Of a stretch of DNA of 64,000 bases, positions 1 through 64,000 are shown piece after piece (position 1 is the first letter of the stretch; every line of letters begins with the position of its first letter). The stretch is from Terriglobus tenax. GTDB lineage: Bacteria; Acidobacteriota; Terriglobia; Terriglobales; Acidobacteriaceae. The stretch covers positions 310,001-374,000 of the forward strand of contig NZ_JAGSYA010000003.1 of the NCBI RefSeq assembly GCF_025685395.1. The letters are read 5' to 3'. Made by a program: the position numbers and the translations under genes. The notes below the pieces were generated by a model. The model did not search any database. It was given only the letters and a program-made list of their open reading frames with translations, and was not told where the DNA came from.

Positions 1-2113
1 CAGTCCTGCCTGAGGAGAAGGGCTGATACGCAAAACCAACGCGAGGCGCGATGTTGTTGTAGTCCCCGTCATACGGCGTATCGCGGTAACCGTTGCGTCC
101 CAGGAATTTGACGACACCTGGAGTTCCCGAAACCGGGTTGATCGCCGTGGCATCGAAGCTGTTCATGCGGTCGTTCTCGTCCTTGATGGGAGTATCCGTC
201 TCCCAGCGAAGTCCAAGATTCAGAGTCAGCCGCGGTGTAATGGTCCAGTCGTCCTGCACAAAGGCAGCCAGATACCAGCTCACACGTGTCAGCGGTTCCG
301 TTGACGCTGCGCTATACGCGGTGGGGAATCCCAGCAGCAGAGACGCCAGGCCGTTGCCGGTGGAGGCGCTGCCTGGTTGCCCGGTGGGCTGCGTTGCGAA
401 GGTGAAGGAGCCGGATGCGGACGACAGGCTGATCTCATGGTCCATCGAGCGCCGCGCCTCCGCGCCATACTTAATGCTGTGGCGGCCAAACACCTGTGTG
501 AAGTTGTCGACCAGCTGATAGACGGTGACGGGATACTGCTGTCTCTCCTGCGAGCTGCTTCCCAGCGGACTGAAACCAGCAGGCGCAAAGTAGGGGAAGG
601 CATTGTCCGAAACGCCGCTCAGGCCCAGCCGCGACGGGAACCCGCCACCCACGCCGTTGGAGAACTGGTGATAGGTGCGCACGTCGTAGACAAAGCGGAC
701 ATCATTCAGCAGGGAAGGCGAAAAGGTATGGGTCCACTGGGCATAGCCGATGTTGTCATCGGAGGTGTTATTCAGGGTCGGATCCGCGCCGCGCACCGGG
801 TAGACCGAGGCGTTATCGGTCTTCCCCTTGGTGTAGATGTAACGGAAGGCAAGATGATCCGCCGGAGTCAGAACGTGATCGACACGTGCCAGGTAGAACT
901 GCGTGTTGTTGGTGGCGAGATCGTTGGCACGGAAGTTATTCGCGCCGGAGATGTTATCCGGTGTGCGATTCGGCAAAGGATAGTAGCTCATCAACGCAAC
1001 GGCGACCGGGTCCAGGCGGTTCTGTGGAACCACATTGTTCGCAAAGCGCGACCGCGTTGTCACTCCGCCCACCGTGGTGGTTGTCTGCGGATCGTATATG
1101 GGAATCAGAGCTCCCGCGGTCGTGTAGGTCTGAGAGAAGTCGCCAGCGCGCTGCGCAAGGGTGGGAACGGTCAGCGTTGTGGTCGATCCTGTTTTCTGGC
1201 GTGTTCCTTCGAATCCAAAGAAGAAGAAGGTCTTGTCACGTCGAATCGGTCCACCGATGGTGCCGCCAAAGACGTTATACCGAAGCTTGGGCTTTGTGGT
1301 TGCGAAGTATCCGGAGGCGTCCAGAGCATCATTGCGCAGAAACTCATAGGCCGTTCCGTGGAATGTATTTGTGCCTGACTTGGTAGTTTGGATCACGATG
1401 CCGCCAGCCGATCCGCCGAACTCGGCAGCATAGTTATTGCTCACCACGCCAATCTCCTGCACCGTATCGACCGGCGGGCTTACTTCCGCAGTGCCGATGC
1501 CGATACGGATGTTCTGTCCGGAGCCACCGTCCAGCCAGGTCATCGAGCTCTTGGTGCGGCCGCCCGAAAGGCTGTAGTTGGCAGAGTCAATAAAGACCGC
1601 GCCTCCGGTTAGTGCAACGATGTTCATGGATGTGCGGTTGCCCAGCGGCAGCTCCGCAACGCTCTTGGACTCAATCGTCTGGCCGATCGATGAGCTGCGT
1701 GTCTCCAGTTCAGGGGTCCGCTCACTGACGGTAACGCTCTGGTTCACAGACCCCGGCTGAAGTTGCGCATCCACGCCCAGCACCTGGTTTGTGCTCAGCA
1801 CCAGGTTCTGCCGCACATAACGTTGAAATCCATCATGCTCCACTGACACGCTGTATACGCCCACGTTGAGTGCAGGCACGGTGTATTTGCCTTCAGCGTT
1901 TGTGCTTGTATGAACCGTGATCCCCGTTTCCGTGTTGGTAATCAGCACTGCCGCGTGGTCCAGCACAGCACCTTCCTTGTCAGAGACGATGCCGGTGATG
2001 GTGGCCTGGGTCGATTGTGCAATCGCCGCTGTCGTACCGGCCGTGCCCAGTGCCATCCAGAGCAGTAAAGATGCGAGAGGAATTGAGGGAGTGCGTCGAT
2101 GCCAGAGTTTCAA
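1..2113 (-). CDS. TonB-dependent receptor, Oar-like with carboxypeptidase-regulatory domain (3' end outside window)
   Basis: Outer-membrane receptor for active uptake of a large substrate; the substrate cannot be told. The reading frame is open from the left edge to a TTG start at 2113, preceded by an AAAGGA ribosome site (2121-2126) seven bases away; about 704 residues are visible. Residues 1-35 form a Sec signal ending in TTAAIAQ, followed by a CarboxypepD_reg-like beta-sandwich (about 40-125, ITGIVSDKEGAVL) and a plug-type region (ELPLGNRTSMNIVALTGG). After that come the barrel strands with FHGTAYEFLRND, FGGTIGGPI and KTFFFFGFEG, which are typical of the acidobacterial Oar family. The C-terminal barrel lies beyond position 1. 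No SusD-like partner is visible. A terminator-like hairpin lies about 200 bases upstream. Confidence 0.9.
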   Translation of the reverse strand, partial: MKLWHRRTPSIPLASLLLWMALGTAGTTAAIAQSTQATITGIVSDKEGAVLDHAAVLITNTETGITVHTSTNAEGKYTVPALNVGVYSVSVEHDGFQRYVRQNLVLSTNQVLGVDAQLQPGSVNQSVTVSERTPELETRSSSIGQTIESKSVAELPLGNRTSMNIVALTGGAVFIDSANYSLSGGRTKSSMTWLDGGSGQNIRIGIGTAEVSPPVDTVQEIGVVSNNYAAEFGGSAGGIVIQTTKSGTNTFHGTAYEFLRNDALDASGYFATTKPKLRYNVFGGTIGGPIRRDKTFFFFGFEGTRQKTGSTTTLTVPTLAQRAGDFSQTYTTAGALIPIYDPQTTTTVGGVTTRSRFANNVVPQNRLDPVAVALMSYYPLPNRTPDNISGANNFRANDLATNNTQFYLARVDHVLTPADHLAFRYIYTKGKTDNASVYPVRGADPTLNNTSDDNIGYAQWTHTFSPSLLNDVRFVYDVRTYHQFSNGVGGGFPSRLGLSGVSDNAFPYFAPAGFSPLGSSSQERQQYPVTVYQLVDNFTQVFGRHSIKYGAEARRSMDHEISLSSASGSFTFATQPTGQPGSASTGNGLASLLLGFPTAYSAASTEPLTRVSWYLAAFVQDDWTITPRLTLNLGLRWETDTPIKDENDRMNSFDATAINPVSGTPGVVKFLGRNGYRDTPYDGDYNNIAPRVGFAYQPFSSGRT

Positions 2114-2529
2114 AACGAGGTCCTTTCATGTTGAGAGAACAGCCTGCAGCCCGCCAGGAGGGCGAATGCAGAAACGTGAAATAAAACAGAAGGGAAATGG
2201 AATGCGGCCTTAACAACAACAGGCGCATGGTGGGAAGGAAGAGCTGGGAACGGTCGCGCTCATGAATGCCATAACTCTCCTCGTTGGGGTAACGGAAAAG
2301 AGTGAACCCACAAAAAAGCCCACTCCTGCGGGAGCGGGCGCATCTGGTTTTACGGCCATTCAGAGACGAGAAACGTCACGAATGCGAACAGCGCCCGGCT
2401 CGACATGTCGAGGGGCGACAACACTCCAGTACAGCTGTAAAGTGGTTTGAACGCATCGACCTCAGCGTTTCACATAAGGAACTTTTCTGTCAATGGAACC
2501 GCCGCTTCGGTAGTGCCTCAGTTTGAAAT
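2114..2529. other. Intergenic stretch upstream of the TonB receptor gene
   Basis: No convincing gene is seen here. The stretch holds the leader of the receptor gene and a strong minus-strand terminator-like hairpin (2312-2339). Short open frames exist but have no ribosome site or recognisable sequence. Confidence 0.5.
2312..2339 (-). terminator. Rho-independent terminator (minus strand)
   Basis: Read on the minus strand, GCCCGCTCC pairs with GGAGTGGGC apart from minor mismatches, around a short CGC-A loop, and six T follow. It would stop transcripts coming from the small minus-strand gene at 2672-2809 before they reach the TonB receptor gene. It could instead act as a leader attenuator of the receptor, because it lies in the 5' region of that transcript. 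Confidence 0.65.
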
Positions 2530-2694
2530 ATGACTCCTCAAGTACTTGCAGAAGAACTCGTAAAGACGCTGGGCGATGCGGACTCTAACACGGCCCACAC
2601 CGCCCTAAAAATAGCGGAGCTTCTTTTGAGGCACCGCGACTATGCTCTATTGGATTTCGAAAGGGATTGTGTCAGCGAGGACGGGATGCAATAG
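2530..2694 (+). CDS. Hypothetical 54-residue protein
   Basis: ATG at 2530 opens a 54-codon frame beginning MTPQVLAEELVKTL and ending ERDCVSEDGMQ. It is rich in Leu, Ala and acidic residues and would fold mainly as two amphipathic helices; there is no signal or membrane segment. No clear ribosome site precedes it, which lowers confidence. Its last 23 bases overlap, tail to tail, the minus-strand small gene at 2672-2809, which also starts MTPQ. Function unknown. Confidence 0.35.
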   Translation: MTPQVLAEELVKTLGDADSNTAHTALKIAELLLRHRDYALLDFERDCVSEDGMQ

Positions 2695-2809
2695 CACTCA
2701 GGTTGTTGTTTATGTTCTGAAGCATAGCCAGTTGATTATTGATGCGCGTGAGCTGTTGTGCAATTTGGTTAAGAGCTTGGATTAGTTGCTGTTCGGTTTG
2801 CGGAGTCAT
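2672..2809 (-). CDS. Small coiled-coil-like protein (45 residues)
   Basis: ATG at 2809 is preceded by a strong GGGGGA ribosome site five bases upstream. The 45-residue product starts MTPQTEQQLIQAL and continues with Gln/Asn-rich heptad-like spacing of Leu and Ile (LNQIAQQLTRINNQL), so a short amphipathic helix or coiled coil is likely. No domain is recognised. It may be transcribed alone and stopped by the hairpin at 2312-2339. The good ribosome site and biased composition argue that it is translated. Function unknown. Confidence 0.5.
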   Translation of the reverse strand: MTPQTEQQLIQALNQIAQQLTRINNQLAMLQNINNNLSAIASRPR

Positions 2810-2872
2810 TGAATCCCCCATTGTTCAATGTTTTTACTGCGGGGGAATGCTCTCAGAAATCAAACTGAGAGA

Positions 2873-3388
2873 CTACTTCTTTTTGTAAGGCCCGCGCTTT
2901 TTCGCTTCCGGTTCAGGCATCAGGGCTACCAATTCCTCAATCTCCCACACATGACCGGAGATGCCAGCTTCCATCGCCGGGGTGACACGCAGCGTCTTAT
3001 GCACCCGGCAGAAGGCAGGCATGGGAGCGGAGCCTTCGCGTACAGTTGTGCGGACACGGTCAGCGCCGATGCGTCCCACAACATCGACCAGGGATGGAAT
3101 GCTTGGCGGCTGGCCTGCGAGAGTGGCCTGATGGCACATCTGGCAGTTCTGGATGTAGACGATCTTACCCAGGGTCTCCGGATCGCCGGTCATCATAGTG
3201 CGAGGCGCACGGGGCGCAAGTTTCAGCATGGATGGCGCATCTTTGGAGACGACGTACAGGATGGTAGTAACAGGATCGACGGATCCAGATCCCCAGTTGG
3301 CTCCGGAAGGATGTAGCCATTGTCTGGAATGTGCGGCGGTATCCTTTGCACCAAAAAGAAAATCAGAAGATTCATATTTCTTGCTTGA
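2873..3388 (-). pseudogene. 3' remnant of a PQQ-dependent dehydrogenase with C-terminal cytochrome c domain
   Basis: The frame is open from just after an in-frame TAG (3389-3391) to the stop at 2873, with no proper start or signal peptide. The first part carries the sequence PSGANWGSGSVDP followed by LYVVSKDAP, resembling the last propeller blade of quinoprotein dehydrogenases. Then comes a c-type haem site CQMCH and a likely Met ligand in GSAPMPAF, and the protein ends in the lysine-rich KKRGPYKKK. Family members are usually 600-700 residues and exported; only about 170 codons remain, and an ATG-initiated product from 3229 would have no export signal. It is therefore read as a truncated relic. 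Other reading frames nearby give no continuation that I can see. Confidence 0.6.
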
Positions 3389-3483
3389 CTATGGAGTAAA
3401 CGTTTTCTTTAATTCGTGATGCGAAATTAGTCGTCATCGGGGCAGGGTTCTATCTTGATGTCCTGCGCGCCAGGGGAGCGAAA

Positions 3484-5169
3484 ATGAAGAAGACCATAGG
3501 TATGGGTGCTATCAGCCGGAGGGATGCCCTGCGGCTTTCCGCCACTGCCGGGTTGGGTTTGTCCTTAACCAGAGCCGTGCACGCTTCAGACAGTACAAAG
3601 ACGGGAACACGCCTGGACCCTGGTCTTTGTACAACCCCCAGGAGCGCCGTCGCTAAAACGCAGTACGGTAAGGTCCGTGGCTATATCGCCGGTGATGTTT
3701 ATACCTTCAAGGGCGTTCCCTATGGCGAGGACACCAGCGGAGAGAATCGCTGGCTTCCGGCGAAGCCGCCCAAACCATGGCAGGACGAATATCCTGCCCT
3801 GGTCTATGGTGCCAACTGTCCTCAGACGCTGCATAACTTCAAGTCGGCGGAGATGTCTTTTCTCTACGATTGGGACGATGGCTACATGAGCGAAGACATG
3901 CTCAGGCTGAATATATGGACGCCAGCGCTGACAGGAAACAGGCCTGTCATGGTGTACTTCCATGGCGGTGGCTTCAGCTTTGGCTCCGCGTACGAGTTGC
4001 CTTCGCATGACGGCGCGCAGATGGCCCGTAATCATGATGTGGTGCAGGTCTCGGTCAACCATCGTTTGAATGTGCTTGGTTTTCTCGACATCTCCGAGAT
4101 TGGCGGGTCAGCGTATGACCTCTCCGTGAATGTGGGCATGACGGACTTGGTGGCATCACTGCGCTGGATTCAGGAGAACATCGCCAATTTCGGTGGCGAT
4201 CCCAACAAGGTCATGATTTACGGCCAGTCCGGCGGCGGGTCAAAGGTAACGTGTCTGCTGGGGATGCCGTCAGCCACGGGCATGATTCGTACCGCGGCCG
4301 TTCAATCCGGCGGCGGAGGCAACAGTCCCAGCGCTGAGCAATCCCGGGAGCTCTCCCGCCAGATGATGAAAGAGCTGGGGCTAGGCGCGAATGATCTTGG
4401 CGCGCTACAAAAGATGGATTGGTCGCGCCTGTTCGCCGCTGGCAATGCAGCCATTGCCAAAATCAATCCGCCTCTCCGGGGATCTGCTGGCCCGGGTTCA
4501 GTGCCTGGGGCTGCGCCTCGGGTAGGCTGGGGGCCGACGGTCGATGGACGCACCGTGACACTCCGGTCGTTCTTTGATGCTGCTCCTGAGATCTCAAAAA
4601 ATATCCCGATGATGATTGGTTCCGTGAGTGAGGAGGGAATGCAGTTCCGCCTGCAACCGACGGAATCCGAGTGGCTGGATACGTTGACCAGGTCTTACGG
4701 CAGCGAGAAAGCCACTGCGTTAATCGCCGCGATGAAGAAGGCGCATCCGGAGAAGAGTATCCGCACGTTGTCCTATGGTGTTCAGGGCGTGAGCGCAAGA
4801 AACAACGTGCAGCGTATGGTAAAGCTGAAACACGGCCAGGCAGCGGCGCCGGTATATCAGTACTGGTTTACCTGGCAGTCTCCCATGCTGGATGGACAGT
4901 GCGGCGCATGGCATACGGCGGAGTTGGCCTTCTGTTTCGATAACACGCGACGCTGTGAGCAGGGAACTGGCAACACTCCGGAGGCGCAGGCATTGGCGAA
5001 GAAGATGAGCACGGCATGGGCAAACTTCGCCCGAACCGGCAACCCCAGCCAGCCGGGACTTGCGTGGACAGCATCTGATCCCAATCGCTGCCAGACCATG
5101 GTCTTTGACAACCGCTGCAGGATGGTCGACGACCCGGATGGTGAGGTAAGGAAGATTCTGTTGAGCTAA
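3484..5169 (+). CDS. Secreted type-B carboxylesterase (alpha/beta hydrolase)
   Basis: Hydrolyses carboxylic esters; exported, probably folded, through Tat (SRRDALRLS at residues 11-19 followed by a hydrophobic stretch). ATG at 3484 follows a GGGGAG site. The 561 residues match the usual length of the COesterase family. Visible landmarks are FKGVPYGE near 75, the oxyanion motif HGGGF at 160-164, the nucleophile elbow GQSGGG with Ser249, the acid region GSVSEEGM, and a catalytic-His region GAWHTAEL. It lies 43 bases before another secreted esterase on the same strand and is probably co-transcribed with it. With the arabinofuranosidase opposite, a role in removing acyl groups from plant polysaccharides is plausible, but the substrate is unknown. 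Confidence 0.9.
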   Translation: MKKTIGMGAISRRDALRLSATAGLGLSLTRAVHASDSTKTGTRLDPGLCTTPRSAVAKTQYGKVRGYIAGDVYTFKGVPYGEDTSGENRWLPAKPPKPWQDEYPALVYGANCPQTLHNFKSAEMSFLYDWDDGYMSEDMLRLNIWTPALTGNRPVMVYFHGGGFSFGSAYELPSHDGAQMARNHDVVQVSVNHRLNVLGFLDISEIGGSAYDLSVNVGMTDLVASLRWIQENIANFGGDPNKVMIYGQSGGGSKVTCLLGMPSATGMIRTAAVQSGGGGNSPSAEQSRELSRQMMKELGLGANDLGALQKMDWSRLFAAGNAAIAKINPPLRGSAGPGSVPGAAPRVGWGPTVDGRTVTLRSFFDAAPEISKNIPMMIGSVSEEGMQFRLQPTESEWLDTLTRSYGSEKATALIAAMKKAHPEKSIRTLSYGVQGVSARNNVQRMVKLKHGQAAAPVYQYWFTWQSPMLDGQCGAWHTAELAFCFDNTRRCEQGTGNTPEAQALAKKMSTAWANFARTGNPSQPGLAWTASDPNRCQTMVFDNRCRMVDDPDGEVRKILLS

Positions 5170-5212
5170 ATGGTTGAGCTGTTCCAGACGTTTCTCCCCG
5201 ATGGAGGATTGG

Positions 5213-6301
5213 ATGAAGATGCCTATGTTGGCGTGGATTGTCAGCGTCGTTTTTGTGGGGCTGTTGGCAGGCAACTCTTATGCACAAGTAAAGACGATCG
5301 TGCCTCCGGTTGTTCCCGGAGCAAGGCCCGTCCGTTTGGAGCGGATATCCATCCACGGTGTATCGCTGGAAGGCAACCTGGAAGGAGATGCCGTAGACCG
5401 CGAGGTACTGGTTTATCTTCCGCCGAGCTACGATAAGGATCCCCGGCGCCACTATCCGGTGCTTTATGCTCTGCATGGATATTCCATCGGGGCCGAGCAG
5501 TGGACAAAGGAGATTCACGTTCCCCAGACAATCGAAGGTGCCTTCGCGCAGAGCGCCAAAGAGATGATTGTAGTGTTGCCCGATGCAAAGACAGTCCATA
5601 ACGGCTCCATGTACTCCAGTTCCGCAACGACGGGCGACTTCGAGCGCTTTATTGCGCAGGATGTCGTGGCCTACATCGACACGCACTATCGCACGCTGCC
5701 GAATCGCGCCAGCCGTGGCCTGGTGGGGCATTCTATGGGAGGATACGGGGCAAGCCGCATCGGCATGAAGCATGCGGACGTCTTCGGCAGTCTTTACATG
5801 ATGAGCCCATGCTGCATGTCAGCAAGACGTGCTGGACCGGTCAATCCGGAGACGGAGAAGACTCTGGCAGCGGTGAAGGCTCCGGCCGATTCAGCGAATC
5901 TCCCCTTTCCGCTCCGCACGCAACTGGCTTCGGCAGCAGCGTGGTCGCCCAATCCGAAGAACCCTCCGCTATATCTCGATCTGCCGGTCAAAGATGGTGT
6001 AGCTCAGCCGGATGTGTTGGCAAAATGGGCGGCCAACGCCCCGCTTTCCTTTGTCGATCAATACACGCGCGATTTGAAGCGTTACCGGGCCATCGCTATT
6101 GATGTGGGTGACCAGGATGGACTGCGCGTGGATGCCGGCAAGCTGCATGAGCTTCTGGATCAATACGGCATCACGAATTCATTCGAGATCTATTCCGGTA
6201 CGCACACCAGCGCGGTTGCAGACCGCTTCCAGAATTATGTGATGCCATTCTTTAGCAAAAATCTTTGCTTTGAGAAGGCCTGCGGAGAAAAGCTTCACTA
6301 G
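5213..6301 (+). CDS. Secreted esterase, putative esterase (PF00756, esterase D/feruloyl esterase-like) family
   Basis: The ATG at 5213 follows GGAGGA and gives a clean Sec signal (MKMPMLAWIVSV to SYAQ); an upstream in-frame ATG at 5174 has no ribosome site. The 362-residue product has LYALHGYS near the oxyanion hole, the nucleophile motif GHSMGGYG, an Asp in DVGDQDGL and a His in SGTHTSAV, consistent with a Ser-Asp-His triad. The family includes feruloyl and acetylxylan esterases and S-formylglutathione hydrolases; the signal peptide favours polysaccharide de-esterification. Its last four bases overlap the convergent arabinofuranosidase gene. Substrate is inference. Confidence 0.85.
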   Translation: MKMPMLAWIVSVVFVGLLAGNSYAQVKTIVPPVVPGARPVRLERISIHGVSLEGNLEGDAVDREVLVYLPPSYDKDPRRHYPVLYALHGYSIGAEQWTKEIHVPQTIEGAFAQSAKEMIVVLPDAKTVHNGSMYSSSATTGDFERFIAQDVVAYIDTHYRTLPNRASRGLVGHSMGGYGASRIGMKHADVFGSLYMMSPCCMSARRAGPVNPETEKTLAAVKAPADSANLPFPLRTQLASAAAWSPNPKNPPLYLDLPVKDGVAQPDVLAKWAANAPLSFVDQYTRDLKRYRAIAIDVGDQDGLRVDAGKLHELLDQYGITNSFEIYSGTHTSAVADRFQNYVMPFFSKNLCFEKACGEKLH

Positions 6302-8274
6302 GTCGGACGAATCTCCACTACTGCGACCGAGTAAGGCTCGAGATCAATGGAAAACGTCTTGCTGTATTCCAGGTTACGGCTGGACACGGCAAACCGGTCC
6401 GGATGCTCCAGGGAGGCGACATCCATCAGATCTGCGCCGAGGGTGTGCAGCATTGCCGCCGCGGTCTGCGGAGCTGCTGCACCCTGTAGCCGGACTAAGA
6501 TCGAGTTTCTTTGGCCCTGGTAGTTCACGGCCTTGATCACGATGCGCTTGCCGTCTTTGCTTCGCGTTGCATTGGCGTCCACGGAGCCGGGCTGCCATCC
6601 CTGGGGAATCGCAGTAGAGATCTTGTCCAGCAACAGAGTGCGATCACGGTCGCGGAAGGTTCCCGTTGCGGAAGCCAGCAACTCTTCAGCGTAGTGCTCT
6701 CGAAACAATTTGGACACAGGATAGCTTCCCCCAGGGAACCATGAGACATGATCGTGGTAGATGGCTGCCGTCCAGGATGGATCGTCCGTTGTGTTCCTCA
6801 TCAGCAAGGCAGGGCAGGTCATCGTCAAGCCGGGGCTCAGCTCTTCGTACATCATCAGGCTGCCAGCGGCATGCAGTCCGGCGCGCCAGTCGTACGTGTG
6901 TTGCAGGCTCCACTCCAACACTGCAACTTCGATCTTCGGATGTTTCGACGCGCGAACATAGTCGCACAGTTTGGCAAGGTAGTCGTGTATACGCCGGACA
7001 CCCAATTCAAAGTTTGCTGGTTCATATTCGTAGTTATGGCAACCCAGTACGTCGAAATTGGCGCCTGCAAGATCAATCACGGTCTGGCTCCACTCCATAT
7101 CGTTAGAGCGCTTCTGCCCGCACGCGACGATCTTTATACCCGGAGAAGCAGCCCGCAGCCTTGGTCCATAGGCATTCACAACCTCTGCATAGGACTGCGC
7201 CGTAAAGCCATTGTTCATCGGCTCGTTGTCGATCTGGAAATAGCGGACGTTATACGGTTCGGGATGTCCATTCGCTGCGCGCCGCTGTCCCCACTCCGTC
7301 ATTGGCGGATCGTTTACATAACGAATCCAGTCCAGCGCATACTCAATCGCTTCAGGTGATGTATCCGGGGCCGCCAAAGTGATCAGAGGCTCCGCGTTCA
7401 ATTTCTTGCATAGGTTGAGAAATTCATCGGTACCGAACCCGAAGTAGTCAGAGTACCCACCCCAATAGGTGTTGGGATGATACCCGCGCGACTCATAGGG
7501 GCCGATGCCTTCCTTCCACCGGTAAGTGGAAGCAAAGGATCCGCCGGGCCAGCGGATAAATGTGGGGCGCAGACCTTCGAGTGCTTCAAACAGATCAGGA
7601 CGGAACATCCCATCCCGACGAACATCAGAACGCATCATGGAGACAAAGTCGACCAGCAACGATCCATGTCCTGAAGCCGCTAGCTCAAGAGTGGCCTCGG
7701 TATCTCGTATATTGCTTCGGAAGGTGAACGGGATCCGGTGCCAGTCACCTAAAGGTACAGCTATGAGAACACTGGCTAGAATCTGACCGCTGGATGAGTG
7801 AACTTGGATGGTCAAACGAGGCGTCCCGCGTTCTCGCTTCACCCAAAGAAAGCCGTCGTATGCGACACCGTCCTCAAGAAAAAGACGCCCTTGCTGTATC
7901 TTTGCGTGGCCACCATTCACCTTCAGGCGGAGGCTTTTTGATCCATTCTGAAACTCCAGGTTGGCCACTTCAACCTGTCCACGGTCGAAATCCGGCTTCC
8001 AGTAGGTTTCAAAATCCTTGCCTTCAAATCCAGCGCCGCGAATCTGCTCGGCGAATAGGCCATCCTCGACGGAATGGTTGATGTGCTCTAGGAATTGCCC
8101 ATAGATGTATGGATCGATTGTTTGGCTGGCCCGATCCATATCAACCAACAGGACCGCCACTCTCGGCTCATCGGGACGGCTGTCTTCCAGCATCTCTACC
8201 GCAATCGATGAAACGCGTGTCGAAAATGCGGTGGCGACGGAAGTGCGAAGAAAGTGTCTTCTGTTTATAGCCAT
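6298..8274 (-). CDS. Alpha-L-arabinofuranosidase, GH51-like
   Basis: Retaining glycosidase that removes arabinofuranosyl side chains from arabinoxylan or arabinan. The 658-residue protein starts with a Tat-type signal (NRRHFLRTS), then a carbohydrate-binding-like beta-sandwich (about 90-215), a (beta/alpha)8 barrel and a C-terminal beta domain. The barrel has RWPGGSF near 241, the acid/base site QIDNEP with Glu351, and the nucleophile site AVLEWS with Glu454; the C-terminal domain includes EPYSVAVVEI. No clear operon partner on its strand; it converges on the two esterase genes and likely acts on the same substrates outside the cytoplasm. Confidence 0.92.
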   Translation of the reverse strand: MAINRRHFLRTSVATAFSTRVSSIAVEMLEDSRPDEPRVAVLLVDMDRASQTIDPYIYGQFLEHINHSVEDGLFAEQIRGAGFEGKDFETYWKPDFDRGQVEVANLEFQNGSKSLRLKVNGGHAKIQQGRLFLEDGVAYDGFLWVKRERGTPRLTIQVHSSSGQILASVLIAVPLGDWHRIPFTFRSNIRDTEATLELAASGHGSLLVDFVSMMRSDVRRDGMFRPDLFEALEGLRPTFIRWPGGSFASTYRWKEGIGPYESRGYHPNTYWGGYSDYFGFGTDEFLNLCKKLNAEPLITLAAPDTSPEAIEYALDWIRYVNDPPMTEWGQRRAANGHPEPYNVRYFQIDNEPMNNGFTAQSYAEVVNAYGPRLRAASPGIKIVACGQKRSNDMEWSQTVIDLAGANFDVLGCHNYEYEPANFELGVRRIHDYLAKLCDYVRASKHPKIEVAVLEWSLQHTYDWRAGLHAAGSLMMYEELSPGLTMTCPALLMRNTTDDPSWTAAIYHDHVSWFPGGSYPVSKLFREHYAEELLASATGTFRDRDRTLLLDKISTAIPQGWQPGSVDANATRSKDGKRIVIKAVNYQGQRNSILVRLQGAAAPQTAAAMLHTLGADLMDVASLEHPDRFAVSSRNLEYSKTFSIDLEPYSVAVVEIRPT

Positions 8275-8629
8275 ACTCTCTGCCGGTCTTTAATTTGGGA
8301 GAAGAATAAAAGACCGTATCCCATGAAAGCAATCAGAGCATTCACTTTTTACAAGCATTGACATCGTCTTTACGAATGGAATGAACACTGATTCGAATGC
8401 CAGACCAGATAGGACAGGAATACCGCGGGATAGACTCAGGCGGCGCGCTTAATAAGTTCGCCAGCTCCTTACAGCCTTGCGACTTCACCAACCAAACCGC
8501 GAGGCGTACGATCCTCAACTGCTGATAACAGGGCAATGCACGTTTCCAGCCCCGTCTGCCTCAACGAGTGACTCGGTGATTTTGCCTAAATCGAAGAACT
8601 CCTTGAACCCGCAAGACCCAGCACTTCGG
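8275..8629. other. Intergenic stretch without recognisable gene
   Basis: About 355 bases between the arabinofuranosidase start and the aldo/keto reductase stop. A 64-codon minus-strand frame (8342-8536) has no homology that I recognise and no ribosome site. The arabinofuranosidase promoter should lie near 8280-8400, but no clear -35/-10 pair stands out. Confidence 0.5.
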
Positions 8630-9655
8630 TCAAACTGCAACCCGATCTGGACGACGCCGTAAGCTCGCCTGAGTCACTGCGGGCGGAGTGTAGAGTGCGC
8701 CCATCGGCCCCGCGTCGGTCCCCGGCGCAACGACCTCGTCGATCCTATCCAGGATTTCGTTGCTAAGCGCAACTTCGGCACCGGCGAGCAGATCGTCCAG
8801 CTGTTGCATGGTGCGTGGACCGAGAATCGCCGATGTAACACCGGGGTGAGCCATCACAAACGCCATCGCCATGTGCGTCAACGAAATCCCGGCTCCCTCG
8901 GCGATGGGGATGAGGCGTTCGACCGCCTCCAGATTGCGCTCGTCGGACATCTGTTTGGGAAAGACCTTGACGCGCAGGCTCTCCGGCAGAGAGTGGCCCC
9001 TGCGGTAGCGCCCGGTGAGCATACCCTTCGCCAGCGGGCTCCAGACCAGCGCGCCCATCCCATACTTCTCGCAGATGGGCAGAACCTCCCGTTCGATACT
9101 GCGGTTGAGGATCGAATAAGGTGGCTGCTCGGTTCGGAAGCGAGCCAGGCCACGGTGCTCCGCCACCCATTGCGCCTCCACGATCTCGGAAGCAGGAAAC
9201 GTCGATGACCCGATGGCGCGGACCTTGCCCGCGCGCATCAGGTCCGTGAGCACCGACAACGTCTCCTCGATGTCGGTATCGGGAGAGGGACGGTGGACCT
9301 GGTAAAGATCGATGTGGTCGGTCTGAAGGCGGCGCAACGACGCCTCCACGGCCTGTGTGATCCAACGGCGCGAATTACCCTGCTGATTCGGATCCTCGCC
9401 CATTGCGCCGTTCACCTTGGTGGCCAGCACGATATTTTGGCGACGACCCTTGAGCGCCTTGCCGACGATCTCCTCCGACTCTCCGTTGCTGTATCGATCG
9501 GCGGTGTCGACGAAGTTGATGCCGAAATCTAAGGCCTTGTGGATGATACGAATGCAGTCGTCGTGATCGGAGTTGGCGATGCCGCCGAACATCATCGCTC
9601 CTAAGCAATATGGGCTGACCTTGATGCCTGTTCGGCCTAGCGTGCGGTATTTCAC
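8630..9655 (-). CDS. Aldo/keto reductase
   Basis: Cytoplasmic NADPH-dependent oxidoreductase of the AKR barrel fold, 341 residues. The catalytic tetrad is visible: Asp50 in FVDTADRYSNG, Tyr55, Lys80 (ATKVNG) and His121 (YQVHRPSPD). The NADP-binding C-terminal part includes SAILGPRTMQQLDD. It follows the SDR gene (9726-10481) by 70 bases on the same strand and probably forms a two-gene unit under the TetR regulator whose operators lie upstream of the SDR. Substrate unknown; the pairing of AKR and SDR suggests handling of a reactive carbonyl compound. Confidence 0.9.
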   Translation of the reverse strand: MKYRTLGRTGIKVSPYCLGAMMFGGIANSDHDDCIRIIHKALDFGINFVDTADRYSNGESEEIVGKALKGRRQNIVLATKVNGAMGEDPNQQGNSRRWITQAVEASLRRLQTDHIDLYQVHRPSPDTDIEETLSVLTDLMRAGKVRAIGSSTFPASEIVEAQWVAEHRGLARFRTEQPPYSILNRSIEREVLPICEKYGMGALVWSPLAKGMLTGRYRRGHSLPESLRVKVFPKQMSDERNLEAVERLIPIAEGAGISLTHMAMAFVMAHPGVTSAILGPRTMQQLDDLLAGAEVALSNEILDRIDEVVAPGTDAGPMGALYTPPAVTQASLRRRPDRVAV

Positions 9656-9725
9656 GGCAGTTTCCTCTCTTCTCTCGGTGTGCGGCCAAAGCGGCTTTTG
9701 ATGGTTCTATGGACGGAATTTCTAC

Positions 9726-10481
9726 TTACCAGGGGATCGTTTCACCTTCCCAGTGCGTGAAGGTGCCGGTAGGACCGTCCGGTCCGAGCAGGGCGACCCG
9801 CACAACCTCACGAGAGCCGTACTCAAGCGACTCTAACCCGGCATAACCGTTGAGATTCGTTTTGGTGAAGCCTGGGGATACGAGGTTAACCTTGATTCCG
9901 CTGCCTTCCAGTTCAATCATCATGGCTAGCGTGATGGCGTTCAGAGCTGTCTTCGACGCGGCATAGCCCGGGCTGTACATCTTGCGATATTGGAAATCCG
10001 GATTCGCATTCGTAGTCAATGAACCGACGCCGCTGGAGACATTGACGATGTGTGCGTGCGCGGATTCCCGCAGTAGGGGCAGCATGGCTTGATACACGGC
10101 GAGCGCGCCGAAGACGTTCGTCTCCCAGATAGCGCGGACCTCGTCCAGAGAAATATTGCTGGCACGGGTGAGTTTGGAAAACTCCTCGAGCGAGCGGTCG
10201 CCCCTGCTTGTGTTCGAGATGGCTGCGTTGTTGACAAGCAGATCAAGGCGGCCAAGCTCCGTGCGGACACGCTCGGCCGCAGCACGGATCGAAGCCTGAT
10301 CGGTGACATCGATCTGCAGCGCGATCGCACCGTTGCCGATCTCTTTCGCGGCAGCTTCGCCACGCTCCAGATTGCGCGACCCGACATAAACCGTCACCCC
10401 ATTGGCGGCGAGTTCCTTCGCAACCTGGAATCCGACTCCCTGATTGGCTCCAGTCACGAGAGCTATACGTTGATTCGACAT
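9726..10481 (-). CDS. Short-chain dehydrogenase/reductase (SDR)
   Basis: Rossmann-fold NAD(P)-dependent oxidoreductase, 251 residues. The cofactor motif TGANQGVG is near residue 11, NNAA near 90, the catalytic Ser in VNVSSGVG, and Tyr/Lys in YAASKTA. ATG at 10481 follows AAGGAGG at ideal spacing. It is divergent from the TetR-family gene at 10579 with paired operators between them, so repression by that TetR protein is likely. The small-molecule substrate is not identifiable. Confidence 0.9.
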   Translation of the reverse strand: MSNQRIALVTGANQGVGFQVAKELAANGVTVYVGSRNLERGEAAAKEIGNGAIALQIDVTDQASIRAAAERVRTELGRLDLLVNNAAISNTSRGDRSLEEFSKLTRASNISLDEVRAIWETNVFGALAVYQAMLPLLRESAHAHIVNVSSGVGSLTTNANPDFQYRKMYSPGYAASKTALNAITLAMMIELEGSGIKVNLVSPGFTKTNLNGYAGLESLEYGSREVVRVALLGPDGPTGTFTHWEGETIPW

Positions 10482-10524
10482 TTTGTATCCTCCTTGGGCT
10501 TGTGCTGCTATTCTTCAGGAACGA

Positions 10525-10561
10525 CGGAACGATGTTCCGATACTACCGGAACGCTGTTCCG
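10525..10561. promoter_or_regulatory. Tandem palindromic operators for the divergent TetR regulator
   Basis: Two perfect 15-bp palindromes of the form CGGAAC-N3-GTTCCG occur at 10525-10539 (N3 = GAT) and 10547-10561 (GCT). Their centres are 22 bp apart, about two helical turns, so two dimers could bind the same face. They lie between the SDR gene and the TetR gene. This position also supports the downstream GTG start for the TetR gene, since the longer frame would translate through the operators. Confidence 0.8.
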
Positions 10562-10578
10562 CGAGCAAGGTAAGCATC

Positions 10579-11220
10579 GTGACAACACCATCTACCCGCG
10601 CGACGAAGAAGAGCACCGCAACGAAGCTGCCGCCGGTGCGTGCGCATGCAAAGCAGAACCTCGCAGCTCTTCTAAGTGCTGCCGCCGAGGTGTTCGCGAC
10701 GTCCGGCGTGGATGCTCCTGTGCGCGAGATTGCGCAACGAGCGGGCGTTGGTCTGGGAACCGTGTATCGCCATTTTCCGCAGCGCTCCGACCTTATCGTG
10801 GCGGTCATGCAGTCGCATGTGGAAGCATGCGCGGACGCAGCCGCTGTGTTCGCGAGCGAATATGAGCCGGAGGAAGCGCTGGCCCGCTGGCTCCACCGCT
10901 TGATGGATTTTGTTGGGGCGAAGCGTGGCCTGGCGGCTGCCCTGCACTCGGGCGATCCCGCCTACGCAGCCCTGCCCGGGTACGTGATGGAACGTCTGGG
11001 CGGTGCACTTCGTAAGCTGCTCGACGGCGCCATCGCCGTTAAGGCTGTCCGCAGCGATATTGACGCAGAGGAACTCTTATGGACGGTGGCTACGATGTGC
11101 CGAGGACCCCATGGAGAAAAAACCGCTTATGCGAGCAAGATGGTGGATGTCCTGATCGATGGGTTGCGTTACGGTGCGAATCCCCAGGAACAGCTCACTT
11201 CCGCGGCGGCAGAGTTTTAG
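10579..11220 (+). CDS. TetR/AcrR-family transcriptional repressor
   Basis: 213 residues from GTG at 10579, chosen because CAAGG lies eight bases upstream and the operators lie just before it; an in-frame upstream start at 10483 would run through them. The N-terminal helix-turn-helix is clear (EIAQRAGVGLGTVYRHF), and the rest is an all-helical ligand-binding domain. It probably represses itself and the divergent SDR-AKR pair via the operators at 10525-10561. The inducer is unknown, but the SDR/AKR context suggests a carbonyl or xenobiotic compound. Confidence 0.88.
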   Translation: MTTPSTRATKKSTATKLPPVRAHAKQNLAALLSAAAEVFATSGVDAPVREIAQRAGVGLGTVYRHFPQRSDLIVAVMQSHVEACADAAAVFASEYEPEEALARWLHRLMDFVGAKRGLAAALHSGDPAYAALPGYVMERLGGALRKLLDGAIAVKAVRSDIDAEELLWTVATMCRGPHGEKTAYASKMVDVLIDGLRYGANPQEQLTSAAAEF

Positions 11221-11429
11221 TTCGTCACTAGCCGCCTTGTTGGGAGTATCGCGCTCAATAACCACTCAAATGAGAGAACAGGCCAGTTATCTTTCCGGAG
11301 GTACTTGTCCTCGAAAAGTGCACAGGCGATTTGGCGTTTGTCGAGAAGGCGAGTCGACCTGCCGCTTGGTCTGGCATCACCCGAAGACAGATGGCAAGAA
11401 CAGCGTCCATCGGGACTTACCCGTCGCTG

Positions 11430-12371
11430 TTAGAAGGATTCGCTCACAAATTCAGCCAACGCACGTACGTCACGGCGTGGCGGGCGGCCAAACATTCGCG
11501 CATACTCGCGGCTGAACTGTGGAGCACTTTCGTAGCCTACTTCTGTTGCGACTGTCTCAACGTTCGAACCGTTTTCGAGCATGAGCCGCCGAGCCGCCAA
11601 CAGGCGTAGCTCCTTTTGATATTGCAGAGGACTCATCCCTGTTGTCGCTTTGAAGTGACGATGGAAGGTTGCAGAACTCATACACGCGATTGCGGCCAGT
11701 TCATTGACCCGCACCGGTTCGGCAAAGCGTGTCTTCAGCTCGTGAATCGCGGCGATTAATCGGTTCTCGCGGCTGGACGCTACGACTGTGTGGAGGAGCT
11801 GTCCTCCGCCGGAGCCTGTTAGCAACCAATAAAGCAGCTCACGGTACAGCCCAGGATAGAGAAGCGGGATCGCTGCTGGCGTCTCAAGCATACGCATGGC
11901 TCTGCATAGGCAATCCAGCGCCTCCGCACTGAGATCGACGACGCAGACACCCGCAGGCGAGGCCGACGAAGCTTGCGTCTGGCTCTTTGGCTGCGAGGAC
12001 ATCTGCTCTGCGAGTTCACGCAAAACAGCGAGATCGAGAACAAGCACAAAGCCTAGAAAGGGTTCGCCGGGGTTTGCCTCAGAGACAGCGCCGCGTGACG
12101 GCATTTCAACTGTGACAACCATCGCCTGGCCGGCGTTGTACTGGTAGCGAAAGTCGCCAAAAGTGGCCCACTTGCTCCCTTGTATCGCGATGCAAAGAGC
12201 AGGCTGGAAGAGCCGGTAGCTGGGAAGCTTCGGCTGATCGGAACGAAGAACTACGAAGCCTTCGATAGCGGTCGGATAGGGGTTCGTCGTTGCGCACGAA
12301 TCGGTGTAGCTGCGCACCGCCTGCGCAAGCTCGTCGAGACACTGCGATCTTCTGTTCTTCGCGACGCCCAT
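11430..12371 (-). CDS. AraC-family transcriptional regulator
   Basis: 313 residues. The N-terminal half matches the AraC_N cupin-like effector domain (PALCIAIQGSKWATFGDF). The C-terminal half carries two helix-turn-helix units, including ELAAIACMSSATFHRHF and VATEVGYESAPQFSREY. It is divergent from the SDR gene at 12474 and probably regulates it, an arrangement common for this subfamily. The start at 12371 has only a weak ribosome site. It resembles the second AraC protein at 29527 in architecture. Confidence 0.88.
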   Translation of the reverse strand: MGVAKNRRSQCLDELAQAVRSYTDSCATTNPYPTAIEGFVVLRSDQPKLPSYRLFQPALCIAIQGSKWATFGDFRYQYNAGQAMVVTVEMPSRGAVSEANPGEPFLGFVLVLDLAVLRELAEQMSSQPKSQTQASSASPAGVCVVDLSAEALDCLCRAMRMLETPAAIPLLYPGLYRELLYWLLTGSGGGQLLHTVVASSRENRLIAAIHELKTRFAEPVRVNELAAIACMSSATFHRHFKATTGMSPLQYQKELRLLAARRLMLENGSNVETVATEVGYESAPQFSREYARMFGRPPRRDVRALAEFVSESF

Positions 12372-12473
12372 AGAAGACCAGTGTACGTGAGAGGAATAGG
12401 CAAGAAATTGCGAAACCAGGCCATTCCGCCTCGCTCTTCGGCGGCTTAGTTTGGAAGAAGATCAGGAGGAAGC

Positions 12474-13244
12474 ATGTCACAGGATCAACAGGGAAAGATT
12501 GCTATCGTTACTGGAGGAAGCCGAGGCATCGGTCGCAGCACGGTGGAAAGTCTCGCACGTCGCGGAGTGAACGTGATCTTTACGTATCACAGTCATCGCG
12601 AGGACGCGGATGCGGTCGTCGCTGCAGCGAGGACCTTTGGCGTCCAGGCTTCTGCTCTGCCTCTCGACACAGGGAAAGTCGGCGGGTTCGAGGCCTTCGC
12701 TCAAAGCGTGCGCGACGTGCTCGCTGATCGAGGGTCGGAGCGCTTCGACTACCTGGTCAACAACGCGGGCAACAATCATCGCAACATGCCCTTGGAGAGT
12801 GTCACTGAAGAAGAGATGGATAGCATTTACAACGTCCATTTCAAAGGCGTCTTGTTTCTGACACAAAAGCTGCTGCCGATCATGAAAGATGGTGGCCGCA
12901 TCGTGAATGTTTCAACCACCCGCACGCGCCTTTCGAGTCGTGGAGGAGCAGCTTATGCCTCCATGAAGGGAGCCATAGACGTCCTTTCGCGACACATGGC
13001 GACGGAGCTCGGCCCGCGCCGCATCACGGTCAATGTCGTCGCACCCGGTGCAGTTGCAACGGACTTTAGCGGCGGCATCGTGCGCGACAATCCCGAGGTA
13101 AACAAGCTAGTCGCCAATCATACGGCTCTAGGTCGTGTGGCTGGCCCGGACGACATTGGACCAGCAATCGCTGCGTTACTGTCTGACGATAACGGCTGGG
13201 TCAATGGGCAGCGCATAGAGGTGAACGGCGGCGTGATGATGTAG
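12474..13244 (+). CDS. Short-chain dehydrogenase/reductase (FabG-like SDR)
   Basis: 256-residue classical SDR with TGGSRGIG (cofactor), NNAG, catalytic Ser in VNVSTTRT, Tyr/Lys in YASMKGA and the C-terminal WVNGQRIEVNGG typical of FabG-like enzymes. ATG follows AGGAGGA at 12465-12471. It is divergent from the AraC gene, which likely controls it. The FabG-like C-terminus does not fix the substrate, and the absence of fatty-acid genes nearby argues against a role in bulk lipid synthesis. Confidence 0.9.
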   Translation: MSQDQQGKIAIVTGGSRGIGRSTVESLARRGVNVIFTYHSHREDADAVVAAARTFGVQASALPLDTGKVGGFEAFAQSVRDVLADRGSERFDYLVNNAGNNHRNMPLESVTEEEMDSIYNVHFKGVLFLTQKLLPIMKDGGRIVNVSTTRTRLSSRGGAAYASMKGAIDVLSRHMATELGPRRITVNVVAPGAVATDFSGGIVRDNPEVNKLVANHTALGRVAGPDDIGPAIAALLSDDNGWVNGQRIEVNGGVMM

Positions 13245-13403
13245 CGTCTGCGCAGCGCTACGGTCTGGTAGAACCTTCATGAAGGCAGGATCGAAATGAT
13301 CGGTAACGGGAACTCAGCCTGGATTACAGATTCAGATCTCGACTGGTGAGAGCAGGTCAACGCACTCATTGACAATTCAATCGGCCTTTACATTCCCAGG
13401 TAG

Positions 13404-13646
13404 TTCCGCGGCAACACCCAGCGCCATGTGAAACGCTATCAACCGACCGCGATAGGCAAGCAATACCTGCAAACAACTCAGGTAGCGCTCGGCGAAAGTG
13501 CAGGCTTCTGCTATGGCACAAAAGAAGTTGACTCAATCATCAAGTGGACCGAACCAGGAAGAGAACCTGCGCCAATGCGGCCGACTCTACAGTCTGAAGT
13601 CACATACACCTATAAAATCCCCCTGCCAAACGCATTTAGGCTTTGA
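13404..13646 (+). pseudogene. Possible remnant of a small conserved protein
   Basis: The 433 bases between the SDR and the GH32 gene contain one frame that reads like real protein: from after a TAG at 13401 to 13646, including IGKQYLQ, GFCYGTKEVDSIIKWTEP and VTYTYKIPLP. I recall similar CYGK...WTEP...VTYTYK patterns in small exported proteins but cannot name the family. A GTG at 13428 could start it, but there is no signal peptide or ribosome site. Protein-like sequence continues upstream of the stop (EQVNALIDNSIGLYIP), which suggests decay. The remaining gap shows nothing else. Confidence 0.35.
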
Positions 13647-13677
13647 AAACGTCTTCGGAATAATGAATTGCTAATGC

Positions 13678-15216
13678 CTATCTGTTCCAAATTGAGTGAA
13701 GTTTCCAGAGCCTGCCCTTCACCATCACAGACTTACCGTCGCTTTGAAAGAATTTAATTTTGTTAGTTTGAGACGGAGGATAGATGAGATTGGTCATAGC
13801 AATCGTTCCGTTTTGTGCATAAGCCTCTACGGAAGAGCGATCCACTATCAGCCTTAGATCATAAGGCCGACCTGCGACAAGCGGGGCTGTGGTTCTAGTT
13901 GGGAAATCGGCCATGACCGCTAGGCCTGAGTTCGAGCGATCAACGTAAAATTCCGCATGCTGGGTATCAAAGCCTACCTCAGTCCAATGTTGGTCGTCAG
14001 AATAAATCCGAAGCCCAGAGACCGAGCCTGAATTCACTCCAAACTCCAGTTCCAGTTCATACGGCGTTATCTGCTTATGGATATTATCGATTTCCTTGTT
14101 CGAGCCGAATGCTGCAGAAATAGGGATGCTGGTCGAACGGAGAGCAGTAACGATAGGCTCCTGCTTGAGCGCCAGTCCTGTCTCATCCCGCACGAGCGAA
14201 AGCCGTCGTGGCAGGCTCATCTGACCACGCCACGGAGAAGTTGGCAATTTCGCCGCATACTGCCAGTTACTCATCCAGCCAAGCAGTACTGGATTCTGAT
14301 TCTTGGGAAGATGGTTGAAGCTGATAGCGCAGTAATCGTCCTTCCCGTAGTTCGTCCACCCGTGGGAACCGGGCTCGTTCGATTGAGCAAAGCGTTTGCC
14401 ATCAAAGCTGCCGAGGAAATATTGTTCTCCCGAACCACCTTGAGGAGCGCCTGGATTGAGCCCTACTTTAAGCGCCCAGACGCCGCCATCTTTTCCATTG
14501 CTGTCGGGAACGTGAAGAAGATCAGGACATTCCCAATCGCCAGCAACGTCTCCCGCCGGTCCGAAGTCACTGAGTTGCGTCCATTCCTTCAAGTTTGGTG
14601 AGGAATAAAAACGGACGATGTGTTCCTTCGGTAGGGATACAGCCATGACCCATTGTTGTTGCTTGTCATCCCAGAAAACACTCGGGTCGCGAAAGTCAGC
14701 CAGGTGCAGGTCAAGCACTGGATTCCGGTCATAGGCGATCCAGGTACGGCCATTGTCGTGACTGTAGGCGATATTCTGTGTCTGGCGCGGACCCTGAGGT
14801 GTGTCGCCGGAACCTGTGTAGATGGCGACCATACATTCGCTCTTGGGAGCGCATAGACCGCTTGTATTGTGCAGGTCTATCACGATGCTGCCGGTGAATA
14901 TCATCACGCCATCCTTCTCCGGAATGGCTACGGGAAGTTCCTTCCAGTGCAGCATGTCCTTGCTGATCGCGTGTCCCCAACTCATATGTCCCCACTCATC
15001 GCCGAATGGGTTGTACTGAAAGAAGAGGTGATACTCGCCACGAAAGAACACAAGGCCATTGGGATCGTTCGTCCAGTGTTCGCTGGGCGAAAAGTGGACC
15101 TGCGGTCGATAGGGCTGGTCGTATCCTGATGTTTGCGTCCTACCATTCCGTGCAAAGAAGGCGAGTGCGATCACGAGGACAGATCGTACGAGATTTCCGG
15201 AAAGGGATCGCGTCAT
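13678..15216 (-). CDS. Exported GH32 fructan hydrolase (levanase/fructan beta-fructosidase-like)
   Basis: Hydrolyses beta-fructofuranosyl bonds in levan, inulin or sucrose. The 512-residue product has an N-terminal signal (about 1-27), a five-bladed propeller and a C-terminal beta-sandwich. The three GH32 signatures are intact: WTNDPNG with nucleophile Asp51, FRDPS with the transition-state Asp177, and WECPD with acid/base Glu229. Its start overlaps the stop of the PfkB kinase by four bases, so the two are translated together: export of a fructosidase coupled to phosphorylation of the released fructose. Regulated presumably by the GntR-type gene upstream. Confidence 0.93.
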   Translation of the reverse strand: MTRSLSGNLVRSVLVIALAFFARNGRTQTSGYDQPYRPQVHFSPSEHWTNDPNGLVFFRGEYHLFFQYNPFGDEWGHMSWGHAISKDMLHWKELPVAIPEKDGVMIFTGSIVIDLHNTSGLCAPKSECMVAIYTGSGDTPQGPRQTQNIAYSHDNGRTWIAYDRNPVLDLHLADFRDPSVFWDDKQQQWVMAVSLPKEHIVRFYSSPNLKEWTQLSDFGPAGDVAGDWECPDLLHVPDSNGKDGGVWALKVGLNPGAPQGGSGEQYFLGSFDGKRFAQSNEPGSHGWTNYGKDDYCAISFNHLPKNQNPVLLGWMSNWQYAAKLPTSPWRGQMSLPRRLSLVRDETGLALKQEPIVTALRSTSIPISAAFGSNKEIDNIHKQITPYELELEFGVNSGSVSGLRIYSDDQHWTEVGFDTQHAEFYVDRSNSGLAVMADFPTRTTAPLVAGRPYDLRLIVDRSSVEAYAQNGTIAMTNLIYPPSQTNKIKFFQSDGKSVMVKGRLWKLHSIWNR

Positions 15217-16160
15217 ACATGAGCTCCTTCAATTTTGCCGTTCGCCACGCTGGCTGTTTCGGGTGAGATCGATGCGAGTTGGAGGCATTCGTCTATTGAC
15301 CATTTCGGCGTGGCACCGGGTCGGCTGGCGACGATCGACCCCAGTGCGTTGGCAAATCGTGCTGTACGCAAAAGTGGCCATTTTGCGTGATAGCCATGAA
15401 GGAAGGCGGCGGCAAATGCATCCCCTGCGCCCACCGTGTCTTCGACTGAAGTAGGAAACCCCGGAACGGTTAGTGCGGTTTCGTTTTCATACACAAGACA
15501 ACCTGCCGCTCCAAGCGTGACGCAAATGCTTTCGATTTTGTAGCGAGAAGCCCAGTCGGCGCAGAAGTTCTCCAATGAAAACGAATTTGGATCCACCCCG
15601 GTAAGCGTCGCGAGTGTCTGCGCCTCAGATTCATTGAGCTTCACGATCGAAGCCAATCGGCAAAGCCGTTCCACCAAGGGCAGGTTCCAACTTCCGGGTC
15701 GAAGATTCAGATCGTAAAAACAACGTGTGCCATGCAAGGATTCCACGAGGCTGCGTGTCATCTGTTCCACTTGGGCATCTGTCTGAAACAACGTTCCGAA
15801 ATATAACCAGTCGGGTTCAAGGGTCTTCAGAGACAAAAGTGCTTCTGATGACAGATTGAAGGCGTCGAACGCGGCGGGCCTTGGAATCTCAAATCGGGGT
15901 TCTCCTTCCGGGCTCGTTGTCACTCGCGCCACGCCAGTCGGCTGGCCAGTAACCGTTTGAAGAAATCTTGTATCCACGCCGAGGGTCCCGGCGCCTTCCC
16001 TGGCGCGTCGGCCCCGATCGTCGTCACCAACAGCACTGATCAATGCGACCCAGTTCCCCAGCCGGGCAGCATTCGCTGAAAAATTCAGAGGAGCGCCTCC
16101 AAGAAGCTCCCTGTCCGGGAAAACATCCCACAATATCTCGCCGATACTGAGTATCCGCAT
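15213..16160 (-). CDS. PfkB-family sugar kinase, probable fructokinase
   Basis: 315-residue cytoplasmic ribokinase-fold kinase that would phosphorylate fructose with ATP. GEILWD and GGAPLNFSANAARLG (about 21-35) match the sugar-binding N-terminus of fructokinases, and DTVGAGDAF has the catalytic base Asp247 and anion hole. ATG at 16160 follows GGAG. First gene of a two-gene minus-strand operon with the GH32 enzyme (ATGA overlap), and divergent from the GntR/LacI-type regulator. Fructose as substrate is inferred from the GH32 linkage and the motif pattern. Confidence 0.88.
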   Translation of the reverse strand: MRILSIGEILWDVFPDRELLGGAPLNFSANAARLGNWVALISAVGDDDRGRRAREGAGTLGVDTRFLQTVTGQPTGVARVTTSPEGEPRFEIPRPAAFDAFNLSSEALLSLKTLEPDWLYFGTLFQTDAQVEQMTRSLVESLHGTRCFYDLNLRPGSWNLPLVERLCRLASIVKLNESEAQTLATLTGVDPNSFSLENFCADWASRYKIESICVTLGAAGCLVYENETALTVPGFPTSVEDTVGAGDAFAAAFLHGYHAKWPLLRTARFANALGSIVASRPGATPKWSIDECLQLASISPETASVANGKIEGAHV

Positions 16161-16216
16161 TTTCGCTCCGTTTGCACTTATAGAAGTCCCCTAAATGTAT
16201 ATGCAAGTCATGGCTT

Positions 16217-16262
16217 ACTTGTCTAGTATTGATCACACAATGAGGTGGCCTTCTTGACTAAG
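16217..16262. promoter_or_regulatory. Candidate operator elements of the fructan regulator
   Basis: Between the divergent kinase and regulator genes lie ACTTGTCTAGT (16217-16227) and CTTGACTAAG (16253-16262). Both resemble the longer near-palindrome ACTTGACTAGACAGGT (17432-17447) upstream of the TonB receptor gene. Shared motif CTTG-W-CTA-R. This is a proposal from visual comparison only. Confidence 0.4.
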
Positions 16263-16291
16263 CGTACCGACGCCGAGGATGGTAATGCTGT

Positions 16292-17425
16292 ATGACCGAG
16301 CGGATGAGTGATATCAAGACTGAAAAAGCCGAAACCCCAAAACGATCCAAGTACCTTTCGATCGTGGAGAGCCTGAGAAGAGATATCGCATCGGGTCGAT
16401 ACCGTCCCGGAGCCCGGCTGCCGAGCGAGGCGGAATTAGTCCGCAGGTTCAGTGTGAGCCGAATGACAGTCGTCAAGGCCATCCAACAGCTCCAGCAGGA
16501 TGGCCTTCTTGTCCGTCGAGCCGGGTCGGGGACCTATGCTGCCGGTCAAGCCGCGACTGAAGGATTGTCCTTCGGGTTGCTTATTCCTGATCTCGGCCAG
16601 ACAGAGATTTTCGAGCCGATCTGCCGTGGAATGATGCGATCACCCTCGGTGAAGGGCCATTCGCTCGCGTGGGGGCATGCTTTGTCTACGGCCCACAAGG
16701 AAGAAGAAGCAGAACATCTTTGCCGGAGCTTCATCGAACAGGGAGTCGCCGGTATTTTTTTTGCTCCAGTCGAATTCACCAGCCGTGAAGATGTGAATAG
16801 CCGGATCCTACGAGCGTTGGATAAGGCCCACATCCCGGTGATTTTGCTTGATCGGGATGTGGTCCCGTATCCGGAGCGCAGCAGCTACGATCTTGTGGGG
16901 CTGGATAATCGCCGCGCCGGATATATCGTGACCGACCACCTGATTCGGCAGGGAGCCACACGTATAGCGTTTTTCGCCAGGGAGCACTCTGCAGAGACTG
17001 TGGACTCCCGCATTGCAGGATATCGCGAAGCTCTGCACACTCATGACCTATCGCCTGCCCCGGACCTCCTGCTAAGGGGAGAAGCGGGGGATAAGACATT
17101 CGTGGAGATGGCACTTCGCAAAAGCAAGGCAGACGCGGTCATGTGTGCCAACGATCACACTGCGGCCAATCTCATGCAAACCATCCTTTCGCTTGGCCTC
17201 AGAATCCCGGAGGACATACGAATTGCAGGAGTTGATGATGTGAAGTACGCCAGTTTGCTGCCCATTCCACTAACTACGTTCCACCAGCCCTGTGCGGACA
17301 TAGGAGCAGCAGGTATGTCGGCGATGCTGGAACGCATCAGCAACCCTCATTTGCCTCCCCGATCGATACGGCTGAATGGGCACCTCGTTGTCCGACGCTC
17401 ATGCGGCAGGAAAGAAAATCCATGA
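16292..17425 (+). CDS. GntR-type HTH regulator with LacI-like sugar-binding domain
   Basis: 377 residues. An N-terminal winged helix of GntR type (LPSEAELVRRFSVSRMTVVKAIQQL, about 50-75, given here as two adjoining parts) is joined to a periplasmic-binding-protein-like domain (SFGLLIPDLG onward, DAVMCANDHTAANLMQ, GVDDVKYASLLPIPLTTFHQP), the AraR-type arrangement. It would bind a sugar and control both the divergent kinase-GH32 pair and the downstream TonB receptor-GH32-GH172 genes. The ATG at 16292 lacks a good ribosome site; an in-frame ATG at 16304 is possible. Effector (fructose, fructose phosphate or an oligosaccharide) unknown. Confidence 0.88.
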   Translation: MTERMSDIKTEKAETPKRSKYLSIVESLRRDIASGRYRPGARLPSEAELVRRFSVSRMTVVKAIQQLQQDGLLVRRAGSGTYAAGQAATEGLSFGLLIPDLGQTEIFEPICRGMMRSPSVKGHSLAWGHALSTAHKEEEAEHLCRSFIEQGVAGIFFAPVEFTSREDVNSRILRALDKAHIPVILLDRDVVPYPERSSYDLVGLDNRRAGYIVTDHLIRQGATRIAFFAREHSAETVDSRIAGYREALHTHDLSPAPDLLLRGEAGDKTFVEMALRKSKADAVMCANDHTAANLMQTILSLGLRIPEDIRIAGVDDVKYASLLPIPLTTFHQPCADIGAAGMSAMLERISNPHLPPRSIRLNGHLVVRRSCGRKENP

Positions 17426-17431
17426 CCCGAA

Positions 17432-17447
17432 ACTTGACTAGACAGGT
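17432..17447 (+). promoter_or_regulatory. Candidate operator upstream of the TonB receptor
   Basis: ACTTGACTAGACAGGT is a 16-bp near-palindrome centred on CTAG (12 of 16 positions symmetric). It lies just after the regulator stop and about 90 bases before the receptor start, and related half-sites occur at 16217 and 16253. Confidence 0.45.
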
Positions 17448-17533
17448 TTAAGTGTTTTCTATAGTCAGAATGATTGACAACTGTATAGGTAGCAGCCTAA
17501 AACTTCCTTTCGTCGCAGTGTGTGGAGGCTTGT

Positions 17534-20500
17534 ATGGCTGTCATGTATCAAGGGAAAAGAAGTTCCCTCCGTTTTCTCTCCTGGATCGTATTCACAATCG
17601 TGCTCGGGATGGGAGTTCGCTCAGCTCACGCTCAGTTCAACAGTTCAATCGATGGGTCAGTAAAAGACTCTACGGGGGCGGTCGTTCCCGGTGCAGATGT
17701 GGCGTTGAAGGACACCCGGACCGGGGTAGAGCAACACTTCAGAACGAATGATCAGGGATATTACAACTTCGCGTCGTTAGCACCGAGCACCTACGTCGTA
17801 ACAATTACGAAGGAAGGATTCAAGATCACCAGCTCGGCGCCGTTCGTTCTGGAGCCGATGCGAGTCCAAACCGTTCCCATCACGATGGAAATTGGGGGAT
17901 CAACCGAAACGATCACTGTCGAAGGCGCGGCGCCTTTGGTTCAACTCGCTGATCCAACGATATCGAACACTATTGACCAGCGGAGTGTTCAGGAACTTCC
18001 GTTACAAGGACGAAACGTACTGCAAGCTGCTGCCATGACGCCGGGGGTGCAGGGGCAGGGGCTTACTGGTACCAATGCTGACATCTTCAATATCGACACC
18101 TTCGTCGGCATGACGGCCAATGGCGCGCCGAACTCCGGAAATGTCTACTTCATTGACGGGACCTCAAATCTCGATAACGTTTCTGGCGGCGGTGCACGCC
18201 TGGTTCCTAACCCGGATTCGGTCGGCGAGATGAGCGTCTCAGTGAACAATTACTCCGCGCAGTATGGCCGCGGCAATGGTGTTGTGACGGAGATCAACAC
18301 TCGTTCCGGTGAGAATAAGTTTCATGGATCGCTATTCGAGTACCACTCAGATAACGCGATGACCGCCAGGACACATTTTCAAAATACTCCGGATCCCACG
18401 GGAAGGTTGTTGCCGGTATTCCGTCGCAATGAATTTGGCGGTTCGATCGGTGGTCCGATCTGGAAGAACCATACCTTCTTCTTTTTCACCATCGACAAGC
18501 TTCTCTCAACCAATGCCAACGCAAACCTTGTCAACGTCGAGACTCCGGCTTTCCTGCAGTACATGAAGCAGAATCGGCCGAACAGCCTTGCGACCCAAAT
18601 TCTGACAGCCTACCCGAGCACTGTAGGACCCGTCATCGCAGGAACACAGCAGCCTGTGAGCAATTTCGTTCCGGGTTGTGCGGGAACAACGACTTCGGGC
18701 TTGCCCTGCAATCTTCAAATCGTCGGAGAGGCGATCAACTCGTATACCCTCGCTCACAATGGTCAGCAGTTGAGCATCCGCATCGATCAGGATTTCGCTA
18801 AGGATCGTTTTTATGGCAGCTTCTATCGAAGCCCCTATACCCAGGGAGAGAACAACACGCGCTCGGCTTTCGGTAGAGTGATTCCTGAAGCGATCGACTA
18901 CGGAAACTTTAACTACACCCATACTTTCTCGCCTAGTATGCTGAACGAGTTCGCCGTCGGTGGTACGAGGTCTTACTTCAAGGTGCCGTGCCCTCAATGC
19001 CAGGTTCCCATCATTGGCGTCACGAGCCTGGCAGGATTCGGAGCCGGATTTGCGCCGGTCGTGGGCGTGGGCAACGATTTTGTCGTTCGGGATTCCGTTA
19101 TCATGAACCGCGGAACCCACAATATCCGCGCAGGGATAGAGTTCTATCGAGATCAAGACAATAGTACCCTGACAGACATCGGGATTAGACCCTCGATTAA
19201 CTTCCTGAACCCTGTCCGTTTCGCCGACAGCAGCCCACACGATGAGGGCTACACCGTTAATCCTCAGACCGGCGGGATTGGCAACAACAACCGCTACTAC
19301 CGTTCGGCGACGTTCGGCGTTTACGCTCAGGATCAGTGGAAGATCAGACCGAATTTTTCCTTGAGCTACGGACTGCGCTGGGATTTCAACACGAACCCAA
19401 CAGAAGCGCATAATCAGCTTGCAGTGCTTCGCTTCAATAGTGGAAGTAATCTTCAGCAGCAAATAACCAGCGGATACGTTACTCCCTCGTCGCGTGTTTA
19501 TTCAGACAATCGGATCGCGTACTTCGCTCCTCGTCTTGCCTTTGCATGGGATCTGTTCGGCGATGGGAAGACTTCCGTTCGAGGTGGCTTCGGTATCTTC
19601 TTCAACCGCAGCGGCAACTTCATCTGGAGTGATGTAAATCGCAGCAATCCACCGTTGCTTGCCAACATCAACGCAAATGTAGATAACTCTAGCGGCCCGC
19701 AGCCCGTCTTCGCTCTTTGTGCGAGCGCGACCTATCCGTACAACTGTTCAACACCATCGGTCACGCCAGGGCTCAATCCTCGTGGCGGTCCCGCAAATGC
19801 CCTGGCTGGGATTGGCGGTACGGATCAAAGCCTGAAACAGGCATATTCAGAGAACTGGTTCCTCGGAATACAACGTAGCATCGCAGGTGGAATCGTGCTT
19901 GAGGTGGACTACTCGGGTGCGAATGGGCGCCATTTGTATTCGATTTTTGACCGGAATCGTTTTGCCGGCGACAAGCAGTTGCACGGGGGCACCCTGACCC
20001 GGTTGAATCCATACTTCGCATCAATCAACTACGCGGATAACAGCAACGTCTCCTCCTTCAATGGGTTGGCCGTTGCTGTAAAGAAGAACTTCAGTCATGG
20101 GTTGAATCTCTCTGCGTCTTACGACTTCAGCAAGACGATCGACTTGATGAGTGCGGCGCCCGGCGCGAACAAGGGGGCAGAGAATGCCGCTGTCTTTGAC
20201 GCATGGAACCTTGCTGCTCAACGTGGCCGTTCTTCACAAGATCTTCCGCAAAAATTTGCGTTCAACACCGTTTGGGAGATTCCAGTGACGGGCAGTTCGC
20301 ATCTTATGCGCAGTGTTCTAGGCGGATGGCAGATCTCCGGCCTAGGTATCCTTCAGTCCGGGCTGCCATCGACGATCTACTCCAGCGCCCAGGACTACAA
20401 CGGCGATGGCTACTTCTATGACAGTCCCAATGCTTCTGGCAAAGTCAAGACGGGGTTGAGTCGTAGTGACTATCTGAATGGCTCTGCCTTTTCAGGTATT

Positions 20501-20782
20501 ACGTTCTCGGCACCCACGGCAGGAACGAACGGGAATGCTGGACGAAATACGGCCAGAGGCCCCGGCTTCGCCCAAGTAGATGGAAGCCTCGCCAAATCCT
20601 TCTCCACGCCGTTCCTATTCGGTGAAAGCGGGCGCTGGCAGATTCGAGGCGACTTCTTCAATCTGTTCAACCGCGTCAATCTGAGTAACTTCGACACCAA
20701 TATAGATAGTGGGACCTTCGGCAGAGCAACTGGAGCTTTCCAAGCTCGTACCATCCAGGTCGCAGCGAAGCTCAATTTCTGA
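17534..20782 (+). CDS. TonB-dependent receptor of the fructan locus (Oar-like)
   Basis: 1082 residues, outer-membrane importer. ATG at 17534 has GGAGG five bases upstream; the in-frame GTG at 17522 sits in that ribosome site and is rejected. Signal peptide to about residue 34 (RSAHAQ), CarboxypepD_reg-like domain (about 38-120, GSVKDSTGAVVPGADV), plug region with ELPLQGRNVLQ and a long beta-barrel ending in the aromatic C-terminus KLNF. FHGSLFEYHSDNAMTA and GGSIGGPIWKNHTFFFF are family hallmarks. First gene of the plus-strand fructan genes, so a fructan or fructo-oligosaccharide substrate is inferred. No SusD homologue accompanies it, unlike Bacteroidetes systems. Confidence 0.93.
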   Translation: MAVMYQGKRSSLRFLSWIVFTIVLGMGVRSAHAQFNSSIDGSVKDSTGAVVPGADVALKDTRTGVEQHFRTNDQGYYNFASLAPSTYVVTITKEGFKITSSAPFVLEPMRVQTVPITMEIGGSTETITVEGAAPLVQLADPTISNTIDQRSVQELPLQGRNVLQAAAMTPGVQGQGLTGTNADIFNIDTFVGMTANGAPNSGNVYFIDGTSNLDNVSGGGARLVPNPDSVGEMSVSVNNYSAQYGRGNGVVTEINTRSGENKFHGSLFEYHSDNAMTARTHFQNTPDPTGRLLPVFRRNEFGGSIGGPIWKNHTFFFFTIDKLLSTNANANLVNVETPAFLQYMKQNRPNSLATQILTAYPSTVGPVIAGTQQPVSNFVPGCAGTTTSGLPCNLQIVGEAINSYTLAHNGQQLSIRIDQDFAKDRFYGSFYRSPYTQGENNTRSAFGRVIPEAIDYGNFNYTHTFSPSMLNEFAVGGTRSYFKVPCPQCQVPIIGVTSLAGFGAGFAPVVGVGNDFVVRDSVIMNRGTHNIRAGIEFYRDQDNSTLTDIGIRPSINFLNPVRFADSSPHDEGYTVNPQTGGIGNNNRYYRSATFGVYAQDQWKIRPNFSLSYGLRWDFNTNPTEAHNQLAVLRFNSGSNLQQQITSGYVTPSSRVYSDNRIAYFAPRLAFAWDLFGDGKTSVRGGFGIFFNRSGNFIWSDVNRSNPPLLANINANVDNSSGPQPVFALCASATYPYNCSTPSVTPGLNPRGGPANALAGIGGTDQSLKQAYSENWFLGIQRSIAGGIVLEVDYSGANGRHLYSIFDRNRFAGDKQLHGGTLTRLNPYFASINYADNSNVSSFNGLAVAVKKNFSHGLNLSASYDFSKTIDLMSAAPGANKGAENAAVFDAWNLAAQRGRSSQDLPQKFAFNTVWEIPVTGSSHLMRSVLGGWQISGLGILQSGLPSTIYSSAQDYNGDGYFYDSPNASGKVKTGLSRSDYLNGSAFSGITFSAPTAGTNGNAGRNTARGPGFAQVDGSLAKSFSTPFLFGESGRWQIRGDFFNLFNRVNLSNFDTNIDSGTFGRATGAFQARTIQVAAKLNF

Positions 20783-20798
20783 TCTGCCACATCTCCTC

Positions 20799-20830
20799 GC
20801 CGGGTCGTTGAATCCTTCCAACGACCCGGC
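20799..20830 (+). terminator. Strong hairpin between receptor and MFS porter
   Basis: A perfect 12-bp stem, GCCGGGTCGTTG with CAACGACCCGGC, around an 8-base loop, followed by an A/T-rich tail containing ATTTCTTATTTT. It begins 17 bases after the receptor stop. It may be a terminator or a partial terminator that sets receptor mRNA above that of the downstream genes. Confidence 0.6.
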
Positions 20831-20907
20831 ATATCCATTTCTTATTTTGAACATCTTGCACCTGGTATCGGAGCAACCACGGCATAGACCGGGAGGATCG
20901 TCCCACG

Positions 20908-22236
20908 ATGAAGTTGAATTTCTATATTCTGAAGAGCTCTCTCGTTGGAGCTCTTGGTGGTCTGCTCTTTGGTTTTGACACAGCGGTAATCGCAGGCACG
21001 ACCCAAGCACTTACTCAGACTTTTCATCTCACGCCTGCGCAGCTTGGTCTCACTGTTTCGATCGCGCTATGGGGGACAGTCCTCGGTGCAATGACATCCG
21101 GCGTTCTTGGGGATCGAATTGGATCTCGTAAGGCACTGCGAATTATGGCAGCTCTCTATGTCGTCTCTGCACTTGGTTGCGGCTTGGCTTGGAGCTGGCC
21201 CTCGCTCTTACTCTTCCGATTCATAGGTGGCATTGGGGTAGGCGGATCATCCGTCCTCGGGCCGGTATACATCGCGGAGTTGGCTCCTGCGAAGCTGCGT
21301 GGAAGGCTCGTCGGGATGTTCCAGTTCAACGTAGTCTTGGGAATTCTTCTCGCATATTTCTCTAATTACATTATCTCCGGGCTTCACCTTGGCGTAGCGG
21401 AATGGCGATGGGAGTTTGCTGTAGCGGCTGTTCCCGCACTGCTGTTCGGAATCTTCCTCTTTACTGTTCCCAGCAGCTCACGGTGGTTGGTAACGCAGAA
21501 TCGAGTCGACGAAGCACGTCAGGTGCTCCAAATGCTCGGCTCTCCCTCTGCTGAAGAAGAGCTGAACGAGATTGTCGCTTCTATACATTCCGATCGCCAG
21601 GCAAAGCACGAATCGGTGTTCCAACGACGCTACCTTTTGCCCCTGCTTCTCGCCATCACGCTCGGCGCCTTCAATCAACTCTCCGGCATCAATGCCATCC
21701 TCTATTACCTCAACGATATCTTCGCCGCAGCGGGATTCAGTCAGGTCTCCAGCAATGTACAGGCAGTCATCATCGGCCTTATGAATCTGCTCGCTACGAG
21801 TCTCGCCATGTCTGTCATTGATAAGGTTGGCCGTAAGACGTTGTTGTTGATCGGATCCGTTGGCACTGCCGCAGCTTTGGGTGGTGTGGCATACAAGTTC
21901 CATACGGGGCAGGCGTCATCATCTTTGCTTTGGCTTCTCATCGCCTTCATCTTTTTCTTTGCGATCTCCCAGGGATCAGTTGTTTGGGTATACATCAGCG
22001 AGATCTTCCCCAATCGCGTTCGCTCCAAAGGACAAGGCGTAGGGTCATCTTCTCACTGGATTATGAATGCAGTCATCGCCGCGCTGTTCCCGATGATTGC
22101 TGCACATTCGAAGGCGGCGCCGTTCGCCTTCTTTGCAGCCATGATGGCAATCCAGTTCGTACTCGTTCTCCTCTTCTTCCCGGAGACGAAAGGAAAGTCG
22201 CTCGAACAGATCCAGGCAAAGCTGGGTATCAGCTGA
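20908..22236 (+). CDS. MFS sugar porter (sugar:H+ symporter family)
   Basis: 442-residue inner-membrane transporter with 12 predicted helices. Sugar-porter motifs are plain: GFDTAVIAG in helix 1, GDRIGSRKALR in loop 2-3, PVYIAELAPAKLRGR after helix 4-5, NQLSGINAILYY in helix 7, DKVGRKTLLL in loop 8-9, and PETKGKSLEQI at the end. It sits between the TonB receptor and the exported GH32 enzymes and probably brings fructose or short fructo-oligosaccharides from periplasm to cytoplasm. GGGAGGA lies about ten bases before the ATG. Confidence 0.92.
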   Translation: MKLNFYILKSSLVGALGGLLFGFDTAVIAGTTQALTQTFHLTPAQLGLTVSIALWGTVLGAMTSGVLGDRIGSRKALRIMAALYVVSALGCGLAWSWPSLLLFRFIGGIGVGGSSVLGPVYIAELAPAKLRGRLVGMFQFNVVLGILLAYFSNYIISGLHLGVAEWRWEFAVAAVPALLFGIFLFTVPSSSRWLVTQNRVDEARQVLQMLGSPSAEEELNEIVASIHSDRQAKHESVFQRRYLLPLLLAITLGAFNQLSGINAILYYLNDIFAAAGFSQVSSNVQAVIIGLMNLLATSLAMSVIDKVGRKTLLLIGSVGTAAALGGVAYKFHTGQASSSLLWLLIAFIFFFAISQGSVVWVYISEIFPNRVRSKGQGVGSSSHWIMNAVIAALFPMIAAHSKAAPFAFFAAMMAIQFVLVLLFFPETKGKSLEQIQAKLGIS

Positions 22237-22295
22237 ACTGCAACTTACCAACTCAGCCCGAGGGCAGAGCTGTTGAATCGAAACATGGGGGATGC

Positions 22296-24452
22296 ATGCA
22301 GTCGTCAATCTTTAATGTCACTCGAAGAAGCTTCGTGATCGCTTCGTGCGGGCTCTTGATTCCTCGTCTTGGTTGGGCCGCGATTACTTCTCAGCCGGTT
22401 CTGTACTGGCCCTTGAATGATCCGAAAGCCGCTGGCCGTGAGAGCACAACGGGATCTCAGGCGACTATTGTGGATGGAACGGGACGGTTGGAATGGATAA
22501 AGAATGGGGACACCGAGATTCCACGGCTCGATGGATATTCGGTCTGGGTAGAACATCGACTCGATGCTCCAGTAAGGCTTCGGCGGGAAGTCACAGTCAG
22601 CGCTTGGATGGCTCTTGAGTCGTTCCCTGTAAACACAGCTTCGATCATCGAATGGAACAAGGAATCTTCGATCGTTCGTCTTGCCATTGACCGGTTGGGC
22701 TTCCTCCTGTTTTCGATTGAAGTCGAGGGTCAAAAGTTTGAATGCCGAACTGAACATTCGATTTCACTCGGAAACTGGCATCACGCAGCAGCGACTCTCG
22801 CGCATGACGGCACAATCACGCTATTCCTCGACGGCAAGAAAGTCTCCCGATCTCCGGGAAGAACACCTATCGCTACTCTGGGAGATATTTCGACCGTTTT
22901 TCTAGGACGAGCGGTCGCAGGAGAGATCGTCGCAAAGGTCTTCCCGACGAGTGTATTGAATGGTCTGCTACGTGAGGTACGCGTGTACGATACAGCCATT
23001 GCGGATCGGGATATCAATGCGCTGAGCCAGGAATTTCAGCCGTCCATAGCCTCACTTTCGCCGGACGGCTCGTGGTTTTCCAATGATCCACAGCGGCCGC
23101 AATACCATGCGATGCCTCCACGAGCGTGGACGAATGAGCCCCATGGCCTAGTTCATTTTCGAGGCCAATATCATCTCTTCTATCAGAAGAATGCAAACGG
23201 CCCGTACTGGGGACACATCCACTGGGGACATATGACCAGTCCCGACCTCCTGCAGTGGACCGAACAGCCAATGGCCTTGATCCCCTCGCCCGGACCGGAC
23301 TCGGAAGGCTGCTGGTCGGGCAGCGCGTTGGTTGATAACGGAAAGATCGTACTTATCTACACCGGAGGCGATGGTAAACGAGCCAGCATCTGCATGGCAT
23401 CAAGCGAGGACGGGGTCCACTTCACAAAGTACGCTGGCAATCCAATCATCGAGGCGCCACCCTCTGGCGTCAATGCGAAGGAATTTCGCGATCCGTTCAT
23501 CTGGAAAGAGGGGGCGGAGTATCGCATGATTATCGGCTCCGGTATTACGGATGTCGGCGGAACTGCCCTGCTCTATCGTTCACAAAACCTGACGTCGTGG
23601 ACCTATCTCAAACCTCTCCTTATTGGCGACAAAGCGAACTCGGGTGTCTTCTGGGAGATGCCGGTGTTCGTCAAGATCGGCGATCGCCACGTCCTCATTG
23701 TGTGTGAAGTTCCGGGGCGTGCGTCCTATTGGGTAGGAACATGGGAGCATGACGAGTTTCACGTGCTCTCGAAAGAACCCCAAAGGCTCGATCTCTTCAA
23801 TCACTTCCTTAGCCCAACGCCGTACATCGACGAAAAGGGGAGAGCGATCACAATCGGAATCGTTCCGGATAGCCGGGCTCCTATAGAAGCATGGCAGGCT
23901 GGGTGGGCTCATCTCTATGGCCTGCCGCGAGAACTGACGCTCAGCCCTGAAGTGCGGCTGCAACAACAGCCGATAGAGGAGTTGGCAAATAGATTCGCGC
24001 TTCTCGCTTCTTCAGAACAGAAGCGGCCACTAGGGCAGAATTGGACACTCCTCGACGGCACAGGTACATGTGTCCACCTCAAGGCTCAAGTCGAACGAGG
24101 TGCTTCGGATTCCATAACAATCGCCTTGCGCCGTTCACCCGACAGGCAGGAAGAGACCCTTCTACGATACGACTGGCGCAGCTCTCAATTGACGCTCGAT
24201 CGAACCAAATCCAGTTTGGATACGCACACAAGGCGAGATCGCCAAGAGGTATCTTATGCACCTCGCGTGTCCGGCAAGCTCGACTTGGAGCTCTTTGTCG
24301 ATCAGTCGGTAATCGAGGTCTTCATCGACAAGCGGAGCTGTTTCGCAACGCGTGCCTATCCTGTTCTGCCGGAAAGTGTGGGCATCACCGCATGCTGCGA
24401 GGGAGGGGAGGCCTACCTCACCAGTTTGCGGGTAAGCGTCCTAAGGGTGTGA
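22296..24452 (+). CDS. Exported LamG-GH32 fructan hydrolase with Glu at the usual nucleophile position
   Basis: 718 residues from ATG at 22296 with GGGGG upstream; the frame also runs open upstream inside the MFS gene, but that part is not protein-like. A Tat-type signal (TRRSFVIAS) is followed by a LamG/concanavalin-like domain (about 80-235, WHHAAATLAHDGTITLFLDG) and a GH32 propeller plus C-terminal sandwich. The first GH32 motif reads WTNEPHG, so the classical nucleophile Asp is Glu281; FRDPF (Asp399) and FWEMP (Glu454) are kept. The LamG domain may bind polysaccharide. The altered nucleophile motif may mark a subgroup with a different linkage preference. Confidence 0.9.
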   Translation: MQSSIFNVTRRSFVIASCGLLIPRLGWAAITSQPVLYWPLNDPKAAGRESTTGSQATIVDGTGRLEWIKNGDTEIPRLDGYSVWVEHRLDAPVRLRREVTVSAWMALESFPVNTASIIEWNKESSIVRLAIDRLGFLLFSIEVEGQKFECRTEHSISLGNWHHAAATLAHDGTITLFLDGKKVSRSPGRTPIATLGDISTVFLGRAVAGEIVAKVFPTSVLNGLLREVRVYDTAIADRDINALSQEFQPSIASLSPDGSWFSNDPQRPQYHAMPPRAWTNEPHGLVHFRGQYHLFYQKNANGPYWGHIHWGHMTSPDLLQWTEQPMALIPSPGPDSEGCWSGSALVDNGKIVLIYTGGDGKRASICMASSEDGVHFTKYAGNPIIEAPPSGVNAKEFRDPFIWKEGAEYRMIIGSGITDVGGTALLYRSQNLTSWTYLKPLLIGDKANSGVFWEMPVFVKIGDRHVLIVCEVPGRASYWVGTWEHDEFHVLSKEPQRLDLFNHFLSPTPYIDEKGRAITIGIVPDSRAPIEAWQAGWAHLYGLPRELTLSPEVRLQQQPIEELANRFALLASSEQKRPLGQNWTLLDGTGTCVHLKAQVERGASDSITIALRRSPDRQEETLLRYDWRSSQLTLDRTKSSLDTHTRRDRQEVSYAPRVSGKLDLELFVDQSVIEVFIDKRSCFATRAYPVLPESVGITACCEGGEAYLTSLRVSVLRV

Positions 24453-24487
24453 CGGAGTCCCGACATCGCCTATCAAAGGACCAAATT

Positions 24488-25627
24488 ATGAAGAAGCTTC
24501 GACAATATTTCAGTATCATGCTTTTCTCTATCTCTGGCATGCATATGAATGCACAGGAATCAGGACCGTTGGCGCATATCGCCGACTTAAGAAACAGCGT
24601 CACATCTCATCGCGCTTCAAGTTTCGACAAGAGTGGAGGCAATGCTGACGCCATTCGAATCAAAGCTGGAGAAACAGCAGCACTCGCTGACATCGCCGGT
24701 GCTGGCTCGATTCGCCACATCTGGATCACCATCAATTCACCAAGTGAGTTTCATCTTCGAGAGCTCGTGCTGCGAATGTATTGGGATGGAGACTCAGAAC
24801 CCAGCGTGGAGGTGCCGATCGGTGACTTCTTCGGCACGGGGTTTGAGTACGAAGCTATCCCCGGAGGACATACTGGACAGCGATATCAATCCTGGCAATC
24901 GATGCCTTTGACGGTGCGTGGACGCGCTCTGAGTTCGTACTTCGAGATGCCCTTCTCCAAAGGAGCACGCATCACGGTGACGAACCAGGGTGTAACTGAC
25001 GTGCCCAGCTTCTATTACCAGATCGATTATCAGAGCTATGCGGACACAAATCCTACCTCAAAACAAGGCCGCTTCCATGCTCAATGGCGGAGCGAGATTA
25101 CTCGTGCCGTTCCGCTTTCGGAGAGCAATGGCGTCAATCTCGACGGCAAGAATAACTATCTGTTTATGCATGCCAAAGGGCAGGGACAGCTTGTGGGAGT
25201 CATCCTTGCCATTCAGGGACTTTCCTCTGGCTGGTGGGGTGAAGGAGACGATATGTTCTTCATCGATGGAGCCACGTCTCCATCAACGATCAACGGTACT
25301 GGTATAGAAGACGCCTTTGGAAGTGCGTGGCAGTTTGCCGACGAATTCAACTATCCCTTCGTGGGATATTCGTCCAAAGGCAATCGGGACTGGAGTGGCG
25401 CGCATGTGATGTACCGTTTCTTTCTTGAAGATCCCATCTATTTCTCGAAGTCGATCATCGCAGGCATCGAACACGGGCACGCTAACGATCGGCGCGACCT
25501 CTATACGAGCGTTACCTTCTGGTACCAGAAAGGCCACCAGACGTTAGACCCGCTTCCACCGCTGAAAGAGCGGTTGCCCCGCCCCTTCTATCGCCAGGAG
25601 ATGCTGGATCGTGATCTTCCGAACTAA
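24488..25627 (+). CDS. GH172 (DUF2961) family enzyme, possible difructose-anhydride or furanosidase hydrolase
   Basis: 379 residues from ATG at 24488 with AAAGGA upstream; a longer open frame reaching back to 24041 overlaps the GH32 gene and is rejected. Sec signal to about residue 22. DUF2961 features include HIWITI, LRMYWDGDSEPSVEVPIGDFF, WWGEGDDMFFIDG with Glu252, GTGIEDAFGSAW with Glu274, and YRFFLEDPI. DUF2961 was reclassified as GH172 after one member was shown to act on difructose dianhydride I; other members act on arabinofuranosides. The position between two GH32 genes favours a fructofuranose substrate. The 22-residue spacing of the two Glu motifs is as expected for catalytic residues, which is inference. 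Confidence 0.85.
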   Translation: MKKLRQYFSIMLFSISGMHMNAQESGPLAHIADLRNSVTSHRASSFDKSGGNADAIRIKAGETAALADIAGAGSIRHIWITINSPSEFHLRELVLRMYWDGDSEPSVEVPIGDFFGTGFEYEAIPGGHTGQRYQSWQSMPLTVRGRALSSYFEMPFSKGARITVTNQGVTDVPSFYYQIDYQSYADTNPTSKQGRFHAQWRSEITRAVPLSESNGVNLDGKNNYLFMHAKGQGQLVGVILAIQGLSSGWWGEGDDMFFIDGATSPSTINGTGIEDAFGSAWQFADEFNYPFVGYSSKGNRDWSGAHVMYRFFLEDPIYFSKSIIAGIEHGHANDRRDLYTSVTFWYQKGHQTLDPLPPLKERLPRPFYRQEMLDRDLPN

Positions 25628-25665
25628 GACCCAGAATTCAGAAACACATTTGGGAAAGGAACCAT

Positions 25666-27225
25666 ATGGACCGACGTGCTTTCTTAGTTTCATCTACGAT
25701 GAGTTCCTTACATTTAGCAACTCATCGAGGATTGAGTCAGACGTTTAAGGCAGCGTTAGCTACACCTGACGAAGAACTCAGAATGAGACTCGCTCATGAT
25801 CCCTTGCGCCCGCAGTATCATCTTTTGCCGCAAGCTGGGTCCCTCGGCGATCCCTGCGCCCCGCGCTTTTATCGCGGCCAGCACCACGCCTTTTTCCATG
25901 GAAATTTTGGCGGTCGCGGATGGCATCACGCCATCAGTTCAGACCTCGTTCACTGGCGACATCTGCCGATTGCACTCTCCCCTACGGAGAACTCCTATGA
26001 CTCATATGGAACCTTTACCGGAAGTGTTTTGCCGGACGATGACGCCGCAAGCATCATCTATACCGGCGTGACGAAGGTACCGAGGGAGCAAGAGACAATT
26101 CGTAACGAAGGACTCAAGGAGGTTCAATGCGTCGCTACTTCAAATGATCCTGAGTTGCGAACATGGCAGCAACTGGACAAACCAATCATTGAGGCGCCCC
26201 CTACCGGAAAGAAAATTACGGGGTTTCGTGATCCTTTCTCATGGAAAGAAGGCGATATCTGGTATGTGGGGGTTGGCTCAGGATTCGAACATGAAGGAGG
26301 CGCAGTCCTGCTTTATCGCTCAAAAGATGCTCGACACTGGGAGTACCTGCATCCGCTCGCACAGGGAAAGTGGAATGGAAAGATTTTCAGTAATCCTGTC
26401 CCAAGCGGAGAGATGTGGGAATGCCCTGACTTCTTCGCTCTTGGTAAAAAGCATGTCCTGCTCTACTCCACTGAGAACGAGACTCGGTGGGAAGTTGGTA
26501 CATTCGATCGCCAGGAGCTGCGCTTCCATAGCGAATCGAAAGGAAAGCTCGACCATGGCGCCTTCTATGCACCCAAGAGCATGGTGGACGGAGGAGGCAG
26601 GCGCATTTTGTTCGGTTGGATACAGGAAACCCGATCGCAGGAAGAGATTAAAGCTGCGGGATGGGCGGGTGCCATGTCATTGCCACGGGTGCTGACCATC
26701 AGTTCCGGAAATGAACTCCAGATGGAGGTAGCTTCCGAACTCGCGAAACTTCGCGAAGATACCGTTGCAATTACACACGCAAAAAACCTGAATGAACTCA
26801 ATAATCGGTTGGCGAAGGCGATCATCCGCAATCGCTCGGGAGAGGTGTCTTGTTCGTTCAAGGTGGGTGATCGTTCCTGTGGGCTGGAACTGCGAATCGG
26901 GCCGACGAGCGATAGCAAGCCTATGTTGGCTCTGTCTTATGCCTCAAATCATGCGCCGCCGGACTCGATCATGATCGGAGACAAGACTGTTCCTCTTCAT
27001 CCGAATCGAGAAAAGGTATCAAATATTCGTATCTGGATCGATGGATCGATTATGGAAGTATTTATCGACTCCAGCCAGGTATTGACGGTGCGAAACTACT
27101 TCGATGCAGGACAGTCGCCTGAGATAAGGGCTGTATGCCTGGGGGATGTGGAGGCATTCAGAGGTCTTACTGTGGCTAACATGATGCCCATATCGCAAGA
27201 CCGCCTTACCACTTCAATCGCCTAA
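25666..27225 (+). CDS. Exported GH32 fructan hydrolase (third copy)
   Basis: 519 residues with a short Tat-like N-terminus (MDRRAFLVSS). GH32 signatures are present but degenerate in the first: SLGDPCA keeps the nucleophile Asp62 while lacking the W-x-N-D-P-N-G consensus; FRDPF (Asp189) and MWECPD (Glu252) are canonical. The C-terminal sandwich includes IWIDGSIMEVFIDSSQVLTV, which includes the usual SxxEVFI motif. ATG follows AAAGGA. It lies 38 bases after the GH172 gene and is probably in the same transcript. Sequence divergence from the other two GH32 proteins suggests division of labour, for example endo versus exo or levan versus inulin. Confidence 0.9.
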   Translation: MDRRAFLVSSTMSSLHLATHRGLSQTFKAALATPDEELRMRLAHDPLRPQYHLLPQAGSLGDPCAPRFYRGQHHAFFHGNFGGRGWHHAISSDLVHWRHLPIALSPTENSYDSYGTFTGSVLPDDDAASIIYTGVTKVPREQETIRNEGLKEVQCVATSNDPELRTWQQLDKPIIEAPPTGKKITGFRDPFSWKEGDIWYVGVGSGFEHEGGAVLLYRSKDARHWEYLHPLAQGKWNGKIFSNPVPSGEMWECPDFFALGKKHVLLYSTENETRWEVGTFDRQELRFHSESKGKLDHGAFYAPKSMVDGGGRRILFGWIQETRSQEEIKAAGWAGAMSLPRVLTISSGNELQMEVASELAKLREDTVAITHAKNLNELNNRLAKAIIRNRSGEVSCSFKVGDRSCGLELRIGPTSDSKPMLALSYASNHAPPDSIMIGDKTVPLHPNREKVSNIRIWIDGSIMEVFIDSSQVLTVRNYFDAGQSPEIRAVCLGDVEAFRGLTVANMMPISQDRLTTSIA

Positions 27226-27297
27226 ATGCAGTCAGGAAATGACACAGTATTTAGAGGAGCCAGCAGTGGAAATGGATAGTTTACTAGGAGATATTGC

Positions 27298-28134
27298 ATG
27301 AAGATTGGCATCAGCGCGTTCGCATGGACATCGTGTTTAGAACGCAAACATCTCGATCTGTTGCCGTGGATCAAATCCTTGGGCATAGACGGTGTCGAAG
27401 TTCCAATGTTCGAGCCGGATGCATTGCCGATCAAGAAGATCAGAGATGCGTTTGAAGCCCATGACCTGGAGTGCACTGTCTGCGCCATTCTGCCCAAAAC
27501 AGTCAATCCCATCAGTCCCCACCAGGAGCAAAGACGACGGGCCATTGAACATCTGATTCGATGCGTTGAAGCCTCGGCAGCGATGGGCAGCAAAGTATTA
27601 GGTGGTCCACTTTTCGCTCCTATCGGATATTTGCCTGAACATCGCCCAACGAAGGACGAATGGTCGTGGGCTGTTGAAGCGTTCCAGTCCCTTGAAAGCA
27701 CTCTTGATAAGACTGATATGACTCTCTCGATCGAACCGGTGAACCGCTCAGAAACCTTCTTTCTGCGGACCGCCGCCGACACGAAACAGTTGTGCGAGTC
27801 GATCGGAAATCCTCGAATTGGAGTTACTATCGATACCTTTCATGCCAACATCGAAGAACAAAGTATCCCGAAAGCGATTTTATCTTTGGGATCTCATCTT
27901 AAACATGTCCACGCCAGCGAAAACGATCGAGGGCCTTTGGGATATGGGCACGTGCCCTTTGGGGATATCGTCCTCTCCCTCAAAGAGATTGGATATGACG
28001 GATATCTGATGATTGAGGGCTTTGGCTACAGTCCCAAAGAAAAGAGTGCTCCTGGCAAACTGTGGGCATATACCGACGTTTCACCAGAAGACCTCACGAA
28101 AGGCGGAGTGCGATTCCTTAAAGCATTGATGTAG
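27298..28134 (+). CDS. Ketose 3-epimerase-like protein (D-psicose/D-tagatose 3-epimerase family)
   Basis: 278-residue TIM barrel of the AP_endonuc_2 (xylose isomerase-like) superfamily; cytoplasmic. Against the Agrobacterium D-psicose 3-epimerase, as I recall its sequence, the metal ligands fall at a constant offset: Glu146 (LSIEPVNR), Asp179 (TIDTFH), His205 (KHVHASEN) and Glu240 (MIEGF), and the substrate contacts Glu152, His182 and Arg211 are also present. It would therefore interconvert fructose and psicose, or tagatose and sorbose. ATG follows GGAG at eight bases. Last gene of the fructan cluster; no signal peptide, so it acts after uptake. Confidence 0.82.
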   Translation: MKIGISAFAWTSCLERKHLDLLPWIKSLGIDGVEVPMFEPDALPIKKIRDAFEAHDLECTVCAILPKTVNPISPHQEQRRRAIEHLIRCVEASAAMGSKVLGGPLFAPIGYLPEHRPTKDEWSWAVEAFQSLESTLDKTDMTLSIEPVNRSETFFLRTAADTKQLCESIGNPRIGVTIDTFHANIEEQSIPKAILSLGSHLKHVHASENDRGPLGYGHVPFGDIVLSLKEIGYDGYLMIEGFGYSPKEKSAPGKLWAYTDVSPEDLTKGGVRFLKALM

Positions 28135-28300
28135 TGGGCTACTGTTGCACAGGATGGGAGATCGGATTCTGGGGAGGATGACTCCGGTGGTGCGTTCGCA
28201 ATTGCTAGATCGAGCACGCCTGCCGCCTCTCATTGCTTTTCGCCCTAAAAAGCGCAGGAAGGCAAGCCGCTTTTGAGACGGTGACGAAGATTCCGAGGAG

Positions 28301-28804
28301 CTAGCGTTTATCGTCGGATATTTTCTTGCCGGCATTCACATCGGCGTAGTCGCGCCAGGCCACGATGTGATCGCCTTCCACCTCGAATATCCCCATTACC
28401 TTGATTGCCGCGATTTCGCTTCCGTCCGAGCGTAAGAAACGGTCCAGCCGTTCTGTCAGCACGCGATTTCCGTCTGCGGCGATAGCAAGCATGTCAAAAT
28501 GGACGGCCGCGATGCTCGGCGACCTGTTGGGTCGTTCTAAGAACGCAATCGCTTCTTCAATGCCAGTAGTTCTCGAAACACCTTCATTAACCCAAACCGT
28601 TTTGGAGGTGAAATAGCGCCGGATAGCGATCTTGCCACCGTCCTCAGGGAAAGCAGCGGAGAAGGCGGTGACAATTTCAATTGGCGTTGGCATTCTACTG
28701 GCCTCGATCTTGACGGATGGCTTCTTGACAGACGTCTTGGGCGGCTGACACCAAGCAACGGCGGAGAACATTACAGCGAACAAGGTAACGAACGCAGACC
28801 TCAT
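28301..28804 (-). CDS. Exported limonene-1,2-epoxide hydrolase-like protein (SnoaL/NTF2 fold)
   Basis: 167 residues; residues 1-19 (MRSAFVTLF to WCQ) look like a signal peptide. The mature part starts MPTPIEIVTAF and is about 130 residues, the usual length of the LEH family. The family triad Arg-x-Asp plus Asp appears as ERLDRF and AWRDYAD. It is a paralogue of the protein at 29002-29388, differing by the added signal sequence. Gene lies alone between the fructan cluster and its paralogue. The epoxide substrate is not known. Confidence 0.8.
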   Translation of the reverse strand: MRSAFVTLFAVMFSAVAWCQPPKTSVKKPSVKIEASRMPTPIEIVTAFSAAFPEDGGKIAIRRYFTSKTVWVNEGVSRTTGIEEAIAFLERPNRSPSIAAVHFDMLAIAADGNRVLTERLDRFLRSDGSEIAAIKVMGIFEVEGDHIVAWRDYADVNAGKKISDDKR

Positions 28805-29001
28805 CTAAACAGCCTCCAATTCTCAATCTATGAAATTGACTTCAACGGAAAGGTCTGCGTGTCGAGGTTTGTTGGAAGCAACGGGAGTGAAGATTTATCT
28901 TCGATTGTGGCCTTAGGCTTGTCATCAAGAGTTGAATGCAGCGCGTTGCTGACTGCCAAAACAATCATCTCGGCCCATTGCATCGCTCGCGAGTTAACGC
29001 C

Positions 29002-29388
29002 TCAATCTGCGGCAAATTTCTGTACGGCGTTGACGTCGAAGTAGTCCCTCCACTCGATAATCTTGTCGCCTTCGATCTCGAAGATGCCCATGACCATCGC
29101 GCGTCCGATTTCACTGCCGTCCGCACGCTCGAACCGGTCAAGCCTCTCGGTGAGAACTCGAGATCCGTCGGCGGCAATCGCGAGGATGTCGATACGAACC
29201 GTCGCGATGCCCATCGACGCCCCAAGTCCGTCGATCAGGGCGATGGCCTCTTCGACGCCCTTGGTGACCGCAAGACCTTCGTTAACCCAACGGGTGTTGG
29301 GTGTGAACCAGCGACGGACGGCTGGCCTTCCGCCGTCTTCAAAGAACGTCGCGCAGAAATCTGAAACAGTTTCGATTGGGGTGGGCAT
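29002..29388 (-). CDS. Limonene-1,2-epoxide hydrolase-like protein (cytoplasmic)
   Basis: 128 residues, starting MPTPIETVSDFCATF. The LEH catalytic pattern is kept: Arg and Asp in ERLDRF and a second Asp in EWRDYFD. No signal peptide, in contrast to the upstream-lying paralogue at 28301-28804, with which it shares the sequence AIAADG-x-RVLTERLDRF. It is divergent from the AraC gene at 29527 and may be its target. It could hydrate an epoxide formed from a terpene or other lipid; the substrate is inference. Confidence 0.82.
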   Translation of the reverse strand: MPTPIETVSDFCATFFEDGGRPAVRRWFTPNTRWVNEGLAVTKGVEEAIALIDGLGASMGIATVRIDILAIAADGSRVLTERLDRFERADGSEIGRAMVMGIFEIEGDKIIEWRDYFDVNAVQKFAAD

Positions 29389-29526
29389 AGCAGCTTCCTC
29401 CTGAATGTTGGAAGCCGTCGCGGCCTCCCTGATAAGCCTGAAGATAGGCTTTCAACTGTTTCGCCACAATGCCGGATCTTCCGCCACGATTGCCTGATTT
29501 TCCTGATTGCTTGATAATTCTAGGCA

Positions 29527-30432
29527 ATGAAGCCTGGGTTGGCCGCAATGAGCGAACTCGACAAAATCCGCGCGATGACGGTACGCCACGCAGGTCGTCA
29601 GAGTCCTCAACTGCCGAGACTGATCGCTTACACCCTCGACCATACAACCGAGGTTGACCCACTGATCTACGATCCTGCCGTGTCCCTGGTGATTCAGGGA
29701 ACTCAGCGCATGTTTATCGGCGACAAGATGTTTGAGTACGGCCCTGGCCAAAGCATGATTGTTGCGGCTGAGATCGCTGCGTTGGGTCAGATCTGTGAGG
29801 CGTCAGAGGATCAACCGTTTGTCGCAGTCGGACTGTTTCTGGACCCGGCTCTGCTGTCGGATCTCGTACTTGAGATGGCCACGATGCCAGAGCTGCGGAT
29901 TGAGTCGGGATACGGCGTTAGCACCGCGAGCGAATCGCTCCTGGGCGCTTGGAGAAGACTACTGGAGCTACTTGATCGGCCAGCCGAAATCCCGTTCATG
30001 GCTCAGTCCCTGGAGCACGAACTCATGTTTCGGCTGCTGATGGGACCGCATGGCGGCCTGCTCCGTCAGATTGCCGGATCTGACTCGCGCCTGATGCACA
30101 TCCGAAAGGCCATGGCTTGGATCCGCGACCACTACACCGAGCGCCTCAATTTCAAGGCCGTCGCTGCACTCGCGGGCATGAGCGTATCCGTTTTTTACGA
30201 CCGTTTTAAAGCCGTCGCCGCCGTCAGCCCGCTTCAGTATCAGAAGTATATCCGGCTCCATGAGGCCCGCCGTCGTATGATCGCAAACCAGGCAAGTGCA
30301 GCCGAAGTAGGGTTCGCAGTCGGCTATGAAAGCGCATCGCAGTTCAGCCGTGAGTACAAGCGTCTCTTCGGAGCGCCGCCGGGACAGGATACCGAGAGAG
30401 CGAAGGCAGGCTTGGGGGCATCAATCCGTTAG
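29527..30432 (+). CDS. AraC-family transcriptional regulator
   Basis: 301 residues: AraC_N effector domain (DPAVSLVIQGTQRMFIGDK) followed by two C-terminal helix-turn-helix units (AVAALAGMSVSVFYDRFKA and VGFAVGYESASQFSREY). It is divergent from the epoxide-hydrolase-like gene at 29388 and probably controls it. The start may be the ATG at 29527 or the in-frame ATG at 29548; neither has a strong ribosome site. Same subfamily as the AraC protein at 11430. Confidence 0.87.
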   Translation: MKPGLAAMSELDKIRAMTVRHAGRQSPQLPRLIAYTLDHTTEVDPLIYDPAVSLVIQGTQRMFIGDKMFEYGPGQSMIVAAEIAALGQICEASEDQPFVAVGLFLDPALLSDLVLEMATMPELRIESGYGVSTASESLLGAWRRLLELLDRPAEIPFMAQSLEHELMFRLLMGPHGGLLRQIAGSDSRLMHIRKAMAWIRDHYTERLNFKAVAALAGMSVSVFYDRFKAVAAVSPLQYQKYIRLHEARRRMIANQASAAEVGFAVGYESASQFSREYKRLFGAPPGQDTERAKAGLGASIR

Positions 30433-30665
30433 GATCGCTTGGTGTTGTCGTTTGAACCGGCGACCTCAGCCCCGATCCATGGCCGCGACGACGTTCGCTC
30501 GTGATGCCAAAGCCTCACGCCATAGCGACACACGTGGTGTTCTCTTATCACCTGTACGCACCCCGGGGTTTGAGCGCGACTCTGCCCTCGATGTCTTCAA
30601 TCGTCTTGAGGGATTAGGAGCTCTACATTCGTACTCATGTGATCTTGCAAGAATTATGTGATGAT

Positions 30666-31283
30666 TCAGATCGGCGCGATTACCCGGTTTTGCACGCCAC
30701 TGAGGAGGGTATCGACAACCTCCTCTGCGTATGACTCACGGCTGGCGAACGGAAATTTCGTTGCCGTGATCAGCAGCGCCGCCGCCCCATGCGCGCCTGT
30801 CCATAACACGGTAGTTACGGCGAATGGGTCCCCTTGAAGCACACCCGCCTTGATGCACGCCTCTACCAACTTGAAGAGAGGTCCAAAGGCTGGATTTCGC
30901 TCCTGCAAGTCCTCTCGGGTTAACTCTAGCTCTCCAAGCGTTTCAATCGACATGAACAGGATTCTGTACTCAAAAGGATTCTCCTCGGCATACGCGATGT
31001 AATCGAGCAGTATCTTCCTGATAGCCGATAGCGGATCTCGACCAGTAGTGGAATCGAATCGTTTGGCCACCTTTTCAAAGCCCTCCAGTGCGAGAGCAAT
31101 GAGTAGAGCCTGCTTGTCGGCGAAGTACGAGTAGAGAGCCATCGGCGAACAATCCATCCGACTGGCGAGCTTGCGGATGGTCAACCCCTCATAGCCTTCC
31201 TTCTTAATGAGCTCTCGGGCCGTCGTCAGAGTCTCGGCACGCAGTTCAGCGCGATAACGTTCTCTTCGCTTTGGCAGAGTCAT
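30666..31283 (-). CDS. TetR/AcrR-family repressor of the RND efflux operon
   Basis: 205 residues with an N-terminal DNA-binding domain (LTIRKLASRMDCSPMALYSYF) and a TetR_C-type ligand domain. It is divergent from the three-gene RND efflux operon, with only 81 bases between the start codons. Repression of the pump and of itself through the inverted hexamers at 31329-31354 is likely; an exported toxic compound would be the inducer. Stop at 30666 is followed by 233 bases with no recognisable gene before the AraC gene. Confidence 0.88.
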   Translation of the reverse strand: MTLPKRRERYRAELRAETLTTARELIKKEGYEGLTIRKLASRMDCSPMALYSYFADKQALLIALALEGFEKVAKRFDSTTGRDPLSAIRKILLDYIAYAEENPFEYRILFMSIETLGELELTREDLQERNPAFGPLFKLVEACIKAGVLQGDPFAVTTVLWTGAHGAAALLITATKFPFASRESYAEEVVDTLLSGVQNRVIAPI

Positions 31284-31328
31284 TTTCCTCGAAACCTTTG
31301 AATCCTTCTCTTTCTGTATAGCATATTA

Positions 31329-31354
31329 TACGTGTACGTTATTTTATTCACGTA
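31329..31354. promoter_or_regulatory. Candidate TetR operator in front of the efflux operon
   Basis: TACGTG (31329-31334) and CACGTA (31349-31354) form inverted hexamers separated by 14 bases in an A/T-rich region, and a further TACGT lies between them. The right arm touches the ribosome site (AAGGA, 31354-31358) of the outer-membrane factor gene. Placement between divergent TetR and pump genes fits an operator, but the symmetry is modest. Confidence 0.45.
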
Positions 31355-31364
31355 AGGAATGCTT

Positions 31365-32828
31365 ATGTTGCCCTCAACTGGCTCACCCGCCGCGCGGACG
31401 TTCATTGTAAAAATGAGCTTTCTTATTGCATTAAGCGCGAGCGTCACCGGCTGTTCCGTGGGGCCCAAATATCGTCGCCCGACGGTGAACTTGCAGCCGT
31501 TTCACAACGCCCCGTCCATCGAAGCACGAACTGCTTCCATGCCGTCCGCGCCCCTCGACCAGTGGTGGACCGGCTTTCATGATCTCGTTCTAACCAGAGT
31601 TGTGATGCGGGCACTGGACCAGAATCTTGATCTCGCGGTTGCCATGACGCGGGTCGAGCAGGCGCGTGCGGCGGCCCGAGGGGCGGGAGCGCGACGGCTG
31701 CCGTCTGCAGCTCTCAGTGCTTCGACGACTTCGATTTATCAGTCCACCGAAAGCATGACCGGCCGCATCGGTCGGTACCTGCCCGGCTACGATCGCAGCC
31801 AGAACTATTACGATCTCGGAATCAGCGCAAGCTGGGAAGCGGATCTGTTTGGCGGTCTGAAGAAGGGCGCTGAAGCCGCGACCGCCGAAGCCCAGGCGGC
31901 GGAGGCTCTTCACACAGGAACCCGCATTACCGTTGTCGCAGAAGCCGCTGATGCTTACATACAGGTACGTGGTGCGCAGGCACGCCTAATCTTTGCCCAA
32001 GAGCAGATCTCGACGGACACCCATCTCGTCGAGTTGGTGCAGCAGCGCAGAGACGCAGGCGTCGCCTCCGACCGTGAACTCGCCCAGGCCCAGGCTGTGT
32101 TATCGCAAGCCAAGGCGACGGTTCCGCTCATCAAAGTCTCTCTGGAGGCACAGCTGAACCGGCTGGATGTTCTTATGGGCGCCCAGCCCGGAACGTACGC
32201 AGCCGAGCTGACGCCGGTGGTCGACATACCCGAAGTGCCTGCAATCTCCGACTTCGGCACGCCTACGGATCTATTGCGCAGGAGACCTGACATCATCGCT
32301 GCCGAGCGAATGGTGGCTGCGTCGAACGCTCGCATTGGTGCAGCTCTCGCGGAATATTATCCAAAGCTTTCGCTGTCGGGCGTCCTTGGATCGCAAGCGC
32401 TCGCGCCCGCACACCTCTTCCAACAGCAGGGATTTCAACCTGCCGGTGTCGTGGGTCTGCGTTGGAGACTCTTCGATTTCGGCAGAGTTGCCGCGGAAGT
32501 GAAACAAGCGCGCGGCGCTGAGGCCGGGGCCTTGCTCCAGTATCGAAGTTCTGTCCTGCATGCGGCCGAGGATGTGGAAGATGCCTTCAGTCTCCTCGTC
32601 CAGTCAGAGAATCGTCGCAACGAAATCCTGCGTGAAATCGAGGAGCTGCAGCGCGTACGCGACCGCTCCGAAGAGTCTTACACCGCCGGTGTCATCGGCC
32701 TAACTGACGTACTCGATGCCGATCGTCAATTGCTTGCGGCCAAGGACGACTTGGCCGTGGCACGAGAGAGTGCGGCGCGTGCAGCCATAGGCTCTTATCG
32801 CGCTCTCGGCGGCGGCTGGCTTCAGTAA
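31365..32828 (+). CDS. RND efflux outer-membrane factor, NodT family lipoprotein
   Basis: 487 residues, TolC-like trimeric exit duct. Start ATG at 31365 has AAGGA six bases upstream; the in-frame ATG at 31359 abuts the site and is less likely. The N-terminus has a lipobox (ASVTGC) followed by SVGPKYRRPTV, typical of NodT/OprM proteins. Two OEP repeats follow, with DLLRRRPDIIAAERMVAASNA in the second (positions about 303-323, shown in part). First gene of the pump operon. Confidence 0.92.
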   Translation: MLPSTGSPAARTFIVKMSFLIALSASVTGCSVGPKYRRPTVNLQPFHNAPSIEARTASMPSAPLDQWWTGFHDLVLTRVVMRALDQNLDLAVAMTRVEQARAAARGAGARRLPSAALSASTTSIYQSTESMTGRIGRYLPGYDRSQNYYDLGISASWEADLFGGLKKGAEAATAEAQAAEALHTGTRITVVAEAADAYIQVRGAQARLIFAQEQISTDTHLVELVQQRRDAGVASDRELAQAQAVLSQAKATVPLIKVSLEAQLNRLDVLMGAQPGTYAAELTPVVDIPEVPAISDFGTPTDLLRRRPDIIAAERMVAASNARIGAALAEYYPKLSLSGVLGSQALAPAHLFQQQGFQPAGVVGLRWRLFDFGRVAAEVKQARGAEAGALLQYRSSVLHAAEDVEDAFSLLVQSENRRNEILREIEELQRVRDRSEESYTAGVIGLTDVLDADRQLLAAKDDLAVARESAARAAIGSYRALGGGWLQ

Positions 32829-32861
32829 TCGAAATCCAAAACATAAGAAGGTGTGCGACCT

Positions 32862-33950
32862 ATGAAGAAGATCAATTTCAATTATTCTGCGCTGCTCGTC
32901 ACAGGCGTCATCGTCGGCGTGGCCGGTTGCAGTCAAAAGCAGGAAGCAGACCCAAGAACGAAGCCGGAACTGGTTCGCATCGTGGAGGTAGGCTCGTCCT
33001 CTGTAGCAGGTCGCGCATTCACGGGCGTGATCTCAGCGCGTGTCCAGAGTGATCTGGGCTTCCGGATTCCTGGAAAGATCACGAAACGCCTGGTCGATAC
33101 AGGACAGTTTGTCCGTGCGGGGCAACCGCTCCTGACGATCGATCGAACAGACTATGGTCACGCGATTACGGCACGAACGGAGACCGTCACTGCGGCAAAG
33201 GCGAAAGCTGTTCAAGCTGCTGCCGATGAAGCCCGATATCGCGGCTTGGTCAAGAGCGGCGCGGTTTCGGCTTCTATCTATGATCAGATCAAGGCCGCAT
33301 CGGACGCGGCACAAGCTGACCTCGCTGCCGCTAAAGCACAAGAGCTGGTCGCGAGAGATGAGGACGCCTACTCACAACTTGTTGCGGATGCGGACGGTGT
33401 TGTGATCGAGACCTTAGCCGAACCGGGGCAGGTCGTAGCGGCAGGGCAAACGGTTGTGAAACTCGCCCGCTCCGGCCCGAGAGAAGCCGCTGTCAATCTG
33501 CCCGAGACGTTGAGGCCTGCGCTTGGATCGAGGGCATATGCCACGCTCTACGGCAGCGCGACCATGGTGCCAGTGCGACTGCGACAACTCTCCAATGCTG
33601 CTGACCCGCAGACCCGTACCTATGAAGCGCGCTACGTTCTCGAAGGCGCTGCCGCGAACGCGCCTCTTGGCGCAACCGTCACAGTCCACCTCTCTGGTCC
33701 TGTAGGCACCGATTCGTTGCAGGTACCGGTCTCATCCATCCTCGATCAAGGGAAAGGGACTGGCGTCTGGATACTCAATCCGGCTACGTCTACTGTCACA
33801 TTTCAGCTAGTGCAAGTTCGCCAACTGGGTGAAGAGCTGGCGACCATCAGCGGAAACGTACACCCAGGACAACAGATCGTGGCCCTTGGAGTTCACCTCC
33901 TTCACGATGGTGAACACGTGCGTCCAGAGACAAAGGGAGGAGTTCGATGA
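32862..33950 (+). CDS. RND efflux periplasmic adaptor (membrane fusion protein)
   Basis: 362 residues, anchored lipoprotein (VGVAGCSQ lipobox at about 20-27). Start ATG at 32862 chosen because GAAGG lies upstream at workable distance; a GTG nine bases earlier overlaps that site. The HlyD/AcrA organisation is visible: barrel-sandwich halves (GFRIPGKITKRLVDTGQFV and ADGVVIETLAEPGQVV) flank a helical hairpin, then a beta-barrel domain. It links the inner-membrane pump to the NodT duct. Its stop overlaps the RND gene by four bases (ATGA), so the two are translationally coupled. Confidence 0.92.
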   Translation: MKKINFNYSALLVTGVIVGVAGCSQKQEADPRTKPELVRIVEVGSSSVAGRAFTGVISARVQSDLGFRIPGKITKRLVDTGQFVRAGQPLLTIDRTDYGHAITARTETVTAAKAKAVQAAADEARYRGLVKSGAVSASIYDQIKAASDAAQADLAAAKAQELVARDEDAYSQLVADADGVVIETLAEPGQVVAAGQTVVKLARSGPREAAVNLPETLRPALGSRAYATLYGSATMVPVRLRQLSNAADPQTRTYEARYVLEGAAANAPLGATVTVHLSGPVGTDSLQVPVSSILDQGKGTGVWILNPATSTVTFQLVQVRQLGEELATISGNVHPGQQIVALGVHLLHDGEHVRPETKGGVR

Positions 33951-36900
33951 GCCAGCACGAAGCCCAAGATAACTTCCGGAAGTCCCTGGAAACCGGCCCT
34001 TCCGGACCGGAGTTTCGCAAGTCCGCGGAAAGACAGTTTCTGAATCTGTCGGCTCTCGCAGTCCGTGAGAAGGCAGTCACGCTCTTCCTGCTGGTCATGA
34101 TCGCCGCCGCTGGCGTCTTCGCCTTCCTAAAATTGGGACGTGCCGAAGATCCTAGCTTCACCATCAAGGTGTTTACCGTCTCAGCGGTATGGCCCGGAGC
34201 GACAGCGCAAGAAATGCAGGATCTCGTTGCCGAGCCGCTGGAAAAGCGCATGCAGGAATTGCGCAACTATGACCGGGTAGAGACCTTCACTCGCCCCGGC
34301 CTCGCGCTCATGATGGTGACTCTCAAGGACAACACTCTCCCAAAGGACGTACCGGAAGAGTTTTACCAGGCTCGGAAAAAGCTGGGTGACGAAGCACACA
34401 AATTACCTCAAGGTGTCTTCGGCCCCTTTATCAATGACGAATACTCGGATGTGACATTCGCACTCTACTCGGTCGAGGCTCCAGGCCTTCCTCCCCGCCA
34501 ACTTACCCGCGAAGCAGAAACTCTTCGGCAGCGGGTTCTTCAGGTGCCTGGGGTGAAGAAGATCGACATTGTTGGAGAACGTCCAGAACGGATCTTTGTC
34601 GAGTTCTCATACGAACGGCTGGCAACTCTGGGAGTCAGTGTCCGCGATGTTTTCGATGCACTCGCTCGCGAGAATGCGATCACCCCATCTGGCTCTATCG
34701 AAACGAAAGCTCAACAGGTCTTCATTCGTCTGGATGGCGCGCTCGATGATCTACAGAAGATCCGGGATACCTCAGTCGTGGCGGGCGGGCGCACCCTGAA
34801 GCTCTCTGATATTGCCGACGTGAAGCGCGGATACGAAGATCCCGCGACCTTTCTTGTTCGTCATAACGGCGAACCGGCCTTACTTCTCAGCATCGTGATG
34901 AAGGAGGGCTGGAACGGCCTGGATCTCGGCAAAGCCCTGCTTGCCGAACAGAAGAAGATAGCCGCAGAACTACCAGCGGGCATCAGCTATACCAAAGTGA
35001 CGGACCAGGCGGTGAACATCCGCGAAGCCGTGGATGAGTTCATGCTGAAGTTCTTTGTTGCCCTTGCTGTTGTGATGATCGTCAGCATCATCAGTCTCGG
35101 TTGGCGTGTAGGAATTGTTGTCGCAGCAGCCGTACCGCTTACGTTGGCGGCTGTCTTCGTCATCATGCTTGCAACGGGAAGAGTATTCGATCGCATCACG
35201 CTCGGCGCTCTCATACTGGGCCTTGGTCTTCTGGTGGATGACGCGATCATCTCCATCGAGATCATGGTGGTCAAAATGGAGGAAGGGTGGGATCGCGTTC
35301 GGGCTGCCGGATACGCATGGAGTCACACCGCTGCTCCAATGCTGGCAGGCACGCTGGTTACAGTGATCGGTCTTATGCCAGTGGGTTTCGCTGAATCGAG
35401 TGCGGGCGAGTACGCAGGAAATATCTTCTGGATCGTCGGTTTTGCCCTGATCACCTCATGGGTCGTGGCGGTAACCTTCACGCCGTATCTTGGCGTGAAG
35501 ATGCTGCCCGAGATCAAGGCTCTTCCTGGGGGACATGAAGCGATCTATGCGACACCCGGCTACCAGAAACTCCGGCGACTCATAGCATGGGCGGTACACC
35601 GGAAGTTCTTCGTCGCTTGCATTGTTCTTGGCATCTTCGTTCTTTCGGTTGCAGGAATGGGACTTGTCAAGCAACAGTTCTTCCCCCAATCCGATAGGCC
35701 AGAGCTGCTGGTAGAGGCGACCCTGCCGCAAGGCACCGCCATCGAGGCCACTACCGCCACCTCAAAAAAGATAGAGAACTGGCTTCGCCTACAGCCCGAA
35801 GCGAAGATCGTTACGGCCTACATTGGGGCGGGTGCTCCGCGCTTCTTCTTTTCGTATAACCCGGAACTCCCGAACCCCAATTTGGCCAAGATCATCATCC
35901 TGACGGACAGCGAGAAAGATCGGGATCATCTGAAGCTCAAGCTCCGTGAAGAGGTCGGGCGGGGCCTTGCGCCGGAAGCACGTGTGCGCGCCTCGCAACT
36001 TGTCTTTGGCCCCTACTCCCCATGGCCGGTAGCGTTTCGTGTCATAGGTCCAAATCTCGATAAGGCCCGCGCGATTGCGACGCAGGTACAGGCTGCAATG
36101 CTTGCAAATCCTCATACGCGGCAAGTGAACCAGGACTGGGGAGAACGTGCGCCTACGGTACATTTTGTGCTCGACCAGGCGCGGCTGCAACTGATCGGCC
36201 TTTCGTCCCGGGAGGCCGCCGAACAGATCCAATTCCTTCTGACGGGCGCGCCAGTGACACAGGTCCGTGAAGACATTCGAACCGTAGATGTAGTCGCGCG
36301 AAGTGCCGGAACGGATCGCTTTGATCCCACAAAGCTCAACGACATGACCCTGATGAATCACACCGGCAAGGTGATTCCACTCAGTCAGGTCGGACACATC
36401 GAAGTTCGCTCGGAAGACCCGATCCTCAAACGCCGTGATCGCTTGCCGACGATTACGGTAGAGAGTGACATCGACGAATCCCTTCAACCACCTCAGGTCT
36501 CTGCGGAGATTGAAAAGGCAATTCAGCCCATCATCGCAAGTTTACCCGAGGGCTACAAGATCGAAACCGGCGGCAATATAGAAGAGGCCGGAAAGGCGAA
36601 CAAGGCACTGGTGAAGGTCTTTCCGTTGATGATCGTGTTGATGTTTACCGTGATTATCTTCCAGGTTCGGTCATTCTCCGGCATGTTCATGGTGGTCCTC
36701 ACAGCACCTTTGGGTCTCGCTGGTGCCGTTCCAACGTTGCTTCTGTTTCATCAACCATTCGGGTTCAACGCGATCCTCGGACTCATCGCCTTGGCCGGCA
36801 TCCTGATGCGCAATACCCTGATCCTGATCGGCCAGATCAAAACAAATCAGGAAGAGGGGCTCGATAACTATCACGCGGTCGTGGAGGCGACGGTACAGCG

Positions 36901-37123
36901 ATCACGTCCCGTAATCCTTACGGCACTTGCAGCTGTGTTGGCATTCATTCCTCTGACCTTCTCCGTCTTCTGGGGATCGATGGCATACACCCTGATTGGG
37001 GGAACTGCCGTCGGAACTGTGCTGACTCTCCTGTTCCTCCCTGCACTCTATTCCATCTGGTTTGGTGTAAGACCGACAGCAGTTCCGGGCGATGAGACAG
37101 AAGCAGTGCTGGCTCGTTCATAG
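33947..37123 (+). CDS. RND efflux transporter, inner-membrane permease
   Basis: 1058 residues, proton-driven AcrB/MexB-type pump. Helix 1 begins near residue 40 (VTLFLLVMIAAAGVFAFLKLG), and GRAEDPSFTIK follows, a hallmark of one clade of multidrug RND pumps. Helix 4 has the proton-relay acids in LGLLVDDAIISIEIM. The sequence closes with SVFWGSMAYTLIGGTAVGT and helix 12. Together with the adaptor and outer-membrane factor it forms a complete tripartite system under TetR control. Substrate range is not predictable. Confidence 0.95.
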   Translation: MSQHEAQDNFRKSLETGPSGPEFRKSAERQFLNLSALAVREKAVTLFLLVMIAAAGVFAFLKLGRAEDPSFTIKVFTVSAVWPGATAQEMQDLVAEPLEKRMQELRNYDRVETFTRPGLALMMVTLKDNTLPKDVPEEFYQARKKLGDEAHKLPQGVFGPFINDEYSDVTFALYSVEAPGLPPRQLTREAETLRQRVLQVPGVKKIDIVGERPERIFVEFSYERLATLGVSVRDVFDALARENAITPSGSIETKAQQVFIRLDGALDDLQKIRDTSVVAGGRTLKLSDIADVKRGYEDPATFLVRHNGEPALLLSIVMKEGWNGLDLGKALLAEQKKIAAELPAGISYTKVTDQAVNIREAVDEFMLKFFVALAVVMIVSIISLGWRVGIVVAAAVPLTLAAVFVIMLATGRVFDRITLGALILGLGLLVDDAIISIEIMVVKMEEGWDRVRAAGYAWSHTAAPMLAGTLVTVIGLMPVGFAESSAGEYAGNIFWIVGFALITSWVVAVTFTPYLGVKMLPEIKALPGGHEAIYATPGYQKLRRLIAWAVHRKFFVACIVLGIFVLSVAGMGLVKQQFFPQSDRPELLVEATLPQGTAIEATTATSKKIENWLRLQPEAKIVTAYIGAGAPRFFFSYNPELPNPNLAKIIILTDSEKDRDHLKLKLREEVGRGLAPEARVRASQLVFGPYSPWPVAFRVIGPNLDKARAIATQVQAAMLANPHTRQVNQDWGERAPTVHFVLDQARLQLIGLSSREAAEQIQFLLTGAPVTQVREDIRTVDVVARSAGTDRFDPTKLNDMTLMNHTGKVIPLSQVGHIEVRSEDPILKRRDRLPTITVESDIDESLQPPQVSAEIEKAIQPIIASLPEGYKIETGGNIEEAGKANKALVKVFPLMIVLMFTVIIFQVRSFSGMFMVVLTAPLGLAGAVPTLLLFHQPFGFNAILGLIALAGILMRNTLILIGQIKTNQEEGLDNYHAVVEATVQRSRPVILTALAAVLAFIPLTFSVFWGSMAYTLIGGTAVGTVLTLLFLPALYSIWFGVRPTAVPGDETEAVLARS

Positions 37124-37282
37124 CCGAGAGCAGGCACGATCACCAATAACTGTCTGGTCGGCGCTAGTCAGTGCTGACCAGGCAAAAACATCCGAGGCTG
37201 CGACGAGTTTTCAAAAGACCTGGTCCAATGTCTCGCCTATCATGCCCGCGGACAGAACAGGCAGTCATTCAAGGAGCGAACG

Positions 37283-37747
37283 ATGCCAATACTAACGTTG
37301 ATGTCTCTCTCAAACCTATTCACGATTTTTGCGGTTGGCCTGCTGGTCGGCTCTGAGGTTTGCCTAACCGCATTTACCAACCCGGTTCTGTTGAAGCTCG
37401 ATGAACCTGCCCGGATCAAAGCCGCCCATCTGCTGGCATCGAAACTGGCAACTCCTCTGCCTCCATGGAATGTGTTATGTCTCTTGCTCTTCATTACGAA
37501 CGCTGTGCTTCGACGTCACGAACCAAGTCTCCCATTCCTGATCGCAAGCTGCGTCCTATGGGCTGCCGCGGCGGCCTTTACATTGACCTTGATGCTCCCA
37601 CTCAACACGCGTCTTGCACGCCTCGATGCGAACGCACCGTCGAGGCAGGCGGTCAGCGATTACGCGTACTGGGCCAAACGTCACCTTCCCCGGCTTTGTT
37701 TGCTGACGGCTGCGTTTCTCTCTTTTCTATTTGCCAACTATTTCTAA
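37283..37747 (+). CDS. DUF1772 membrane protein
   Basis: 154 residues, four predicted membrane helices, matching the DUF1772 (anthrone oxygenase-like) family: NLFTIFAVGLLVGSEVCLTAF at the N-terminus (longer than quoted), then FTNPVLLKLDEPARI and a C-terminal helix ending LFANYF. ATG follows AAGGAG. It lies 159 bases after the RND gene and may belong to that transcript or stand alone. Biochemical role unclear; some relatives are fungal anthrone oxygenases but bacterial members are uncharacterised. Confidence 0.8.
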   Translation: MPILTLMSLSNLFTIFAVGLLVGSEVCLTAFTNPVLLKLDEPARIKAAHLLASKLATPLPPWNVLCLLLFITNAVLRRHEPSLPFLIASCVLWAAAAAFTLTLMLPLNTRLARLDANAPSRQAVSDYAYWAKRHLPRLCLLTAAFLSFLFANYF

Positions 37748-37912
37748 GATTGATTGCGCACACTGTTCAGAAGCACTCCATTATGTCCAAACGATTCCAT
37801 GCGGCCCGTGTTGCCGTTCATCTTCCTGCCTGCACGAGCGTTACTTTCAGTGCATACTGACGGCTTTAGGGACAGCCGCGCGTCACTCACCGTTGCCGCA
37901 AGCTGTGCATTC

Positions 37913-38803
37913 TTAGGCCTGCTTCGCAAGCCACTCTTTGAACAGTTTCACTTTACGAAACGCCCCATGGCTCTTCGCGTGCACTAAGTAATAGGAATCC
38001 TGAGACAGCATTGTCTGCGGGATAGCCTGCACCAGACGGCCTTGCGCAACATCGTCCTGCGCGAGGAATCGTGGTACCAGCGCCAGGCCCATTCCTGCGG
38101 CCGCAGCTTCCAGCAACATGAAGATGTGTTCGAACCCCGGTCCGTCGGAATCGACATTGGTTTTGATCCCGTGTTCGCTTAGGAATGCGTTCCATGCTGC
38201 TGGTCGTGTCGTGTGCTGAAGACGGCGGAGCGGTAAGAGGTCGCGCGGTCCTTGAAGGGCTCCTCGCGAACGCAAGTACGAAGGGGAACAGAACACGCCG
38301 ATCTCCTCCGCCATGAGAAATGTGGACACGCATCCCGGCCATTGCCCTGCGCCATAACAGATGGCGACATCAACCGCATTGAAGTTGAAATCGTGAAAGC
38401 TATTTGCGGTTGTCAGATCTGCCGTGATGCCGCGGTACTTCTTTTCAAAGTCCGCGAGGCGCGGAACGAGCCAGCGGAAGGCAAATGTTGGCAGTGTCGC
38501 GATGGAGAGAGTCCGGCCGGCATCATCGTTCTTGATGGAACGAGTCGCTCGATCAATCCGATCGAGTGCTTCACCCACCTGTGTGTAGTAATCCTTTCCA
38601 TTGGTGGTCAGCTCAAGTTGCCTGCCGTTCCGGTGGAAGAGCTTGACTCCGATCTCCTCTTCGAGCGCGGCGACCATTCTGCTGATTGCGCCCTGCGTCA
38701 CGTGCAGTTCTTCTGCGGCGCGTGTAAAGCTGCGATGTCGGGCGGCGGCTTCAAACGACCGAATTGCATTGAGTGACGGCAGCCTACGATCTGCGGTATT
38801 CAT
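37913..38803 (-). CDS. LysR-family transcriptional regulator (GcvA-like)
   Basis: 296 residues. Winged helix at the N-terminus (SFTRAAEELHVTQGAISRMV), followed by a two-lobed effector domain. The GcvA-like subgroup is suggested by LPSLNAIRSFEAAARH at the start. It is divergent from the VOC gene at 38909, which it likely controls together with the NTF2-like gene. The 165 bases between its stop and the DUF1772 gene carry no clear feature. Confidence 0.9.
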   Translation of the reverse strand: MNTADRRLPSLNAIRSFEAAARHRSFTRAAEELHVTQGAISRMVAALEEEIGVKLFHRNGRQLELTTNGKDYYTQVGEALDRIDRATRSIKNDDAGRTLSIATLPTFAFRWLVPRLADFEKKYRGITADLTTANSFHDFNFNAVDVAICYGAGQWPGCVSTFLMAEEIGVFCSPSYLRSRGALQGPRDLLPLRRLQHTTRPAAWNAFLSEHGIKTNVDSDGPGFEHIFMLLEAAAAGMGLALVPRFLAQDDVAQGRLVQAIPQTMLSQDSYYLVHAKSHGAFRKVKLFKEWLAKQA

Positions 38804-38908
38804 GAGTTTTACTCATTATAGAGGAGGAGAAGTGGTTTGAAATTCGCCCACCTGCCCTGCAATATAGGCATGTAGACGGCGACTTATTCATTTCATCTGA
38901 GGATCTTC

Positions 38909-39328
38909 ATGACAAAACTGAATCCATTCCACCTTGCTTTTCCGGTGACTGACCTCGAAGCTACGCGTCATTTTTACGGTCAGATTATGCAATGTCCTGA
39001 AGGCCGTTCAAGCGATACATGGATCGATTTCGATTTATATGGGCATCAAGTCGTGGCGCACATGGCTCCGGCTGGAGCAAAGCCGCACACCAACCCTGTC
39101 GACGGCCATGCGGTTCCCGTCCCTCACTTCGGCGTCGTCCTGGATTGGGACGATTTTGACCCGCTCGTACAACGGCTGACCGCGGCTCAGGTGAAGTTTG
39201 TCATCGAGCCCTATATCCGCTTTGCGGGCGAAGTAGGGGAGCAGGCGACGATGTTTTTTCTGGACCCATCCGGGAATGCATTGGAGTTCAAGGCCTTCCG
39301 CGATCCGTCGTTACTTTTCGCGAAATGA
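38909..39328 (+). CDS. VOC-family (glyoxalase/dioxygenase-fold) protein
   Basis: 139 residues with two beta-alpha-beta-beta-beta units: [17 protein letters not shown] starts the first, and [15 protein letters not shown] closes the second. A metal site is suggested by His8 (FHLAF), a mid-sequence His (VPHFGVV) and Glu in ALEFK. Family members include glyoxalases, extradiol dioxygenases and antibiotic-binding proteins; the exact function is unknown. Likely co-transcribed with the NTF2-like gene 50 bases downstream and regulated by the divergent LysR gene. Confidence 0.85.
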
Positions 39329-39378
39329 TTTCCAGTCAACCATCGATATCGATCATCTGACGGAGAGAGGAATTATTT

Positions 39379-39765
39379 ATGTCAACGAATATCAAAACGG
39401 TTTCCACGCGGGACTTTGAAGATGTGATCACGACTGTTGCGAAGTACGTCGCCGGATTGCAGGCAGGGAGAGCTGACGGTGTAGCCGAAGCCTTTCATCG
39501 GGATGCTGTGATGTACGGCTTCGCAAGTGGCCAGTTGCTCGGCGGCACAATCAAGAATCTATATGAGTTCGTTGAGAAGAACGGCGCCGCACCGGCGATC
39601 AAGACGCGGCTCGATGTGCTCGCGATTACGCCCACTACCGCAGTGGTACGTGTCGACATGGAGAAGGATGCCATCGGCGCGAACTATACGGACTTTCACA
39701 CCCTCATCAAGCTCGACGGCACCTGGCAAATCATCGCCAAAGTCTTTCACATGTACGAAGGATAA
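39379..39765 (+). CDS. NTF2-fold (lumazine-binding-like) protein
   Basis: 128 residues of cone-shaped alpha+beta NTF2 fold, closest to the putative lumazine-binding group: VAEAFHRDAVMYGF near residue 35, ending TWQIIAKVFHMYEG. No signal peptide. ATG follows GAGAGAGG with short spacing. These proteins commonly pair with regulators and small oxidoreductase-type genes but lack a defined activity. It lies just before the integrase relic. Confidence 0.78.
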   Translation: MSTNIKTVSTRDFEDVITTVAKYVAGLQAGRADGVAEAFHRDAVMYGFASGQLLGGTIKNLYEFVEKNGAAPAIKTRLDVLAITPTTAVVRVDMEKDAIGANYTDFHTLIKLDGTWQIIAKVFHMYEG

Positions 39766-39881
39766 GAGCGACACGAGATTTGTACAGTCGTCGTCCTCAG
39801 CGGCGATATCGGGCAAAACAGGATTTGCTGCTGAGGACGAGCGATTTTAACAAACGACTGGAATCATTTCTGAGGCACTCC

Positions 39882-40043
39882 ATGATAGACAACTCCCTTC
39901 AGGAGACACTTCGCCATGCCAATTTCAAGGTGACGATGGATGTGTATACGCAGAGTGTGACGGAGGTAAAACGCAGTGCCCATAATCGCGTTGTAAGTCA
40001 GATTATGGGAGGCGCTTCACGCGACGCGGAAGAGAACCAATAA
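39882..40043 (+). pseudogene. C-terminal relic of a tyrosine recombinase (phage-type integrase)
   Basis: The frame ending at 40043 reads LQETLRHANFKVTMDVYTQ followed by SVTEVKRSAHNRVVSQI, the box II end of tyrosine recombinases including the catalytic Tyr in DVYTQ and the LRHAN histidine. Nothing of the preceding ~300 residues is present. Upstream sequence in the same frame (39780-39880) is not integrase-like. The relic lies 84 bases from tRNA-Glu, as expected for the remnant of an element integrated at the 3' end of a tRNA gene. Confidence 0.75.
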
Positions 40044-40126
40044 GGCCTTGCAGTGCGGCAATCCTTATCGATCCTTTTCGAACCCACGTTTTTTCGGTTC
40101 GAAACTCGTAAGTTGTTGGATTGATT

Positions 40127-40204
40127 TGGCGTCCCCGACGGGATTCGAACCCGTGTTATCGCCGTGAAAGGGCGGTGTCCTAGGCCGGGCTAGACGACGG
40201 GGAC
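40127..40204 (-). tRNA. tRNA-Glu (anticodon TTC)
   Basis: On the minus strand, the acceptor GTCCCCG pairs with CGGGGAC, followed by discriminator G and an encoded CCA (40127-40129). The anticodon loop CTTTCAC carries TTC, and the T-arm GGGTTCGAATCCC is canonical. Transcription runs leftward, so the 3' end faces the integrase relic. Confidence 0.95.
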
Positions 40205-40268
40205 GCTTGTAGGCAGGAGCCTTCGCGCTTTAAGCGGGCCTCTATTACCCTAACAATACTGAGAGCTC

Positions 40269-40955
40269 ATGTCAAAAGCGCACCCGCACGGATACAAGTA
40301 CCTCGACGCCCTGATCACGGCTTTTGTCGTGATTCTGCTGGTCAGCAACCTGGTCGCACAAAAGATCTGCCGCATCGGCCCCTTTGAGGTCTCCGGCGCC
40401 GTCATCCTGTTTCCCATCACCTACATCTTTGGCGACGTTTTTACCGAGGTGTACGGCTATGGCGCATCGCGGCGAGCCATCTGGCTGGGCTTCTTCGGTA
40501 CGGCGCTGCTTTACCTGATGGGCACCATCACCATCGCTTTGCCCGCCGCCAGTGGCTGGCACAACCAGGCCGCCTTTGAGACCGTCTTCGGTTTTATCCC
40601 GCGTATCCTCATCGCCAGCATCATCGCCTACTTCCTTGGCGAGTTCGCCAATAGCTACACCATGGCTCGGCTGAAGCTGATGACCGAAGGAAAGATGCTG
40701 TGGACACGCACCGTCGGCTCCACCATCGTGGGGCAGGCGGTGGATACCGCCGTCGTCATCACGCTGACCTTTGGCTTCACGCTACCGTGGGCTGACATTG
40801 GTCGGCTCATCATTACCGGCTACGGTCTGAAAGTGGCGTATGAAGTGCTGGCAACGCCCATCACGTATGCCGTTGTCGGCTGGCTGAAGCGGACCGAAGG
40901 AGTGGATGCCTTTGACCGGCATACTAGCTTCAATCCGTTTCGCTTCGGAGAGTAA
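40269..40955 (+). CDS. yhhQ: Queuosine precursor transporter (YhhQ family)
   Basis: 228-residue inner-membrane protein with about six helices. Family signatures are visible: ILLVSNLVAQKI, FPITYIFGDVFTEVYGYGASRR, FLGEFANSYTMARLK and TVGSTIVGQAVDTAVVI (the longest given only in part). YhhQ proteins import the queuosine precursors preQ0/preQ1 for modification of tRNAs with GUN anticodons. ATG lies 64 bases beyond the tRNA-Glu gene in the opposite direction. No other queuosine genes appear in the window. Confidence 0.9.
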   Translation: MSKAHPHGYKYLDALITAFVVILLVSNLVAQKICRIGPFEVSGAVILFPITYIFGDVFTEVYGYGASRRAIWLGFFGTALLYLMGTITIALPAASGWHNQAAFETVFGFIPRILIASIIAYFLGEFANSYTMARLKLMTEGKMLWTRTVGSTIVGQAVDTAVVITLTFGFTLPWADIGRLIITGYGLKVAYEVLATPITYAVVGWLKRTEGVDAFDRHTSFNPFRFGE

Positions 40956-40958
40956 CCA

Positions 40959-41705
40959 CTAGAAAGAACGCGTGTCACTCCCGGCGACTGCTCCGCTGGA
41001 CTCCTGTGCCAGCAGCACCAGGTGCCGTTTGGTGCCTGCGGCGGCGAGTGAGGCATCGATAGGAACCCGCACCGTCTGCTCTCCATCCTGCTTCACGGTC
41101 GCTACCGTGGTCAGCGATCGCGCTACGGCTACGTGGGCGAGGGTGCGGCCGCTATTCTCGCCTCGCTTCACGGAAGAGGTTGCTTCGTCCTGTGTCAGTA
41201 CAGCGATGATCTTCAGAGGATCCCGCAAGGACAAGCCTTTGGCGGAGAAGCGAACCGCGAGGTCTTTCCCAACTGCATCCGCTGAGAGAATATTCAGTGC
41301 CATCTGTGGCTGCCTTGCCGCGTTTTGAAAGGCCTTTGTGAGCCCCGCCTCATCGTTGCCGACAATCTGTTGCTGGCCGTTGATCACCATCTGCGGCGTG
41401 TAGACATCGGGGAGCTGAAACTGCGTTCCATAGCCCTGCTGGCGCGCAGTATAGGTCTCCGCAGAGAAGGGGTCTTTCCAGCCAAGCTGATTCCAGTACG
41501 TGACATGCTCACTGATGGCGATGACCAACTGACCAGAGGATGTGCGCGTATGGTTGAGGCGCTGCAGTAGCTTGTCTGCAGGCGGGCAACTGGAACATCC
41601 CTCAGAGGTAAACAACTCCACGACGACGGGATTGGACTGAGGAACAGTCTGCGCGTTGCCGGTAAGTGCAACCAAAGTGCTAAGCAATGCAATGCGAGCG
41701 ATCAT
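40959..41705 (-). CDS. Exported DUF1223 thioredoxin-like protein
   Basis: 248 residues from the ATG at 41705, chosen since it begins a signal peptide (MIARIALLSTLVALTGNAQ); a longer frame from a GTG at 41747 would bury the signal. The DUF1223 pattern VVELFTSEGCSSCPPADKLL carries a CSSC pair in a thioredoxin-like fold, and the region near HVTYWNQLGWKDPFSA is diagnostic. Probably periplasmic and redox-active, but the role of the family is unknown. Its stop is three bases from the convergent yhhQ stop. Confidence 0.85.
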   Translation of the reverse strand: MIARIALLSTLVALTGNAQTVPQSNPVVVELFTSEGCSSCPPADKLLQRLNHTRTSSGQLVIAISEHVTYWNQLGWKDPFSAETYTARQQGYGTQFQLPDVYTPQMVINGQQQIVGNDEAGLTKAFQNAARQPQMALNILSADAVGKDLAVRFSAKGLSLRDPLKIIAVLTQDEATSSVKRGENSGRTLAHVAVARSLTTVATVKQDGEQTVRVPIDASLAAAGTKRHLVLLAQESSGAVAGSDTRSF

Positions 41706-41768
41706 GAAAGGCCGGTCCTTCTGCAGCCGTACCTTTGACTCCTCCACAAACGGGTTGGTTACAGAAAG

Positions 41769-42905
41769 CTACAGCTTTGTCACCAGCGCACCGTACAGAT
41801 CAAGAATGTAGGTATCGGTCATGCCGGCAATGTAATCCGCCACCGTGCGGGCGACTCCTTCGGTCTCCAGGTCGCCATAGTAGCCCTCGGGCAACTGGCT
41901 GGGGTTCTTCACCCAGTAGCGAAACAGCGACTCAATCACGACGCGTCCGTGCGCGTTCTCTACCTTGAGCGGACCGCAGGTATACAGAGCTTCGTACAGG
42001 TACTTTTTTTCCTCGAGCCGCATGGCTTCCATCTCCGGGGAGAAGACCGCAATGCGGTAAGGATAGGCGCGGATCTGTTCCAGCGTCTCAATGCCGATCT
42101 CTTCCACCTGCTTTGTGACGTTCTGGATCACATCATCCGTCAGGCGATGCTGCATCCATTGCAGCGTCTCGTGGAAGAGGTATTTCTGCTCCACTCCAGG
42201 ATGACGGCGGTGGACGAAGTCATACAGGTCGCGGAAGATCGACAGGTTCTCACGCAGGTCATCGACCTCAAGAATGCCGGACTCAAGGCCATCGTCAAGA
42301 TCGGCCGCAAGATAGGCTACCTCGTCTACCAGGTCGATGATCTGGGCCTCCAGCGGCGGACGCTGGCCCAGGAAGTATTCCGCAAGGTCGGGATGGTCTT
42401 CTGCCTTGTAGTCGCGCGAGTGCTTGATGATGCCTTCGCGTACGCCCAGCGTCAGGTTCAGCCCACGATGCGCCGCATAGCGCTGCTCAAAGTGCTCCAC
42501 CGTGCGCAGAGCGTGCAGGTTGTGATCGAAGCGCAGGCCATACTCCTGCAGGCAGTGGTCCAGGGCGCGCTCGCCCGTGTGGCCAAAGGGAGGATGCCCA
42601 ATGTCATGCACCAGCGCCAGCGTCTCGGCCAGTTCCACATTCAGACCCAGGGAGGAAGCGACTTCGCGTGCAATCTGCGCCACCTCAATGGTGTGCGTCA
42701 GGCGCGAGCGGAAGTGATCCCCGGAGCGGGTCGAGAAGACCTGCGTCTTGCCGGCGAGACGTCGAAATGCACGCGAACCCACAACGCGATCGCGGTCCCG
42801 CTCAAACGGCGAGCGCGACATGCGCTCCGGATACGGCCACTTGCGCTGGATCAGGGGATCGTGCGCATCGCCGCGAACGGCATAAGGTTTGCGCGTGGTC
42901 AACAT
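41769..42905 (-). CDS. dGTPase-like HD-domain phosphohydrolase
   Basis: 378 residues, deoxyguanosinetriphosphate triphosphohydrolase-like. HD metal ligands lie in LTHTIEVAQIAREVAS and LVHDIGHPPFGHTGE, with a later YLAADLDDGLE region that supplies the remaining Asp. Such proteins hydrolyse dNTPs to nucleoside and tripolyphosphate and act in the cytoplasm, affecting nucleotide pools and sometimes phage defence. The length fits the short dGTPase-like group. Its promoter lies beyond the terminator at 42961-42990. Confidence 0.9.
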   Translation of the reverse strand: MLTTRKPYAVRGDAHDPLIQRKWPYPERMSRSPFERDRDRVVGSRAFRRLAGKTQVFSTRSGDHFRSRLTHTIEVAQIAREVASSLGLNVELAETLALVHDIGHPPFGHTGERALDHCLQEYGLRFDHNLHALRTVEHFEQRYAAHRGLNLTLGVREGIIKHSRDYKAEDHPDLAEYFLGQRPPLEAQIIDLVDEVAYLAADLDDGLESGILEVDDLRENLSIFRDLYDFVHRRHPGVEQKYLFHETLQWMQHRLTDDVIQNVTKQVEEIGIETLEQIRAYPYRIAVFSPEMEAMRLEEKKYLYEALYTCGPLKVENAHGRVVIESLFRYWVKNPSQLPEGYYGDLETEGVARTVADYIAGMTDTYILDLYGALVTKL

Positions 42906-42960
42906 GGAATCGTGCGAAATCTCTCCTTCAGAAGGCTATCAGCCACCCGGTTACGGAGAT

Positions 42961-42990
42961 GGAAAAAGGCCAGCCGAAGCTGGCCTTTCC
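42961..42990 (-). terminator. Rho-independent terminator after the TPR gene
   Basis: On the minus strand, AAAGGCCAGC and GCTGGCCTTT form a perfect 10-bp stem with a stable TTCG tetraloop, followed by TT and a T-rich run. It begins 22 bases after the TPR gene stop at 43012. Confidence 0.9.
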
Positions 42991-43011
42991 ACCCATCATG
43001 AAGCTGATTGG

Positions 43012-45093
43012 TTACTTGTTCTGCACGGCGCTACGGGCTGCCGGCGTAGCGCGCGCCAGCTTCACACGCGCATTGTCCAGCTTCTTCTGTACCTTGGCCT
43101 GGTCCGCCGGATCGGCATCCGGCGCCAGCGCCAGCTTGTACTCCTTCATGGAGCGCTCCCACCAGCTGACGGCCTGCTTCAGCTTTCCGGTCTGCTCATA
43201 CAGCTCGCCCAGGTGGTCATAGACCGTCGGATCGGTGGTGATGCGGTCCTTGGCCTTCAGCAGGTTCTCTTCGGCCAGCGCATACTGCCCGCTCTTGAAG
43301 TAGGCCCAGCCCAGCGAATCGAGATATGCCCCGTTCTGCGGATCCAGCTCGACAGCTTTGCGAACCATGTCGACGGCCTCGGGCAGCTTCTGCCCGCGGT
43401 CAGCCAGCATGTAGCCCAGGTAATTCAGCGTGGCGGCGTTATTCGGGTCAATGGCCAGCACCTTGCGGAACTCCGCTTCGGCCTGGTCATACAGTTTCTG
43501 CCGCTCCGCCAGCGTTCCGCGCGAGAAGTGCAGGTAGATCTTGTCCTCATTGCGCGAGGTAATGCCTTCCACCTTGGTCAGCTGCTCGTCGGCATCCTTC
43601 CAGCGCTTCAGGCGGATGTACATCTGGGCCAGCTGCATGCGGATATCGCGATCATCGTCGCCGCCCAGCTGCGCCTTGGCGATGGTGATCGCCTCTTCCA
43701 CCTTGCCGGTGTCGGCCAGCGTGCCCGCGTACAACATCTGCACGCCCTTTTCCTTCGGTAGAGCCTTTGCGGCTTCTCCGGCGGCAGCGGTCATCTTGGC
43801 CCAGTCGTGATTGTCGCGATACGCGTCCACCTCACCCTGGTAGCCGCGGGCGATGTTGTCTCCACCCAGCGCGACGATCTGCTTGTAGGCATCCACGGCC
43901 TGCGCTGTCTTCCCCTGCTCGCGCAGCACTGTTCCCAGGCGATCAAGGAACAGCACGCGGTTGTTCTTTTCCCCGTCCGTGTAGTTGCCATCGGCATGGG
44001 CGGTATCGGTCAGCAGCTTGTTCAGCGTGGTCACCGCATCGTCAAAGCGGCCAAGCGAGTCATACAGCAGCGCCTCGTTGTAGCTCAGCTCCAGCGAATC
44101 GGTCACCAGCGTCTTGGCCTTCTTCAGCGTAGCCAGAGCTTCTTCATAGTGGCCCTGGCGGCGCTGGATCTCCGCAATGCGGATGTAGGACTGCGCATCC
44201 TGCGGCTCAGCCGCAACAATATCCTTGTACTGCTTCAAAGCCGCGTCAAACTGGCCATCCAGCAGCAGGGCACTGGCAAGGCCACGCTGTGCGTCCAGGT
44301 TGTCGTTGTCAATATCGAGCGAGCGCTGGTAGGCCGCGGCGGCCTCCTTCGGCTTCTTCAACTGGTCATAGGTCAGCGCCAGCGAGTATTCCATGCGCGC
44401 CGTACGGTCCGTCACGGGCAGGGCATTGATCAACTGCACAATGCGGTCATACTGGTTCTGCTCGCCATACAGACGAACCATCGCCAGCACAACCTCTTCC
44501 GAGGTGCCGTCCAGCTTCTGCGCGGTCTTCAACTCGGCCTCGGCCTTATCGTTTTCGCGGTTCAGCGCATAAAGCTGACCCAGCAGAAGGTGATCTTCCA
44601 CGCTGTCCGGCTTCAGGCGGACAATCGCCTGGTACTCGGTCAACGCCATCTGCAGCATCTGCTGTGACTGGCCGTTGGGCGTACCATCGCCCAGCGAGCG
44701 CAGATAGATCCGGCCCAGGATGTTATGCGCCTCAACATCATTCGGATTGCGCTTGACCTGCTCCTGGGCCACCGAGACGGCTTCGCGCACGCGGCCCAGC
44801 TTCAGATAAAGGTCCGCCAGTCCGTCCTGCAACTGGGCTGAATCCGGATCGGCATTCAGCGCCAGCTTGTACTCTTCAATAGCCTGCGTGGCGTAATCGG
44901 TGCGGCCCTGGTTGACGGCCATCTCCTCATACATATGCGCCAGGCTGTAGTGATAGTAAGACGCCGAATGATCTGGTCCTTTCGGCGCCTCCACCGCGGT
45001 CTTCTGTTGCGCGGCTGCAGGCAGTGTTGCCAGCAGCGCAGCCGCCGAAAGCAGTACGGGACGAGCGGTAAAGAGACGCCGGAAAAGTGTCAT
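43012..45093 (-). CDS. Exported tetratricopeptide-repeat protein
   Basis: 693 residues: Sec signal to about residue 29 (LAATLPAAAQQ), then TPR helices across most of the length, for example DYATQAIEEYKLALNADPDSAQLQDG, of which only the pattern A..Y..AL..DP...A..  matters, and later DNLDAQRGLASALL, AEAEFRKVLAIDPNNAATLNYLG and YFKSGQYALAEENLLKAKD (longer runs given only in part). Such solenoids scaffold envelope or outer-membrane assemblies. No enzymatic domain is seen. It is a single transcription unit ended by the hairpin at 42961-42990. Confidence 0.85.
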   Translation of the reverse strand: MTLFRRLFTARPVLLSAAALLATLPAAAQQKTAVEAPKGPDHSASYYHYSLAHMYEEMAVNQGRTDYATQAIEEYKLALNADPDSAQLQDGLADLYLKLGRVREAVSVAQEQVKRNPNDVEAHNILGRIYLRSLGDGTPNGQSQQMLQMALTEYQAIVRLKPDSVEDHLLLGQLYALNRENDKAEAELKTAQKLDGTSEEVVLAMVRLYGEQNQYDRIVQLINALPVTDRTARMEYSLALTYDQLKKPKEAAAAYQRSLDIDNDNLDAQRGLASALLLDGQFDAALKQYKDIVAAEPQDAQSYIRIAEIQRRQGHYEEALATLKKAKTLVTDSLELSYNEALLYDSLGRFDDAVTTLNKLLTDTAHADGNYTDGEKNNRVLFLDRLGTVLREQGKTAQAVDAYKQIVALGGDNIARGYQGEVDAYRDNHDWAKMTAAAGEAAKALPKEKGVQMLYAGTLADTGKVEEAITIAKAQLGGDDDRDIRMQLAQMYIRLKRWKDADEQLTKVEGITSRNEDKIYLHFSRGTLAERQKLYDQAEAEFRKVLAIDPNNAATLNYLGYMLADRGQKLPEAVDMVRKAVELDPQNGAYLDSLGWAYFKSGQYALAEENLLKAKDRITTDPTVYDHLGELYEQTGKLKQAVSWWERSMKEYKLALAPDADPADQAKVQKKLDNARVKLARATPAARSAVQNK

Positions 45094-45183
45094 CAGGTCC
45101 TGAAGCGCGGCTGGTAGCCGCTGTATATCCGAGTTAGACGATTGTATCTACACGTAGGATGCTGGCAAGTACCATTTGCCTGA

Positions 45184-46785
45184 TCATCCGTGACGGAAAT
45201 GCCGGATTCCGGTAAAGACCATCGCCAGTCCAAGCCGGTTGGCGGCCGCAATTACGTCCTGGTCCTTCACCGATCCGCCCGGCTGAATCACCGCCGTCGC
45301 ACCCGCGGTGGCCACCGTTTCCAGGCCATCCGGGAAGGGGAAGAAGGCGTCCGACGCCGCCACCGTGCCCGCCAGCGGTAGAACCGCCTTCAGCGCTCCG
45401 AACTTCGCAGCATCCACGCGAGACATCTGCCCGGCGCCAATTCCCACCGTCTGGCCGAAGACCTCCTGCCCATGCGCTTCCGCGCGGGCATACACAATCG
45501 CGTTTGATTTCACATGCTTGCAGACACGCCAGGAGAACAGCAGGGCCGTCAGCTCCTCCGGAGTCGGCTCGCGGTCGGTCACAATCTTCAAGTCGCCGGA
45601 CTCAATCCGCTTGCGGTCCGCGTCCTGCAGCAACAGCCCGCCGGAGATCTGCTTGATCACCTGCTGGGCCGGATGAGCGTTGACCTCCACCAGCCGCAGG
45701 TTCTTCTTCGCGGCAAAGATCGCCTGGGCCTCCGGCGTAAATCCGGGGGCGGCAATCGCCTCCACAAACAGCTTCACCATCTCGGCGGCCGCTGCCTCGT
45801 CCACAATGCGGTTCACGCCAATCACACCGCCAAAGGCCGAAATCGGATCAGCCGCCAGCGCGCGGACATACGCATCGGCAACCGAAATGCCCGTCGCCGC
45901 TCCGCAGGGGTTGGTGTGCTTGATGATGGCCACGGCAGGCTCGGCAAACTCCTGCGCAAGCTCCCAGCAGGCATCCAGGTCCACCAGGTTGTTGAAGCTC
46001 AACTCCTTACCCTGCAATTGCTTGCCGGCCGCAATACCCTTGCGGGAGCCGTCCACGTACAGCGCCGCGGACTGGTGCGGGTTCTCGCCATAGCGCAGCG
46101 TCTGCGCCAGGCTGAAGTCCAGGTCCAGCCGCGCAGGATAGGAACCTTCCTCGGGCTTCGCCAGCGGGGTCTCCGGCGCGGCGTAGGGCAGCGTTGCCAG
46201 CGTGGCGGCAATGGCCGAGTCATAGGCGGCGGTGGTGGCAAAGGCCGTCTGCGCCAGCTTCCAGCGGGTCTCACCGCTCAGCTTGCCGCCGTTCGCGGCC
46301 AACTCGGCGGAGATCGTCGCATAATCCTCCACGCGGGTCACAATCGCCACATCCTCAAAGTTCTTCGCGGCAGAGCGCACCATCGACGGGCCACCGATGT
46401 CGATATTCTCAATCAGCTCCCCAAAGGTGACACCCGGCTTGGCGGCGGTCGCCTCAAAGGCGTACAGGTTCACCACCACAATGTCGATGTCTTCAATGCC
46501 ATGCTCGCGCACAGCGGCTACATGCTCCGGCAGGCTGCGGCGGTGCAGAATGCCGCCATGCACCTTCGGATGCAGCGTCTTTACGCGGCCATCCAGCATC
46601 TCCGGAAACCCGGTCAGGTCGGAGATGTCACGCACGGCAAGGCCCGCGTCCCGCAGCGCCTTGGCGGTACCGCCGGTCGAAACCAGCTCCACGCCCTGGG
46701 CAACCAGGGTCTTGGCAAAGTCGGTGAGTCCGGATTTATCGGTGACGGAGAGGAGGGCACGGCGAACAGGCTTCAGATCAGTCAT
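45184..46785 (-). CDS. purH: Bifunctional AICAR transformylase/IMP cyclohydrolase
   Basis: 533 residues, catalyses the last two steps of de novo IMP synthesis. The N-terminal MGS-like cyclohydrolase domain (RRALLSVTDKSGLTDFAKTL, STGGTAKALRDAGL) is followed by the transformylase with the KHTNPCG active-site motif, SAFGGVIGVNR and the C-terminal SDAFFPFPDGLE. Length matches the family. It lies 90 bases upstream of the TPR gene on the same strand. A structured, non-coding stretch separates it from the DUF1080 gene. Confidence 0.97.
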   Translation of the reverse strand: MTDLKPVRRALLSVTDKSGLTDFAKTLVAQGVELVSTGGTAKALRDAGLAVRDISDLTGFPEMLDGRVKTLHPKVHGGILHRRSLPEHVAAVREHGIEDIDIVVVNLYAFEATAAKPGVTFGELIENIDIGGPSMVRSAAKNFEDVAIVTRVEDYATISAELAANGGKLSGETRWKLAQTAFATTAAYDSAIAATLATLPYAAPETPLAKPEEGSYPARLDLDFSLAQTLRYGENPHQSAALYVDGSRKGIAAGKQLQGKELSFNNLVDLDACWELAQEFAEPAVAIIKHTNPCGAATGISVADAYVRALAADPISAFGGVIGVNRIVDEAAAAEMVKLFVEAIAAPGFTPEAQAIFAAKKNLRLVEVNAHPAQQVIKQISGGLLLQDADRKRIESGDLKIVTDREPTPEELTALLFSWRVCKHVKSNAIVYARAEAHGQEVFGQTVGIGAGQMSRVDAAKFGALKAVLPLAGTVAASDAFFPFPDGLETVATAGATAVIQPGGSVKDQDVIAAANRLGLAMVFTGIRHFRHG

Positions 46786-47120
46786 GACCCTTCTATTTTA
46801 CGGGGATTGGACTGAGCACCGCCTAGGTATATGGGCGTATCGGGTTTCTATGGACAGTCGAGGTTGAGTATTTTGTCCGAGAACTTTAGCCCTCAGGCGG
46901 AGGGAGTAGTGGCTTTCAGGCCACTGAAAGAGTGCTAAACGAGATGGGGTTTAGCCCCTGGCCCTAGCAAAAAGCCGTTTTATGTCGGGGGCACGGCTTC
47001 AGCCGAGCCGCAAAAGTCCGCATATCCGTGCGGCTTCAGCCGCTAAGGTACTTTTATGTGCCATCCAGAAAAGGAAATGCCTGGGCCAACGGCCCAGGCT
47101 GTATGCACTCCCAAAGCTTT
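46786..47120. repeat. Structured non-coding stretch with several inverted repeats
   Basis: No gene is seen. The stretch carries AGTGGC/GCCACT (46908-46925), an alternative mutually exclusive stem CTTTCAG/CTGAAAG (46913-46930), GCTAAAC/GTTTAGC (46934-46955), two GGCTTCAGCCG-type elements (around 46990-47045), and the hairpin 47079-47099. This style of GGCTTCAGCC-containing intergenic unit recalls dispersed non-coding repeats, but only one such block is present here. Confidence 0.5.
47079..47099 (-). terminator. Hairpin terminator after the DUF1080 gene
   Basis: GCCTGGGCC and GGCCCAGGC form a perfect 9-bp stem with a three-base loop, 22 bases beyond the DUF1080 stop. The minus-strand tail is ATTTCCTTTT, only moderately T-rich. 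Confidence 0.55.
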
Positions 47121-47903
47121 TTACGGCAGCTCCCGCACCCAGATATTCCGGAAGCTCAGCGGCTCGCTCTTGTCGCCGTGGGCCTGCAGCTTGATGGGGG
47201 CGCGGTCATAGGCCTTGTACACGGGCTTACCGATGTACAGCGTCTCGCCCTTCAGCTCGTAGTGGTCTTCCACCAGTACGCCGTTGAACAGCACCGTCGC
47301 GTAGGCGGGCGTCTTCAGGCTGCCGTCGGCGTTGAAGATCGGCGCGGTCCAGATCACGTCGTAGCTCTGCCACTCACCCGGCTTGCGGCCCGGATTGGCC
47401 AGAGGAATCGCCTGCTTGTACAGACTTCCGGCCATACCGTTCACGTAGGTCTTGTTCTGGTAGCTGTCCAGCACCTGTAGTTCATAACCGGCGTCACCGG
47501 TACCCGTAGAGGCCAGGAAGACGCCGCTGTTGCCACGAGCCTGTCCCTCGCCGGTGATGGTCGCGGGAACCTTCCATTCAATGTGGAGCTGGTAATTCTT
47601 GAAGGACTTCTTCGTTTCGATGTTGCCGACGCCCTTTTCCTTGTTCACCGTCAGGGTGTCGTCTTTAACAAACCATTTGGCGGGCGACTTGTCGCTGACC
47701 TGCACCCACTGGTCCAGGTTCTTCCCGTCAAACAGCACGGTGGCGTCCGACGGCGGCGCCGTGGTGACCGGAGCTGTGTTACTGACTACCGGCGGTACCG
47801 GCGACCAGATTTCGGTATCTTCCGGCTTGGGCTTGGCCGTCTCCTGCGCGAAGACAGCGGTTGCGGCGAAACTCAGGGCGAGGGGAAACAGTAAGCGGCG
47901 CAT
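47121..47903 (-). CDS. Exported DUF1080 (3-keto-disaccharide hydrolase-like) protein
   Basis: 260 residues: signal peptide to AVFAQ (about 20), linker, then a LamG-like jelly roll. DUF1080 traits are VLFDGKNLDQWV, NYQLHIEWKVP, GNSGVFLAS, YELQVLDSYQN and the C-terminal LSFRNIWVREL. Members occur widely in Acidobacteriota, Planctomycetota and Bacteroidota; some hydrolyse 3-keto-disaccharides, others only bind carbohydrate. Substrate here unknown. Lies 28 bases downstream of pyrD's stop in opposite reading order on the same strand, but before it in coordinates, so the two are probably separately expressed. Confidence 0.87.
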   Translation of the reverse strand: MRRLLFPLALSFAATAVFAQETAKPKPEDTEIWSPVPPVVSNTAPVTTAPPSDATVLFDGKNLDQWVQVSDKSPAKWFVKDDTLTVNKEKGVGNIETKKSFKNYQLHIEWKVPATITGEGQARGNSGVFLASTGTGDAGYELQVLDSYQNKTYVNGMAGSLYKQAIPLANPGRKPGEWQSYDVIWTAPIFNADGSLKTPAYATVLFNGVLVEDHYELKGETLYIGKPVYKAYDRAPIKLQAHGDKSEPLSFRNIWVRELP

Positions 47904-47930
47904 GCGGAGCCAGCATACGCCACAGGGGCC

Positions 47931-48857
47931 CTATGCGGAAAGCATCGCCCCGGTCAGGTCACGCGCACGCTCCACCTCGTGCGACTTGCACCACGTCCGC
48001 AGGCCGTTCGCGATGGTCTCCACCGCGCGCGGATCGGCATAGCTGGCCGTGCCTACCTGCACGGCCGTTGCACCCGCCAGAAGGAATTCCACCGCATCCT
48101 CCGCGCAGACAATGCCACCCAGCCCAACCACCGGAATGCTGACGGCCTTCGATGCCTCGCGCACCATGCGCACGGCAATCGGCTTGATGGCCGGCCCGGA
48201 GAGCCCGCCCGTGGTGTTGGCAATCCGCGGCTTGCGCGTTTCAATGTCGATCGACAGCGCCAGGAAGGTATTCACCAGCGAGACGGCGTCCGCTCCGGCG
48301 TCCTGCGCCACGCGCGCCATGTGCCCAATGTTGGTTACATTCGGCGACAGCTTCACCATCACCGGCCGCTGCGTTCTTCTGCGAACGCGCGTCACCAGGT
48401 CATAGAGCATGATGCCGTCCGTGCCAAACACCATGCCGCCGTGCGAAGTATTCGGGCAGGAGGCGTTCAGCTCATACATGGCAATGCCGTCCGCCTGGTC
48501 CAGCTCACGGACAACCTGGATGCAGTCCTCCACCGTATAGCCGAAGACGTTGGCAATGCATACGGCTCCCTTGATCTGCCTGATCTTCGGCAGCTTCTCG
48601 GCAATAAACGCTCTCACGCCCACATTCTGCAGACCAATGGCGTTCATCATGCCGCTGGCCGTCTCAATAATGCGGGGCGAAGGGTTGCCTGCCATCGGCT
48701 CGGCGGAAAGCCCCTTGGTTACAAAGGCCCCAATCTTATCCAGAGAAAGAATGTCCTCAAACTCAAGGCCATACCCAAAGGTGCCGCTGGCGGCAATGAC
48801 CGGCGAGCGCAACTCCACGCCGGCGATGTTCACGCGCATGTCAGGGGATTTGTTCAC
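47931..48857 (-). CDS. pyrD: Dihydroorotate dehydrogenase, class 1B catalytic subunit
   Basis: 308 residues, oxidises dihydroorotate to orotate in pyrimidine synthesis. The catalytic Cys lies in NASCPNTSHGG, which marks class 1 enzymes (class 2 uses Ser). FMN-binding regions include AASGTFGYG, VKLSPNVTNI, and GLGGIVCAEDAVEFLLAGA (about 245-265, given in part). Class 1B enzymes normally work with PyrK, an iron-sulphur flavoprotein; pyrK is not in this window. Preceded upstream by the GNAT gene with a 10-base gap, suggesting co-transcription. Confidence 0.95.
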   Translation of the reverse strand: MNKSPDMRVNIAGVELRSPVIAASGTFGYGLEFEDILSLDKIGAFVTKGLSAEPMAGNPSPRIIETASGMMNAIGLQNVGVRAFIAEKLPKIRQIKGAVCIANVFGYTVEDCIQVVRELDQADGIAMYELNASCPNTSHGGMVFGTDGIMLYDLVTRVRRRTQRPVMVKLSPNVTNIGHMARVAQDAGADAVSLVNTFLALSIDIETRKPRIANTTGGLSGPAIKPIAVRMVREASKAVSIPVVGLGGIVCAEDAVEFLLAGATAVQVGTASYADPRAVETIANGLRTWCKSHEVERARDLTGAMLSA

Positions 48858-48867
48858 TCTCGTTATG

Positions 48868-49371
48868 CTACAGCTCCAGCGTCCAGGTCTGCCCCACCAG
48901 CTCCGCCCCGAAGCTGTGATGCGGTTCTTCGGCTACAAGCTGGAACCCCGCCGCCTGGTAGATCCGCGTGGCCGGCGTCAGCATGCTCTGCGTCCATAGC
49001 GTGATGCGCGTATAGCCCACTTTGCGCGCAAAGCCGATGCACTCGGCCACCAGCATCTTACCCAGCCCCATGCCACGCGCCTCCGGTTCCACAAGCAGCA
49101 GGCGCAGTTTGGCCGTCTCCGGCTCTTCCGGGTGCTGTACCAGGAAGATATGCCCCAGTTGCAACCCCTCCGGCGACTCCGCCATCCAGCAGTGCTCGCG
49201 TTCGGGGTTGAAGTTCGCCAGAAAATCCGCGGCAATCCGGGCCACCAGCATCTCAAAGTCGCTGTTCCAGCCATACTCCCGTGCGTAGGCCACAGCCTGC
49301 CGGTGAATCACCCATCCCATGTCGCCCGTACGGTGAGGCCGCAATATAAATGCCGGTTTCTCGTCTGCCAT
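48868..49371 (-). CDS. GNAT-family N-acetyltransferase
   Basis: 167 residues of GNAT fold. Acetyl-CoA binding is indicated by LLLVEPEARGMGLGKMLVAE (motif A R-G-x-G-L-G). The N-terminus FILRPHRTGDMGWVIHRQAV resembles the GNAT half of MarR-GNAT fusions seen in other bacteria, but no MarR domain is attached here. Substrate unknown. It is divergent from serS with 52 bases between start codons and precedes pyrD. Confidence 0.85.
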   Translation of the reverse strand: MADEKPAFILRPHRTGDMGWVIHRQAVAYAREYGWNSDFEMLVARIAADFLANFNPEREHCWMAESPEGLQLGHIFLVQHPEEPETAKLRLLLVEPEARGMGLGKMLVAECIGFARKVGYTRITLWTQSMLTPATRIYQAAGFQLVAEEPHHSFGAELVGQTWTLEL

Positions 49372-49423
49372 ACCAGCAGCCTAGCGCAGCCGGGCCGCCC
49401 AAACCGCTAAAATAGAGAGACCT

Positions 49424-50743
49424 ATGTTGGATTTGGCATTTGTCCGGGCGAACCTGGATCTGGTGAAAGCAAAGCTGCGTTTGCGCGGCATGGACCCCGA
49501 AGCTGCTCTTGGTGATTTCACGGTTCTCGACGCCGAGCGTCGCACCGCCATCACCGAGGCCGAGAACCTGAAGGCCGAGCGCAACAAGCTCTCCGCTGAA
49601 GTCGGCAACATCAAGCGCTCCGGCGGCAATGCAGACGCCATCATGGAACAGGTGCGCGGTCTGAAAGAGCGCGGAGAAGCGCTCGAAGCCAAGGCCACCG
49701 AGCTCGACGCCAAGCTGCAGGCCACCCTGCAGGCCATTCCCAATCTGCCGCAGGACAGCGTTCCCGCAGGCACGGACGAGCACGGCAACCAGCTCGAAAA
49801 GACCTGGGGCGACAAGCCAAGCTTCGACTTCGAGCCCAAGCCCCACTGGGAGATCGCCGAAGCGCTCGGCATCGTCGACTTCGAACGCGCCGCCAAAATC
49901 TCCGGCGCTCGCATGGTCGTGCACTTCGGCCAGGGAGCGCGCCTCGAACGCGCCCTCGCCGCCTTCATGCTCGACCTGCACACCCGCGAGCACGGCTACA
50001 TGGAGGTCCTTCCTCCGTTCATGGTCAACAGCCGTTCGCTCTTCGGCACCGGCCAACTACCCAAGTTCGCCGAAGACCTCTTCCACTGCGACGACAGCGG
50101 CCCTTTCGACGGCGAGCTGAAGGACGGCGACCACTGGCTCATCCCCACCGCCGAGGTCCCGGTCACCAATCTCTTTGCCGGCGAAACGCTGGACGCCACG
50201 CAGTTGCCCATCAGCTACTGCGCCTACACACCCTGCTTCCGCGCCGAAGCCGGATCGCACGGCCGCGACGTCCGCGGCATGATCCGCCAGCACCAGTTCC
50301 AGAAGGTGGAGCTGGTGAAGTTCGTCGCGCCGGAGACCAGCAACGACGAGCACGAAAAGCTCACCCGCCACGCCGAAACCGTGCTGGAAAAGCTGGGCCT
50401 GCCCTACCGCCGCATGCTGCTCTGCACCGGCGACATGGGCTTCAGCTCGGCCAAAACCTACGACCTCGAAGTCTGGCTGCCCGGCCAGCAGACCTACCGT
50501 GAGATCAGCTCCTGCTCCAACTTTGAGGGCTTCCAGGCGCGTCGCGCGGGCATCCGCTACCGCCCGGCGGGAGGCAAGAAGAGTGAGCTGCTGCACACGC
50601 TCAATGGCAGCGGCCTGGCCGTTGGGCGCACCTATCTCGCAATTCTTGAGAACTACCAGCAGGCCGACGGTACTGTGCGTGTACCGGATGCGCTGGTGCC
50701 GTACATGCATGGCGACACCGTCATCGGAAAGCAGGCCCGCTAA
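49424..50743 (+). CDS. serS: Seryl-tRNA synthetase
   Basis: 439 residues, charges tRNA-Ser. An N-terminal coiled-coil tRNA-binding arm (about 30-110) is followed by the class II core: motif 2 region FRAEAGSHGRDVRGMIRQHQF, and motif 3 LNGSGLAVGRTYLAILENYQ (each given in part), plus YREISSCSNFEGFQARR. ATG follows GAGAG. Its stop TAA overlaps the next ATG (TAATG), so the downstream small gene is coupled to it. Confidence 0.97.
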   Translation: MLDLAFVRANLDLVKAKLRLRGMDPEAALGDFTVLDAERRTAITEAENLKAERNKLSAEVGNIKRSGGNADAIMEQVRGLKERGEALEAKATELDAKLQATLQAIPNLPQDSVPAGTDEHGNQLEKTWGDKPSFDFEPKPHWEIAEALGIVDFERAAKISGARMVVHFGQGARLERALAAFMLDLHTREHGYMEVLPPFMVNSRSLFGTGQLPKFAEDLFHCDDSGPFDGELKDGDHWLIPTAEVPVTNLFAGETLDATQLPISYCAYTPCFRAEAGSHGRDVRGMIRQHQFQKVELVKFVAPETSNDEHEKLTRHAETVLEKLGLPYRRMLLCTGDMGFSSAKTYDLEVWLPGQQTYREISSCSNFEGFQARRAGIRYRPAGGKKSELLHTLNGSGLAVGRTYLAILENYQQADGTVRVPDALVPYMHGDTVIGKQAR

Positions 50744-51102
50744 TGAAGCTCTTGAAGAACTACATCTTCTGGACCTATGAACGGGGCAGCCTGCACTACG
50801 ACATCATGGTCACGCTCATCCTGCTGTTCCTGTTCATCTCGCCGCATTACATTGACTTCAAGGCCCATCCGCAGGACACCCCACTGCAGCCCGCGCAGAC
50901 CCTGGTGCAGGAAGATGGCCACGGCGGCTATCTCTACACCCTGCGCGCACAGGATGTTCGCCAGGCAACGGGCGACCTGAACAGCGACCTGCTCTACGCC
51001 GTGGTGCAATACGCCGGCCCGGTGACCATGGACAAGAGCGAAGAGATGAAGGACGCTCACGGCAAGGTGACTGGTTACAAGGTCTGGGTTCACCGTCCGT
51101 AA
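50743..51102 (+). CDS. Small single-span membrane protein coupled to serS
   Basis: 119 residues. One N-terminal transmembrane helix (YDIMVTLILLFLFISPHYI, about 19-37) anchors a soluble domain of about 80 residues (LVQEDGHGGYLYTLRAQDV, VHRP at the end) that should face the periplasm. Start overlaps the serS stop as TAATG. I do not recognise the family; genes like this sit beside the LolA-like gene that follows 54 bases later, so an envelope role is possible. Confidence 0.75.
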   Translation: MKLLKNYIFWTYERGSLHYDIMVTLILLFLFISPHYIDFKAHPQDTPLQPAQTLVQEDGHGGYLYTLRAQDVRQATGDLNSDLLYAVVQYAGPVTMDKSEEMKDAHGKVTGYKVWVHRP

Positions 51103-51156
51103 GTTGACCTTTACCGTTGGTTTGCATCCAACCAGTGTGAGGATTTTGTAGAGCCT

Positions 51157-51852
51157 ATGCGTTTTGGATTGATCAAGTTCACCGCGGCCGCAGCCTTCAT
51201 GCTGACCGCTATTTCCATCAAACCGGCTGCTGCGCAGACACAGGAACTCCAGAAAGTCGTCCAGCAGTTGGACGCCGCTGCCGCGAAGTTCCAGTCCGCC
51301 ACAGCCGACCTGCGCTGGGACACTTACGAGCGCGTCGTCCGTGAGACCACCATACAGACTGGCATTATCTTCTTTCAGAAGAAGGGAGCGGCGACCGACA
51401 TGGGCGCCGTCATCCAGAAGCCGGCCAAGAAGGTGGTTGCTTATTCAGGCGGACAGTTGAAGCTCTACCAGCCGAGCATTGACGAACTCACGCTGCTTTC
51501 CGCGGGGAAGAACCAGTCTCAGTATGAAAGCTTCCTGACTCTGGGTTTTGGTGGCAGCGGCACAGAGATGGAGAAGCAGTGGACCATCACACCGCAAGGC
51601 ACGGAAACGATTGACGGTGTCCAGACAACGAAGCTGGATCTTGTACCGAAACAGGAGAGTGTGAAAAATACCTTCACGCATGTCATCATCTGGACCGATC
51701 CGGTGCGCGGCGTTTCCTTGAAGCAGCAGTTCTTTACCCCCTCCGGCGACCAGAAGATCTGCTTCTACACCAACATCAAGGTGAACGGGAAGGTCGACAC
51801 CAAGGCCTTCGAGATCAAGACCACGAGCAAAACCTCGGTCAAGCGCCCCTAG
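51157..51852 (+). CDS. Exported LolA-like outer-membrane lipoprotein carrier-type protein
   Basis: 231 residues, with a signal peptide to about residue 26 (KPAAAQT). The following sequence has a coiled helix (LQKVVQQLDAAAAKFQSATADL, in part) then an unclosed beta-barrel typical of LolA/LppX folds: VVAYSGGQLKLYQP, TEMEKQWTITPQGTETIDGV and VIIWTDPVRGVSLKQQF. It may shuttle lipoproteins or bind lipids in the periplasm. Whether it is the main LolA is not certain since the family has several paralogues in these bacteria. Follows the small membrane protein by 54 bases. Confidence 0.8.
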   Translation: MRFGLIKFTAAAAFMLTAISIKPAAAQTQELQKVVQQLDAAAAKFQSATADLRWDTYERVVRETTIQTGIIFFQKKGAATDMGAVIQKPAKKVVAYSGGQLKLYQPSIDELTLLSAGKNQSQYESFLTLGFGGSGTEMEKQWTITPQGTETIDGVQTTKLDLVPKQESVKNTFTHVIIWTDPVRGVSLKQQFFTPSGDQKICFYTNIKVNGKVDTKAFEIKTTSKTSVKRP

Positions 51853-51904
51853 CGCTGATAAATCGTTTTCGTAGCCTCGGTTTAGGTGCTTCCGAAAATT
51901 CACC

Positions 51905-52315
51905 CTAACCGCGCTTACGCAAACCATCCACCGAGTAGCGATCCTGCTCAACCAGCCACAACATAAAAAAGAAAACGGCGCTGTAGACCAACTGGGTCCC
52001 GGCGCCGTTCCAGTTTTGGATCGATGTTGTGCCGAAGGTCAGCGCAATCATCAGCAGCGATCCCGCCACCAGCGCAAGTCGTGTGAACAGTCCCAGGATC
52101 AGCAGCAGCCCCACGCTGCCCTCAATCACCGGAATGCAGTAGCCAAAGGCCAGGATCATGCCATGCGGCAGGGGAGACTTCTCCATCCCCTGCGCCATGC
52201 CCGTGGCAAAGGCTCCTACGCCCGTAAGGATGCGGAAGAAGCCATGGCCAAAGATGTTAACGCCCAGGGCCAATCGCATTAGCCCATACGCCACCGCGCG
52301 ATGATCACGAAACAT
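51905..52315 (-). CDS. DoxX-family membrane protein
   Basis: 136 residues from ATG at 52315, chosen because GGAGGA lies five bases upstream; a longer frame from 52345 has no such site. Four predicted helices with the DoxX pattern: RLALGVNIFGHGFFRI near the N-terminus, GYCIPVIEGSVGLLLILGLFTRLA (in part) and MLWLVEQDRYS. The family is linked to redox or quinone-related functions and is poorly defined. It converges on the LolA-like gene. Confidence 0.83.
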   Translation of the reverse strand: MFRDHRAVAYGLMRLALGVNIFGHGFFRILTGVGAFATGMAQGMEKSPLPHGMILAFGYCIPVIEGSVGLLLILGLFTRLALVAGSLLMIALTFGTTSIQNWNGAGTQLVYSAVFFFMLWLVEQDRYSVDGLRKRG

Positions 52316-52371
52316 GGCATTCCTCCATAAACACAATCCTGTCATCTCGACCGGAGCGGAGAGATCTGCAT

Positions 52372-53157
52372 TTAAACCTGCGAACAGGCCAGAGGACTCA
52401 GATAGTAGTTGCTGATGTTGGTCACAATTTCCGGATCCGTGTAGCCAGGCTTATGTGACAGCTCCTTCCACGCCGGGTCCGAACCAAACTTCGACCAGTT
52501 CGCACTCAGCGTCGGCAGGTCAGGGAAGGTGAGCATGTACGTCAGGTTCGGCAGCAGCGGGCCGCTGATGGCGCTCCCAAAGAAGACCGGCGCCAGCCCC
52601 GCCTTCACAAAAATGCCAATCTCAGCCGTATTGAACATCTCCACCTTCTTCAGGTGTGCCGCATACGACGCGCTCTCATAAATACGGAGTTGGAAGATGC
52701 GCTTCTCCGGCTTCGGAGGTGTCAGCTTCGGCCATCCCGTAAAGGCGGAGAAGATCGTGCTCTCCACGCGGAGAAACGCAGGCGCGGCCGCCGGAGCATC
52801 CCAGAACCCAGCCGCTGCCTTCAGGAACTCGGCATCCTGCGATAGCTTCTGGTTCACGCTCAGCAACGCCTCAGCAGACTTCGATGGCAGCAGCAGGTAG
52901 TAGGTCGGCATCTCCGGCCCAACATCCACCTTGAACGCCCCTACCGGAGAAATGCCCATGTGATTCAGCGCCGGAATCATCGCCTGCGCGAAGAAGTTCT
53001 CCGTCAGCTTCGGCCCTGCGCCATTGCGCAGCGAAAATCTGCGCAGCTCGTAAAACTCCTGCCCTGCCTGCTTTTCCTGCACCTGTGCTTCCACTGGCAA
53101 CACTGTGGCTGCAACCGCGCCAGCCGCTGCGGAACGAATAAACTCACGCCGTTTCAT
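52372..53157 (-). CDS. Tat-exported NIPSNAP-family protein
   Basis: 261 residues from ATG at 53157 (AAGGG upstream), giving a textbook Tat signal, KRREFIRSAAAGAVAATV. Two dimeric alpha+beta NIPSNAP domains follow: FYELRRFSLRNGAG opens the first and IFQLRIYESASYAAHLKKVEMF (in part) the second, each with the conserved Y-E/R-L-R-x pattern. Bacterial NIPSNAP proteins are of unknown function. It lies downstream of the ilv-leu terminator and has its own transcription, probably. Confidence 0.85.
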   Translation of the reverse strand: MKRREFIRSAAAGAVAATVLPVEAQVQEKQAGQEFYELRRFSLRNGAGPKLTENFFAQAMIPALNHMGISPVGAFKVDVGPEMPTYYLLLPSKSAEALLSVNQKLSQDAEFLKAAAGFWDAPAAAPAFLRVESTIFSAFTGWPKLTPPKPEKRIFQLRIYESASYAAHLKKVEMFNTAEIGIFVKAGLAPVFFGSAISGPLLPNLTYMLTFPDLPTLSANWSKFGSDPAWKELSHKPGYTDPEIVTNISNYYLSPLACSQV

Positions 53158-53177
53158 GCCTACCCTTATACACAAAC

Positions 53178-53207
53178 AAAAATGCCCCGGTCATCACCGG
53201 GGCATTT
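53178..53207 (-). terminator. Terminator of the ilv-leu operon
   Basis: On the minus strand AAATGCCCCGGT pairs perfectly (12 bp) with ACCGGGGCATTT around a four-base loop, followed by TTGTTTG. It starts 20 bases after the ilvC stop. Confidence 0.92.
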
Positions 53208-53226
53208 CGTGTGTTGCGGAGGCAGC

Positions 53227-54300
<1,074 letters not shown>

Positions 54301-54375
54301 TCATCCTGAGCGCAGGGTAAGGACCTGCTTTTGTTTCTCTTCCCCTAACCCGGTTTGCGAGGGTGGGCGGGTAGG

Positions 54376-54993
54376 CTATGTCTCGTCTTCCTCAAACTGG
54401 TTCGGCAGGTCATCCTCTTCCGGCCGGTCAGGATACGCGACCGCTTGCTCCGCCGCTGACTTGGTTCCCAGCGCCTTCAGCACCTTGCTGGTGTGCTGTC
54501 CGCGGCGCATGGCCATGCGGCCTGTACGGGAGACCTCCAGCACCTCATAGTTTGACTCAAGCAGGACCTGCAAAAGCCCCTCAATCTTCGAAGCCGATCC
54601 AGTCATCTCCAGCATGATGGACTCCGGCGCCAGGTCCACTACGCGAGCGCGGAAGACATTGGCCAGCTCAAAGATCTGCGTGCGCGAGTGCAACCCGTGC
54701 GGAGCGTGTGGGCCGGCAGCCACCTTGATCAGGCAAAGTTCGCGGATCACGGCTTCGCTGCGGCCGACCTCGTCCACATCGCGCGTGACTTCCAGCTTGT
54801 ACAGCGAGGCACGGATACGGTGCGCCGCGTTCTCCGGAGCCTCCGCGACGATCGTCATGCGAGAGACGCCCTCCCGCTCGCTCTCACCCACGGTGAGCGA
54901 TACGATGTTGACCGAGAGGCGGCGGAAGAGGGAAGCGACGCGCGTCAGTGAGCCGGGTTTGTCATCTACGAGTGCAATAAAGGTGTGCAGCAT
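54376..54993 (-). CDS. ilvN: Acetolactate synthase small (regulatory) subunit
   Basis: 205 residues, regulatory partner of IlvB giving valine feedback control. The N-terminal ACT domain (ALVDDKPGSLTRVASLFRRL, SVNIVSLTVG) is followed by the ALS_ss C-terminal domain (LELANVFRARVVDLAPESIMLEMTG, in part). The last ~40 residues (RRGQHTSKVLKALG to the acidic tail EEDDLPNQFEEDET) extend the usual 160-180 residue form with an acidic tail. It follows the lipoprotein gene by 20 bases. Confidence 0.95.
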   Translation of the reverse strand: MLHTFIALVDDKPGSLTRVASLFRRLSVNIVSLTVGESEREGVSRMTIVAEAPENAAHRIRASLYKLEVTRDVDEVGRSEAVIRELCLIKVAAGPHAPHGLHSRTQIFELANVFRARVVDLAPESIMLEMTGSASKIEGLLQVLLESNYEVLEVSRTGRMAMRRGQHTSKVLKALGTKSAAEQAVAYPDRPEEDDLPNQFEEDET

Positions 54994-55012
54994 TGGGTCT
55001 TCTTTCTATGCT

Positions 55013-55537
55013 TTACTTCGTTGCGGTGTAGGGAGCATCGGTGTCCCACAGTTCAATATCCTTGCCATCAGCCCGGTGCAGCAAACCCTTGTCCCACACC
55101 TTGCCCGGCAGCTTCGACATCGTGTAATCCGCCGCGCCGTGATAGCTGCCGCCGCAGGGCGGAGCTCCAGGCGCATACTTCTCCGTCGCGCATTTCTTCC
55201 CGCGATAGATGGACGTACGAAGATCATTGCCAGCCGGAGTCTTGATCTTCAACGTCTCCAGCGAACCACTCCGCGCCGCGTCCCGCAGTTGCCATACCGT
55301 CGCAATCAGCTCATCGTCGGTTGCATCTTCCTTGGCGATCAGCGTGAAGGTCGACGTATCCGGGTTGAAGTGCAGCACCGTAAAAGCAGCCGGAGCCACC
55401 GACGGACGAGCCGGATACGTCACCACAGGCTTTACTGACTCCTTCGTCGGAGGCACTGGGGCAGGCGCGGAGTTACATCCGGCCAGCCCCAGCGCGATGC
55501 CGAGCGTAAAGGTGGTCGCAAACGTCGCGCGGATCAT
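55013..55537 (-). CDS. Hypothetical lipoprotein inside the ilv operon
   Basis: 174 residues with a lipobox LGLAGC near residue 20, then a Pro-rich linker and a domain with TVLHFNPDTSTFTLIAKED and two cysteine pairs (GKKCATEKYAPGAPPCGG). ATG at 55537 overlaps the last base of the ilvB stop (TAATG), with the ribosome site GGAGG inside ilvB, so it is coupled. I do not recognise the domain. Its place between the catalytic and regulatory acetolactate synthase subunits is unusual; an insertion into the operon is the likeliest reading. Confidence 0.8.
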   Translation of the reverse strand: MIRATFATTFTLGIALGLAGCNSAPAPVPPTKESVKPVVTYPARPSVAPAAFTVLHFNPDTSTFTLIAKEDATDDELIATVWQLRDAARSGSLETLKIKTPAGNDLRTSIYRGKKCATEKYAPGAPPCGGSYHGAADYTMSKLPGKVWDKGLLHRADGKDIELWDTDAPYTATK

Positions 55538-57288
55538 TAATCCTCCGCCGTCTCAATCAACGGGTTCGGACGGCGCACCATCTCATGCAACGCGCTTCCT
55601 GGGGCGATCATCGGGTACACGCCATCTTCCTTCTCCACCGAGAAGTTGATCAGGAACGGCATATCGCCCGTACGCGCCTTGGTCACCGTCGGTGTTACCT
55701 CTGCGCGCTTTGAGACGTTTGCTGCGGGAATACCATGCGCCCCCGCCAGCATCACGAAGTCCGGCGACAGGATCGGCGAGCATGAATAGTTCTTGTCATA
55801 GAACGCCTCCTGCCACTGACGCACCATGCCCAGGAAGCCGTTGTTGATCACCGCGATGTTGATGTGCAGCCCCTCCTGCATAATCGTCGACAGTTCCGAT
55901 GCCGTCATCTGGAAGCCGCCATCGCCGGCAATCACCCAGACATCCTTCTCCGGGCATGCCATCTTGGCTCCGATCGCTGCCGGCAGCGCAAAACCCATCG
56001 TCCCCAGGCCACCGCTGGTCACCAGCGTACGCGGAGCGTTGTGGCGGAAGTACTGCGCCTCCCACATCTGGTGCTGGCCCACATCGGTGACGATGATCGT
56101 CTCCTTCTCGCGGCCGGCCGCCACCGCCTCGCGCCAGATGTCATGAATGACATGTGCGGCGTACAGGTGACCGTTGTCCGGAAGATTGATAATGTCGCGC
56201 ACGGCGGCATCACCCTTCATCGCGGTGATCTGCTTCAACCAGCCTGCATCGCTGGAGGCGGGCAGCATGGGAAGAAGGGTCTTCAACACCTCACGCAGGT
56301 CGCCGATCAGGGCAACGTCCACCTTTACGTTCTTGTTGATCTCAGAAGGATCGATCTCAATGTGGATCTTCTTCGCATTCTGCGCATACGAAGCCAGGTT
56401 GCCGGTCACGCGATCGTCAAAGCGCATGCCGAAGGCCAGCAGAAGGTCAGCCTCCTGGATGGCATGGTTGACCCACGATTCGCCGTGCATGCCCATCATG
56501 CCCAGGCTCAGCGGATGCGAGGCAGGGAAGCTGCCCAGGCCCAGCAGAGTGCTGGCAACGGGGATATGCATGCGCTCGGCAAAAGCGATCACCTCAGCCT
56601 CAGCGCCTGACTGATTGATGCCATGGCCCGCAAGAATCACCGGCTTCTTCGCAGCCTTGATCAACTCCACCGCCTGCAGAATCGCGCTCGACTCCGCGCG
56701 CAGCATCGGGTGCGGACGTGCCGGGGCAGGCGCGGCTTCATCAAAGTTGAAGATCGCGGTGGCCTGCTGCGCGTCCTTGGTGATGTCGACCAGTACCGGG
56801 CCGGGGCGGCCGCTCTTCGCAATCTGGAAAGCAAGGCGAACCGTGGAAGCAATGTCCTCAGCGCGCGTCACCAGGAAGTTGTGCTTCGTAATCGGCAGCG
56901 TGATGCCGGTGATGTCCACTTCCTGGAAGGCATCGGAGCCAAGCACCTTGCTAGAAACCTGTCCTGTGATCGCAACCATCGGAATCGAGTCCAGCATGGC
57001 TGTGGCAAGGCCGGTCACAAGGTTGGTCGCACCAGGGCCGCTGGTGGCCATACAAACGCCCACCTTACCGCTGGCACGCGCGTATCCATCGGCCATGTGC
57101 GATGCGCCCTGTTCATGGCGCACCAGCACATGGTGAATGGGGAACTTGCGCAACGCATCATAGATCGGAAGAATGGCTCCGCCCGGATAGCCGAAGACCG
57201 TCTCGACACCCTCGCCTACCAGGGTGGCCCAAAGAATCTCGGAGCCCGTGAGCGTGGTGTTACGGATGGCATCGATGGTGTCGGTCAT
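55537..57288 (-). CDS. ilvB: Acetolactate synthase large (catalytic) subunit
   Basis: 583 residues, ThDP/FAD enzyme joining two pyruvates or pyruvate and 2-oxobutyrate. ThDP activation Glu lies in GVETVFGYPGGAILP; the ThDP-Mg site is GDGGFQMTASELSTI ... NNGFLGMVRQWQ; the FAD region includes FGMRFDDRVTGNLASY. Length is standard. Upstream neighbour is the Imm27-like ORF (30-base gap), downstream the lipoprotein with TAATG overlap. Confidence 0.96.
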   Translation of the reverse strand: MTDTIDAIRNTTLTGSEILWATLVGEGVETVFGYPGGAILPIYDALRKFPIHHVLVRHEQGASHMADGYARASGKVGVCMATSGPGATNLVTGLATAMLDSIPMVAITGQVSSKVLGSDAFQEVDITGITLPITKHNFLVTRAEDIASTVRLAFQIAKSGRPGPVLVDITKDAQQATAIFNFDEAAPAPARPHPMLRAESSAILQAVELIKAAKKPVILAGHGINQSGAEAEVIAFAERMHIPVASTLLGLGSFPASHPLSLGMMGMHGESWVNHAIQEADLLLAFGMRFDDRVTGNLASYAQNAKKIHIEIDPSEINKNVKVDVALIGDLREVLKTLLPMLPASSDAGWLKQITAMKGDAAVRDIINLPDNGHLYAAHVIHDIWREAVAAGREKETIIVTDVGQHQMWEAQYFRHNAPRTLVTSGGLGTMGFALPAAIGAKMACPEKDVWVIAGDGGFQMTASELSTIMQEGLHINIAVINNGFLGMVRQWQEAFYDKNYSCSPILSPDFVMLAGAHGIPAANVSKRAEVTPTVTKARTGDMPFLINFSVEKEDGVYPMIAPGSALHEMVRRPNPLIETAED

Positions 57289-57318
57289 ATATTCCTCCTA
57301 CTGAAATAGTTAGTTACT

Positions 57319-57501
57319 TCAAATGTCGAAACGCTGCTTTGCTTCTTCCTCTGTCAAATACTGCCAAAGGGCTGGGCCGCCGCCGTGCATTTCGCTGTTT
57401 GGAAAAGATCTCTGCAATAAGAGGCCATCTACTTTGCTACGGTAGAGCGTTGTCCAACCCCCATCGGTCGTAGCAATCTTTTCCAAACCATCTAGATTCA
57501 C
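57319..57501 (-). CDS. Imm27-like small protein
   Basis: 60 residues from a GTG at 57501 that overlaps the ilvD stop (GTGA), with TTAGGAG about ten bases upstream in ilvD. GGWTTLYRSKVDG, SFPNSEMHGGGP and a final LTEEEAKQRFDI match the C-terminal half of Imm27-type immunity proteins as I recall them (GW-x-x-LYRD-x-x-DGR, YPxSExHGGG). Full Imm27 proteins are about 80-100 residues; this one lacks the N-terminal half. No toxin gene is nearby. It could be a shortened immunity protein, a relative recruited to another use, or a hitchhiker in the operon. Confidence 0.62.
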   Translation of the reverse strand: MNLDGLEKIATTDGGWTTLYRSKVDGLLLQRSFPNSEMHGGGPALWQYLTEEEAKQRFDI

Positions 57502-59198
57502 GACGTCACAGCTCCTAAACTCGCGCTGCTCACCGTATTCGCATACTTCGCAAACACGCCGCGCTTATACCGCGCTTCCTTCGGCTTGAACTCCTTCAAC
57601 CGCTTCGCCAGCTCTTCTTCACTGATCTCCAGCGTCAGCTTGCGGTTCGGAATGTCGAAGGTAATCAGATCGCCCTCACGCACAGCGGCAATCGGTCCAC
57701 CCTCCTGCGCCTCAGGAGCGACGTGGCCCGCCATCAACCCGCGTGTTGCTCCAGAGAAGCGTCCATCGGTCAGCAGGGCAACGGTCTCTGAAAGCTCGGG
57801 GATACCCTTGATCGCCGCCGTCACCGCCAGCATCTCACGCATACCCGGTCCGCCCTTTGGACCCTCATAGCGAATCACGCACACATCGTTCGGCTTGATC
57901 TGTCCAGCCTCTACCGCTGCAAAGCATAGGTCTTCCGAATCAAACACACGCGCCGGTCCCTGGTGATAGATGCGCTCGTGTCCAGCCACCTTGATCACGC
58001 AGCCATCCGGAGCAAGGTTGCCCTTCAGGATCACCAGCCCGCCCGTCTTCTTCAGCGGAGCCTCCACCGGATAGATCACCGGCTGTCCCGGCGTCTCCAC
58101 CGCATCCTTCGCCTCATCCGCCAGCGTCTTGCCCGTCACGGTGATGGTGTCACCCTTGATCAGCCCCGCATCCAGCAGGCGCTTGGCCAGCAGACGCGAT
58201 CCACCGGCCTCCTGATAATCCTTCGCCGCATACTTGCCGCCCGGGCTCATGTCGCAGATGTGCGGCGTGTGCTCGCTGATGCGGTCGAAGTCTTCCATCG
58301 ACAGCGGAATCTTCAGCTCATGCGCAATCGCAATCAGGTGCAGCACCGCGTTCGTCGATCCACCCGAAGCCGCCACCGCCGCAATCGCATCTTCAATCGA
58401 CTGCTTGGTCAAAATCTGCGACGGCTTGATGCCAGCCTCCGCCAGCTTCATCATCAGCTTGCCCGCCTCGCGCGAAGCATGTGCTTTCTCGGCAGACATG
58501 GCAGGAACGCCCGTCAGCTGAATCGGCGAGATACCAAGAAACTCACCCGCCATCGCCATCGTGTTCGCCGTAAACTGTCCACCGCACGCACCCGGTCCAG
58601 GGCAGGCCGCCGCTTCCACGGCTTCCAGCTGATCGTCGTTGATCTTGCCGGCGGCGTGCGAGCCGATCGCCTCGAAGACCTGCAGGATTGTGATCTCCTT
58701 GGTGGAGCCATCTGCCTGCGGCAGCTTGCCGGGCATAATCGAGCCGCCATACAGCATCATCCCCGGAATATCGAGCCGCGCCAGCGCCATAATGGCCGCA
58801 GGCATGTTCTTATCGCAGCCGGCAATGCAAACCAACCCGTCAAAGCTGTTGCCGCGCGCCACCAACTCAATCGAATCGGCAATCACCTCTCGCGAGATCA
58901 GCGAAGCCTTCATGCCCTCGGTGCCCATGGTGATGCCGTCCGAGATCGTGACGGTGTTGAACTCCATCGGCGTGCCGCCCGCCTCACGAATGCCCTGCTT
59001 CACGGCCTCGGCCACCTGGCGCAGGTGAAAGTTGCACGGCCCAATCTCCGTCCACGTATTGGCAATGCCGATGATGGGCTTATGCAGGTCTTCTTTGCTG
59101 AAGCCAACGCCGCGCAGATAGCTGCGCGCCGCAGCACGGTTCGGACCTTCGGTCAACGCGATAGAGTTCGTTTTTGCGGGGCTAAGTTTCTCGCTCAC
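57498..59198 (-). CDS. ilvD: Dihydroxy-acid dehydratase
   Basis: 566 residues, iron-sulphur enzyme forming 2-oxoisovalerate and 2-oxo-3-methylvalerate. Cluster cysteines lie in CIAGCDKNMPA and CPGPGACGGQFTANTM; further family landmarks are GSGGSTNAVLHL-like ASGGSTNAVLHLI and LLTDGRFSGATRGLMAGH. Length standard. It is 15 bases after leuD and its stop overlaps the Imm27-like ORF by four bases. Confidence 0.97.
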   Translation of the reverse strand: MSEKLSPAKTNSIALTEGPNRAAARSYLRGVGFSKEDLHKPIIGIANTWTEIGPCNFHLRQVAEAVKQGIREAGGTPMEFNTVTISDGITMGTEGMKASLISREVIADSIELVARGNSFDGLVCIAGCDKNMPAAIMALARLDIPGMMLYGGSIMPGKLPQADGSTKEITILQVFEAIGSHAAGKINDDQLEAVEAAACPGPGACGGQFTANTMAMAGEFLGISPIQLTGVPAMSAEKAHASREAGKLMMKLAEAGIKPSQILTKQSIEDAIAAVAASGGSTNAVLHLIAIAHELKIPLSMEDFDRISEHTPHICDMSPGGKYAAKDYQEAGGSRLLAKRLLDAGLIKGDTITVTGKTLADEAKDAVETPGQPVIYPVEAPLKKTGGLVILKGNLAPDGCVIKVAGHERIYHQGPARVFDSEDLCFAAVEAGQIKPNDVCVIRYEGPKGGPGMREMLAVTAAIKGIPELSETVALLTDGRFSGATRGLMAGHVAPEAQEGGPIAAVREGDLITFDIPNRKLTLEISEEELAKRLKEFKPKEARYKRGVFAKYANTVSSASLGAVTS

Positions 59199-59213
59199 AG
59201 TCTTCCTTCTTGC

Positions 59214-59846
59214 TTACGCGGTTACGGTCTTCGGTGCCGACCAGAATTCGTTGTTATGCTTTGCTTCAAACTTGTCCAGCTCCGCCACATGGCGCAGCGT
59301 CAGGCCAATATCATCCAGCCCATTCAGCAGGCAGTACTTGCGGAAGGGATCAATCTCAAAGCTCGCCTTGAAGCCCTGCGCATCGGTCACCGTCTGCGCT
59401 TCCAGGTCGACCGTAATCTCATAGCCCGCAATCTTCGCGCGCTCCATCAGCGTCGCCACCTCGGCCTCCGTCAAACGAGCCAGCACAATGCCGTTCTTGC
59501 CCGCGTTCGAGAAGAAGATGTCCGCAAACGTCGGCGCGATGACCACGCGGAAGCCATAATCCGCCAGCGCCCACGCCGCATGTTCGCGCGATGACCCGCA
59601 GCCGAAGTTCTTGTCTGCCAGCAGAATCTGCGCGCCCTTGTACTGCGGAGCGTTCATCACAAACTCTGGGTTCGGCGAAACATCATCCGCAACATCCTGG
59701 TTATAGCGCCAGTCAAAGAACAGAAACTCGCCATACCCCGTGCGCTCAATGCGCTTCAAAAACTGCTTCGGAATAATCTGGTCTGTATCCACATTCGCGC
59801 GATCCAGCGGCACGGCAACGGAAGTAATTTTGTTGATGGGCTGCAT
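59214..59846 (-). CDS. leuD: 3-isopropylmalate dehydratase small subunit
   Basis: 210 residues, swivelling domain partner of LeuC in the isomerisation of 2- to 3-isopropylmalate. Motifs [36 protein letters not shown] and GKNGIVLA are those of bacterial LeuD. The start is four bases beyond the leuC stop, so translation is likely coupled. Confidence 0.96.
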
Positions 59847-59849
59847 GAG

Positions 59850-61265
59850 TTACTTGCCTCCGTTCCAGGTACGAATATCGGTGAAATGTCCAGTGATAGC
59901 GGCGGCAGCAGCCATCTGCGGCGAGACCAGATGCGTCCGTCCACCACGGCCCTGGCGACCCTCAAAGTTACGGTTGCTGGTCGAGGCACAACGCTCGCCC
60001 GGCGACAAAATATCCGGATTCATGCCCAGGCACATGCTGCATCCCGGCTCACGCCACTCAAAGCCAGCGGCCTTGAAGATCGTGTCCAGACCTTCTTCCT
60101 CAGCCTGGCGCTTCACCGCCTGTGATCCCGGAACCACCATCGCCGAGACCGTCTTGGCTACATGACGTCCCTTCACAATTTCCGCAGCAGCGCGCAGGTC
60201 TTCAATGCGTCCGTTCGTGCACGATCCCAGGAAGACGCGATCAATCGCAATCTCTTCCATCGGCGTTCCCGCCGTCAGACCCATGTACTCCAGCGCGCGC
60301 TCATAACCCTTGCGATCAATCTCGTTGGTCGCGTCCTCAGGCGAGGGAACTCGCGACGCAATGCTGGTCACCATGCCAGGCGAAGTACCCCAGCTCACCG
60401 TCGGCGTAATGTCAGCGGCGTTGATGTGCAGCTCGCGGTCGAAGGTCGCGCTTTCGTCGGTGGGCAGAGTCTTCCATTCGGCCACGGCTTTGTCCCACTC
60501 CGCACCCTTCGGCGAGAAGCGGCGGCCCATCAGGTACGCAAACGTCGTCTCATCCGGAGCGATCATGCCGGCGCGTGCGCCCGCCTCAATGCTCATGTTG
60601 CAGATCGTCATGCGACCTTCCATCGAAAGCGCACGAATCGCCGAACCCGCATACTCCACCGCATAGCCGGTCGCGCCATCGGTGCCGATCAAGCCAATGA
60701 TGTGCAGAATAATGTCCTTCGCAGTCACGCCATACGGCAGCTCGCCATCCACGGTAATGCGGAAGGTCTTCGGCTTCGGCTGCGACAGCGTCTGAGTGGC
60801 CATCACATGCTCCACTTCGCTGGTGCCAATGCCAAACGCCAGCGCACCAAACGCACCATGCGTACTCGTGTGCGAGTCGCCACACACAATCGTCATGCCC
60901 GGCTTGGTCGCACCCAGCTCCGGCCCAATCATGTGCACAATGCCCTGCGAAGCGTCCTGCACATCGAAGAACTCGATGCCGAACTCCTTGCAGTTCTTGC
61001 GCAGCGCATTCACCTGCGCGGCGCTGGTCTGGTCCAGGATGTTCAAACGGTCCGCGGCCGAGGTCGTCGGCACATTGTGGTCCACAGTGGCAATATGGCG
61101 GTCCGGACGGCGCAGCTTGCGACCAGCCAGGCGAAGACCATCAAAGGCCTGTGGCGAGGTGACCTCGTGGACCAGCTGAAGGTCGATATAGATCAGAGCC
61201 GGCTCGCCCGCTGGTTCCGCGACGAGGTGGTTCTGCCAGACTTTTTCAAACATCGTTTGCGGCAT
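59850..61265 (-). CDS. leuC: 3-isopropylmalate dehydratase large subunit
   Basis: 471 residues, aconitase-family subunit carrying the [4Fe-4S] cluster; ligands Cys in [12 protein letters not shown] and the pair [28 protein letters not shown] (in part) and [14 protein letters not shown] are hallmark sequences. Together with LeuD it acts in the cytoplasm. It follows leuB by 48 bases. Confidence 0.97.
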
Positions 61266-61313
61266 TGCAATTCCCTCAAAAAGCAGATCCCTTACGGGAT
61301 GACAAACAAGAAA

Positions 61314-62390
61314 CTAAAGTTGGATGGCGTCCAGTACGGCCTTGCCCATCTCGCCGGTCGAAACCTTCTTCTGTCCCGCAATATCGCCACGCGCGATATC
61401 CGCGGTGCGATAGCCAGCAGCCAGCACCTCGGCCACGGCCACTTCCACCGCCTTGGCTTCCTTCTCCAGCCCAGCCGAGTGACGCAGCACCATCGCCGCC
61501 GTCAGAATCGCTCCAATCGGATTCGCGATCCCCTTGCCCGCAATATCAGGCGCCGACCCATGCACCGGCTCATACAGGTTCACCTTGCCGCCCAGCGTTG
61601 CCGAAGGCAGCATGCCCAGCGATCCCGTGATCACACCGGCCTCGTCCGACAGAATGTCGCCAAACAGGTTCTCCGTCAGCACCACGTCAAAATCCTTCGG
61701 ACGGTTCATCAAATGAATCGCCATCGAATCCACCAGCTGATGCTCCAGCGTCACATCGGGGAAGTCCTTCGCCACCTGGTCCACCACATAGCGCCACAGT
61801 TGCGAGACCTCCAGCACGTTCGCCTTGTCGACGCTCGTCACCTTCTTCTTGCGTCCCTGCGCCAGCTTGAAGGCAATGCGCGCCACGCGCTCCACCTCGG
61901 CTTCCGAATACACCATGGTGTTGTGCGCCAGCTTCTCTTCACGGTTCCACCAGCGCGGCTCGCCAAAGTACAACCCGCCCAGCAGCTCGCGGACAAACAT
62001 AATGTCCACGCCCTCGGTAATCTCCGGGCGCAGCGCCGAGTTATCCGCCAGCGGCTTGTACGCCACCGAAGGCCTCAGGTTGGCAAAACCGCCCAGCACG
62101 GAGCGGATCTTCAGCAGCCCAGCCTCGGGGCGCTGGCTCGGCGGAAACGAGTTGAACTTGTTGTGGCCTACAGCACCCAGCAGGGCAGCATCGGCAGCCA
62201 GCGTGCCATCAATGGTCGCCTGAGGCAGCGGAGTCCCCTCGGCATCAATCGCCACCCCACCAATCAGCAAGTCGGTGTAGGTAAAGCTATGCCCCCCATG
62301 CTTCGCCACCGCGTTCAGTACGTTCAGAGCTTCGTTCGTAACTTCCGGGCCAATCCCATCACCGGCCAATACTGCAATCTTGAGATTCAT
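61314..62390 (-). CDS. leuB: 3-isopropylmalate dehydrogenase
   Basis: 358 residues, NAD-dependent oxidative decarboxylation of 3-isopropylmalate. Diagnostic sequences are LAGDGIGPEVTNEAL at the start, RELLGGLYFGEPR, the catalytic region KANVLEVSQLWR, NLFGDILSDEAGVITGSLGMLPSA (in part; metal Asp), and NLYEPVHGSAPDIAGKG. ATG at 62390 lies 11 bases after the small membrane-protein gene and follows AAGGA. Length standard. Confidence 0.97.
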   Translation of the reverse strand: MNLKIAVLAGDGIGPEVTNEALNVLNAVAKHGGHSFTYTDLLIGGVAIDAEGTPLPQATIDGTLAADAALLGAVGHNKFNSFPPSQRPEAGLLKIRSVLGGFANLRPSVAYKPLADNSALRPEITEGVDIMFVRELLGGLYFGEPRWWNREEKLAHNTMVYSEAEVERVARIAFKLAQGRKKKVTSVDKANVLEVSQLWRYVVDQVAKDFPDVTLEHQLVDSMAIHLMNRPKDFDVVLTENLFGDILSDEAGVITGSLGMLPSATLGGKVNLYEPVHGSAPDIAGKGIANPIGAILTAAMVLRHSAGLEKEAKAVEVAVAEVLAAGYRTADIARGDIAGQKKVSTGEMGKAVLDAIQL

Positions 62391-62400
62391 TCGTTCCTTA

Positions 62401-62562
62401 TCAAAGGGCCTTTAGCCAAAAATGGAAGACTGCGATGTAGAGAGCTGAATAAACAAAAAACGATGTTGCCAAACTGTTACGAATCTTCTTGTTGGGCGTG
62501 ATCCACATATAGACACCCCCAACAACTGCGGGGATCCCGAAGATCACGCGCAACGCCGTCAT
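62401..62562 (-). CDS. Small two-helix membrane protein in the leu operon
   Basis: A 53-residue frame starts at ATG 62562, which overlaps the leuA stop (ATGA), and ends at 62401, just before leuB. It has two hydrophobic helices, LRVIFGIPAVVGGVYMWI and a second one around TSFFVYSALYIAVFHFWL, separated by a basic loop (TPNKKIR). Coupled translation, clean gene spacing and strong hydrophobic pattern support it as real. I do not recognise the family. Possible roles include an inner-membrane helper or a regulatory peptide, without evidence for either. Confidence 0.72.
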   Translation of the reverse strand: MTALRVIFGIPAVVGGVYMWITPNKKIRNSLATSFFVYSALYIAVFHFWLKAL

Positions 62563-63740
62563 ACCAGCGGCGCCGTCTCCGCCTCAATCAAGCCAACAAT
62601 ATCCTGGTCATAGATCGATTTCTTCCGGTCAGCCAGCGCCGTGAAGCGGTGATAGACCTCATCCAGTTGTTCACGGTTGAAGTTGTAGCCCAGTTCCTTC
62701 AGCTTTTGCTCCAGCCCGCGACGGCCGCTGTGCTTGCCCAGCACAATCGTATTGGCTACTACGCCAAAGTGTCCCGGCGTCATAATCTCGTAGGTCAGCG
62801 GATTGGCCAGCACACCATGCTGGTGAATGCCGCTGGCATGCGCAAACGCGTTCTTGCCCACAATCGCCTTGTTAGGCGAGGGAGTAAAGCTGATGATCTT
62901 GTCCAGCATCGCGCTGGTCGCGCCAATCTGCTTCAGGTCCAGCCCGTGGGAGTAGGGATACTGGTCTTTCCGGACCGTCAGGATCGCCGCAACCTCTTCC
63001 AGCGAAGCATTGCCCGCGCGCTCTCCAATGCCGTGCATGGAGACCTCCACCTGCCGCGCTCCGCCCAACAATCCATTCAGCGTGTTGATCGTCGCCAGTC
63101 CCAGGTCGTCATGGCAGTGCGTGGAGAAGATCGCCTGCGCCGCATTCGGAACCCGCGAGCGCACCGTCTCAAACATCGCCTGGTACTCCGCCGGGGTGGA
63201 GTAGCCCACCGTATCCGGCAGGTTGATCGTTGTCGCTCCCGCCTGGATGGCGACCTCCGTCAGCTTGCACAGGAAGTCGATATCCGACCGCGTCGCATCT
63301 TCGGCGGAAAACTCCACGTCCTCGCAGTGGCTCTTGGCCAGGGCAACCATCTCGCCCGCCTGGTCCAGCGCCTGCTGGCGGCTGATGCGCAGCTTCACCT
63401 CCAGGTGAAGATCGCTCGACGCAATAAAGGTATGAATGCGGTTCTTCGCCGCCGGAGCCACGGCTTTCGCCACAGCCTCAATGTCTTCGCGCTTGCAGCG
63501 CGCCAGCCCGGCAATGCGCGGAGCCTTGCCGTCGCGTCCGACCTCACGCGCAATCGAGTGCACCGACTCGAAATCGCCGTCCGAGGCGATCGGGAAACCC
63601 GCCTCGATAATGTCCACGCCCAGCAGGGCTAGTTGATGCGCAAACCGCAGCTTCTCGTCGTGATGCATCGTGCAACCGGGCGACTGCTCGCCGTCACGAA
63701 GCGTTGTGTCGAAAAAGATAACTCGGTCGTTGGTCGACAT
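62559..63740 (-). CDS. leuA: 2-isopropylmalate synthase, short form
   Basis: 393 residues from ATG at 63740 (AAGG six bases upstream; the in-frame upstream start at 63782 has no site). HMGL-like TIM barrel with FFDTTLRDGEQSPG, the metal motif HCHDDLGLAT and GNASLEEVAAIL. The usual bacterial enzyme is about 500-520 residues with a C-terminal LeuA allosteric (leucine-binding) domain; here the protein ends after the communicator-like helices at ...VGLIEAETAPLV. Feedback by leucine through that domain would be absent. Homocitrate or citramalate synthase is an alternative, but the context of leuBCD favours LeuA. First gene of the branched-chain operon. Confidence 0.9.
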   Translation of the reverse strand: MSTNDRVIFFDTTLRDGEQSPGCTMHHDEKLRFAHQLALLGVDIIEAGFPIASDGDFESVHSIAREVGRDGKAPRIAGLARCKREDIEAVAKAVAPAAKNRIHTFIASSDLHLEVKLRISRQQALDQAGEMVALAKSHCEDVEFSAEDATRSDIDFLCKLTEVAIQAGATTINLPDTVGYSTPAEYQAMFETVRSRVPNAAQAIFSTHCHDDLGLATINTLNGLLGGARQVEVSMHGIGERAGNASLEEVAAILTVRKDQYPYSHGLDLKQIGATSAMLDKIISFTPSPNKAIVGKNAFAHASGIHQHGVLANPLTYEIMTPGHFGVVANTIVLGKHSGRRGLEQKLKELGYNFNREQLDEVYHRFTALADRKKSIYDQDIVGLIEAETAPLV

Positions 63741-63770
63741 ACTTGGCCTTATACCTCTGCTTCCGGTTAT

Positions 63771-63787
63771 GATAAACCCCACTTATC
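63771..63787. promoter_or_regulatory. LysR-type operator candidate between leuA and the divergent LysR gene
   Basis: GATAA-N7-TTATC is a perfect 5+5 palindrome that contains the T-N11-A core of LysR sites, centred between the divergent starts at 63740 and 63839. It lies about 30 bases upstream of leuA. Confidence 0.55.
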
Positions 63788-63838
63788 GGGCCCGTCTGGC
63801 CGATTAGCACTTCTAATACCCTGATAAGCGAGCCGTCC

Positions 63839-64000
63839 GTGGACCTGTTTCAGATGGAAACCTTCCTCGCCGTTGCTGAGGAAAAAAGCTTCTCCCGCGC
63901 CGCGCTGCGCCTGCACCGTACCCAGCCGGCTATCAGCCAGGTCATCGGAAAGCTGGAGACCGAGTTGGGGGAGTCACTCTTCGAGCGCCAGACCGGCAGC
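63839..64000 (+). CDS. LysR-family transcriptional regulator (3' end outside window)
   Basis: The first 54 codons are visible, from GTG at 63839 to the window edge. The product begins [20 protein letters not shown] followed by [20 protein letters not shown], the LysR winged helix-turn-helix. Divergent from leuA, and probably the activator of the branched-chain operon through the palindrome at 63771-63787. The effector domain lies beyond the window. Confidence 0.85.

Follow-up and report, generated by a model that had tools for sequence, protein, structure and literature searches.

What does a glycoside hydrolase of family GH172 do when its gene lies between genes for GH32 enzymes? What is known of GH172 specificities comes from a handful of characterised enzymes, and it is tempting to transfer the difructose-anhydride (DFA) label wherever GH32 is a neighbour. 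The case considered here comes from a window of 64,000 nucleotides from Terriglobus tenax, in which a + strand gene (24488..25627) encodes a DUF2961 protein of 379 amino acids, hereafter the GH172 protein. A sequence-only reading of the window had placed this gene between GH32 genes, correctly (the gaps are 35 bp from GH32b before it and 38 bp from GH32c after it), and had proposed a difructose-dianhydride hydrolase. Our preferred explanation, held with moderate confidence, is that a probably exported, anomer-retaining exo-alpha-D-furanosidase has been recruited into the one fructan operon of this bacterium, that it is not a DFA I synthase/hydrolase of the alphaFFase1 type, and that its substrates are alpha-D-fructofuranosides or alpha-D-arabinofuranosides.

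The open reading frame encodes a genuine GH172 enzyme, as judged from its Pfam score, an aligned model and the presence of both catalytic Glu residues. Its sole Pfam match, to PF11175 (DUF2961), scores 249.6 bits (cut-off 27); the NCBIfam models gave no match. The solved sequences that match it all belong to GH172, namely 4kq7 (BACUNI_00161, 1e-75), 8ah3 (DgGH172c, 1.9e-72), 7v1v (alphaFFase1, 1e-52) and 8ic8 (ExoMA1, 7.9e-42). An AlphaFold2 model, predicted from an alignment of the GH172 protein with 11 of the 14 loci from a scan of genome contigs, is of middling quality (mean pLDDT 65, falling below 50 in the active-site residues 267-303). It nevertheless superimposed on 4kq7 with Z 30.0 (306 residues, 3.1 A), on 7v1v with Z 30.0 (307 residues, 3.0 A), on 8ah3 with Z 29.4 and on 8ic8 with Z 26.5. 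The next structural matches were double jelly rolls of virus capsids at Z values of no more than 12.7, a likeness already reported for GH172 (PMC10115798). The model thus predicts the double jelly-roll fold of the family.

Alignment puts Glu252 (in GEGD, 251-254) and Glu274 (in GTGIED, 270-275) in the same columns as E270 and E291 of alphaFFase1, its acid/base and nucleophile respectively (PMC8605356), and so bears out the catalytic pair that had been proposed from the motifs. The spacing had been likened to that of the founding enzyme: the two residues are indeed 22 apart, as in ExoMA1, but the figure for alphaFFase1 is 21, as it is for BACUNI_00161 and DgGH172c. Among 100 aligned rows (the four references, the GH172 protein and 95 homologues), an arabinofuranosidase included, every row has Glu270 and 99 have Glu291, so that the pair is a mark of the family, not of a substrate. 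Also conserved, in alphaFFase1 numbering that includes the pair, are Y187', W267, E270, E291, D292, W298, N31' and D33'; the position of N272 is occupied by Asp. Retaining chemistry, subunit interface and calcium site are carried over from relatives. By this analogy, Glu274 would attack the anomeric carbon in a double displacement with retention of the anomer, and Glu252 would protonate the leaving group and then activate water. The active site would form between two subunits, with calcium bound close to Asn52', Asp54' and Asp254.

A GH32 neighbour and a catalytic pair are insufficient for the DFA label, published work tying the activity to Glu85 and Gly299. In alphaFFase1 the +1 subsite consists of E85 and K147, mutants of which show >90% activity on pNP-alpha-D-Araf and <5% on inulobiose, with no more than 3% of inulobiose activity left in the E85 mutants (PMC8605356). 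Gly299 makes room for the C1 hydroxymethyl of fructose (PMC10509167). Several alignments agree that the 31-residue insertion of alphaFFase1 bearing Glu85 (64-94) is without counterpart in the GH172 protein. The place of Gly299 is taken by Gln282 and that of Tyr293, beside the nucleophile, by Ala276, each residue being unique at its position among the 100 rows. Position 293 is Tyr in 97 rows. Position 299 varies (Asp in 41 rows, Gly in 21, Asn in 18 and Tyr in 13), and close relatives of the GH172 protein have Met, Gly, Ala or Asn there, Gly in two of them. Going by these sequences, Gly299 is not specific to the alphaFFase1 type, and this variability makes Gln282 a weaker argument than the absent insertion. 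The place of Lys147 is alignment-dependent, a gap in one alignment and Arg in another.

For comparison, four plasmid proteins resembling alphaFFase1 (54-58% identity with it, taken from 12 such records listed with at least 54%) served as positive controls: all four have the insertion, a Glu at the matching place and Gly299, and three have Lys147, the fourth having Arg. As a separate observation, DUF2961/GH172 queries matched 42 Klebsiella plasmid records. The GH172 protein is 38% identical to alphaFFase1 over 308 aligned residues and falls outside the selection that PMC8605356 applied for the DFA I type, namely identity >47.45% with a conserved pocket. The same paper denied the label to BACUNI_00161 on account of an apparent clash of Cys304 at the Gly299 place and a non-conserved +1 subsite, a measure that denies it equally to the GH172 protein. 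In a tree of 51 rows, eight of them loci from the genome-contig scan, the alphaFFase1 clade of five (100/100) leaves the GH172 protein outside. It groups instead with five relatives at 98/96, G018 being nearest (99/89), and a sixth relative, G701, has a place without support. It is likewise outside the ExoMA1 clade, with Gln and not Asn at position 299.

Family, catalytic pair, absent Glu85 insertion, pocket changes and gene order all come from alignment, and on these points the proposed difructose-dianhydride hydrolase is unsupported: its catalytic pair is family-wide, and neither the insertion, nor Gly299, nor the clade is found. We consider it unlikely that the enzyme hydrolyses or synthesises DFA I or another difructose dianhydride through a pocket unlike that of alphaFFase1. 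Such an activity would suit the fructan operon, where the genome's GH32N matches all lie, and alphaFFase1-like genes do accompany GH32 in Rhizobium phaseoli, Rhizobium sp. T136 and Arthrobacter. One alignment sets an Arg against Lys147. Gln282 argues against unhindered entry of a fructofuranosyl ring, an effect that Ala276 might offset. Against these points stand the pocket and the tree, the near-complete loss of inulobiose activity in the E85 mutants and, for one of the anhydrides, the report that alphaFFase1 does not act on DFA III (PMC8605356). The enzyme may take an alpha-fructofuranoside of another kind. Should it prove active on alpha-fructosides despite Gln282, the family's structural rule for fructose versus arabinose would be incomplete.

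A larger share of our confidence, though still a minority of it, goes to an exo-alpha-D-arabinofuranosidase whose place in the fructan operon is fortuitous or serves a mixed glycan. In ExoMA1, Asn at position 299 is held responsible for arabinofuranoside specificity and weaker alpha-fructosidase activity (PMC10509167), so a larger residue at the Gly299 place points the same way, and enzymes of several clades (DgGH172a, b, c, NocGH172 and MycGH172) release D-arabinose (PMC10115798). The context, moreover, had been called entirely fructofuranosyl. For the glycosidases encoded in 13678-27225 this stands, but at 6298-8274, about 16 kb from the GH172 gene, the window also encodes a protein that has alpha-L-arabinofuranosidase domains and is GH51-like in its PDB matches. 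The packing of the GH172 gene into a fructan operon tells against an arabinofuranosidase. So does the rest of the genome, since L-fucose isomerase is usable on D-arabinose and the N-terminal domain of that enzyme is below cut-off there (23.1 of 28 bits). A search of the genome for GH183/DUF4185 gave no match, as it did in every control genome. As a side observation, in the region 6944-14433 of L189, from Chimaeribacter arupi, an alphaFFase1-like gene is near L-fucose isomerase and a sugar kinase, not GH32, as if for D-arabinose use.

The surroundings of other DUF2961 genes bear on how far the operon can be trusted as a guide. A conserved GH172-GH32 linkage was expected, and was ruled out: no GH32 gene occurs in the neighbourhoods of 40 DUF2961 loci of the phylum, a chosen part of those listed, viewed over up to about 9 kb per side where contigs allowed. 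These include the six nearest relatives, three of them cut on one side (at 123 bp, 845 bp and 3.2 kb). The same holds for the 14 loci of the genome-contig scan, many of which have short flanks. The test is able to detect GH32, since it found such a gene beside three of the four alphaFFase1-like genes. Within this sample the GH172-GH32 pairing is private to the T. tenax genome, and the context consequently tells less about substrate than it appears to. The nearest relatives are outside GH32 loci, as an arabinofuranosidase would allow, one being beside GH38 and GH27 and one having a protein with an arabinofuranosidase-like domain 8.5 kb away. Among the neighbours scanned, G358 has histidine kinases and PhoU, G450 a PilZ protein together with one resembling SMP-30/gluconolactonase, G018 sigma and anti-sigma factors, G305 a protein that matches no Pfam model, and G337 GH38, GH27 and more DUF2961 genes. 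In G701 there is a LacI regulator with a weak match to an arabinofuranosidase domain (25.4 bits, cut-off 22.2).

Two further arrangements were seen among DUF2961 loci. At the G337 locus (L080), four DUF2961 genes of different clades lie within 16 kb, beside GH38 and GH27. In a clade common in the family, an MFS sugar porter is directly 5' of the DUF2961 gene at four (L086, L089, L090, L091) of the 14 loci L082-L095.

Relatives at 54-65% identity to the GH172 protein are rare. Five of 397 other genomes of the taxonomic family have one, a phylum sample of 396 adds one more, and none was found in 18 other genomes of the genus; DUF2961 as such is common in the class (157/299 genomes). The genome-contig scan with the GH172 protein returned 14 loci at 32-44% identity, none titled as Acidobacteria, although two titles name no group. 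We found no paper that mentions DUF2961 together with Acidobacteria, or GH172 together with Acidobacteriota.

The locus itself reads, on the + strand, as a GntR-type regulator with a sugar-binding domain (16292..17425; Pfam), a large outer-membrane beta-barrel protein with a carboxypeptidase-regulatory-like domain (17522..20782; Pfam), an MFS sugar porter (20908..22236; Pfam, NCBIfam), GH32b with LamG and GH32 domains (22296..24452; Pfam, motif alignment), the GH172 gene, GH32c (25666..27225; Pfam, motif alignment) and a ketose 3-epimerase-like TIM barrel (27298..28134; Pfam, with the NCBIfam D-psicose 3-epimerase below cut-off). On the opposite strand (13678-16160) are GH32a (13678..15216; Pfam, motifs) and a PfkB sugar kinase (15213..16160; Pfam). 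The kinase is, at a guess, a fructokinase; none of the NCBIfam kinase models reached cut-off. All three GH32N matches of the whole genome, and its single DUF2961 match, fall in this locus. Between 20700 and 28400, promoter and terminator signals did not rise above chance. Beyond the gene order, we infer export, co-transcription and substrate. The N-terminus of the GH172 protein is, by eye, hydrophobic and signal-peptide-like, and the protein is probably exported. The operon argues for a fructose-containing substrate, and the most likely role would be removal of an alpha-D-furanosyl end group, fructofuranosyl or arabinofuranosyl, that blocks the operon's GH32 enzymes. The epimerase might convert released fructose to a different ketose, or work in the opposite direction.

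The fructan locus probably predates the arrival of GH172 in it. A kindred locus in another genus (G203, L176) runs regulator, outer-membrane protein, GH32c-type, MFS porter and GH32b-type, and its contig ends 182 bp past GH32b, so that it is silent on what comes next. Its GH32c-type protein is 43% identical to that of the window, which has better matches elsewhere (58 and 53%), and the two GH32c genes therefore need not be the same gene. Full-length GH32b-type genes were found in two of 200 genomes of the taxonomic family (T. tenax itself and G203) and in two of 80 genomes of G203's genus. In a related genome, G501 (L187), the epimerase comes directly after a GH32b-type gene, which goes against GH172 as an ancestral part of the locus. 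GH172 and GH32c look as if they had been inserted after GH32b and before the epimerase, the empty place being known from one genome. A ketose 3-epimerase-like gene was seen at three GH32 loci (27298-28134 in the window, 2483-3256 in L187 and 17644-18519 in L183).

The GH32 enzymes flanking the GH172 gene depart from their own family pattern. GH32a is canonical, with NDPNG, RDP and ECP motifs; the Asp of NDPNG is the GH32 nucleophile. In GH32b, which has a twin-arginine-like N-terminus by eye and was analysed from 22293, one codon 5' of its ATG, NEPHG replaces NDPNG (Glu281 for Asp) and EMP replaces ECP, as in both full-length GH32b relatives found. In GH32c, Ser-Leu-Gly (59-61) replaces Trp-Met-Asn before Asp62, with RDP and ECP retained. 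This substitution is unique among 38 aligned rows of 45, after removal of GH32a, rows of the GH32b type and copies of the window's own. A brief literature search found no paper on a natural GH32 with altered NDPNG. Judged from the motifs, the changes may be a shared adaptation or decay.

Decay of the GH172 gene was assessed through conserved columns, counted over 48 of the 96 non-reference rows (the GH172 protein and rows of at least 230 bits). The GH172 protein keeps 76 of 83; its seven departures, one of which adjoins the nucleophile, are the joint highest number, with one relative, against a median of 1. Gln282 and Ala276 could mean altered or lost activity. Along with the loss of the WMN motif in the adjoining GH32c, these counts would suit a drifting passenger, weakly active or inactive, in which the changes at the Tyr293 and Gly299 places have lowered activity. 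We nonetheless find such a passenger improbable. The reading frame is intact, an AAAGGA ribosome site ends 7 bp 5' of the ATG, and the catalytic pair and calcium-site residues are kept; the branch is not long (0.45, against 0.40 for the sister), so the overall rate, as estimated from the tree, gives no sign of decay. Beyond the DFA and arabinofuranoside readings, the rest of the weight falls on another alpha-fructoside or weak activity.

A bolder account, to which we give a low probability, takes the three adjacent non-standard -1 pockets (Glu in GH32b, Ser-Leu-Gly in GH32c, Ala276/Gln282 in GH172) together. The operon would have been rebuilt for a fructan-like furanoside outside the range of ordinary inulinases. 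In an older locus, the GH172-GH32c pair would have been inserted between the GH32b and epimerase genes, and the trio would now cut a mixed alpha/beta furanoside, for instance a substituted fructan or an unusual difructose anhydride.

The exo-alpha-D-furanosidase that we prefer may finally be set beside the known GH172 systems. BACUNI_00161 and DgGH172c, at 42% and 40% identity, are its nearest solved structures in sequence and rank among the best matches in fold. Like the GH172 protein they are without the Glu85 insertion and have a larger residue at the Gly299 place, but this is Cys in contrast to Gln, and Phe/Leu follows GTGxED where the GH172 protein has Ala. With alphaFFase1, the DFA I synthase/hydrolase of Bifidobacterium dentium, it shares the fold, the catalytic pair, the -1 subsite residues and a GH32 neighbour, but not the Glu85 insertion, Gly299 or Tyr293. 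Furthermore, alphaFFase1 is intracellular and served by an ABC importer (PMC8605356), whereas the GH172 protein has a signal-like N-terminus and an MFS porter. With the exo-alpha-D-arabinofuranosidase ExoMA1 it has in common the fold, a pair 22 residues apart and a residue other than Gly at 299. There, however, ExoMA1 has Asn rather than Gln; it falls in a distant clade and belongs to a D-arabinan locus (PMC10509167), whereas the GH172 protein is found in a fructan operon.
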